Below are positions 1 to 32,932 of a DNA stretch of 32,932 bases, in pieces (the first letter of the stretch is position 1; each line of letters starts with the position of its first letter). Position numbers and translations under genes: made by a program. The DNA comes from a virus: the IMG/VR virus record IMGVR_UViG_3300033149_006278, positions 1-32,932 of that record, one strand, 5' to 3'. Under the pieces are notes generated by a model, which searched no databases, was not told the DNA's origin, and saw nothing but the letters and a program-made list of their open reading frames with translations.

Positions 1-44
1 ATAATGTCTACTTGACAAATGAACTAAAATGGAGTATACTGTGA
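1..44 (+). CDS. 3' end of an upstream gene (partial)
   Basis: The third forward frame is open from the window edge to a TGA at 42-44, and its last residues read LTNELKWSIL. A gene ending here would sit 11 bases before the preferred start of the next gene, the tight packing seen throughout the window. The stretch is too short to identify a product. The call rests only on the open frame and spacing. Confidence 0.35.
   Translation, partial: NVYLTNELKWSIL
12..40 (+). promoter_or_regulatory. Consensus-like sigma70 promoter (may be chance)
   Basis: TTGACA at 12-17 and TATACT at 35-40 are separated by exactly 17 bases. Transcription would begin near 46-48, just before the ATG at 56, leaving a very short leader containing AGAGAG. 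The sequence also overlaps a possible upstream coding end, so it may be fortuitous in an A+T-rich genome. Confidence 0.35.
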
Positions 45-55
45 AAAAGAGAGAA

Positions 56-574
56 ATGCCTGAAATAGAAATCAAAATAGGTGACACAATTCATAAACTT
101 GATGATAGTGTCTTTGAATGTTCCGAAGAGACTATTAATCAGAATTTAATTGATCAACCATCTCTTTTTGCCTATTATTCTACTCTTTATGAAATGGCAA
201 AAGCAGAAGAAACAGAGGCTGAAAGAATTTTTAATATAACAAAGGAAGATGTAAAAAATGAGATGGAAATAGTTGAGGCCGAATTGGACAATCATTATCG
301 TAATACACTTGAAAAATTTACTGAATCATCAATTAAAAATAAAATTAAATTAAATGATATTTACATTGAGAAGAGAGCAGAGTTATTAAAAAGCAAACGA
401 GAGAAAGAACAAAAAATGTTTGAAGCCAAAAGAAATGCAGGTCTTTTAAAAGTATATCGTGATGCAATTGCTCAGAAAAAAGAAATTTTGATTGCTTTAG
501 CATCTAATCTAAGAGCACAGCTAGATACGGATATAATACTAAAAGAACAGCATGAACGTAGGCTGAGAAAATAA
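56..574 (+). CDS. UvsY-like coiled-coil protein, putative recombination mediator
   Basis: A 172-residue, highly charged, mostly helical protein with long predicted coiled coils after residue 40. The C-terminal part (a Lys/Arg-rich helix, then LLKVYRDAIAQKKEILIALA and NLRAQLD) resembles a phage family commonly encoded just before the gp32-type protein and likened to T4 UvsY, which loads UvsX onto gp32-coated ssDNA. Position supports this: gp32-like and UvsX-like genes follow directly. I chose ATG 56, preceded by AAAGAGAG. An in-frame ATG at 29 would add nine residues but lies inside promoter-like sequence and has no ribosome-binding site. The coding region is secure; the function is an inference from shape and neighbours. 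Confidence 0.6.
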   Translation: MPEIEIKIGDTIHKLDDSVFECSEETINQNLIDQPSLFAYYSTLYEMAKAEETEAERIFNITKEDVKNEMEIVEAELDNHYRNTLEKFTESSIKNKIKLNDIYIEKRAELLKSKREKEQKMFEAKRNAGLLKVYRDAIAQKKEILIALASNLRAQLDTDIILKEQHERRLRK

Positions 575-590
575 ATATATGGAGGTTTAA

Positions 591-1625
591 ATGTCAAAAC
601 TTTTTAAAGATCCTGATATAGAGCAGGATTCAAAGTTCGTTGAGGATGAAGAGCGTCGCAATAAGCGTCGTCGTCCTCTGTTTGATGAGTATAAGCCAAA
701 GCCTAGTACTGATCGATTTCAAGTCGAAAATAGGATTCGTATTCTAAGGGCTAGGGCAGATTCAAAGGGTACTTATTATTTACGAATTGGAAGGCATTTC
801 ATCAAACATAATGATTACACAGAAATGTTTATTTGTCCAAAAGAAACTGTTGGTGATCCATGTCCAGCATGTGAGGCTTATGTTGATTTGAAAAAAAAGA
901 AGAGTGAGCATGCAGATAAATACAAACCACAGATTCGTGGTGTATTTAATGTTATCAATCGTAATGAAGAAAATCCACATGTTCAGATTTATTTTTCACC
1001 AATGACTACTGTTTGTAAAAGAGTGGTTGATTTAGTTAGAAGTGGAAGATCTATGTCTGATATTTTTGATAATATTGAAGATGACTTTAGTATTTCAAAA
1101 CCTGGTCGTGATCTTATTCTAATTTATAAGGAAAAGACTTCTCCAGGAGAAATGTATAGTATCTATCCATTTGAAAAATCTCCTTTGGGAGACCCTAAAC
1201 AAGTTGAAATGTGGTATTCTGAAATAAAAGATTTAACAGTTGAGGGTCTTTGGGGAAAAATGATTTCGTATGAGGATGCATACATTAAAACTTTTGGATC
1301 AATTGAAGAAAGACAGGCTTTGCGTGAAAGATGGCAAAAAGAACAACAGGAAAGAGAAGATAAAGAATTTGAAAATAGTCAGGAAGAAACTGCTATAAAG
1401 GATGATGATGTTGCTGAAATGGGTAGAAAAGTAATGGAGGAACTTGATAAGGAAAAAGAAAATAGTGGTTCAAAATTAGAAAGTGTTGTAGAAAAAACAG
1501 AAGAGAAAACAGAAGAAAAAGCAGAAGAGAAAAAGGAAAGCATATCAAGTAATGATATTGCAGATATTGCTGCTGGAATTGCAAAAAAGATTGAATTAGC
1601 TAAAAAAGCAATGAAAACAAAATAA
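591..1625 (+). CDS. gp32-like single-stranded DNA-binding protein
   Basis: A 344-residue protein with the layout of T4 gp32. It has a basic N-terminus (ERRNKRRR near 21-28), a central OB-fold-like region and a zinc-binding set H69-x12-C82-x8-C91-x2-C94, closely matching gp32 H-x12-C-x9-C-x2-C. The C-terminal quarter is very acidic and low in complexity, with repeated EKTEEK/AEEK units, as expected of the tail that recruits replication partners. It would coat ssDNA during replication and recombination. A strong GGAGG lies seven bases before the ATG. It sits between the UvsY-like and UvsX genes, the expected partners. Family assignment rests on the zinc motif, acidic tail and neighbours. Confidence 0.85.
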   Translation: MSKLFKDPDIEQDSKFVEDEERRNKRRRPLFDEYKPKPSTDRFQVENRIRILRARADSKGTYYLRIGRHFIKHNDYTEMFICPKETVGDPCPACEAYVDLKKKKSEHADKYKPQIRGVFNVINRNEENPHVQIYFSPMTTVCKRVVDLVRSGRSMSDIFDNIEDDFSISKPGRDLILIYKEKTSPGEMYSIYPFEKSPLGDPKQVEMWYSEIKDLTVEGLWGKMISYEDAYIKTFGSIEERQALRERWQKEQQEREDKEFENSQEETAIKDDDVAEMGRKVMEELDKEKENSGSKLESVVEKTEEKTEEKAEEKKESISSNDIADIAAGIAKKIELAKKAMKTK

Positions 1626-1649
1626 AATCCAACTCTGAGTGGTCACATT

Positions 1650-1707
1650 GGTGTTACAGGAGGAGGGATTGTCACAAATGCGGGTTTCGTTCTTTCCCTC
1701 CTCCACC
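1650..1707 (+). ncRNA. Structured intergenic element 1 (10-bp GC-rich closing stem)
   Basis: GGAGGAGGGA at 1659-1668 pairs perfectly with TCCCTCCTCC at 1695-1704. GGT 1650-1652 and ACC 1705-1707 can extend the stem past a bulge. The 26-base loop contains TTGTCACAA (1669-1677) and a small AATG/CGTT hairpin. The 5' strand is Shine-Dalgarno-like and the 3' strand anti-Shine-Dalgarno-like. No T-tract follows, so a classical terminator is doubtful. It lies between the ssDNA-binding gene and a small membrane-protein gene that has no evident ribosome-binding site. It could be a cis-acting leader or a small RNA. Confidence 0.5.
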
Positions 1708-1718
1708 TATTAATTAAA

Positions 1719-1922
1719 ATGAGAAATTTTCTAAAAAAACATTGGAAGATAGCATTAGTGATAGGACTTATTGTTGTCTGGGCTATTGGTACAACGATAA
1801 GTACTTGTATTTTATTTCAAAAACATGTCAATAGTATTGAATATCAGTTAAAGAAACTTAACAAAGAAATTAAAGAAATTGAAAAAACTGTTGAAAAATA
1901 TGAAAATAGGAGAAAAATGTGA
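1719..1922 (+). CDS. Small single-pass membrane protein with coiled coil
   Basis: A 67-residue protein: a basic N-terminus (KKHWK), one transmembrane helix at about 11-31, then a Lys/Glu-rich coiled coil to the end. This resembles phage small membrane proteins of unknown role and, loosely, inner-membrane spanins, but the replication-gene setting argues against lysis. The ATG lacks a Shine-Dalgarno and is preceded by structured element 1. Its ATG-TGA end overlaps the GTG start of the UvsX gene. Function unknown. Confidence 0.6.
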   Translation: MRNFLKKHWKIALVIGLIVVWAIGTTISTCILFQKHVNSIEYQLKKLNKEIKEIEKTVEKYENRRKM

Positions 1923-2848
1923 AGGCTGAGAAAAAGAAAAAAGAACTAATAACAATTGATTTGTCTAGTAGATTGACTCCAATTTATAGGCTTTCAACTG
2001 GTGTTATTGCCTTTGATATGGTTCTTCAGGGTGGTATTCCTTCTGGGCGTATGACTGAAATGTATGGTGGTGAGAGTTCTTATAAATCTTTGGTTGTTTT
2101 GAAAATTTTATCTAATGCTTTATTAGATGATAAAAATTTTGTTGTATATGTTGATACAGAAGGTTCAATAGAAAAAGGTCTTGTTGATATGGTAAATTTA
2201 GATATTGAAAAACTAATTTATTTGGATATCAACAAAATCTACACTTTGGAGGCTTTATTTGATCAGTTGGAATTTGCATTAGATAAAGCTCTTGAATTGA
2301 AAAAACGATTGATATTTGCTATTGACTCTATAGCAGCAGTTCCAGGCTACGAAGATATGGTAAATGAGTTGGGTGTGAGGACAGCAGCAGCACGTAGGGC
2401 TATGATTATTAAGGGTGGTCTCACAAAATATATGCCACGGATTAGAAAGGAAGATGGTTGCCTTATTCTAGTTAATCAGCTATATGATAAAATGGGAGTT
2501 GTTTATGGTGATACTGAAGATACTCCTGGTGGAAAGGCTATTAGATTTTGGGCATCTGTGAGAATGCGGTTTAAGAATAAAGGAATGATAAAAGATGAAA
2601 AGTCTGGAGAGCAGATTGGAAATAAATGTAATTTGCTTATAAAGAAAAACAAAGCAGGAAAACCTTTTGGGCAAGTTAATTTCGAACATATTGAAATGCA
2701 TGATCTTGATAAATATACAGGATTATTAGATTACTTCGTGCGTCATGGAGAAGTTATCCAATCTGGTGCATGGTACTATTTTCCTGATGATGAAAAACAT
2801 AAATTTCGTGGTAATCAATTTCCAGAATTATGGGAGGCAAGGCAATGA
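1919..2848 (+). CDS. uvsX: UvsX/RecA-family recombinase
   Basis: A 309-residue RecA-fold ATPase that would form filaments on ssDNA and catalyse strand exchange. Walker A is G50-G-E-S-S-Y-K-S57, with Tyr where RecA has Gly and T4 UvsX has Phe. The catalytic Glu lies in DTEGS (about 81). Walker B is LIFAIDSIAA at 131-140. A conserved NQLYDKMG stretch and the L2-type GGKAIRFWASVRMRF follow. The C-terminal end carries aromatics (GAWYYFPDDEKHKF). It starts at GTG 1919, overlapping the previous stop, with AGGAGA upstream. Family assignment is firm; UvsX rather than RecA is favoured by the T4-like neighbours and short length. Confidence 0.93.
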   Translation: MKAEKKKKELITIDLSSRLTPIYRLSTGVIAFDMVLQGGIPSGRMTEMYGGESSYKSLVVLKILSNALLDDKNFVVYVDTEGSIEKGLVDMVNLDIEKLIYLDINKIYTLEALFDQLEFALDKALELKKRLIFAIDSIAAVPGYEDMVNELGVRTAAARRAMIIKGGLTKYMPRIRKEDGCLILVNQLYDKMGVVYGDTEDTPGGKAIRFWASVRMRFKNKGMIKDEKSGEQIGNKCNLLIKKNKAGKPFGQVNFEHIEMHDLDKYTGLLDYFVRHGEVIQSGAWYYFPDDEKHKFRGNQFPELWEARQ

Positions 2849-2898
2849 AATTTTAAATGAAGTTGCAAAAATTTGATGAAGGAAAAATTGGAAATAAA

Positions 2899-3816
2899 AT
2901 GAAAACATTGATAATTGATGGTAATAATTTACTTTTTAGGGGGCATGGAAAACCTCCAATGACTCATAACTCTATGCGAACTGAGGCTATTTATATTTGT
3001 CTTAATTTATTAAGGAAGTATCTTGTTGATTTTTCTCCAAATAATTGTATAGTAGTGTGGGATGGAGGACGAGATAAAAAAAGAACAGACAAATTTTCTG
3101 AATATAAAGTAAAAAAAGATAAAGAGACAGCTGTGGAGAAAAAACAGAAGAAGATTTTGTTTGCCCAAGCAGATATTATTCGTTTAGGTTTTGAACTTTT
3201 TGGAATTACTCAATATAGATGTAAGGGAAGAGAGGCTGACGATTTAATTTTTACTCTAATAAAAAATTCTAATAAAATAGATGAATCAATAGTTGTTTCA
3301 ACAGATGGAGATATGTACCAGCTTTTTACAGTTAAAAATAATTTAATAGTATATTCCCCAATGAAAGGCAAGATTTGGACGAAAAAAAATATTGAGGAGT
3401 ATTTAGGTTTTCCTATTAAATATTTTGTAACATATAAAGCTTTAGTTGGTGATAGGAGTGACAATCTTCCAGGTGTTGCAAGAATTGGGGAAAAGAAAGC
3501 TAGAAGATTGATAGAAATCATGCAAATGCCAGATGAAGAAGTAATTGTAAAAGAAAAAGATTTAAAACTTCTTTCTCAATTTTTAGATCAAAAGGATGAA
3601 TTTACAAAGATGGTGGATTTAATAAAATTTAGAGAAGTGAGTGAAGATGAGATGAAAAATGGAATGTGGAAAAAAACTTTGCCAACTACAGAAATGCTTC
3701 ATAGTGTTGCACATGAATTTTTAGAAGTTTGTGGTTTTAATCGTTATTTAAATGATTTTATATCTTTTATAGATCCTTTTGAAAAATTATGGAGGAAGAC
3801 AAATGAAACAAACTAA
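2899..3816 (+). CDS. 5'-3' exonuclease / flap endonuclease (PolI N-terminal type)
   Basis: 305 residues from the preferred start. It carries the acidic metal-binding set of the FEN/PolI 5'-nuclease family: IIDGNN (D7), VVWDGG (D55), GREADDL (E112, D114, D115), STDGDMYQ (D136, D138) and the helix-hairpin-helix GDRSDNLPGV from 184. It would remove RNA primers and flaps during lagging-strand synthesis, like T4 RNase H. ATG 2899 begins MKTLIIDGNN, the usual family start, after GGAAA. An in-frame ATG at 2857 would add 14 residues and has a poorly spaced GGAGG. The gene lies between uvsX and the gp47-like gene in the recombination operon. Confidence 0.92.
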   Translation: MKTLIIDGNNLLFRGHGKPPMTHNSMRTEAIYICLNLLRKYLVDFSPNNCIVVWDGGRDKKRTDKFSEYKVKKDKETAVEKKQKKILFAQADIIRLGFELFGITQYRCKGREADDLIFTLIKNSNKIDESIVVSTDGDMYQLFTVKNNLIVYSPMKGKIWTKKNIEEYLGFPIKYFVTYKALVGDRSDNLPGVARIGEKKARRLIEIMQMPDEEVIVKEKDLKLLSQFLDQKDEFTKMVDLIKFREVSEDEMKNGMWKKTLPTTEMLHSVAHEFLEVCGFNRYLNDFISFIDPFEKLWRKTNETN

Positions 3817-4066
3817 ACATTCTTTATTTCCTTATTATAAAGAAATCGATATTAGTATGGAAAAATATCGTGTATATGTTTTTAGTGGGGGTGATGAAGT
3901 ACGAATTGATAACCCAAAATTCTTAATTGTTTCTGATAATGGACATCGTGTTGGAGATTCAGTAGAAGTATCACATTATATTCCTTATAAATGGATTCAC
4001 CTTTATTGGGAAAATTACTCCCCAGAAAAAGGAATGTTTTATTGTCAAGGAAGAACAAAAAAATGA
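3803..4066 (+). CDS. Small conserved hypothetical protein, paralogue of the 26903 gene
   Basis: An 87-residue, probably mostly beta-strand protein with no recognised family. Its core KEIDIS..EKYRVYVF...DEVRIDNPK..IV..N.HRV is clearly related to the protein at 26903-27193 (EVIDIS..AYRLYRY...TTIIHDPK..FVYANNDHKV), including the later W-x-HL. The chosen ATG 3803 follows a good GGAGGA at 3791-3796; an ATG at 3779 has none. Its stop overlaps the gp47-like start as ATGA. Function unknown. Confidence 0.75.
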   Translation: MKQTKHSLFPYYKEIDISMEKYRVYVFSGGDEVRIDNPKFLIVSDNGHRVGDSVEVSHYIPYKWIHLYWENYSPEKGMFYCQGRTKK

Positions 4067-5082
4067 AATATCTTATTTTTTCTGATATTCATTCACATAA
4101 TTATAGGGAGTTTTCTGAAACAAAAGATGATGGAATAAACAGTCGTTTGGATGATTGTGTTATTGTCTTAGAAGAACTTGATGCTTTTTGTAAAAGAGAA
4201 GAAATACTTAATATTATATTTGTAGGGGATCTTTATCATCTAAAAAATAATATTGATAGCCAAGTAATTAAATTAACAATAGAATTTTTAGAACAACTTT
4301 GTCGTGAAAGACATTCGATTTTTGTTCCAGGAAATCATGACTATCGGATGTGGAGTTCTGAACCGATATTGTTGGAATTATTTCGTGATTCTGTTATGAG
4401 GGAAGTTTGGCATAATATAAAAGTTATTACTAAACCGACTTGGATTCTTGATTTTTATTTCGAGCCATATACAAGGAGAATTGATGATTTAAATAATAGA
4501 ATCAAAAGTCTAGAGACAACAGAAAAATCAGTATTTTTTGGTCATCAGGATGTTATTGGTGCTCATTATGGTGCTTTTGAAGTTACAAGAGGGTTGGATG
4601 CAGATATTCTTAGTAAGAAATTTAAAATGTCATTTATTGGTCATAACCATAATCATGATAGATATAAGGAGAATGTAATAAGTGTTGGGGCACCATTGCA
4701 ACATAACTTTTCCGATTTTGGGAAGAATAGAGGATGGATAGTTTATGATGATGAAACTAATGAGATGGATTATTATCAGAATAATTTTTCTCCTAGTTTC
4801 TGGGATATCAAGGTATCTATTGATGATGAAGGAAAAGAACTTCCTGGAAATCCAGAAAGGGATTTTTATAGGATAAATGTTTCTGGAAATAAGTTACCTA
4901 AGATATGTCAGAGAATTAAATGGAAACGAGTTATTTTTAATAAAGAGTCTGATCGAAAGGCAAGAAGTAAAATTTCTTTTTCTGATAAGAATGAAGATTT
5001 AATAGCAAAGTATGTTGATTTAAAAATTTCAGAAGGATTTGATAGACAAAAATTAATCGAAATAGGAAGGGGGTATTTATAA
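4063..5082 (+). CDS. sbcD: SbcD/Mre11-like nuclease subunit (T4 gp47 type)
   Basis: 339 residues with calcineurin-like phosphoesterase motifs in order: SDIHSH (D8, H10), GDLYH (D56), GNHD (N91, H92), FFGHQD (H161) and GHNHNHD (H194, H196). With the gp46-like ATPase at 5646 it would form the Mre11-Rad50-like complex that resects DNA ends for recombination. The start at 4063 overlaps the previous stop (ATGA) and follows AAGGAAG; a longer open frame begins at 3991 but encodes no family sequence. Unusually, two small genes lie between this subunit and its partner. Confidence 0.92.
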   Translation: MKYLIFSDIHSHNYREFSETKDDGINSRLDDCVIVLEELDAFCKREEILNIIFVGDLYHLKNNIDSQVIKLTIEFLEQLCRERHSIFVPGNHDYRMWSSEPILLELFRDSVMREVWHNIKVITKPTWILDFYFEPYTRRIDDLNNRIKSLETTEKSVFFGHQDVIGAHYGAFEVTRGLDADILSKKFKMSFIGHNHNHDRYKENVISVGAPLQHNFSDFGKNRGWIVYDDETNEMDYYQNNFSPSFWDIKVSIDDEGKELPGNPERDFYRINVSGNKLPKICQRIKWKRVIFNKESDRKARSKISFSDKNEDLIAKYVDLKISEGFDRQKLIEIGRGYL

Positions 5083-5297
5083 TGAGTATTTTAATAAATC
5101 CACTTAATGGTAAATATGAAGATAAGATAGAAATATATACTAGATATTATCCTTCAGATGCATAGACAAATTATTGTATTAATTTGAAACAATATAATGG
5201 TGATGATATTGAAGTATTGTTTTCTGATTTTTCTGATATGATAAGAGCAGTTAATCATTTGTTGATAGGATATAATGTTGTAAAATTGAAAGATTAG
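5082..5297 (+). pseudogene. Small gene interrupted by in-frame amber TAG at 5163-5165
   Basis: ATG 5082 overlaps the previous TAA and follows GGAAGGGGG. The frame gives 27 residues (MSILINPLNG to YYPSDA), a TAG at 5163-5165, then 43 more codons (TNYCINLKQYNG to YNVVKLKD) ending at TAG 5295-5297. A GTG gene starts 12 bases later behind its own GGAG. Both halves look like one 71-position protein, since nothing else fills the interval. A CAG or CAA to TAG change is the simplest explanation; suppression or readthrough is the alternative. Product unknown. Confidence 0.6.
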
Positions 5298-5309
5298 ATT
5301 GGAGATATA

Positions 5310-5636
5310 GTGAGAAAATATAATGGTTCTTGGGGAAATCAAAAGTCTATGAAGAATCTATGGGAAATTATTGGTGATAACAATAAAAAACGAAGATGTA
5401 TTGGCAGTATTTTTAGTTGTCATCGTCAGGATATTAATAATTTACTTATTTCTGATTTGTCAAATGATTTGAAAAGACGTGTTTTGGTTTGGATGAAGCT
5501 TTGGTATAAAAAACGAATATTTGAGGATACTAAGTGTTTGACTGATTATGAGAAGCGACATTTATATTCAGCAATTATGGGAACGCAAAGGGAGGCATAT
5601 AGGGAAATCAAAAAAGTAGAAGATAGATTGGCATAG
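5310..5636 (+). CDS. Hypothetical basic helical protein
   Basis: 108 residues, rich in Lys/Arg and Trp (RRVLVWMKLWYKKR near 60-73), predicted mainly helical, with no recognised domain. It starts at GTG 5310 with GGAG at 5300-5303. It sits between the gp47-like and gp46-like genes and may act with that complex, but only position suggests this. Its TAG stop is in frame with the gp46-like ATG 12 bases downstream, so readthrough would fuse the two; this is probably coincidence. Confidence 0.7.
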   Translation: MRKYNGSWGNQKSMKNLWEIIGDNNKKRRCIGSIFSCHRQDINNLLISDLSNDLKRRVLVWMKLWYKKRIFEDTKCLTDYEKRHLYSAIMGTQREAYREIKKVEDRLA

Positions 5637-5645
5637 GAAACAAAA

Positions 5646-7571
5646 ATGAAATTTTTATCAATTAAAGCTGAAAATTTTCTTTCATTTCATTCTCTAAATT
5701 ATTCATTTCCAGAAACTGGACTATATTTTATAGGTGGAGAGAAATATGATTCAAAGATTTCAAATTCTAATGGATCTGGTAAAAGTGCATTTGTAGAAAT
5801 TCTGGCATGGACATTATTTGGAAATACAATACGGAATATAGGAAAGGATGAAGTTGTTAATTGGACTGTTGGAAAAGACTGTTCATCAATGATTGAATTT
5901 GAAGATGATTATGGAAAAATTTATACAATTGCTCGTTTTAGGAAGCATAATGAAAATGGTAATAGTTTGTTTCTTTTTCAGGATAACCAAAATTTAACTC
6001 AGTCGACTGTTTTAAAAACTCAAGAAGAGATAGAAAAAATATTGGGGATGAACTGGCTTGTATTTTCTGTAGCAACTCTTTTTGGAGAAAGAGCAAGACG
6101 ATTTTCTGAAGCAGTTGATTCAGAGAAAAAACAGATTTTTGATGAGATTCTTATGTTTCATCAATATTTAGATGCTTTAAGTAAAGTTAAAGAAGATATT
6201 AGAGTAGTGGAAAATGAGGTATCTGCTACAGAGCAAATGATTATTACTTATAATAAATTGATTGAAGAGAATACATCAAAAATTGCACAGTATGAAGAGG
6301 ATCTTGTTAAATTAGAGAATGATTATCAAAAGATTGGATCCGAGTTAGAGTATAACACAAAAAAAATTCAAGAGAATACTGAGAAATTAGATAAATTAAA
6401 AGAAGTTTATAATGCAAATTTAAAAATAAAAGAAGAATTAGAATCAGATGATCAAAAACTGATGCAGTATATGAATAAACTTGAAAATGAGAAAAAGGAA
6501 AATCTTTCTGATCCAAAAAATGAAATAGAAGGATTAAAGGCTGAAATTAATGTTTTGCTTATAGAATTGAATAATCTTGATTCTTCAATTAGTAAATTAG
6601 ATTCTTTTAAATTTGGAACTCGTTGTCCAACATGTGGACATGAATTTAATGAGGAAAGTGTTGCAGATGTTAGAAATCATTTTAAAAATGAAAAAGAAAA
6701 AAAAGAAAGTGTATATACACAATATGTTGAAAAATTGAGTAAATTAGAAGACATATTTGAACAAAAAAATAATGTTTGGGAAGAAAAAATTTCTGCTACT
6801 GTTAAGTCTAAAATGGAATTGGAAAAAACTCTTTCAGATTTAAGAGACTCAATTATGGAGAATAAGACAAAGATTTTTGAGCTTGAATCAGAAATTAAGT
6901 CATTTAAATTTGAGATTGAGCAAGTTAAAACGAGTTATGATGAAAAGGTTGAGTATGTTAATGAACAAATTGATATTGAGAATAGAAAATTAAAAGAAAA
7001 TATTAATGAAATAGAAAAATTTAATGAAATTATAGAAAATAAAAAAGATGAGTTGCAGTATTTGAAATTTTGGAAAGATGGATTTGGAAATCAAGGAATT
7101 AAGTCTCTTCTTTTAGATGAAATTGTTCCAATGTTGAATAATAAAGTTTCTTATTATGCTTCGGCATTGATGGATAATTCAATTTCAGTTGAGTTTGATA
7201 CTGAGACTACATTGAAAAGTGGCGAAAAAAGAGATAAATTTGATATACGGTTGATTATAAATGGAGATCAAGTTGATTATAAAAATTGTTCATCTGGGGA
7301 AAAACGAAGAATTGATGTTTCTATTTTGCTTGCTCTTCAAAATTTGATTTTTTCAAGGAATATTAATTCAAGTAATTTGATTATCTTTGATGAAGTTTTT
7401 GATTCTTTGGATAGAATAGGAATTGAAAGGGTTATTAATCTTCTTGAAGAAGAATCTAAAGATAAATCTATTTTTGTTATTAGTCATATTCAAGAATTAG
7501 CTGATTATTTCAAAAATGTTATCTTGATAAAAAATAAAAATGGTATATCTAGTTTGGAGGTACAGTATTAA
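5646..7571 (+). CDS. sbcC: SbcC/Rad50-like ATPase subunit (T4 gp46 type)
   Basis: A 641-residue SMC-like ATPase. Walker A is SNGSGKS at 41-47. Long coiled coils run at about 180-320 and 345-475 around a zinc hook RCPTCGH (C327, C330). The ABC signature CSSGEKRRID starts near 548, Walker B LIIFDEVFDSLD near 578-589, and an H-loop ISH near 612-614. It would power and guide the Mre11-like nuclease in DNA end processing and recombination-dependent replication. The ribosome-binding site is AGGAAA. Length matches T4 gp46-type proteins and is shorter than bacterial SbcC. All key motifs are present. Confidence 0.95.
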   Translation: MKFLSIKAENFLSFHSLNYSFPETGLYFIGGEKYDSKISNSNGSGKSAFVEILAWTLFGNTIRNIGKDEVVNWTVGKDCSSMIEFEDDYGKIYTIARFRKHNENGNSLFLFQDNQNLTQSTVLKTQEEIEKILGMNWLVFSVATLFGERARRFSEAVDSEKKQIFDEILMFHQYLDALSKVKEDIRVVENEVSATEQMIITYNKLIEENTSKIAQYEEDLVKLENDYQKIGSELEYNTKKIQENTEKLDKLKEVYNANLKIKEELESDDQKLMQYMNKLENEKKENLSDPKNEIEGLKAEINVLLIELNNLDSSISKLDSFKFGTRCPTCGHEFNEESVADVRNHFKNEKEKKESVYTQYVEKLSKLEDIFEQKNNVWEEKISATVKSKMELEKTLSDLRDSIMENKTKIFELESEIKSFKFEIEQVKTSYDEKVEYVNEQIDIENRKLKENINEIEKFNEIIENKKDELQYLKFWKDGFGNQGIKSLLLDEIVPMLNNKVSYYASALMDNSISVEFDTETTLKSGEKRDKFDIRLIINGDQVDYKNCSSGEKRRIDVSILLALQNLIFSRNINSSNLIIFDEVFDSLDRIGIERVINLLEEESKDKSIFVISHIQELADYFKNVILIKNKNGISSLEVQY

Positions 7572-7840
7572 TGAAAAATTTACGTATTTGGTTTAAGGCT
7601 TCATTATCTGATGGACGGAATTTTGTTGATGTTGTTTCATATAAAATGTTTGAATTTGGTACTCAATTTACAGTTATTGGAACTAAAGTTTGGTATTTGG
7701 AACTAAATTTAGGTAATGGGTTGTTTTCAAATATACCATTAAGTAATGTTTTGTATATTGAGCCATTGCCTAAAATTAAAATTGATGAAGATTCTACTGA
7801 TAATTCTGGTAGTGGTGAAATTCCAGGTCATTTAAGATAA
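7571..7840 (+). CDS. Hypothetical small beta-rich protein
   Basis: 89 residues, with alternating hydrophobic residues suggesting a small beta-barrel over the first 70 and an acidic, Ser/Gly-rich tail (DEDSTDNSGSG). No family recognised. Its start overlaps the gp46-like stop (TAATG) with GGAGGT eight bases upstream, so it is translationally coupled to the recombination complex. Function unknown. Confidence 0.7.
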   Translation: MKNLRIWFKASLSDGRNFVDVVSYKMFEFGTQFTVIGTKVWYLELNLGNGLFSNIPLSNVLYIEPLPKIKIDEDSTDNSGSGEIPGHLR

Positions 7841-7841
7841 A

Positions 7842-8459
7842 ATGAGTAAAGATTGGAAAGCCTTTGAACGGTCTATAGCTAAGGCTTTTACAGAAGTCTA
7901 TTATCCAGTAGGTGATGGTGAATTTCGTAGAACGAGTGCTTTTACACAGTCTGGTGGGTTTGGAAAAGATATGGTTTGTGGGGATTTAGTTGCTTTAAAA
8001 TATGGGGTAGAAAGTAATGTATATATTGATAAAACATTTCCATTTTCTATTGAATGTAAAAATTGGAAGGAGGAAAATGTTAAACATTTCTTTTCTGGGT
8101 TATATAGCCAAGAATCTGTTATTTTTTCTTGGATGCAGCAGGCTTATGTAGATTCTGCTCGATTTAATAAAATTCCTTTAGTGGCTTTTAGATTGTTTAG
8201 ACAGAAAAGTGTGGCTTTGTTGCAATCTACTGATTTTTCAAAATTAAAGGAAATGTTTGGGGAACCAGAAACTAAATATTATTTTTTGTGTCGGCTTGGA
8301 CTTACTGCTGAGGAACAAGTTTTATATCGTAATAGGTTGGTTTTTATCTTACTTAAAGATTTTATAAATTGGATAGATTGGGAAGTCTATAAATTCTCTA
8401 ATCGTAGATTTATTAAGAGTTTAATAAAGAAAGGAGAATTGACGGATGACGACTCGTAG
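7842..8459 (+). CDS. PD-(D/E)XK nuclease-like protein, resolvase-type
   Basis: 205 residues. The N-terminal half has a PD-(D/E)XK core: an early Glu in KAFERSIAKAF (E9), then RRTSAFTQSGGFGKD, the acidic GDLVAL (D48) and FSIECKNWK (E71-x-K73). The Arg/Ser/Gly-rich stretch before the first acid resembles archaeal-type Holliday-junction resolvases and related phage nucleases. It may cut branched or replication-intermediate DNA. The C-terminal half is helical and unassigned. It starts two bases after the preceding gene and overlaps the following one. Fold assignment is fairly good; exact substrate unknown. Confidence 0.7.
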   Translation: MSKDWKAFERSIAKAFTEVYYPVGDGEFRRTSAFTQSGGFGKDMVCGDLVALKYGVESNVYIDKTFPFSIECKNWKEENVKHFFSGLYSQESVIFSWMQQAYVDSARFNKIPLVAFRLFRQKSVALLQSTDFSKLKEMFGEPETKYYFLCRLGLTAEEQVLYRNRLVFILLKDFINWIDWEVYKFSNRRFIKSLIKKGELTDDDS

Positions 8460-8757
8460 ACAACAGAAAGAAAATCTTCGCAAACTTCAGAATTATATGT
8501 GGGCAAAACGTAATGAGAATAAGGATACTGATGTTAAGAAAGAAAAACAAAAAAAAGAAGATGAGTTACGTAAGAAACGTAGAAAACGACAAAAGAATTT
8601 AAAAGATAACAAAAAACGTCTTGAACGTGATCGTAAACGTAGGAATTCTGATAAAAATCCTAATGCTGTTGAGGTTAGTATGTTTGGTGGGAAAAGAATT
8701 ATAGAAATAACTCCGAGGAAAAGAAAGATGTTTAGAAAAGGAAAGAAAAATGTCTGA
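8446..8757 (+). CDS. Very basic Lys/Arg-rich hypothetical protein
   Basis: 103 residues, with long Lys/Arg/Glu runs (ELRKKRRKRQKNL, RLERDRKRR) and a basic tail (KRKMFRKGKKN). Only 75-88 (VEVSMFGGKRIIEI) looks foldable. Such composition suggests nucleic-acid binding. It overlaps the nuclease gene by 14 bases, with AAAGGAGA upstream of ATG 8446, and its stop overlaps the next start. It may be a partner of the nuclease; this rests only on charge and position. Confidence 0.7.
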   Translation: MTTRRQQKENLRKLQNYMWAKRNENKDTDVKKEKQKKEDELRKKRRKRQKNLKDNKKRLERDRKRRNSDKNPNAVEVSMFGGKRIIEITPRKRKMFRKGKKNV

Positions 8758-9019
8758 TTTTGACAGAAGATGGAGAGAACGTTAGCAGATGATTGAGGAT
8801 GTAAAAAAGGAAGTAAGAAACAAAAGAAAAGATAATAGTGTTAGAATTATAAAAGAAGTCAAAATAATTTGTTGTCGTGATTGTCCATTTTGTGAGAGAG
8901 AATTTGTTCGTAATATTTGTTCTCTTTATGATAGGAAACCAATACCACATGAAGTTTTTTATATTCCAGAGTCCAAACCTGAATGGTGTAGTATTGAATT
9001 TATTTTGGTAGGGAGTTGA
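8750..9019 (+). pseudogene. Cys-rich small protein with in-frame amber TAG at 8783-8785
   Basis: From ATG 8750, after AAGGAAAG, the frame reads MSDFDRRWRER, then TAG 8783-8785, then 77 codons from QMIEDVKKEV to the TGA at 9017-9019. An in-frame ATG at 8789 could restart translation (76 residues), with GGAGAG 10-12 bases upstream, so a shortened product is possible. The body carries a probable zinc site: C-C-x2-C-x2-C near 29-35 of the short form and further Cys at about 45 and 68. No family recognised. The amber sits in the same frame as both starts, as in the 5082 gene. Confidence 0.65.
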
Positions 9020-9021
9020 GA

Positions 9022-9429
9022 ATGAGAAACCTAAGTCATAGAATTGTAGCTGTTGATCTTGATGATACTATTTTTGAAACCAATTCGTATTTTTTGGAAT
9101 ATTCTCCTGTTGTGCTGGATGGTAAACCAATGAAATATGTTATTGAATCATTAAAAATATTGAAGGAATCTGGATTTGAAATAGTTGTGTTTACATGTAG
9201 GATGAATCCTGAAGAAGAATGTAATATGTCATATTCTATGGAAGATATTGAAAGAGTTATCAGACAGAAACTTATTGAATTTGATATACCATTTGATAGA
9301 ATTTCATTATATAAACCTATAGCTGATATTTATATTGATGATAGAGGTTTTCATTTTAAAAATTGGAAAGATACAATAGAATATTTATTTAATTTAGGAT
9401 GGGTAGAACGAAAAATAAAGGAGGAATAA
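9022..9429 (+). CDS. HAD-superfamily hydrolase
   Basis: 135 residues with compact HAD motifs: DLDDTIFET (motif I, nucleophile D and D+2), VVFTCRM (motif II Thr), a Lys in ISLYKPIADI (motif III) and IYIDDRG (motif IV). It should hydrolyse a phosphate ester, perhaps a nucleotide or a polynucleotide 3' phosphate; the substrate cannot be read from the sequence. ATG 9022 has GGGAG at 9011-9015. A TTG at 9016 overlapping the previous stop is the alternative start. It is short for the family and lacks a cap domain. Confidence 0.8.
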   Translation: MRNLSHRIVAVDLDDTIFETNSYFLEYSPVVLDGKPMKYVIESLKILKESGFEIVVFTCRMNPEEECNMSYSMEDIERVIRQKLIEFDIPFDRISLYKPIADIYIDDRGFHFKNWKDTIEYLFNLGWVERKIKEE

Positions 9430-10113
9430 ATGGATAAGAAATCACTTTTGATTTTTTGGAGATCTATGTCTTCTATTCTTTTGGTTCTTCTTATTTTGAA
9501 TGTTGGTCGTAATTCTCAATTATTGAGGGAGAGAGAAAGATCCGACAGAGACCAATGGATTGAAATAGAAGCTACAAAGATGCAAGTTCCTGGAATTGCT
9601 AAATACATGATGATTGTAAAAGAGATTGATTTGGCTGCTAAAGATAAACTTTCTGCTTATGAGATCACAGAGATTGCGAAAATAATTATTGAACAATGTC
9701 ACCTGAATTCTGATATTGGTCTTACTCCAGCATTAATTCTTGCTATTATAGAAAGAGAGAGTAATTTTGATCCAGATGTTGTGAGTTATGCTCATGCTTA
9801 TGGATTGATGCAGATCATTGAAACGACTTGGGCTATACATGCTGATGAAGCTGGTTATGGTCATTTTACTAAAGAGATAGCTCTTGATCCTATTGTGAAT
9901 GTGCAGATTGGGGTTAAAGAACTAATCAGACTTAGAAAATATTGGCTTGAAAATGAAGTGGACTCTTGGATGATTACAGTGAATTCATATTTTTGGGGAA
10001 CAACAAATGTTTGGACTATGTTGAATTCCAAAAAGCGTGGCAATTTACCATCACTTGAATATGGTAAAGGAATTATAGATTTAGCTAAAAAATGGAGAGA
10101 AAGAGGTGTCTAG
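9430..10113 (+). CDS. Membrane-anchored lytic transglycosylase (SLT domain)
   Basis: 227 residues. An N-terminal transmembrane segment at about 12-26 would anchor it in the inner membrane with the enzyme outside. The SLT core spans about 95-220: catalytic IIERESNFDP (E110), AYGLMQI at 123-129, TTW, and later NSYFWG. It would cleave peptidoglycan glycan strands. It may help genome entry or lysis, but the setting is an early-type small-gene region rather than the endolysin locus. GGAGG precedes the ATG. Domain call firm; role inferred. Confidence 0.88.
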   Translation: MDKKSLLIFWRSMSSILLVLLILNVGRNSQLLRERERSDRDQWIEIEATKMQVPGIAKYMMIVKEIDLAAKDKLSAYEITEIAKIIIEQCHLNSDIGLTPALILAIIERESNFDPDVVSYAHAYGLMQIIETTWAIHADEAGYGHFTKEIALDPIVNVQIGVKELIRLRKYWLENEVDSWMITVNSYFWGTTNVWTMLNSKKRGNLPSLEYGKGIIDLAKKWRERGV

Positions 10114-10120
10114 TTAAAAA

Positions 10121-10327
10121 ATGAGTATTTTTGATTCATTGAAGGAATTATTAGGTCTTCGCAAGCCTACAAAGGAAGACATGAAGATGGCTTCTAAAGA
10201 GATGGATCTTTTCATGCGTAGAGGTGGATATGTTCCATATAGGCATGGTAGGCGAAGATTTGTTAAGAGAAAGAAAAGCAAAGATGGTGAGGTAAAAACT
10301 GTTGGAGAAGGAAAAATAATTGAGTAG
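10121..10327 (+). CDS. Hypothetical small basic protein
   Basis: 68 residues. The N-terminal helix (IFDSLKELLGLRKPTKEDMK) is followed by a basic patch with RRGGYVPYRHGRRRF and KRKKSK, suggesting nucleic-acid or virion contact. No family recognised. It starts eight bases after the transglycosylase and ends over the next TTG start. Confidence 0.6.
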   Translation: MSIFDSLKELLGLRKPTKEDMKMASKEMDLFMRRGGYVPYRHGRRRFVKRKKSKDGEVKTVGEGKIIE

Positions 10328-10550
10328 AAAAGTTGAAGTAACACAGGAACTTATAGAAAGAGCTAAATCAACTTTTTCTGATTCTAAGACTAGATTTACT
10401 CCATTATCTAAGTTGGATTTAACACGAGCCGAGATTAGGGCTTTGGAGAAAAAAAATCTTGTTGAAAAAATGAGAATGTTTGCTGATCGAAAATTTACTA
10501 ATACAACACCTTCTATGTATTATGTTTGGAGATGGAAAAATGGAAACTAG
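10320..10550 (+). CDS. Hypothetical small protein with helix-turn-helix-like segment
   Basis: 76 residues. SKLDLTRAEIRALEKKNLVE resembles a recognition-helix-like unit, followed by a Trp/Tyr-rich end (MYYVWRWKNGN). It starts at TTG 10320 with AAGGAAAA upstream, overlapping the preceding TAG stop. Possible DNA-binding protein; no family recognised. Confidence 0.55.
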   Translation: MSRKVEVTQELIERAKSTFSDSKTRFTPLSKLDLTRAEIRALEKKNLVEKMRMFADRKFTNTTPSMYYVWRWKNGN

Positions 10551-10974
10551 ATTATGTCCTTTTTTGAGTGCTAATCATTTAGAAACTTGTGCTGAAACGT
10601 GTATGTTTTATCTTAGTGAGAAACGAAGTTGTGCATTGATTTCAAAATCTAATGATTTTCCGACTTTGAACTTTGATGATTTTGGTATGTTGATCAAAAA
10701 AATGGATAATGGGTACTTAATTATAATGGCAGATGACAATAAGTTTTTACAGTTTGTGTATGAAGAAAATGATTTCAATGAAAAATCAAGAGTTGATACT
10801 ATGGTTAAATTATTGTATGATGTTTTAGGATATTTTTATTTGGAATCTAAATATGACAGAGATAGAATTCGTATTATTACTGAAGTTGGAGAGAAATATT
10901 CATTAAAAGAAAATGAAAAACTTGTTTCAAAAATGTATGTAAAAGTGGAGAAAAATGAAAAAGAGAAGGAATAA
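10540..10974 (+). CDS. Hypothetical Cys-containing protein
   Basis: 144 residues. The N-terminus has a likely metal site, CPFLSANHLETCAETCMFYL followed by C about ten residues on, then a mixed alpha/beta region and a Lys/Glu tail. No family recognised. ATG 10540 lies behind GGAGATGG; a longer open frame from 10480 encodes the shadow of the previous gene. It overlaps both neighbours. Confidence 0.65.
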   Translation: METRLCPFLSANHLETCAETCMFYLSEKRSCALISKSNDFPTLNFDDFGMLIKKMDNGYLIIMADDNKFLQFVYEENDFNEKSRVDTMVKLLYDVLGYFYLESKYDRDRIRIITEVGEKYSLKENEKLVSKMYVKVEKNEKEKE

Positions 10975-11404
10975 AGTACCCAAAACTAAGACTAAGCCAA
11001 CAATTTCAGTAAAAGATAAAATTGAAGAGATTGCTGTTGGTATTATTTATAAAATGGAGATTTATCGTGATGTTCTTGCTTTATTGCAAAGGAAGAATAA
11101 ACTAACACGAGAGAGACAGTTTGAAGTTTCAGTTAGAATTGATTCTTATATGCAAATTTTGGTTGGAGTTATGGGACTTAGTATCTCTTATATTGAAGAA
11201 ATACGTAAATTGATAAAACAAAATTTGGAATGGTGGAATAATGAAGTTGATATCTTTGCTGATAGAAACTATGGAGTTAAAAAAATTAATATTGTGACAA
11301 TGAGAGAGTTTGAGCACGAATTGAAATATCATGAGACAAGGAAGCAGCTAATAAGAAAGACAGTTTCTGATGCAAAAGAGAAAAATATTTTAATTAAACC
11401 ATAA
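10955..11404 (+). CDS. Hypothetical helical protein
   Basis: 149 residues: a basic N-terminus (MKKRRNKVPKTKTK), then mostly helices with amphipathic patterning and a Lys/Arg-rich end. No recognised motif. It overlaps the preceding gene by 20 bases with GTGGAG upstream. Codon use matches its neighbours. Confidence 0.65.
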   Translation: MKKRRNKVPKTKTKPTISVKDKIEEIAVGIIYKMEIYRDVLALLQRKNKLTRERQFEVSVRIDSYMQILVGVMGLSISYIEEIRKLIKQNLEWWNNEVDIFADRNYGVKKINIVTMREFEHELKYHETRKQLIRKTVSDAKEKNILIKP

Positions 11405-11414
11405 GGAGTTTATA

Positions 11415-11927
11415 GTGAGTAAAGATTTGTCTTCTTTTGATTCATTTCTAAATGCTTGTAAAAGCCAATGGGAAGAAGGTGGTAGAAGATACGCATATTC
11501 AAAAAATAAGGAATCAACGGATATAATTACTGAAATAGTTGGAAATGAGTGGATTGGTGGGAATATTGCTAAATATGTATATGAAATTTGGAATGCAAAA
11601 CGACAAAATGAATTGTTGCCGGAAGTTGATTTTTTTAAAATTGCTGTATATGCATTTATTTGGTGGATTAAAGAATTTAAGCAGGAGTATACAACAGTTG
11701 AAGCCAAAAAGAAATACTGGTCAGAATTTGTTGAAAATGTTAGATATTGTAAGTCTGACTTTTTTGTTGTTAAAGATGATTTTATAGATATTGTTTCATA
11801 TTTGGTTAATATAGAACGGAATGACGAAACTTTATATTTTACTTTAGCAATGGATGCCTATATGTGGTGGATACAGGAACAAGAAAATTTAACAGATAGA
11901 GACAAAGGTGAAGAATTTGAGAAATGA
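11415..11927 (+). CDS. Hypothetical Trp-rich protein with internal repeat
   Basis: 170 residues. Two related helical units are visible: FFKIAVYAFIWWIKEFK and YFTLAMDAYMWWIQEQ, about 75 residues apart, suggesting internal duplication. An earlier GGNIAKYVYEIWNAK loosely recalls the GN-x2-KY pattern of DUF3310-type phage proteins, but this is weak. GTG start with AAGGAG nine bases upstream. Function unknown. Confidence 0.65.
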   Translation: MSKDLSSFDSFLNACKSQWEEGGRRYAYSKNKESTDIITEIVGNEWIGGNIAKYVYEIWNAKRQNELLPEVDFFKIAVYAFIWWIKEFKQEYTTVEAKKKYWSEFVENVRYCKSDFFVVKDDFIDIVSYLVNIERNDETLYFTLAMDAYMWWIQEQENLTDRDKGEEFEK

Positions 11928-12127
11928 CAAAATTAATTGAGCGTTTTTTTCAGAGGAAGGTAGTTTGTGAATTTTTTAGAATGTTTGACTATTATTGTAT
12001 TGAAAAATTTTGGGATGCTGAGGAAAAGGAAATTGAAGATTTTTGGTTATCTTTGTCTTCTCGGATAGAAAAGTTATATTATAAATTTGGGTTGGGTGTA
12101 TATGGAGATATAGATGAATATTTTTGA
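11924..12127 (+). CDS. Hypothetical small aromatic-rich protein
   Basis: 67 residues, rich in Phe, Tyr and Trp and predicted helical (FFRMFDYYCIEKFWDAEEKE). No family recognised. It is coupled to the preceding gene by an ATGA overlap and ends 12 bases before the reductase gene. Confidence 0.6.
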   Translation: MTKLIERFFQRKVVCEFFRMFDYYCIEKFWDAEEKEIEDFWLSLSSRIEKLYYKFGLGVYGDIDEYF

Positions 12128-12139
12128 TTTGGAGAAATA

Positions 12140-14788
12140 ATGAGCAAAGTTTGTTTGATAAATAGAAATGAATGTGCTGCTGAGGCAAGTTATTATGATG
12201 ATGGGGAGGATTGGGAGTCTTTATGTAAAAGAGTTTCTTCAGCAATTGCTACTGGTGAAGAGAATTATAAATCCATTTCGAATGCCTTTTATGAAATTCT
12301 TTATAACAAAAAATTTATTCCAGGTGGTCGTATATTGCGTAATGCCGGCAAATTAAAACGTAATTTGCTTAATTGTTTTGTTATTCCAGTTGAGGATAGT
12401 ATTGAATCTATTGGAAATTGTTTCTGTGATTCACTTATTACTTGGGCTTATGGTGGTGGTGTGGGAGTTAATTTTTCTTCACTAAGACCTAAAGGGGCTA
12501 AAATTGAGAGTAAGGGTGGGGAATCATCTGGATTGGTATCGTTTTTAGATGCACTGAATGGTGTTGCTGATACTATTGAAGTTGGAGGACAGAGGAGGGC
12601 AGCATGCATAGCTATTGTTGATGTTTCTCATCCTGAAATTGAGGAATTTATTGATGCAAAATTGACTTATGGTAAATTAAATCATTTCAATATTTCAGTT
12701 GCTATTAATAATTTATTTCTTGAAGCCGTTGAGCGTGATAGTGATTGGAATTTGGAGTTTAGGCAAAAAGTTTATCGTACAGTTAAAGCGAAATCTTTAT
12801 GGAATAAAATACTTAAAAATATGATTGAGAGTGCTGAACCTGGACTTATTAATATGGATAATCTAATTAAGTCTAATAGTTACTATTTTGCTCCAATTGT
12901 TGGTACAAATCCTTGTCAGCCTTATCATGCACCAGTTTTAACACGAAATGGAGTTGCTAAAATAGGTTCATTGAAAATTGGAGATGAGATTTGGAGTGAG
13001 AATGGCTGGGTTAAGGTAACTCAAAAATTTAATTTGGGGAAAAAAGATGTTTATAAAATTTGTACTTCTTTTGGAGTATTTTTTGGAACTTTAAATCATA
13101 AAATTAAATCAGAGAATAAAAAAATTGAAGTAGGAAATGCCAAATTTGCTGATATTTTATATGGATTTAGGGGTAATCAAGAAATAACATGGAATAAAAG
13201 AGCAATAATGGATGGACTATTAATTGGTGATGGATCTGTTCATAAGACATCTAATAATTTAATTTATTTATGTATTGGAAAAAATGACAGTGATTATTTT
13301 AAATCTGAGATTAGTGATTTAATCATAAAACATAGACCAGGAATTCGTTATTATGCATATGAAGTATCTGGGACTCTTACATATGAAGAACTTCCTAAAA
13401 CATATAAAAGGCAAGTTCCTGATAGGTATAAGTATGCTGATATTAATGTTATTTGCTCATTTCTTCGTGGGATATTTTCAGCAAATGGGTCTGTTTTAAA
13501 AAAATATAAACAAATAGTTTTGAAGTCAACATCAAAAGTATTGATTGAGGATATTCAAATGATGTTGTCAGCTGTTGGTATTAAATCATATTTTACAACT
13601 AATAAGAAAAGGAGTGTTAAATTTAAAAATGGGTTGTATAATTGTAGGGAAAGTTATGATATAAATATAACAAGTGATTGTTCCATTTTTCAGCAGAAAA
13701 TAGGATTTATTCAAAGATATAAAAATAATTTATTGGATGAAATTATTAAAAAAAATCCAATTAAAAATAATAAAAATACATATAAAATATTAAGTAAAGA
13801 ATATTTTTCCAGAGAAGATGTTTTTGATATAACTGTTGATGGACCTAGTCATACATATTGGTCTGGTGGTTATAATGTTTCAAATTGTGGTGAACTTCCT
13901 CTTGGTGCTTATGGGTCTTGTGATTTAGGATCAATCAACTTACCAAAGTTTGTTACAGATGGTGGTAGTACACAGTGGGCATCTCTTAAAGAGACTATTC
14001 AAATTGCGGTTAGATTTTTAGATAATGTTATTGATATCACAACATTTCCAATTTCAAAAATGCAACATGTGGCCGAAGAAGGTAGGAGGATTGGATTAGG
14101 CGTTATGGGTCTTGCAGATTATTTTTTTAAAAAGCAGATTAGATATGGCTCAGAAAAGGCTATTTTAGAATTGGAGAATTTATTTAAATTTATTCGAAAT
14201 ACTGCATATATAGAAAGTATATCTCTTGCTAACGAAAAAGGACCATTTCAAAAGTTTGATCCAGTTGATTACGGAAAGGCAAGTTTTATAAGAAAACTTC
14301 CTGCTAAAATAAGAAAAAGTATAAAAGATTATGGTATAAGGAATTCGTCTTTAATGACTTGTGCTCCTACTGGAACAACTTCATTGGTTGCTGGAGTAAC
14401 TTCTGGGGTTGAGCCACTTTTTTCAAAAGCTTATGTTAGAAAAGATAAATTTGGGGAAACTATTTTTATTCATCCAATTTATGAGGAAATTATAAAAAAC
14501 AAAACAAAAATTCCAGATTGGTTTGTTGATGCACATGATTTAAGTCCAGAAGAGCATTTTGAAACTCAGGCTGTTATTCAAAGATATGTTGATGGTGCCA
14601 TATCTAAAACTATTAATCTTCCAGAAAAGACTACAGTGACCCAATTGTCTGAATGGTTATTGGAATATGCATATGAACTTAAAGGTGTTACTGTCTATGT
14701 AGATAAATCAATGAAAGAACAAGTATTGTATCCAATGACTAAGAAAAAAGTTTTGGAATATATAGGTGGATTAAAGAATGACAGCTAA
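12140..14788 (+). CDS. nrdJ: Class II (B12-dependent) ribonucleotide reductase with intein
   Basis: 882 residues, 558 after removal of a 324-residue intein. It reduces ribonucleotides to deoxyribonucleotides for phage DNA synthesis. Visible: LLNCFVIPVEDS (first redox Cys, C79), AYGGGVGVNFS, GGQRRAA and, across the splice site, TNP|CGELPLGAYGSCDLGSINL, giving N257, C583 and E585 of the active site and C594 as second redox Cys; then RRIGLGVMGLAD and MTCAPTGTTS. No small NrdB subunit is nearby, fitting class II. The protein ends soon after TVYVDKSMKEQVLYP and lacks the usual C-terminal Cys pair. GGAG lies before ATG 12140. Confidence 0.92.
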   Translation: MSKVCLINRNECAAEASYYDDGEDWESLCKRVSSAIATGEENYKSISNAFYEILYNKKFIPGGRILRNAGKLKRNLLNCFVIPVEDSIESIGNCFCDSLITWAYGGGVGVNFSSLRPKGAKIESKGGESSGLVSFLDALNGVADTIEVGGQRRAACIAIVDVSHPEIEEFIDAKLTYGKLNHFNISVAINNLFLEAVERDSDWNLEFRQKVYRTVKAKSLWNKILKNMIESAEPGLINMDNLIKSNSYYFAPIVGTNPCQPYHAPVLTRNGVAKIGSLKIGDEIWSENGWVKVTQKFNLGKKDVYKICTSFGVFFGTLNHKIKSENKKIEVGNAKFADILYGFRGNQEITWNKRAIMDGLLIGDGSVHKTSNNLIYLCIGKNDSDYFKSEISDLIIKHRPGIRYYAYEVSGTLTYEELPKTYKRQVPDRYKYADINVICSFLRGIFSANGSVLKKYKQIVLKSTSKVLIEDIQMMLSAVGIKSYFTTNKKRSVKFKNGLYNCRESYDINITSDCSIFQQKIGFIQRYKNNLLDEIIKKNPIKNNKNTYKILSKEYFSREDVFDITVDGPSHTYWSGGYNVSNCGELPLGAYGSCDLGSINLPKFVTDGGSTQWASLKETIQIAVRFLDNVIDITTFPISKMQHVAEEGRRIGLGVMGLADYFFKKQIRYGSEKAILELENLFKFIRNTAYIESISLANEKGPFQKFDPVDYGKASFIRKLPAKIRKSIKDYGIRNSSLMTCAPTGTTSLVAGVTSGVEPLFSKAYVRKDKFGETIFIHPIYEEIIKNKTKIPDWFVDAHDLSPEEHFETQAVIQRYVDGAISKTINLPEKTTVTQLSEWLLEYAYELKGVTVYVDKSMKEQVLYPMTKKKVLEYIGGLKNDS
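12914..13885 (+). mobile_element. Intein with LAGLIDADG homing endonuclease in nrdJ
   Basis: Residues 259-582 of the NrdJ precursor. It begins with Cys1 in CQPYHAPVLTRNG, has the block-A/N2-type KIGSLKIGDEIW and a block-B-like GTLNHKI, then DOD-endonuclease motifs LLIGDGSV (about 360-367) and GIFSANGSV (about 444-452). It ends with FDITVDGPSHTYWSGGYNVSN before C+1. The penultimate residue is Ser instead of the usual His. The second endonuclease motif has Asn where an acid is expected, so DNA cleavage may be weak. Splicing would restore TNPCGE. Confidence 0.92.
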
Positions 14789-15545
14789 TGATATTAAATA
14801 TTTCCTGAGATTAAAATATTCTAGAGAATGGGCTTTTTATGAAGAATTTCGTCCTTTTACTGGATATGCAGGAAATGTTAGTCAAATAGATGCTATTGCG
14901 GTAGGAATGTATGAAAAAAATGAAAAAATAATTGCATTTGAAATAAAAGTTAATAGAGCAGATTTTCTTAATGATATTTCGCAGTTTCAATACAAACATC
15001 GATTTGCTTTAAAATTGAGTCATGAGTTTTATTATGTTTGTCCTTGGGGATTGATTGATAAGAATGAAATTCCTGATGTTGCAGGTCTCTTATATATCAA
15101 TAAGGGAAATAAGATATCAAGAATAAAGGTTGCTCCGATTAGAACATTTGATAGTATAAAATTATGTTATCTTCAAGCATTTCTTCAAAATTCTAGAAAA
15201 CGTATTAATTATGCTGAAATTCCAGTTAAATATCTAGGCAAAGAATGGACTCAACAAGAATTTATGGAAGAAATTAATCGTATGATTGAAAAACAACGAA
15301 GTGATAGTGATGATTGTGAAATTAACAGACGAGTGAGAGAAAAACTTAAAAAAGATGGTGCTTATTGTGAAATTGTTAGGGATCTTTTTAATCATGCAGG
15401 ATTAGCTTGGATGTATGAAGAAAGATTTACAGAAGCTATATCAAAAATTAAAAAAATGATAGATAATGGTAAGACAGTTAATTCATTGAGAGTTTATGCA
15501 CAAAATGCGATTGATAGACTATCCTATCTTTTGGATAAAAAATGA
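14778..15545 (+). CDS. PD-(D/E)XK nuclease-like protein (MmcB-like core)
   Basis: 255 residues. The first 120 show a nuclease core: QIDAIAVGMYE (D38), IIAFEIKVNRADFLND (E55-x-K57), then YYVCPWGLI, the arrangement of MmcB-like DNA-repair nucleases and related phage proteins. The C-terminal half is helical and charged and unassigned. It overlaps nrdJ by 11 bases with GGTGGA upstream and is followed by a DNA methyltransferase gene. The cut site is unknown; a restriction partner for the methyltransferase is possible but unsupported. Confidence 0.7.
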   Translation: MTANDIKYFLRLKYSREWAFYEEFRPFTGYAGNVSQIDAIAVGMYEKNEKIIAFEIKVNRADFLNDISQFQYKHRFALKLSHEFYYVCPWGLIDKNEIPDVAGLLYINKGNKISRIKVAPIRTFDSIKLCYLQAFLQNSRKRINYAEIPVKYLGKEWTQQEFMEEINRMIEKQRSDSDDCEINRRVREKLKKDGAYCEIVRDLFNHAGLAWMYEERFTEAISKIKKMIDNGKTVNSLRVYAQNAIDRLSYLLDKK

Positions 15546-15554
15546 GGTGGTTAA

Positions 15555-16073
15555 ATGATACCTTTTCCTAATAAAAAATATAGATTAATTTATGCAGATC
15601 CACCTTGGACTTATAGAAATAAAAGAACTGGTGGATCTTTGAAAAGTGGTTCAGCATTTCAATATGCTGTAATGTCTTTAGATGAAATTTGTAATTTGCC
15701 AATTAGAGATATTTCCGAAGAAGATTCAGTGCTTTTTCTTTGGGTAACTTGTCCTATGCAAGAAGAAGGGATGAAAGTTATGAAGGCTTGGTGTTATAAA
15801 TATAAAACAAAAATTTATTGGCGAAAAATTATGTCTCTTGGAATGGGTTTTTGGTTTAGAGGTCAAGTTGAAGAATTGTGGTTGGGAGTTAGGGGAAATA
15901 TTAGAGCATTTAGATTACAGGTTCCGAATTTTATTCAAACAAAAGTATTAAGACATTCTGAAAAGCCAGAAGAAGCAAGAAAAATAATAGAAATGACCAA
16001 ATTAGAGCCAAGAATTGAACTTTTTGCTAGAAAGAAAATAAATGGATGGGATGCGTGGGGTGATGAAATATGA
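15555..16073 (+). CDS. MT-A70 family N6-adenine methyltransferase
   Basis: 172 residues with the MT-A70 pattern: YRLIYADPPWTY (catalytic DPPW, 15-18), MSLDEICNLPI, SVLFLWVTCPMQEEGMKVM, FWFRGQVEELWLGVRG, and the end RHSEKPEEARKIIE...RIELFARKKINGWDAWGDE. It should transfer methyl from SAM to adenine N6, probably on phage DNA to evade restriction; RNA as target cannot be excluded from sequence alone. GAGGTGG precedes the ATG; it overlaps the primase gene as ATGA. Length is normal for phage members. Confidence 0.92.
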   Translation: MIPFPNKKYRLIYADPPWTYRNKRTGGSLKSGSAFQYAVMSLDEICNLPIRDISEEDSVLFLWVTCPMQEEGMKVMKAWCYKYKTKIYWRKIMSLGMGFWFRGQVEELWLGVRGNIRAFRLQVPNFIQTKVLRHSEKPEEARKIIEMTKLEPRIELFARKKINGWDAWGDEI

Positions 16074-16996
16074 TTTTAGATGAAATTTTCCCAGATGGTG
16101 AATGGGTATCTAACTCTGAATATAGGATAAGATGTCCTATCTGTGGAGATCATCCAGATCATACTCATTGTTATATAAATATAGATAAAAAATTCTTTTT
16201 TTGTCATTATAGTGGATGTAAAGGACACATAAATAAAATCTTAAAATATGAAAATGTCGAATTAGAACCAAGCCAAGAAATAACACAAGAGGATATAGAA
16301 AAAATTGATTTTTCAAGATTTCCTAAAGTTACAGGCAAAGAAGGTTCAAGTGATCGACTAGCATTTACTTATTTAAAAAGCAGAGGCTTAGAAAGAGAAG
16401 ATATTGAAAAATATGATATCCATTATGCCTCATCTGGAAGATTTTTTGGTCGTGTTTTAATCCCAGTTTATGAAAACAAAAAAATTGTATGTTTTGTTGG
16501 AAGAAGCTATTTAAAATTTGTAAAGCCAAAATACTTATTTCCAAGAAAAAGAGAAACTATTCTCACAGCGAATGAATCATTATTTGGCTACGACAAAATA
16601 ATTGAGGCTTCAGAAAAAGAAAAAAATTTGGAAGTATGGTTAGTGGAGGGTATTTTTGATGCAATAGCAATTGACAAAAAACTTAATGCTTTGGGTATAG
16701 CCTTGTTAAGTAAGAATGCGTCCAAAGGACAATTAAATAAGATTAGGCAATTACCAGAAAATATAAAACTTGGTGCTATGTTTGATGCTGATGCACATAA
16801 AGATACTTTAAAAACTGTTGAAATATTAAAAAAAGAATATGATAGAGAGATTTTGTGTGTTCAATTGAAGAGAGGAGATCCAGCCTCAGCTACTAGTGAT
16901 GAATTAGCTGAGGCTGTTGAGTCCTCTGAAATTTATTCTGATGAATTGAAAATAAAAACAGAATTTGAAGATGATAATTATTGTTTTGATTTGTAA
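16070..16996 (+). CDS. DNA primase with zinc finger and TOPRIM domain
   Basis: 308 residues. The N-terminal zinc-ribbon is CPICG at 22-26 with C45 and C50 (FFCHYSGCKGH), as in DnaG and T7 primases. The TOPRIM region has VWLVEGIFDAIAI (E193) and the metal-binding MFDADAHKD (D239, D241). It would lay down RNA primers for lagging-strand replication. No helicase domain is fused and none is recognised in the window. It begins by ATGA overlap with the methyltransferase gene. Confidence 0.9.
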   Translation: MILDEIFPDGEWVSNSEYRIRCPICGDHPDHTHCYINIDKKFFFCHYSGCKGHINKILKYENVELEPSQEITQEDIEKIDFSRFPKVTGKEGSSDRLAFTYLKSRGLEREDIEKYDIHYASSGRFFGRVLIPVYENKKIVCFVGRSYLKFVKPKYLFPRKRETILTANESLFGYDKIIEASEKEKNLEVWLVEGIFDAIAIDKKLNALGIALLSKNASKGQLNKIRQLPENIKLGAMFDADAHKDTLKTVEILKKEYDREILCVQLKRGDPASATSDELAEAVESSEIYSDELKIKTEFEDDNYCFDL

Positions 16997-17019
16997 AAGG
17001 AGAGGAAAGTGGAAAAGAG

Positions 17020-17376
17020 ATGTACGATAAGGAAAAAATTAATAGGCTGTCTTTAAGATATATAGAAACTGATGATGATGCAGTATTTGAGGAGTTGCTT
17101 AAAGAGTTAGAAAAGGTTATTGATAAACAGCTTCTAAAGTACCATTGTGATATAAAAGAAGATTGGGATGATCTTAAACAAAGAATTCTTTTAATTCTTT
17201 GGAAAAATCGTAAAAAGATTCAAGAGACTGATTTAACTCCAAGTTCTTATTTTTATTATTCTATTATGGGGCATGGGTCTAATGAAAAGAGAAAAATAAA
17301 AAAGTGTTATGATAAATATAGTTCAAATGTTCATTCATTAAGCTATTTTTCTAGAGATGAAGAGGATTTGGATTGA
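17020..17376 (+). CDS. Sigma-factor-like protein (region 2 type)
   Basis: 118 residues. FEELLKELEKVIDKQLLKYH and EDWDDLKQRILLILWKNRKKI (about 47-67) match the helical core-binding/-10 region 2 pattern of small sigma factors, followed by SSYFYYSIMGHGSNEKRK. No clear region 4 is present, as in small phage sigma factors such as T4 gp55. It may direct host RNA polymerase to late promoters. It immediately precedes a Mor-like regulator and the terminase control region. The match is by pattern, so moderate confidence. Confidence 0.6.
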   Translation: MYDKEKINRLSLRYIETDDDAVFEELLKELEKVIDKQLLKYHCDIKEDWDDLKQRILLILWKNRKKIQETDLTPSSYFYYSIMGHGSNEKRKIKKCYDKYSSNVHSLSYFSRDEEDLD

Positions 17377-17969
17377 AAAGAGAAGAAGAAGTAGAAGCAG
17401 TAGAAATTTTTGCAAAAAGATTTCCTAATTCTTTTATTGCTGATTTATTACTTTATTTTGACAAGGAGACAATATTACAAATTATAGAACTTTATTCGGG
17501 AAGAGTAGTTAAGATTCCAACTATAAAAAGTGTTTGGGTCAACTATAGAAATCAAAAAATCAAAAGCATTCTTGATAAAAAAAATTCTAGGAAAAATAGA
17601 GAATTATTGGCAGAAACTTTTGGACTTTCTGTTGAACATGTTAGTTGGATTTATTCTAGAGTTGCTGGTCAAAAGGTTCCTAGAATTAAGTACAGAACTA
17701 TAGAGCATTTAGTTGGTACTATTTTTCGAAAAAATCTTCGTAATTTTTACAGGGAACTAAGAAAAATTAGTGGTAATACTGGAAAAGTGGGCGTTTTGCA
17801 TGATATTTATCAGAATCCTGAATACTTATTTGCAATGAAGGAAAAAAGGGAAGAATTGATAAAAGATTGTGTTAATGATATTAATGCTCATTTAATTTTA
17901 TCTGATAGGGAAAACCATCGTGATAAGGCTATTTCTATATTATTGTCGATAATTAATGGTGAATTATAA
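17373..17969 (+). CDS. Mor-like transcription regulator (or small terminase)
   Basis: 198 residues. LLLYFDKETILQIIELYSGR plus VVKIPT (25-50) fits the Mor pattern (a helix, then a 'GG-x-IP' strand), and SRKNRELLAETFGLSVEHVSWI (72-93) is a typical helix-turn-helix. The rest is basic and helical. Mor of phage Mu activates middle transcription. Position directly upstream of the large terminase also allows a small-terminase role. TTG start overlapping the previous stop, with AGAGGA upstream. Immediately downstream are two palindromes that could be its binding sites; this is an inference. Confidence 0.6.
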   Translation: MKREEEVEAVEIFAKRFPNSFIADLLLYFDKETILQIIELYSGRVVKIPTIKSVWVNYRNQKIKSILDKKNSRKNRELLAETFGLSVEHVSWIYSRVAGQKVPRIKYRTIEHLVGTIFRKNLRNFYRELRKISGNTGKVGVLHDIYQNPEYLFAMKEKREELIKDCVNDINAHLILSDRENHRDKAISILLSIINGEL

Positions 17970-17971
17970 TT

Positions 17972-18002
17972 TTTGTGACAAATTAATTTTTTTTGTCACA
18001 AA
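17972..18002 (+). promoter_or_regulatory. Twin 11-bp palindromes, operator-like
   Basis: TTTGTGACAAA (17972-17982) and TTTGTCACAAA (17992-18002) are each palindromic around one central base. Their centres are 20 bases apart, about two helical turns. Together they also form a 13-bp hairpin (17970-17982 with 17992-18004), so a terminator for the upstream operon is an alternative, though a T-tract follows only on the opposite strand. The second copy covers a -35-like TTGTCA. Confidence 0.5.
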
Positions 18003-18020
18003 AAAAATTAACTATATAGT
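17993..18020 (+). promoter_or_regulatory. Promoter-like sequence ahead of terminase
   Basis: TTGTCA (17993-17998) and TATAGT (18015-18020) are spaced by 16 bases, each one change from the sigma70 consensus. Transcription would start near 18026 and carry structured element 2 as a leader to the terminase gene. The -35 lies inside an operator-like palindrome. Confidence 0.4.
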
Positions 18021-18147
18021 AGAGGGTATTAGTATAGGGTGGTGGACAATGATACCAACATCAAATAAATCATGTGTTCCTAAAGTAAGTGGAACAAAAT
18101 TATAATAAATATCGATGGTTTCGGTTGAGTCCACCTCCTTTTTATTT
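18021..18147 (+). ncRNA. Structured intergenic element 2 (terminase leader)
   Basis: A long-range helix pairs 18036-18047 with 18129-18140 (GGTGGAC to GTCCACC perfect, then one T/T mismatch and four more pairs), followed by TTTTATTTTTA. Inside is a perfect hairpin TGTTCC 18075-18080 / GGAACA 18091-18096. GGTAT 18025-18029 can pair with ATACC 18052-18056 across the main stem, a possible pseudoknot. No open frame of note fills this stretch. The terminase ATG at 18158 has no Shine-Dalgarno. It could be a cis-regulatory leader or a processed small RNA. Confidence 0.5.
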
Positions 18148-18157
18148 TTAAATAAAA

Positions 18158-19750
18158 ATGGCTAGAATAAAAGATCCTGACAAACCAGATATTGTTGAAG
18201 CATTTTCGAATGAGAATATATTTGGTCATTATTTTCCAACTACATATACACAAAAAATGATGTATGGAATGAAAAAAGGAAGTTGGGAAAGATGGAAAGT
18301 ATTTTTGAAAGCAATTTATGGTATAAAAATATATGGAAAAAATGAGAAAGAGATTTGGGAATATTGCACAAATAGAACAGATCTTCCAGAAAGTGGCTTT
18401 GATGAGTTCTACGCTATTGTTGGACGAAGAGGAGGGAAAAGTTCAATTGTCTCATTGATTGCTGTTTATGAGGCTTTATATAGAGATTGGCAACAATATC
18501 TTTCACCAGGAGAAAGGGCTACAATTTTTTGTGTATCAACTAAAAAGAAACAAGCACAAATCGTTTTTCGACATTGTCGATCATTGCTCAGAAACTTTGA
18601 GCACAGAATCACTAATGAATACGTAGAGTGCATATCTTTGGATAATCAGGTTGATATTGTAATAATTCCTGCTCGATTTGCAGGTTTGAGAGGGTATACC
18701 ATAGCAAGCGTAATTTTGGATGAATTTGCATTCTTTCCAACAGAAGAATATACAAATCCGGCAAAGGAAATAATACGATCACTAAAACCTGCAATTCTTC
18801 CTGGTGGAAAATTAATTGGTATTTCAACTCCATATGCGAAATTTGGTTATCTTTATGATATGTTTGAAAAATATTATGGAAAAAATGGTAGTCGAGTTTT
18901 AATTTGGAAAGCAGAAACGGATTATATGAATCCTTTATATCGAAAGGAAAAGATAGCTGAAGAATATGAGGAAGATCCTACTTCTGCAAAAACTGAATAT
19001 GGTGCTGAATTTAGGGATGATGTTTCAACATATTTGACAGAACAAGAGGTTAATTTGATAACTTCTATTGGAGCTGTTGAAAGGCTTCCTAGTTATGAGA
19101 AACGTTATTATGCTTTTGTTGATGTTTCTGGTGCTAGAAAGGATTCTTTTGCATTTGCAATATGCCATACTGAAACAGATAGTGTTGTTTTAGATTATAT
19201 GTATGAATGTCCTGCTCCATATGATGTAAATGAAGAAGTGGCAAAATGTAGTGAACATTTAAGGCGTTATGATGTTTATCAAGTTACTGGAGACAAATAT
19301 AGTGGTGATGTATATGCACAGAAATTTAGGGAATACCACATTAATTATAAATTTTCTGAACTAAATAAAAGTGAAATTTTTCTTGAATTTCAGAGAGTTG
19401 CAAATTTAAGACGCATTAGTTTACTTGATAATCCAAGATTAAAAAGTCAGCTTATAGCATTAGATAGGAAACCAAGTAGAATTGGAAATGATGTGGTTGA
19501 AAAACCTCCTGGTGGTTCTGATGACTTAGCAAATGCTGTAGCTGGTGCAACAGTTTTAGCGTATAAAAAACTTTTAGCTCGCCCATCGAAAGAAGAATTA
19601 GATAAAAAATCATTTCAAAAATTTGGAAAGGTTGGTTCTTCTTCAAGTTCTTTTTATTCTTCGTGGAGAAAAATTTTAAATGAAGAAGAGAAAAAATTGA
19701 AAGAGCAATTAATGAAAAATAAGGGAAAACAAAATGAAAAACCAATTTAG
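18158..19750 (+). CDS. terL: Terminase large subunit
   Basis: 530 residues. The ATPase domain has GRRGGKSS (Walker A, 89-96), VILDEF (Walker B, about 185-190) and ISTPYAKFGYLYD (coupling motif near 222-234). The RNase H-like nuclease has YYAFVDVSGARKDSFAFA (D322), VTGDKYSGD and a late DDLANAVAGA. It pumps DNA into the procapsid and cuts it. The C-terminal end is Ser-rich, then Lys/Glu-rich. The start follows an A+T-rich leader without a ribosome-binding site. No certain small subunit is present; the gene at 17373 is the only candidate. Confidence 0.95.
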   Translation: MARIKDPDKPDIVEAFSNENIFGHYFPTTYTQKMMYGMKKGSWERWKVFLKAIYGIKIYGKNEKEIWEYCTNRTDLPESGFDEFYAIVGRRGGKSSIVSLIAVYEALYRDWQQYLSPGERATIFCVSTKKKQAQIVFRHCRSLLRNFEHRITNEYVECISLDNQVDIVIIPARFAGLRGYTIASVILDEFAFFPTEEYTNPAKEIIRSLKPAILPGGKLIGISTPYAKFGYLYDMFEKYYGKNGSRVLIWKAETDYMNPLYRKEKIAEEYEEDPTSAKTEYGAEFRDDVSTYLTEQEVNLITSIGAVERLPSYEKRYYAFVDVSGARKDSFAFAICHTETDSVVLDYMYECPAPYDVNEEVAKCSEHLRRYDVYQVTGDKYSGDVYAQKFREYHINYKFSELNKSEIFLEFQRVANLRRISLLDNPRLKSQLIALDRKPSRIGNDVVEKPPGGSDDLANAVAGATVLAYKKLLARPSKEELDKKSFQKFGKVGSSSSSFYSSWRKILNEEEKKLKEQLMKNKGKQNEKPI

Positions 19751-19928
19751 AAAACGTCTTTATTCTGATCTTTCCCCATCATTATTCAAAACAAAAGGAA
19801 AAATTAAATGGATATGTAGATGTGGTTCTGAAAAATTTTTTAGTCTATGTACTGAAGCTGTAATTTGTAGTTGTGGAAGTATGATGGAAAAAGAGCCAGT
19901 TAATGAAGAAGATTATCCTTGTGAATAG
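19734..19928 (+). CDS. Small zinc-ribbon-like protein
   Basis: 64 residues with two Cys pairs, WICRCGS (about 27-31) and VICSCGS (about 43-47), plus an extra Cys between and one near the end, consistent with a zinc ribbon. A basic N-terminus (KNQFRKRLY) precedes it. It overlaps the terminase end by 17 bases with AAGGGAA upstream. Function unknown. Confidence 0.65.
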   Translation: MKNQFRKRLYSDLSPSLFKTKGKIKWICRCGSEKFFSLCTEAVICSCGSMMEKEPVNEEDYPCE

Positions 19929-19936
19929 GACAAAAA

Positions 19937-20152
19937 ATGCTTTCTTTTATATTTGAATTTTTATATTTCATTTTTGGACTTACTGGCTGTTATTTTGTAG
20001 TAAAGAAAAAGAGAGTAGGTTGGTTTCTTTGGTTAGTTTCAACTCCTCTTATTGTTACTGTGCTATTTTTAAAGGGAGCATATATAACAATTCCAGTTTT
20101 TTTCATTTATGGTTGGCTAGATTGGCTCGGCTTAAAAGAATGGAAAAAGTGA
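19937..20152 (+). CDS. Small membrane protein
   Basis: 71 residues with about three hydrophobic segments (FIFEFLYFIFGLTGCYFVV, WFLWLVSTPLIVTVLFL, ITIPVFFIYGWLDWL) separated by KKKR and short loops. No family recognised. The ribosome-binding site is AGGA. It lies between terminase and portal genes but is not an obvious virion component. Confidence 0.6.
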   Translation: MLSFIFEFLYFIFGLTGCYFVVKKKRVGWFLWLVSTPLIVTVLFLKGAYITIPVFFIYGWLDWLGLKEWKK

Positions 20153-20161
20153 GGTGATTAA

Positions 20162-20557
20162 ATGAGTAAGAAAAAAATTAAAAGAGTTTATGTTGCTGGA
20201 CCTTTATCACCTAAAGGCTATAATTCAGTACATCCAGCAATTGATTATCTTCTTAACATTAGGAATTTGACACGTGCTGCTTTAGAGGTATTTCAAGCTG
20301 GATTTGATCCATTTTGTCCAGCACTTGATTTTTTATTTTTTCTAATGCTTAGAGAAGGTGAGCATATCAAAGAAGCCATGATAAAGCGATATTCTAAATC
20401 GTGGCTTGAAGCATCAGATGCTATGTACCTAACTCCGGGATGGAAAAAAAGTTCTGGGACTTTGGGTGAAATTCAGCATGCTGAAAGTTTGGGTATTCCT
20501 GTTTTTAAGTCTATTGAAGATATAAAGGAGTACAATAAAAAATTAGAAAATGAATAG
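20162..20557 (+). CDS. DUF4406-like nucleoside 2-deoxyribosyltransferase-fold protein
   Basis: 131 residues. It opens with KRVYVAGPLSPKG, has a helical middle (LTRAALEVFQAGFDPFCPAL) and closes with SDAMYLTPGWKKSSGTLGEI and HAESLGIPVF, the layout of DUF4406 and nucleoside deoxyribosyltransferase-like proteins (AGP...D.....W..S.G...E...A...G.P). It may act on nucleotides, in salvage or in making a modified base. The conserved Asp and Glu of the family are visible. GAGGTGA precedes the ATG. Confidence 0.75.
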   Translation: MSKKKIKRVYVAGPLSPKGYNSVHPAIDYLLNIRNLTRAALEVFQAGFDPFCPALDFLFFLMLREGEHIKEAMIKRYSKSWLEASDAMYLTPGWKKSSGTLGEIQHAESLGIPVFKSIEDIKEYNKKLENE

Positions 20558-20777
20558 AGATTTTTGGAAGGAGAGAATAAATCAAGTTGAGAACTATCTT
20601 AAACAAAAGGAGATTGATAGGATCTCTCCAAAAGAGAAGATTACTGAGGTAACTTTTTTTAGAATTTCATATAAACTTCAAATTCTAAAACGTATGATGA
20701 TTTGGGTGGATTTATATGGTAATTTGCCAAAATCATATAGATGGATGTTAAAACATCCTAATGATCATTGGGGATAA
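20550..20777 (+). CDS. Hypothetical helical protein
   Basis: 75 residues, predicted helical, with many Lys/Arg and Trp and an aromatic C-terminus (YRWMLKHPNDHWG). It overlaps the preceding gene by eight bases; the nearest AGGAG is about 18 bases upstream, so initiation may rely on coupling. No family recognised. Confidence 0.55.
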   Translation: MNRDFWKERINQVENYLKQKEIDRISPKEKITEVTFFRISYKLQILKRMMIWVDLYGNLPKSYRWMLKHPNDHWG

Positions 20778-20805
20778 TGGCTAAAGCCTATTCAATGTAG
20801 GTGAC

Positions 20806-20920
20806 ATAGAGTCTGGTAACCATAAACCCACTGGTATTAGGCATCTGAAACAAGAGAGATGATGTGATATCATTACTTTGGAACGCTGTGATGAGTAAGT
20901 CCTGCCAGACTCTATTTCTT
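20806..20920 (+). ncRNA. Structured intergenic element 3 (portal leader)
   Basis: ATAGAGTCTGG 20806-20816 pairs perfectly with CCAGACTCTAT 20905-20915. A T-G and an A-T pair extend it inward to 13 bp. The helix encloses about 84 bases and is followed by TTTCTTTTCTTA. Inside are possible small hairpins CATCT/AGATG (about 20842-20861) and ATGAT/ATCAT (about 20859-20873). It fills most of the 201-base gap before the portal gene, whose ATG has only a weak purine stretch. No coding potential or tRNA fold was found. Resembles element 2 in design. Confidence 0.55.
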
Positions 20921-20978
20921 TTCTTATTAGAATTTTGAAAAGATTTAATGTGTATTAAAATATATAAAGAATTAAAGT

Positions 20979-22580
20979 ATGGCGAAAAACAGTCTTAAAC
21001 AAAAAATAACTAAAAGTATTGTCAAATATTTAGGATTAAATATGGCAACAGTCCCTTCAACTGAATTAGGTGGGGATGATATTAGTTATGGAAAACAGTG
21101 GCGACAACTTTCTAGGATGATTAGTAGTGGAGAGTTGATGACTTTCCAGAAAACAAGACTAGAAAAATATGATGAATATAGATATTTGGATGAAAATTTA
21201 GCAGAAGCATCTTCAGCACTTAATCTTTATGCCGATAATGTTGTATCTGGGTCAATTGGATATGAGGAAAATTATAAAGTTGTGATAGACGAGAATGTGC
21301 AAAATAGTGAAGAGATAATGAGGGTGGTAGAAAAAAATGAATCACTTTCTAATATTAAAGATGCAGTATGGGAAGTTGCCAGAAATTTAACAGCTTATGG
21401 TGATGATTTTAGGGAAGTAGTTATAGCACAAGATCCATCTGATGGAACTTATTTTGTGAAAAAAATTAAACAACTTCCAGTTAAAGAAATTGTTGCTAAT
21501 GTTGATGAAAGAGGCGTTTTTATAGATCAAAAAAAGATGTATTCTCAGAAGAAGAATATTTTTGATAATAAAAGTTTGGTAGATTTTGAATGGTGGAGAC
21601 TTATTCATTTTAAAATTGGACAGGGAGTTTATGGAGTTGATAGATCTATATTTTCAGGTGCAGCAAGACGAATTGGTCGTCAACTTCTTTGGATAGATGA
21701 GGCTCTTGTGATTGGTCGTATGAGTAGAGCTTGGATGCGATATGCTTATTTAGTTGATGTTGAAGGGTTGTCTCCTCAAGATGCTTGGGAATATATAGAA
21801 ACTTTTATGGCTCAAATGAGAAGAAAAGAATTGGTTGACACAGATAGTGGTAAAATCTCTGTTGCTGATAAGCCTCCAATGCCGGATGAGGATATTGCTA
21901 TTCCTGTTTCTAGAGATTCAAAACAAGATGTAAAAGTTCTTTCTGGGGATTTAAATATAAGTAGAATTGAAGATGTAAAATATTTGCAGAATAAATTCCT
22001 TATGGCTGTTTCTGTCCCTAAAGCTTATATGGCTATTGAGGAAGGCGTTAGAGCAAAAGCAACAATTCAGCAGATAGATGTTCAGTTTGCTCGTCAGGTT
22101 CGTCGTCGTCAGGCTGCCCTGATTCCAGGTTTAAGGCAGTTTTATAACATAGTATTTGTAATTAATGGAATTGATCCAACGGCATTTAGATGGAATATTA
22201 TTTTTCCAGAGTTGGCAACAACTGATGAGATGATAAAGTGGAATTTGGAAAAAATAAAAGCTGAAATAGCTAAGATTTATATGGTTGATATAGCTGCATT
22301 GAATAATGAATGGTTATTTACTGAAATGTTACAGTTTCCAAAAGAAAAAGCTAAAGAATATGCTCTAACCTTTGGAACTGAGGGTGATAATAGAAATAGT
22401 ATTGGTAATGGAATATCACTTGATCCACATTTGGTAGCATCTGTCAGAAAAAATCCTCAATTGCGTCAAATACTTAATGATTTGAAAGATATTGTGGCTT
22501 ATAAAATAGCTAGGGATCAAGCATTGGAAGGTATGATTGAAATAGGAGTTAATAAAAATAATAAATGGGAGGATGATTAA
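20979..22580 (+). CDS. Portal protein (T4 gp20-like)
   Basis: 533 residues. The order of conserved stretches fits T4-type portals: an N-terminal R.L..YDEYRYLDENLAEASSAL, NVVSGS, a strand-rich wing, WWRLIHFKI and YGVDRSIFSGAARR, then the stem and helical crown LWIDEALVIGRMSRAWMR, MPMPDE-type linker, LSGDLNISRIEDVKYLQNKF, VPKAYMAIEEGVRAKAT and DVQFARQVRRRQAALIPGLR. It would form the dodecameric ring through which terminase packs DNA. It lies between terminase and the MuF-type head gene, the usual order. Confidence 0.92.
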   Translation: MAKNSLKQKITKSIVKYLGLNMATVPSTELGGDDISYGKQWRQLSRMISSGELMTFQKTRLEKYDEYRYLDENLAEASSALNLYADNVVSGSIGYEENYKVVIDENVQNSEEIMRVVEKNESLSNIKDAVWEVARNLTAYGDDFREVVIAQDPSDGTYFVKKIKQLPVKEIVANVDERGVFIDQKKMYSQKKNIFDNKSLVDFEWWRLIHFKIGQGVYGVDRSIFSGAARRIGRQLLWIDEALVIGRMSRAWMRYAYLVDVEGLSPQDAWEYIETFMAQMRRKELVDTDSGKISVADKPPMPDEDIAIPVSRDSKQDVKVLSGDLNISRIEDVKYLQNKFLMAVSVPKAYMAIEEGVRAKATIQQIDVQFARQVRRRQAALIPGLRQFYNIVFVINGIDPTAFRWNIIFPELATTDEMIKWNLEKIKAEIAKIYMVDIAALNNEWLFTEMLQFPKEKAKEYALTFGTEGDNRNSIGNGISLDPHLVASVRKNPQLRQILNDLKDIVAYKIARDQALEGMIEIGVNKNNKWEDD

Positions 22581-22753
22581 TGAAATATCTTGGTTTTTTG
22601 AAGAATAAAATATTTTGGATTGGGTTGGCATTAATTGCTGGTGGAATTACCGGACTGCTGTATCCGAATTTTGTTAAGTATCTTTTTGGTGTTGCGATTC
22701 TTGTAGGTATGTGGGTTATTCTTTATGTTCTATATGTTGAGAACATTTTATAA
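22580..22753 (+). CDS. Small two-pass membrane protein
   Basis: 57 residues: a basic N-terminus (MKYLGFLKNKIF), hydrophobic helix at about 13-28, a loop with PNFVK, and a second helix at about 34-53. ATG 22580 overlaps the portal stop (TAATG), with GGGAGG seven bases upstream of the start. No family recognised. Together with the next gene it forms a pair of small membrane proteins inside the head cluster. Confidence 0.65.
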   Translation: MKYLGFLKNKIFWIGLALIAGGITGLLYPNFVKYLFGVAILVGMWVILYVLYVENIL

Positions 22754-22765
22754 CGGATACTAAAA

Positions 22766-22960
22766 ATGTCAGTGATGAATATATTTGCTGCGGTTATTGT
22801 TGCTGTGGTTTTTTTAGGAACTATTCTGTTATTTGTTGGTCTTGGTTGTGATGATGAAAGACCAATATTGTTTGGATTATTTACTTTGGCATTTGGTGCA
22901 TTGGTTGCAATTATTTTGTTTTTTGTTTTATTGCTTAGTCAATTTTGTTGTGCATTATGA
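22766..22960 (+). CDS. Small two-pass membrane protein
   Basis: 64 residues with helices at about 5-27 and 35-58 around a short CDDERP loop; it ends SQFCCAL. No family recognised. ATG 22766 has a poor ribosome-binding site; ATG 22775 is an alternative. Its TGA overlaps the start of the MuF-type gene. Confidence 0.6.
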   Translation: MSVMNIFAAVIVAVVFLGTILLFVGLGCDDERPILFGLFTLAFGALVAIILFFVLLLSQFCCAL

Positions 22961-24465
22961 GATTAAATGAGGTCGAATTTCAATTTTTTTTGAATTTAAT
23001 TGAACAGTCTGAAAAATCATTTGTTCAAAAAAAATATCGTGATTTAGCTTCAACGGTTCATGCAAATATGTTATTCCGTATGGGCTTACAAGATCCAGAA
23101 TCTATGAAAGCTGGAATTGAGGCTTATAACAAGGCAATGAGTGCTCTTAAAATTGATTTACTTGATATCTATGCCAAATATTCAGCTGGTACTTATGATA
23201 TTTCATTAGCTATGTCACGATTTAAAGAAGTTTTGGGTACTAGATATCAGGAAATTTTTAAAGCTGGTGCAATGGCTACTGGAAATTTTTATTATAAAGA
23301 TATTGGGTTGACAAAAAAAGATAAGGCATTTATTGCAAGTGCTCGAAGAAAAGAGATGGGGTTTTTTAGGAAATTTTTGGTTGATATCAAGAATCCATCT
23401 CATGTTCCAATTCATCCTTATGAAAAAAGAATAGAATATTATCAACAATCAGCAAAAAGTATGTATTTTAATGGACAAGTTGCAGGATTTGGAACTGATG
23501 TTGAAATAAGATGGGTGCTTGATTTTGCATCAGAAAGTTGCATTGATTGTATTAATTTATCAAGAAGAGTGTGGACTTGGGAGACACTTCCTGCTATTCC
23601 AAGGGCAGGATTGACATCATGTCTTATGCGTTGCAGATGTCATCTTGACTTTCGTTATAAAGGGGCATTGAAACGTTTTGAAATTGGTGGAATGGCTACT
23701 TCTGCTTCACTTACAGCACCTGGTCGTTATTCTCGTGTTTTTGATTTAATGGGAAATGAAATAGGTGGGGAGATTCAAAAGTTTGTTGAAGATTTAAGTG
23801 CTAGAATGAACAAAGCTCGTCAGATGATTGAAATAACAGAAGGGACAGAAAAAATAAGGTGGATAAATATAAGATCAACTCTTAATCAGCAGTTGATAGA
23901 TTTACAAAAATCAAGAAAAATAAGGACTATTCCATCTATCTCTGTTATGGATTTAGAATCAACAATAAAAACAATTGCTGAGAGAGGTGGACATTTGATA
24001 GATGACTTTTCAAATATAATTATTGGTGATGAAGTAATTTTTGTTCGTTCAAATTTTTCAGCTGCTGGGATTATTGTTTTTGAGAAAAACAGATTGGTAT
24101 TTCATTCTGGTTCTGGTTATAACATTCCTATTGATGATGAGATTGATATTATATTTTCTTTGGGAAATAAGGTTCGTAATCAATCTTTGAGTACTATTGC
24201 TTTGAAGTTTGAAGAGACATCTTCTGCTGTGGCTACAGTTCAGACAATTAAATTATTATTACAGTCTGGTGAATCTATTCTACCTATAGCAGTTGATAAA
24301 GCTAATCCTTCAATAATAGTTAGTGGGACTGAACGTGCTCAAGCTTATAAAGAATTAGGGTATAAAAAAATTCCAGTTGTGAGAGTAGATAGAGACCAAT
24401 TTTTAGATGATTTGGCTGATTATGGTGAAGAAGAGGCTCTTAGAAGACAAGGATGGAATGGATAA
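22957..24465 (+). CDS. MuF-type head protein fused to a ParB-like domain
   Basis: 502 residues. The first 240 are helical and end in the Cys cluster ESCIDCINLSRRVWTWE (C195, C198) then CLMRCRCHLDFR (C222, C226, C228), matching the C-x2-C...C-x-C signature of SPP1 gp7/Mu gpF head-morphogenesis proteins. A linker of about 90 residues follows. The C-terminus (about 425-480) reads SILPIAVDKANPSIIVSGTE then RAQAYKELGYKKIPVVRVD, the ParB/Srx-like fold pattern. Fused toxins or enzymes are common at MuF C-termini. ATG 22957 (ATGA overlap) is preferred over TTG 22945. It should be a minor head protein delivered with DNA. Confidence 0.8.
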   Translation: MRLNEVEFQFFLNLIEQSEKSFVQKKYRDLASTVHANMLFRMGLQDPESMKAGIEAYNKAMSALKIDLLDIYAKYSAGTYDISLAMSRFKEVLGTRYQEIFKAGAMATGNFYYKDIGLTKKDKAFIASARRKEMGFFRKFLVDIKNPSHVPIHPYEKRIEYYQQSAKSMYFNGQVAGFGTDVEIRWVLDFASESCIDCINLSRRVWTWETLPAIPRAGLTSCLMRCRCHLDFRYKGALKRFEIGGMATSASLTAPGRYSRVFDLMGNEIGGEIQKFVEDLSARMNKARQMIEITEGTEKIRWINIRSTLNQQLIDLQKSRKIRTIPSISVMDLESTIKTIAERGGHLIDDFSNIIIGDEVIFVRSNFSAAGIIVFEKNRLVFHSGSGYNIPIDDEIDIIFSLGNKVRNQSLSTIALKFEETSSAVATVQTIKLLLQSGESILPIAVDKANPSIIVSGTERAQAYKELGYKKIPVVRVDRDQFLDDLADYGEEEALRRQGWNG

Positions 24466-24653
24466 TGTCAGATCCACGTAAAAATAAAAAATACCTTATT
24501 AAAGTTTTTGGTGGTGACAGAGAAATATACAAAGAATTTTTAGAATTATATGACCAAGCAGTTGATGAAGGATGGTTTTATCCAGATGAGATAGCTTGGA
24601 TACGATTTAGGAAAATATATCATGAAACGGAAAGTGGTTGGATGCGTATCTAG
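24465..24653 (+). CDS. Hypothetical small acidic protein
   Basis: 62 residues, acidic and helical (FLELYDQAVDEGWFYPDEIAW), with no family recognised. ATG 24465 overlaps the head-gene TAA and follows AGGATGGA; a start at 24453 adds four residues. It overlaps the next gene by 32 bases. Confidence 0.6.
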   Translation: MSDPRKNKKYLIKVFGGDREIYKEFLELYDQAVDEGWFYPDEIAWIRFRKIYHETESGWMRI

Positions 24654-24999
24654 ATCACAATTTATTTCAGAATTACTTCCAGTATTTATTAGTTTGGAAC
24701 CATTGGAAAGTATTTATATGAAATGGATAGTTAACAAGTTATTATTTGTATCAAGAGTTATTGAAAATGTTGGTGATTTTCCAACTAAAATATTGGTATC
24801 TAGGAAGACGTTTTTATTTATATATTGTTATACAAAGGCTTTTGGGAACTTTACAGGTGGAAATTGGTTTGATTTTTCTTTGATTGTCGATTATGATAAT
24901 TTTTTATTTGATAATGAGGTTGTTATGTTAAATGATGCGGATGAAATTCTTTGTATGACTAAAGAAATGAGGAGAGTGGATGCCGAAATTTGGGAGTAG
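24622..24999 (+). CDS. Hypothetical protein
   Basis: 125 residues, mixed alpha/beta with a basic start (MKRKVVGCVSRSQF) and an FGNFTGGNWFDFSLIVDYDN stretch; it recalls no family I can name. AGGAAA lies before ATG 24622. It overlaps the endolysin start by 20 bases and is probably translated with it. Confidence 0.6.
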   Translation: MKRKVVGCVSRSQFISELLPVFISLEPLESIYMKWIVNKLLFVSRVIENVGDFPTKILVSRKTFLFIYCYTKAFGNFTGGNWFDFSLIVDYDNFLFDNEVVMLNDADEILCMTKEMRRVDAEIWE

Positions 25000-25390
25000 A
25001 TCAAGAGAAAATTTGTATGAATCTCATCCTGATTTACAGCGACTTTTCAGCGAAGTTATAAAATACTATGATTGTTCAGTGATTGAAGGATATCGTGGAA
25101 AGGTAGAGCAGGACAATGCTTTCTATTCTGGTAAGTCTAAGCTTAAGTTTCCAAATAGTAAACATAATAGGAGACCATCTGAAGCAGTTGATGTTGTTCC
25201 TTGGTTCAAGGAGGAGCCACATATACGTTGGAATGATAAAATGAAATTTTATGAATTTGCTGGTTTTGTCCAAGGCATAGCTAAAATATTAGGAATAAAA
25301 ATAAGATGGGGAGGTAATTGGGATATGGATGATGAGTTGAGTGATCAAAGTTTTTTTGATTTACCACATTTTGAACTTTTGGAGGATTAA
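24980..25390 (+). CDS. Endolysin, M15-type L-alanyl-D-glutamate peptidase
   Basis: 136 residues with the VanY/M15C zinc set: SKHNRRPSEAVDVVPW (H62, D71) and FDLPHFEL (D127 catalytic, H130), plus VIEGYRG and IRWGGNWD, as in T5-type endolysins. It would cut peptide cross-bridges in host peptidoglycan. No signal sequence or cell-wall-binding domain is present, so it would need a holin to reach the wall; the candidates at 30505 and 22580-22960 are unproven. GGAGAG precedes ATG 24980. Confidence 0.92.
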   Translation: MPKFGSRSRENLYESHPDLQRLFSEVIKYYDCSVIEGYRGKVEQDNAFYSGKSKLKFPNSKHNRRPSEAVDVVPWFKEEPHIRWNDKMKFYEFAGFVQGIAKILGIKIRWGGNWDMDDELSDQSFFDLPHFELLED

Positions 25391-25392
25391 AT

Positions 25393-26142
25393 ATGTCTAA
25401 AATAACAGAGGAAGTACCAAAAATAACCATACCTCCGTTAAATTTTAACAAGTTAAAAAATTCTGAAAAAAATTGGCTTTATAACAACAGGTGTAAGGAA
25501 CATGGTAGACGTTATACAGAACATCCAGCATGTTTTTTTAATGATACTCCACCAATGTCACCAATAACTGAACGGATTGGTTTTCTTGATATTGAAAGCA
25601 CTAATTTAAAAGCTATTTTTGGGTATGTTATCTCGTGGGCTATTAAAGAAAAAGATGGTCCACTATATCATGCTTGTGTTACTAAAGAGGAGATTCAACG
25701 TGAGTCAAGTACAAGTTTAGAAACTCCTGTTAGAATTGATCATAGAATTCTTCGTGAGTTTTATAAGACAATTATTAAATTTGATAAAGTATGTGTTTAT
25801 TGGGGTAAAAATCGTCGACATGATATTCCATTCCTTAGACACAGATGTTTAAAAGCAGGAGTTCCATTTCCATTATATCAAGAGGTTTTATGTCTTGATG
25901 TATATGATTGGACAAGAAATTTTCTTAGTATGCATTCTTACCGACTTGCTGCTGTATGTCAGGAATTTGAGATTCCAGCTAAACAACATCCATTAACTGG
26001 TCGAATATGGATAAAGGCAAATGCTGGAAATAAAAAGGCATTGGATTTTATTTTGGAACATAATGATGAAGATGTTGTTTGTCTTGAGCCTCTTTATGAT
26101 TTATTAGAGCCTTTTGCAAGACGGCAACGTACTTCAATTTAA
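25393..26142 (+). CDS. DEDDh exonuclease-fold protein with N-terminal zinc motif
   Basis: 249 residues. An N-terminal C34-x2-H37-x6-H44-x2-C47 pattern suggests a small zinc finger. The RNase H-like fold follows: FLDIEST (D66, E68), VYWGKNRRHDIPFLRHRC (D144), LDVYDWTR, and EHNDEDV (H223, D227/D228). This is the YprB-like/RNase_H_2 exonuclease type. It may degrade or proofread nucleic acid. It lies two bases after the endolysin. Fold call good; substrate unknown. Confidence 0.8.
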   Translation: MSKITEEVPKITIPPLNFNKLKNSEKNWLYNNRCKEHGRRYTEHPACFFNDTPPMSPITERIGFLDIESTNLKAIFGYVISWAIKEKDGPLYHACVTKEEIQRESSTSLETPVRIDHRILREFYKTIIKFDKVCVYWGKNRRHDIPFLRHRCLKAGVPFPLYQEVLCLDVYDWTRNFLSMHSYRLAAVCQEFEIPAKQHPLTGRIWIKANAGNKKALDFILEHNDEDVVCLEPLYDLLEPFARRQRTSI

Positions 26143-26157
26143 TATAATGTATTTTAT

Positions 26158-26231
26158 AGTCTTGAGGTCGAAGTCGTGGAGACACTACCCTGTCAAGGTA
26201 GAGGAAGTGGGTGCAACTCCCATCGGGACTG
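26158..26231 (+). tRNA. tRNA-Asp (GTC)
   Basis: A 74-base cloverleaf. The acceptor AGTCTTG/CGGGACT has two T-G pairs, with discriminator G. D-stem GTC/GAC encloses a GTGGA-containing loop. Anticodon arm CTACC-CTGTCAA-GGTAG gives anticodon GTC. T-arm GTGGG-TGCAACT-CCCAT. CCA is not encoded. Two oddities: the T-loop has G at position 55, and the bases just outside the acceptor (26148-26157 and 26232-26241) pair for about ten more base pairs. Confidence 0.9.
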
Positions 26232-26243
26232 TAGAATACATAT

Positions 26244-26315
26244 AGGTTGGTGAGGTTAATGGTAACCACTTGGTCTCCAAAACCAAGAATCTCTGTTCAA
26301 ATCGGAGCCGACCTG
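26244..26315 (+). tRNA. tRNA-Trp (CCA)
   Basis: A 72-base cloverleaf. Acceptor AGGTTGG/CCGACCT with discriminator G; D-arm around GGTTAATGGTAACC; anticodon arm TTGGT-CTCCAAA-ACCAA gives CCA; variable GAAT; T-arm CTCTG-TTCAAAT-CGGAG. CCA is not encoded. The pair at D-stem positions 10-25 is A-A. The CCA anticodon reads UGG only, which argues against TGA being used for Trp. Confidence 0.92.
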
Positions 26316-26342
26316 CTGAAAATTATTCCTTGGAGGTTTTGA

Positions 26343-26705
26343 ATGCCTTATATACCAGAAAAAGACAGACCTAGACTTGATCCTTTAATTGACAGACTTG
26401 TGGATGAAATTGTGGCAATTCATAAAGAATATGGTTATGATGGTGCTTTTGCAGGATTATTAAACTATACTCAGACTAGATTAAGTACTGAAGTTGCTAC
26501 TAAATTGTTTGGTAGGATTAGGTATTGGCTTATTGCGATTTTGGTTGGTGTTTTTAAAAATATTGCTGACGAGTTTTACAGACGGATTGCAGTTCCATAT
26601 GAAGACGTACAAACTTCTAAAAATGGGGATGTTGATTCATATGAAGAGATGATTGAAAATATCAAACTTCTGAGCCAGAGTGCCAGAGTTTGGAAGATTA
26701 TTTAA
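26343..26705 (+). CDS. Conserved phage hypothetical protein (DUF6899-like)
   Basis: 120 residues. MPYIPEKDRPRLDPLIDRLV, a central LLNYTQTRL and a later FYRRIAVPYEDVQTSKNGDV make a pattern I associate with a widespread phage family (DUF6899-like); its function is unknown. TTGGAGG precedes the ATG. The protein is helical with one hydrophobic stretch (YWLIAILVGVF). Confidence 0.75.
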   Translation: MPYIPEKDRPRLDPLIDRLVDEIVAIHKEYGYDGAFAGLLNYTQTRLSTEVATKLFGRIRYWLIAILVGVFKNIADEFYRRIAVPYEDVQTSKNGDVDSYEEMIENIKLLSQSARVWKII

Positions 26706-26893
26706 TTATTTGCTATTTCTATTCAAATAATGAAATGGTTTTTATTGCGAATCCAGTTAAACTTTACTTTATTGATGGTGCCGAAGTTGTTGTTACTGTT
26801 GAGAAAATTTATTGCATAAAAAATTGGGATTATAAAATTTTATATTTAAAGCCTGTTAGAAAAAAGAGAGACTACAGGAAAAAAGTATTTTAA
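26690..26893 (+). CDS. Hypothetical small beta-rich protein
   Basis: 67 residues with strand-like alternation (VKLYFIDGAEVVVTVEKIY) and a basic tail (KKRDYRKKVF). It starts at TTG 26690, overlapping the preceding gene by 16 bases; ATG 26735 would give a shorter form. No family recognised. Confidence 0.5.
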   Translation: MEDYLIICYFYSNNEMVFIANPVKLYFIDGAEVVVTVEKIYCIKNWDYKILYLKPVRKKRDYRKKVF

Positions 26894-26902
26894 GGATTAT
26901 CA

Positions 26903-27193
26903 ATGAAAGATGAAAAAAAAGTAAAAGAGATTGATGTTGAGGAGCTTTATCCAAAAGGTGAAGTAATTGATATTTCATCTGAGGCATATCGTTTATATAG
27001 ATATGATAAAGGTGAGACAACTATAATTCACGATCCGAAAACTTTGTTTGTATATGCAAATAATGATCATAAAGTTGTTGATAAAAAGAAAAATATTCAT
27101 ATAGTAAAAAAGGGTTGGAAACATTTGAAACTAAATTACAACAAGGAAACTAAAAATCCTGAGTTGTTACTGGAAGGTAAAAGAAATGGTTGA
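26903..27193 (+). CDS. Small conserved hypothetical protein, paralogue of the 3803 gene
   Basis: 96 residues. The shared core EVIDIS..AYRLYRY.....TTIIHDPK..FVYANNDHKV..D and a following W-x-HL align with the 3803-4066 protein without large gaps. A charged N-terminal extension (KDEKKVKEIDVEELYPK) is unique to this copy. AAGGAT precedes the ATG. Function unknown. Confidence 0.7.
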   Translation: MKDEKKVKEIDVEELYPKGEVIDISSEAYRLYRYDKGETTIIHDPKTLFVYANNDHKVVDKKKNIHIVKKGWKHLKLNYNKETKNPELLLEGKRNG

Positions 27194-27389
27194 TATGGGA
27201 AATTTAGTTTATATGCCTATTTTAATGAAACAGACAAATAAAGCATCAATGACTAAATTTGCTAGAATGTTGGAACCAGGAGTTGGATGTAGATATGAAA
27301 AAGTTACTGATGAATGTTTTGTAGTTAAAATTGATTTTGAGAAAAAAGAATCTTACAATCTGTTTATAGAAAAATTTTGGGGGAAATAA
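27186..27389 (+). CDS. Hypothetical small protein
   Basis: 67 residues: a Met-rich start, KFARMLEPGVGCRYEKVTDE and a hydrophobic end. No family recognised. GGAAGG lies about eight bases before ATG 27186; it overlaps the preceding gene by eight bases. Confidence 0.6.
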   Translation: MVDMGNLVYMPILMKQTNKASMTKFARMLEPGVGCRYEKVTDECFVVKIDFEKKESYNLFIEKFWGK

Positions 27390-27391
27390 TT

Positions 27392-27625
27392 TTGGGTGAT
27401 GATATTATAGATAAAATTGATGATCTTAAAAGGAAGATAGATATTTTATCTAAACATCTTGATAATCTTAGTATGTCTTATAATCGTAATATGAAAATAA
27501 TTGAAGATAATGGAGTAGCAATAAGGAAAGCAATAAATATTTTAATGCATGATTATAATGTAAGAAAGGATAAAATTTTAGATAAATTGATAAATAGCAA
27601 AACAAATCAAAAATATCCAATGTAA
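27392..27625 (+). CDS. Hypothetical coiled-coil protein
   Basis: 77 residues from TTG 27392 behind GGGGGAA; a TTG at 27377 would add five residues. Almost entirely heptad-patterned helix (IIDKIDDLKRKIDILSKHLD). The +1 frame downstream stays open to an ATGA overlap with the protease gene (see findings), so the true C-terminus may be longer. Confidence 0.6.
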   Translation: MGDDIIDKIDDLKRKIDILSKHLDNLSMSYNRNMKIIEDNGVAIRKAINILMHDYNVRKDKILDKLINSKTNQKYPM

Positions 27626-27709
27626 AAATGAAAGTTATGATATCCTTGAATATTATAATGATGTTAGGATTATCCAAGTATTTTTGAAGATAAATAAGAG
27701 GATAGAGGG

Positions 27710-28576
27710 ATGAAACGGCTTTTTGTTTTGTTATTTTTTCTTGTTTTTGCTATCTCATGCACCACAATTAATTACAATCAAGTACCGAATTCAATTTATC
27801 AACTTATTGATAGGCATGCAGTGACAATTGCTGTGAATTACTATATGCCAGATCATGAATTTTTTAAGAGGCTTTCTGAGCCATTTAAAAAGGTTTTAAT
27901 TAAGACGGATTCATTTGAGTTGTCTTATAAACAGGAAGTGATTGTTATACCAACTAGACCTGGACGGAATGCAAAAACTGGTGAGCCAATAAAATGTATG
28001 TCATATATTGGTTCTGGAACCATTTTGAGAAATAATCATATAATTTCAGTTAAGCATTTATTTGATCAAACTGAGAATATTTATGATATGCAGATTTGGG
28101 TTTTTAGACCAGGATGTACACATGCTATTAGATGTGAAGTTGTAGCTATATCTGAAGGGAAAAATTTTTTTGATGATTATGCTGTTATCAAAACAAATGA
28201 ATCATTAGGATTACCTGGATTGAAAATTGCAGAACCGTACTCAATGCATTGGGGTGAAAAAGTGATTTCAACTGGGTCACCAGGTGGTTTGGCTTTTTTT
28301 CATCGTGTTGGTTTTGTAACAAAATTGCAATCTTTTCTTTATCGTGATTCCAATAAAGATATTGTTTTGAATGATTTCAATAAATTTCCTTTTTGGGTTA
28401 TTTATCCTGGTGGACCAGGTGATAGTGGTGGATCAATAAAAAATATGAAAGGTAAAATTGTTAGTATTCTTTACTGTGGAATATCACGATATGATGAAGA
28501 ATATATATTTTCAAACCCTACTTTTATGCTGTGGGATTTTCTCAAGGAGAATAACTTAGAATGGCTTGCCGATTAG
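27710..28576 (+). CDS. Lipoprotein trypsin-like serine protease
   Basis: 288 residues. The signal peptide MKRLFVLLFFLVFAIS ends in a lipobox with C17, so it should be lipid-anchored outside the inner membrane. The catalytic triad is readable: SGTILRNNHIISVKHLF (H116), FDDYAVIK (D156) and GGPGDSGGSI (S239) with the oxyanion GDSGG pattern. STGSPGG and a late ILYCGISRYD fit the second barrel. No PDZ domain. It starts a run of envelope genes and follows AGAGG. It may process host or phage surface proteins; the target is unknown. Confidence 0.85.
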   Translation: MKRLFVLLFFLVFAISCTTINYNQVPNSIYQLIDRHAVTIAVNYYMPDHEFFKRLSEPFKKVLIKTDSFELSYKQEVIVIPTRPGRNAKTGEPIKCMSYIGSGTILRNNHIISVKHLFDQTENIYDMQIWVFRPGCTHAIRCEVVAISEGKNFFDDYAVIKTNESLGLPGLKIAEPYSMHWGEKVISTGSPGGLAFFHRVGFVTKLQSFLYRDSNKDIVLNDFNKFPFWVIYPGGPGDSGGSIKNMKGKIVSILYCGISRYDEEYIFSNPTFMLWDFLKENNLEWLAD

Positions 28577-28938
28577 ATCTTGCTAAATCACAACTAATTG
28601 GTATTATAGTAATTGCACTTCTTTTTTTATTTTTTATGATTTTTTTTCTTGATTGTGGGCAAAATGTAGCAATTAAAAAAAATGCGATTAAACAGAGACC
28701 ATCAGCTATCAAAAGTTATCTATTGAAAAATGGTGATTGGTTATGTAAGCATTATCCAGATGCTAAGAAATCGGAATGTGGTATTTGTGATGAGGCTTTT
28801 ACAGAATATATGGAAGAATTTGTCAGAAATTATAAATGGCCAGGTAAAATTATTAAGATTATTCCAATAAAATATTATCCATTTATTGGAAAAGAATGTA
28901 TAAAGTTTTTTATGATTTTTTATGAGGATGATAAATAA
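28561..28938 (+). CDS. Membrane protein with extracytoplasmic Cys motif
   Basis: 125 residues: one transmembrane helix at about 11-30, then a soluble domain with DWLCKHYPDAKKSECGICDE (three Cys) and another Cys in GKECIKF, which could form disulfides in the periplasm. No family recognised. It overlaps the protease gene by 16 bases with AAGGAG about 12 bases upstream. Confidence 0.65.
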   Translation: MACRLDLAKSQLIGIIVIALLFLFFMIFFLDCGQNVAIKKNAIKQRPSAIKSYLLKNGDWLCKHYPDAKKSECGICDEAFTEYMEEFVRNYKWPGKIIKIIPIKYYPFIGKECIKFFMIFYEDDK

Positions 28939-29575
28939 GATTTTTGTTGTTTTAGTTCTCTTGTTTTTTACCCAATCTTGTGTTCTTTACAAACTAGAAA
29001 GAGTATTGGAGCCAGATATTAAATCTTGGTATGAGTTACATTATCCATTGATGAATTCAAAAGTTCCATTGTGGATTGATGCTAATAACAGGACTGAAAG
29101 AAGTCATTTTTTACATTTTCCATCTACTATCCAGAGAGTTTACATTTCAATGTTTTGGAAAATAAGACATGATGGAGTTAGGGAGATTTTTTATAATCGA
29201 TTAGCTTATGTAAATAGACGTTTTGGTGACTTTTCTAATCCTTGGCATTCTGATAGAGGAAGAATATTTCTTCTTTTAGGACCTCCGATGTATGAGTTGT
29301 ACTATCATGATGGAATTCAAACTGTTGATACTTCTATGCCATGTCATGGTGATGTTTTAGTTTGGTGTTACTATGATCCTAGAGTTGGTCAGGCAATGTT
29401 TAGGTTTACTTTTATTCCACCAAATGATTGGAGGTTGAATTACAATAATGGACTTCGAGATGTAAGAAATCATGAAGCATTCAAACGACTTTCTAAAGAG
29501 TTTTTTGCTCCAAGTAAAGATGGTTGGGATTTATGGGCTGACACACTTTATAATTTAGTTTCTAAGAAAGGGTGA
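28922..29575 (+). CDS. GWxTD-domain-like lipoprotein
   Basis: 217 residues. The signal peptide ends in FTQS-C20, a lipobox. The body reads FYNRLAYVNRRFGDFSNPWH, then SDRGRIFLLLGPP and later DVLVWCYYDPR and FRFTFIP. This follows the GWxTD domain (F...R..YAN..FG...GW.TDRGRIYI..GPP, then an E/V-W-Y strand), with W108 and D111 kept and Gly replaced by Pro. The domain is known from bacterial secreted proteins of unknown function; a phage copy is unexpected. Two ATGs (28922, 28928) are possible; neither has a well-spaced ribosome-binding site. Confidence 0.75.
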   Translation: MRMINKIFVVLVLLFFTQSCVLYKLERVLEPDIKSWYELHYPLMNSKVPLWIDANNRTERSHFLHFPSTIQRVYISMFWKIRHDGVREIFYNRLAYVNRRFGDFSNPWHSDRGRIFLLLGPPMYELYYHDGIQTVDTSMPCHGDVLVWCYYDPRVGQAMFRFTFIPPNDWRLNYNNGLRDVRNHEAFKRLSKEFFAPSKDGWDLWADTLYNLVSKKG

Positions 29576-29763
29576 ATGAGGGGCTAAGAGAATTTTTAAA
29601 TTCTCATTCAAAAATATCTATATGTATAGTTATAGTTTATTTTTGGTTTTTTGGATATATGACAGGGAGAGATAGGTTAATTGAAAAATGGCTAAAAGAA
29701 AAGCTAAGAAAGTTATGGATTTGGTTTTTGAAATTCGTAGAAAGATTCCTAGACCGACATTAA
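29572..29763 (+). CDS. Small membrane protein
   Basis: 63 residues from GTG 29572, overlapping the preceding TGA. One transmembrane helix at about 14-31 (ISICIVIVYFWFFGYMTG), then a basic amphipathic helix (WLKEKLRKLWIWFLKFVERF). Early codons form a perfect hairpin GAGAATTT/AAATTCTC at 29588-29605. No family recognised; a lysis accessory is possible. Confidence 0.55.
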   Translation: MNEGLREFLNSHSKISICIVIVYFWFFGYMTGRDRLIEKWLKEKLRKLWIWFLKFVERFLDRH

Positions 29764-29828
29764 TATATAAATCTAGGAGAAAGTATAACAAAAAAGATAT
29801 ATCTTGGAAAAATCCAGAGAATTGGTAA
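29688..29828 (+). CDS. Small basic protein overlapping the previous gene
   Basis: 46 residues from ATG 29688 in another frame: MAKRKAKKVMDLV, then RRKIPRPTLIYKSRRKYNKK and DISWKNPENW. It shares 76 bases with the preceding gene, fills the gap before the next gene, and ends seven bases before it. GAAAAA only as ribosome-binding site. Basic composition suggests nucleic-acid or virion binding. Confidence 0.5.
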   Translation: MAKRKAKKVMDLVFEIRRKIPRPTLIYKSRRKYNKKDISWKNPENW

Positions 29829-29834
29829 TAAGTA

Positions 29835-30503
29835 ATGAGTAAAATTAATATAATTTTGGTGGTTTTAATCCTAATTTTTTCTTCAGCTTTAGTTTATATT
29901 TGGACAAGTTCTCAGGCTAAAGTAAAATTGGCTGATGAAAGAGCTAAAGCTAAACAAGTTCAAATTGATTTGTTAACAACAGGTATAAATCAGTTGAAAA
30001 AAACTGTGGAAGTTCAGGATACATTAATAGCAGAAAATAAAGAAAAATTGGGTGAACTTGAGGCTGAATTACAATATAAAGATGAAGAACATAAGAAAGA
30101 AATTGATAAACTGAAAGAGGCTCCTCCAGAAACGCTTTTAGCAGAAACACGAAGAATACTTAAAACTAATGAAATATGGAAGGAAGGTGAACGGTTTTAT
30201 TTTTCAATAGATGCTTTTAAAAAGAATACATTATTTCTTTTTGAAGGTGAGTATAGTATCTACACTAAGACTAAAGAATTAAAAAAGCAATTGATTCAAA
30301 AAGACATTATAATATCTGCTCTTGAAACAAAAAATAAAATCTTGGAAGAAGTGATTAAAAAGCAGGATGAAAGATTTTTGTTTCAGGAGCAAATGATCCA
30401 AGATTATCGTGATTTTATAAAACATCAAAGAAGAGTTAAAATATTTGGAGATGTTGTTAAGTTTACTATCGGTGGTCTTGTTGGATATGCAATAGGAAAG
30501 TAA
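29835..30503 (+). CDS. Membrane-anchored coiled-coil protein
   Basis: 222 residues. An N-terminal transmembrane helix at about 5-25, long coiled coils at about 30-95 and 145-185, and a short hydrophobic C-terminus with Gly zipper (VVKFTIGGLVGYAIGK). The layout recalls phage inner-membrane spanins or sensors, but it is longer than typical Rz. It precedes a holin-like gene. Function inferred only from shape and position. Confidence 0.65.
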   Translation: MSKINIILVVLILIFSSALVYIWTSSQAKVKLADERAKAKQVQIDLLTTGINQLKKTVEVQDTLIAENKEKLGELEAELQYKDEEHKKEIDKLKEAPPETLLAETRRILKTNEIWKEGERFYFSIDAFKKNTLFLFEGEYSIYTKTKELKKQLIQKDIIISALETKNKILEEVIKKQDERFLFQEQMIQDYRDFIKHQRRVKIFGDVVKFTIGGLVGYAIGK

Positions 30504-30504
30504 A

Positions 30505-30738
30505 ATGGTGAGAAAAGGAAATAAATGGCAGTCAAGACGTTGGATTTCTGCACTCTTAGGAGTTTTTTTAATTATTGCAGATAAGATTTATTGTGTTGAA
30601 AAAGGATTAGATATTGAATGGTTTAAACTTTTTTCTAATAGTATTGTGCTTTTACTTTTATTTGGAGCAGGGTTTATAACGGCTACAAATATGATGCATA
30701 TGTGGAGAAACAGAATAAATAACAATGAAAATAAATAA
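30505..30738 (+). CDS. Holin-like small membrane protein
   Basis: 77 residues: a basic start (MVRKGNKWQSRRW), hydrophobic helices at about 14-27 and 42-63, a charged loop between them, and a charged C-terminus (WRNRINNNENK). This fits a class II-like holin but also other small phage membrane proteins. AGGAAAG precedes the ATG. The gene directly follows the spanin-like protein. Confidence 0.6.
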   Translation: MVRKGNKWQSRRWISALLGVFLIIADKIYCVEKGLDIEWFKLFSNSIVLLLLFGAGFITATNMMHMWRNRINNNENK

Positions 30739-30766
30739 GTCTTTAATTATGGCATTTAAGACTTTT
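30737..30766 (+). terminator. Possible rho-independent terminator
   Basis: AAGTCTT 30737-30743 pairs with AAGACTT 30758-30764, followed by TTTT overlapping the stem end. It begins within the stop codon of the holin-like gene and lies in the only sizeable gap before the 30790 gene. The stem is A+T-rich, so efficiency is uncertain. The loop contains ATG GCA of a nine-codon frame (MAFKTFNEV). Confidence 0.4.
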
Positions 30767-30789
30767 AATGAAGTTTAGAAGGAAATAAA

Positions 30790-31191
30790 ATGGGTGGTTT
30801 TTCTAATGCAACAGAAAATTCAGTATTAGATCATATTTTTAAGAATACATCAATGTCTCAGCCTACAAATCTTTATGTTGCACTCTGTAAATCAACAATT
30901 AGTGATACACATACTGGGTCAACACTACCAAGTGAAATATCTGGTGGTGCCTATGCTCGTAAGAAATGTAATACATGGGCAGCAGCAGCAGCTGGATCGT
31001 TGTCAAATACAATTAAAATTGAGTTTGCGGAAGCTACAGCCAACTGGGGTACAATAACTGATTTTGCTGTTTGTGATCATAGTTCAACTGGAAATGTAAT
31101 AGGATATGATAAATTGACTACAGCTAAAAAAGTTGGTACTGGTGATACGGCTAAATTTGCAACTAATGATTTGAAAGTAACTTTAGATTAA
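30790..31191 (+). CDS. Virion-type protein (Gp80-like tail/adaptor family)
   Basis: 133 residues. The sequence FSNATENSVLDHIFKNTSMS, then LYVALCKS, SGGAYARKK, a small-residue stretch (AAAAAGSLSN) and FAEATANWGTITDFAVCDHS, ending GDTAKFATNDLKVTLD, follows a common phage structural family of about 130 residues (mycobacteriophage Gp80-like) built of beta strands. Role in virion probable, exact location unknown. AGAAGGAAA precedes ATG 30790. It sits just before a surface-modifying enzyme, which may act on it or on other tail parts. Confidence 0.7.
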   Translation: MGGFSNATENSVLDHIFKNTSMSQPTNLYVALCKSTISDTHTGSTLPSEISGGAYARKKCNTWAAAAAGSLSNTIKIEFAEATANWGTITDFAVCDHSSTGNVIGYDKLTTAKKVGTGDTAKFATNDLKVTLD

Positions 31192-31211
31192 TTAAATTAG
31201 GAGATTTATTA

Positions 31212-32932
31212 ATGAAGAATGATCCCATTCTTGTTGTTGGAACTGGAAGAAGTGGGACAAGTTCAGTTGCTAGGATTTTACATAAGAATTTTAAAGTTTT
31301 TATGGGGTCTAGATTTAGAAAATCAGATGATCAAAATCCATTGGGATATTATGAAGATACTGATTTTAATACATTAAATAGTAAATTATTACTTGGTATG
31401 GTACCTTTTAATGAATGGCAAATAGCAATTGATAAGTTAATTAAAAAACGTCAAAAGTTGAACAGGTTATGGGGAATAAAAGATCCACGTTTTGCACATT
31501 TATTGGGTTTATATTTTGTATTTTTTATGAGACCTAAGATAATTAGATGTATTCGTGATAAAGAGCTAGTTATCAATAGTCTTATGAAATATTATGAATG
31601 GGATAGGAAACAATCTGAACTTTTATATTACACACGAGAAGCTAATCTTGATAGGTTGTTAATTGGACGTAATCGTGATGTATTGAATATTCGATTTGAT
31701 TCAGATTATATTTCTGATGAATCATTAGTTCGTATGATTGGTAGACGCTTTTTTGAGAAGAATAAAGTTTATTTAGCTATTCTTAATAAAGGTTGGTTGC
31801 GTAGAGAGATTATCTATAAGATGTTGCCACAGATGACGAATACACCAGGTGTTGAAGTTGTTTGGGAGAACCCAAATTTAACCTATGATCATCCTATTTT
31901 TAGCAATAGAAATCAAATAAGGCTACGATTTTTGCAGACTGACTGTACTCATTTGTTAATGATTGATGATGATGTTATTCCATATGATAATCCTATTCCA
32001 TATGTTTGGGCAGATAAAGATATTATAGGATTTCCAGCTAAAGTTAGGCAACATGGACAATCTGTAAATTGGGTAGCCTATATGAAGCATCCATCAACGC
32101 AAACAGGTTATTCTGCTATTGATTTTGGTGTGGTTGATGATGATGTTGATTTAATAAAATGTGATGCTATTGGTACTGGTTGTATATTAATAAAAAGAAA
32201 GGTATTGGAGAAATTGGAATCACCATTTACTATTCTTATTGATGATAATGGTGTTTGTACAATGGGAACTGATTTTGCATTTTGTAAAAAAGCTACTGAA
32301 AATGGTTTTGAAGTATATTCTTCAACAAAATTAGTTTGTGAGCATGTAAAAGAAACTGGATTACTTGATATTACAGCCTATGATGATAGTGATTATCGGG
32401 ATCGTAGTATAGGTATATATAAGATACCTTGGGGTGATATGTCCATTACACAAAAAGATTGGCACTTTATTCGAGATATAATTGACGATATAAAACCAAA
32501 AAAAATATTAGAATTTGGTGCTGGTCTTTCTTCATTGTTGATGTCAGAAAAAGCTAAAGTTATTAGTTATGAGACAAATACTAAATGGGCTAGACATATA
32601 AGGAAGAAACGAACGGATAGAAATAAACTCATAATTAGAAAATGGAATGGAAAAAATATAAAAGAAAAGAATTTAGATGGTTTTGATTTGGTATTTGTTG
32701 ATGGTCCTCCTAGTGAAGGAATTGGTGGTCCTGGTCGTCAATACTCTATTTCTCTTGCTTCTAAACTGTCTGATAGAATAATTATTCATGATTCAAATCG
32801 TCAGGAAGAGCGTCTATGGCAGGATAAGTATCTTCGACCACATTTCAAGTGTATTGCTCGTAATGGTCATCATCAATCATGTAGTACTTATTGGATTAGG
32901 CGTGATTTGATTAAAACTTTTGAAATTGATTT
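31212..32932 (+). CDS. Sulfotransferase / glycosyltransferase / methyltransferase-like fusion (partial)
   Basis: At least 573 residues, running off the window without a stop. Domain 1 (about 1-185) has VVGTGRSGTSS (PAPS 5'-phosphosulfate loop), WGIKDPRF and IIRCIRDKELVINSLMKYYE (3'-phosphate-binding Arg/Ser), as in sulfotransferases. Domain 2 (about 185-385) has THLLMIDDDVIPYDNP (metal-binding DDD), GTGCILIKR and GTDFAFCKKATENGFEVYSS, a GT-A glycosyltransferase pattern. Domain 3 (from about 412) has KPKKILEFGAGLSSLLMSE, VISYETN, DLVFVDGPPSE and RIIIHDS, a class I SAM methyltransferase-like fold. GGAG precedes the ATG. It may build a sulfated or methylated glycan on virion proteins or the host surface. 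Domain calls are by motif. Confidence 0.8.
   Translation, partial: MKNDPILVVGTGRSGTSSVARILHKNFKVFMGSRFRKSDDQNPLGYYEDTDFNTLNSKLLLGMVPFNEWQIAIDKLIKKRQKLNRLWGIKDPRFAHLLGLYFVFFMRPKIIRCIRDKELVINSLMKYYEWDRKQSELLYYTREANLDRLLIGRNRDVLNIRFDSDYISDESLVRMIGRRFFEKNKVYLAILNKGWLRREIIYKMLPQMTNTPGVEVVWENPNLTYDHPIFSNRNQIRLRFLQTDCTHLLMIDDDVIPYDNPIPYVWADKDIIGFPAKVRQHGQSVNWVAYMKHPSTQTGYSAIDFGVVDDDVDLIKCDAIGTGCILIKRKVLEKLESPFTILIDDNGVCTMGTDFAFCKKATENGFEVYSSTKLVCEHVKETGLLDITAYDDSDYRDRSIGIYKIPWGDMSITQKDWHFIRDIIDDIKPKKILEFGAGLSSLLMSEKAKVISYETNTKWARHIRKKRTDRNKLIIRKWNGKNIKEKNLDGFDLVFVDGPPSEGIGGPGRQYSISLASKLSDRIIIHDSNRQEERLWQDKYLRPHFKCIARNGHHQSCSTYWIRRDLIKTFEID

Follow-up and report, generated by a model that had tools for sequence, protein, structure and literature searches.

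A tailed-phage genome fragment was found to encode one protein in which a sulfotransferase (ST), a GT-A glycosyltransferase (GT) and a methyltransferase (MT) domain are fused. We propose, at a probability of roughly 0.6, that this protein is a virion-glycan enzyme which glycosylates, methylates and sulfates, comparable to the chlorovirus protein A064R with sulfation added.

An open reading frame joining three transferase domains

The window analyzed here is the whole IMG/VR record IMGVR_UViG_3300033149_006278 (G000), a linear fragment of 32,932 bases, with tailed-phage genes encoding a T4-type portal, a terminase, a UvsX-like recombinase, an SbcCD-like protein, a ribonucleotide reductase (RNR) and a spanin-like protein. 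Also observed was a 324-aa intein (12914-13885) that interrupts the NPCGE motif of the B12-type RNR (ORF 12140-14788) just ahead of its Cys (NP|C); it ends in YNVSN|C and reads like a LAGLIDADG homing-endonuclease intein (GLLIGDGS ... FLRGIFSANGS). Further features include a protein of 506 aa whose C-terminal stretch is ParB/nuclease-like, encoded directly after the portal gene (22945-24465), a tRNA-Trp (CCA anticodon) between late genes (26244-26316), and a trypsin-like peptidase (27710-28576; PF13365, 1.1e-6) whose N-terminus reads like a lipoprotein-type signal.

The fusion ORF begins with an ATG at 31212 and extends over 573 codons to 32930 on the plus strand, as do the domains and motifs given below, and an AGGAG ribosome-binding site is read from the sequence 8 nt 5' of the start (31199-31203, plus strand). 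The chance probability of such an open run at the local base composition is ~1.6e-23, and the frame is not a product of chance. Because the window is the entire record and a linear fragment, the C-terminus is cut off and the 3' end of the gene is missing at the contig end. Since complete relatives in two other contigs (L087, 565 aa; L005, 394 aa) stop at about the same residue, the ORF is probably short of full length by only a few residues.

The original prediction described three transferase-like domains in one open phage frame, and the ST, the GT-A domain with its DDD motif and the SAM-dependent MT all hold by families, folds and motifs; the joining of these domains in one phage ORF is a real observation. 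An assembly chimera was rejected as the origin of the fusion because a colinear, full triple fusion also occurs in the second contig, L087, in addition to the relative in L005. Recent capture of the ST domain was likewise rejected: GC3 is uniform, at 0.18, over the ST, GT and MT domains of the AT-rich window, and varies little between them in L087 (0.57-0.61). In neither genome does the fusion give the impression of a recent event.

Domain identities were derived from sequence families, motifs and a structural model. AlphaFold prediction from the single sequence yielded no usable model (pLDDT 32), and a model built with a 44-row alignment of relatives reached a mean pLDDT of 87.3, with a low-confidence linker at aa 381-400. 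In a fold search with the latter, the matches listed were to solved folds of the GT and MT domains, and no sulfotransferase for aa 1-181 was among them; because the other two domains account for the matches listed, this absence is no evidence against the ST assignment.

The sulfotransferase domain

The N-terminal domain (aa 1-181; 31212-31754) was modelled with pLDDT mostly of 90-98 and assigned from the Sulfotransfer_3 model PF13469 and an alignment of 26 family sequences. In isolation (aa 1-182) it scored 29.1 bits (E 1.5e-6), above the curated PF13469 cut-off of 27 bits; the corresponding scores were 24.9 bits for the whole fusion protein and 27.5 with neighbours in frame, and 19 of the 26 ST-domain relatives matched the model. 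Its motifs comprise a predicted 5'-phosphosulfate-binding loop, VVGTGRSGTSS (31233-31265), recognized by motif and family alignment; NPLGYYED (31335-31358), containing E48 (invariant in 26/26 sequences) as a candidate catalytic base; the family motif WGIKDPR (31470-31490); and a 3'-phosphate-binding motif RD......S (R115, S123; 31551-31580), predicted from the family alignment and PDB profile matches. Six residues, R13, S17, E48, K90, R115 and S123, are invariant in the family alignment and all are kept in the window protein; presumably these represent the expected PAPS contacts and the candidate catalytic Glu.

Compared against the PDB, the ST family profile matched 2z6v (7.4e-5), which carries the deposition title 'putative uncharacterized protein' and which we take to be a sulfotransferase, together with tyrosylprotein sulfotransferases (TPST1/2; 5e-4 to 1e-2) and CurM (0.25), and no kinase was present among the matches. 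A kinase reading, raised by AAA_18 matches, was rejected given that the match spans only the P-loop region and that R115/S123, KDPR and the PDB profile matches are of sulfotransferase type. The earlier assignment of this domain as a sulfotransferase, for which a kinase had been named as the competing identity, is thus borne out.

As several of the best PDB matches are tyrosylprotein sulfotransferases, the domain might instead sulfate tyrosines of the virion protein glycosylated by the GT. These matches are, however, at the motif level, and the genomic surroundings of ST relatives include GTs, an aminotransferase and a sugar epimerase, which points to a sugar acceptor; we therefore regard tyrosine sulfation as distinctly unlikely. 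A further consideration is raised by L087, in which the DPR of WGxKDPR is replaced in frame, reflecting either decay of the ST or an assembly error, such that the ST of this relative may be weak or inactive. Were the ST more generally a non-catalytic relic or a PAP-binding module, GT-MT alone would do the work, consistent with the loss of DPR in L087 and with the occurrence of GT-MT proteins lacking an ST; retention of all six invariant residues in the window protein and the uniform GC3 across its domains argue otherwise, and we give this explanation long odds.

The glycosyltransferase and methyltransferase domains

The central GT-A domain (aa 182-380; 31755-32351) matched phrog_1574 at 1.6e-11 and two glycosyltransferase PHROGs, and its fold matches include STIV A197 (Z 18.0; 2.8 A over 165 residues), LH3 (Z 17) and Mnn9 (Z 15.5), as well as Mimivirus R699 (within Z 15-18) and COLGALT1. 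A DDD (DxD) motif within LMIDDDVIP (aa 252-254; 31956-31982) is the predicted metal/nucleotide-sugar site. A second region, GTDFAFC ... VCEH (32265-32345), is retained by every ST-GT-MT and GT-MT relative and may supply the acidic residue for catalysis and the His that binds metal in GT-A enzymes. No Anp1/Mnn9 (PF03452) match above the Pfam cut-off was reported for the window protein; this cut-off was reached by a relative GT in phage record G037.

The C-terminal domain (aa 411-573; 32442-32930) fits O-methyltransferase folds with Z scores of 14-17 (about aa 411-570), and its sequence matches, to O-methyltransferase and GXM/DUF579 models, are weak. The GXM-like stretch (TIGR01627) has an E-value of 7.9e-5 and scores 22.5 bits relative to a cut-off of 149.85, and DUF579 (PF21729) scores 12.5 bits relative to a cut-off of 27.8; both fall below the thresholds for family membership. 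PF21729 was matched in 3/5 relatives. A predicted SAM-binding motif I, LEFGAGLSS (32508-32534), was identified by motif reading, and alignment of relatives delineates a conserved, predicted active-site region, DLVFVDGPP...GGPGRQ...IIHDSNR (32685-32801). Based on the model, this domain appears to be a class I SAM O-methyltransferase of COMT-like type, clearly so by fold and weakly by sequence.

Potential sources of PAPS

Indirect evidence regarding the chemistry of the ST family was found in its genomic associations. An APS kinase (PF01583, E 1.3e-46) is fused to an ST (PF13469, E 1.3e-5) in a 378-aa ORF (L114:180-1316, equivalent to G037 49180-50316) of phage record G037 (locus L083). This gene lies in an island of ~20 kb encoding another ST, GTs, MTs, a DegT-type aminotransferase and an NDP-sugar epimerase, flanked by Mu-like capsid, portal and prohead-protease genes on one side and tail-side genes on the other. 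In a bacterial relative (L100), two genes come after that for the ST-bearing protein: one with a PAPS_reduct domain, occupying the CysD position, and a CysN-APS kinase gene. Because APS kinase genes are joined to the ST in G037 and located near it in L100, the family probably carries out PAPS-dependent sulfation. No APS kinase or PAPS gene was seen in the 32,932-base window, itself a fragment.

Relatives, domain combinations and genomic context

Searches with the whole fusion protein by tblastn against 50,697 phage records returned no match, and single-protein scans of viral contigs likewise found nothing; relatives were gathered through motif- and alignment-based scans, which were not exhaustive. 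Among the 50,697 sequenced phage records, a single unverified one carries ST relatives of the window type. The original prediction regarded phage sulfotransferases as unusual, which is accurate for isolates, where they are nearly absent, but not for metagenomic phages, in which they recur and already figure among catalogued viral auxiliary genes (PMC8290583, PMC12285232, PMC10829341).

Directly 5' of the fusion ORF lies a gene for a gp80-like virion (fibre/head) protein (30790-31191, plus strand; PF23140, 4.9e-35; phrog_240), and the pairing of a gp80-like gene with a fusion or GT-MT gene is syntenic in L087, L005 and L008. The complete, colinear ST-GT-MT protein of the viral contig L087 (L087:3866-5563) is 52% identical over its length; its gene is preceded by two major capsid genes and then the gp80-like gene, and followed by a gene for a right-handed beta-helix protein with a gp80-like domain at its own C-terminal end. 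GT-MT proteins without an ST were identified in three other lineages (L005/L010/L013, L008/L009 and L011/L012; 48-54% identity), all with their genes within structural modules, and in the first two the GT-MT gene is directly or nearly 3' of the gp80-like gene. In L008, the ORF between these two genes (L008:6510-6980) reads like a LAGLIDADG homing endonuclease.

Other combinations of these domains were also identified. In one phage (L079), the tail module closes with unfused ST and GT genes that lie two apart, the ST being 45% identical and the GT related, and STs fused to different GTs occur in L084 (GT2 with TPR), L072/L078 and L093. The last of these (L093:6995-8263) is an ST-GT fusion in a Phycisphaerales genome, prophage-like and adjoining a HASTHAGGGTDPL fibre-type protein, and is a possible hint of the host. 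A phage sugar island between head-tail genes (L086:103-5047) contains an ST by domain test and, by reading, GT-like, radical-SAM-like and second ST-like ORFs. PF13469 was matched in 0/21 records with GT-MT or GT relatives. On these sequence comparisons the GT-MT pair is the shared core, with an ST in only some members, and the GT-MT tree did not distinguish the order of ST gain and loss. Related GTs are also found near tail-collar genes in the isolate Synechococcus phage ACG-2014f, and in cluster J mycobacteriophages, where the GT gene immediately follows that for the major capsid protein and an MT gene is also in the vicinity.

Relatives of the ST domain are not confined to phages: bacterial homologues occur in O-antigen/capsule-type loci (L094, L098 and L100), and the chemistry suits cell polysaccharides. 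This raises the alternative that the enzyme modifies a host surface or secreted polysaccharide, resulting in receptor masking or superinfection exclusion, in place of the virion. We consider this unlikely, given that in several lineages the gene lies in a late structural module between gp80-like and beta-helix or capsid genes, and that inspection of the fusion protein sequence reveals neither a signal peptide nor a membrane segment. Hypermodification of phage DNA bases was also considered, since some phage GTs glycosylate DNA (cited in PMC12619734) and nucleotide sulfation has been proposed from genomics (Iyer 2013, as cited in PMC10829341). The ORF is, however, situated away from the DNA-replication genes (1919-16996), close GT relatives adjoin virion genes, and the GT fold resembles protein/sugar GTs (LH3, Mnn9, COLGALT1), making a role in DNA modification very improbable.

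Proposed role in virion glycan synthesis

Modification of a virion glycan is favoured because GT relatives adjoin capsid and tail genes and because of two precedents: chlorovirus PBCV-1 A064R, whose three transferase domains have demonstrated activities and which builds and methylates the end of a capsid glycan (PMC9614988), and the capsids of Che8, which carry glycans (PMC11256854). From the domain assignments and synteny we infer a substrate, an order of steps, catalytic activity and a biological role, either particle shielding or adsorption tuning. The protein would be a single cytoplasmic enzyme, produced late alongside virion genes. Its GT-A domain, with a divalent metal and a nucleotide sugar, would begin or extend a glycan on a virion protein, most likely the product of a neighbouring fibre, beta-helix or capsid gene; the COMT-like domain would O-methylate the sugar with SAM, and the ST domain would sulfate a hydroxyl using host-derived PAPS. 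Stepwise glycan decoration had been suggested either on virion proteins or as a means of masking host receptors. Both the relatives and the synteny with capsid and fibre genes make the former target the best supported, and receptor masking lacks direct support. Weak points of the virion-glycan reading are the DPR loss in L087, the short ST, the weak MT family scores, the incomplete contig and the existence of ST-less GT-MT phages, and the target could instead be a host or soluble glycan. More broadly, and at somewhat under even odds, we tentatively suggest that some tailed phages sulfate and methylate glycans of their own particles with fused multi-transferases, some of them carrying an APS kinase-ST for the supply of PAPS.

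If true, sulfated glycans on particles would alter charge, adsorption and recognition, and viral sulfotransferases, so far only listed as auxiliary metabolic genes, would gain a concrete role. A single acceptor would receive all three chemistries through the fusion, and phage glycan decoration would be connected with host sulfate metabolism by the APS kinase-ST gene found in a phage.

Comparison with known systems

Phage sulfotransferases as metagenomic auxiliary genes and viral enzymes with three transferases are already known. In the literature searched, which left many subscription papers outside its scope, we found no description of a phage ST-GT-MT fusion, a phage APS kinase-ST fusion or sulfated virion glycans.

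Considered by domain, the window ST shares the 5' and 3' PAPS-binding motifs of Sulfotransfer_3 enzymes (bacterial polysaccharide STs and TPSTs), but is short (~180 aa), fused to GT-MT and phage-borne, with one relative lacking DPR. The GT resembles STIV A197 and Mnn9-type GT-A enzymes and phrog_1574 in fold, DxD motif and phage relatives adjoining virion genes, and differs from the A197 and Mnn9 types in its fusion to an MT and an ST and in being without a CAZy family assignment. Similarly, the MT shows an O-methyltransferase fold and a weak likeness to DUF579/GXM glucuronate 4-O-methyltransferases and COMT-like enzymes over the active-site stretch, with scores far below the DUF579/GXM family cut-offs.

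At the level of gene organization, the GT-kinase-MT-GT operon of cluster J mycobacteriophages places a GT related to that of the window beside a capsid gene, but comprises separate genes, without a sulfotransferase and with a neighbour that bears a serine/threonine kinase annotation. An unnamed 638-aa entry, M1IF74, was also returned from the viral fold library; it has the length of A064R and may correspond to it. A064R itself, like the window protein, is one viral protein of three ~200-aa transferase domains with a class I MT last. It differs in being a GT-GT-MT protein of an algal virus, with proven activities and no sulfotransferase; in the window protein, an ST takes the place of one GT.
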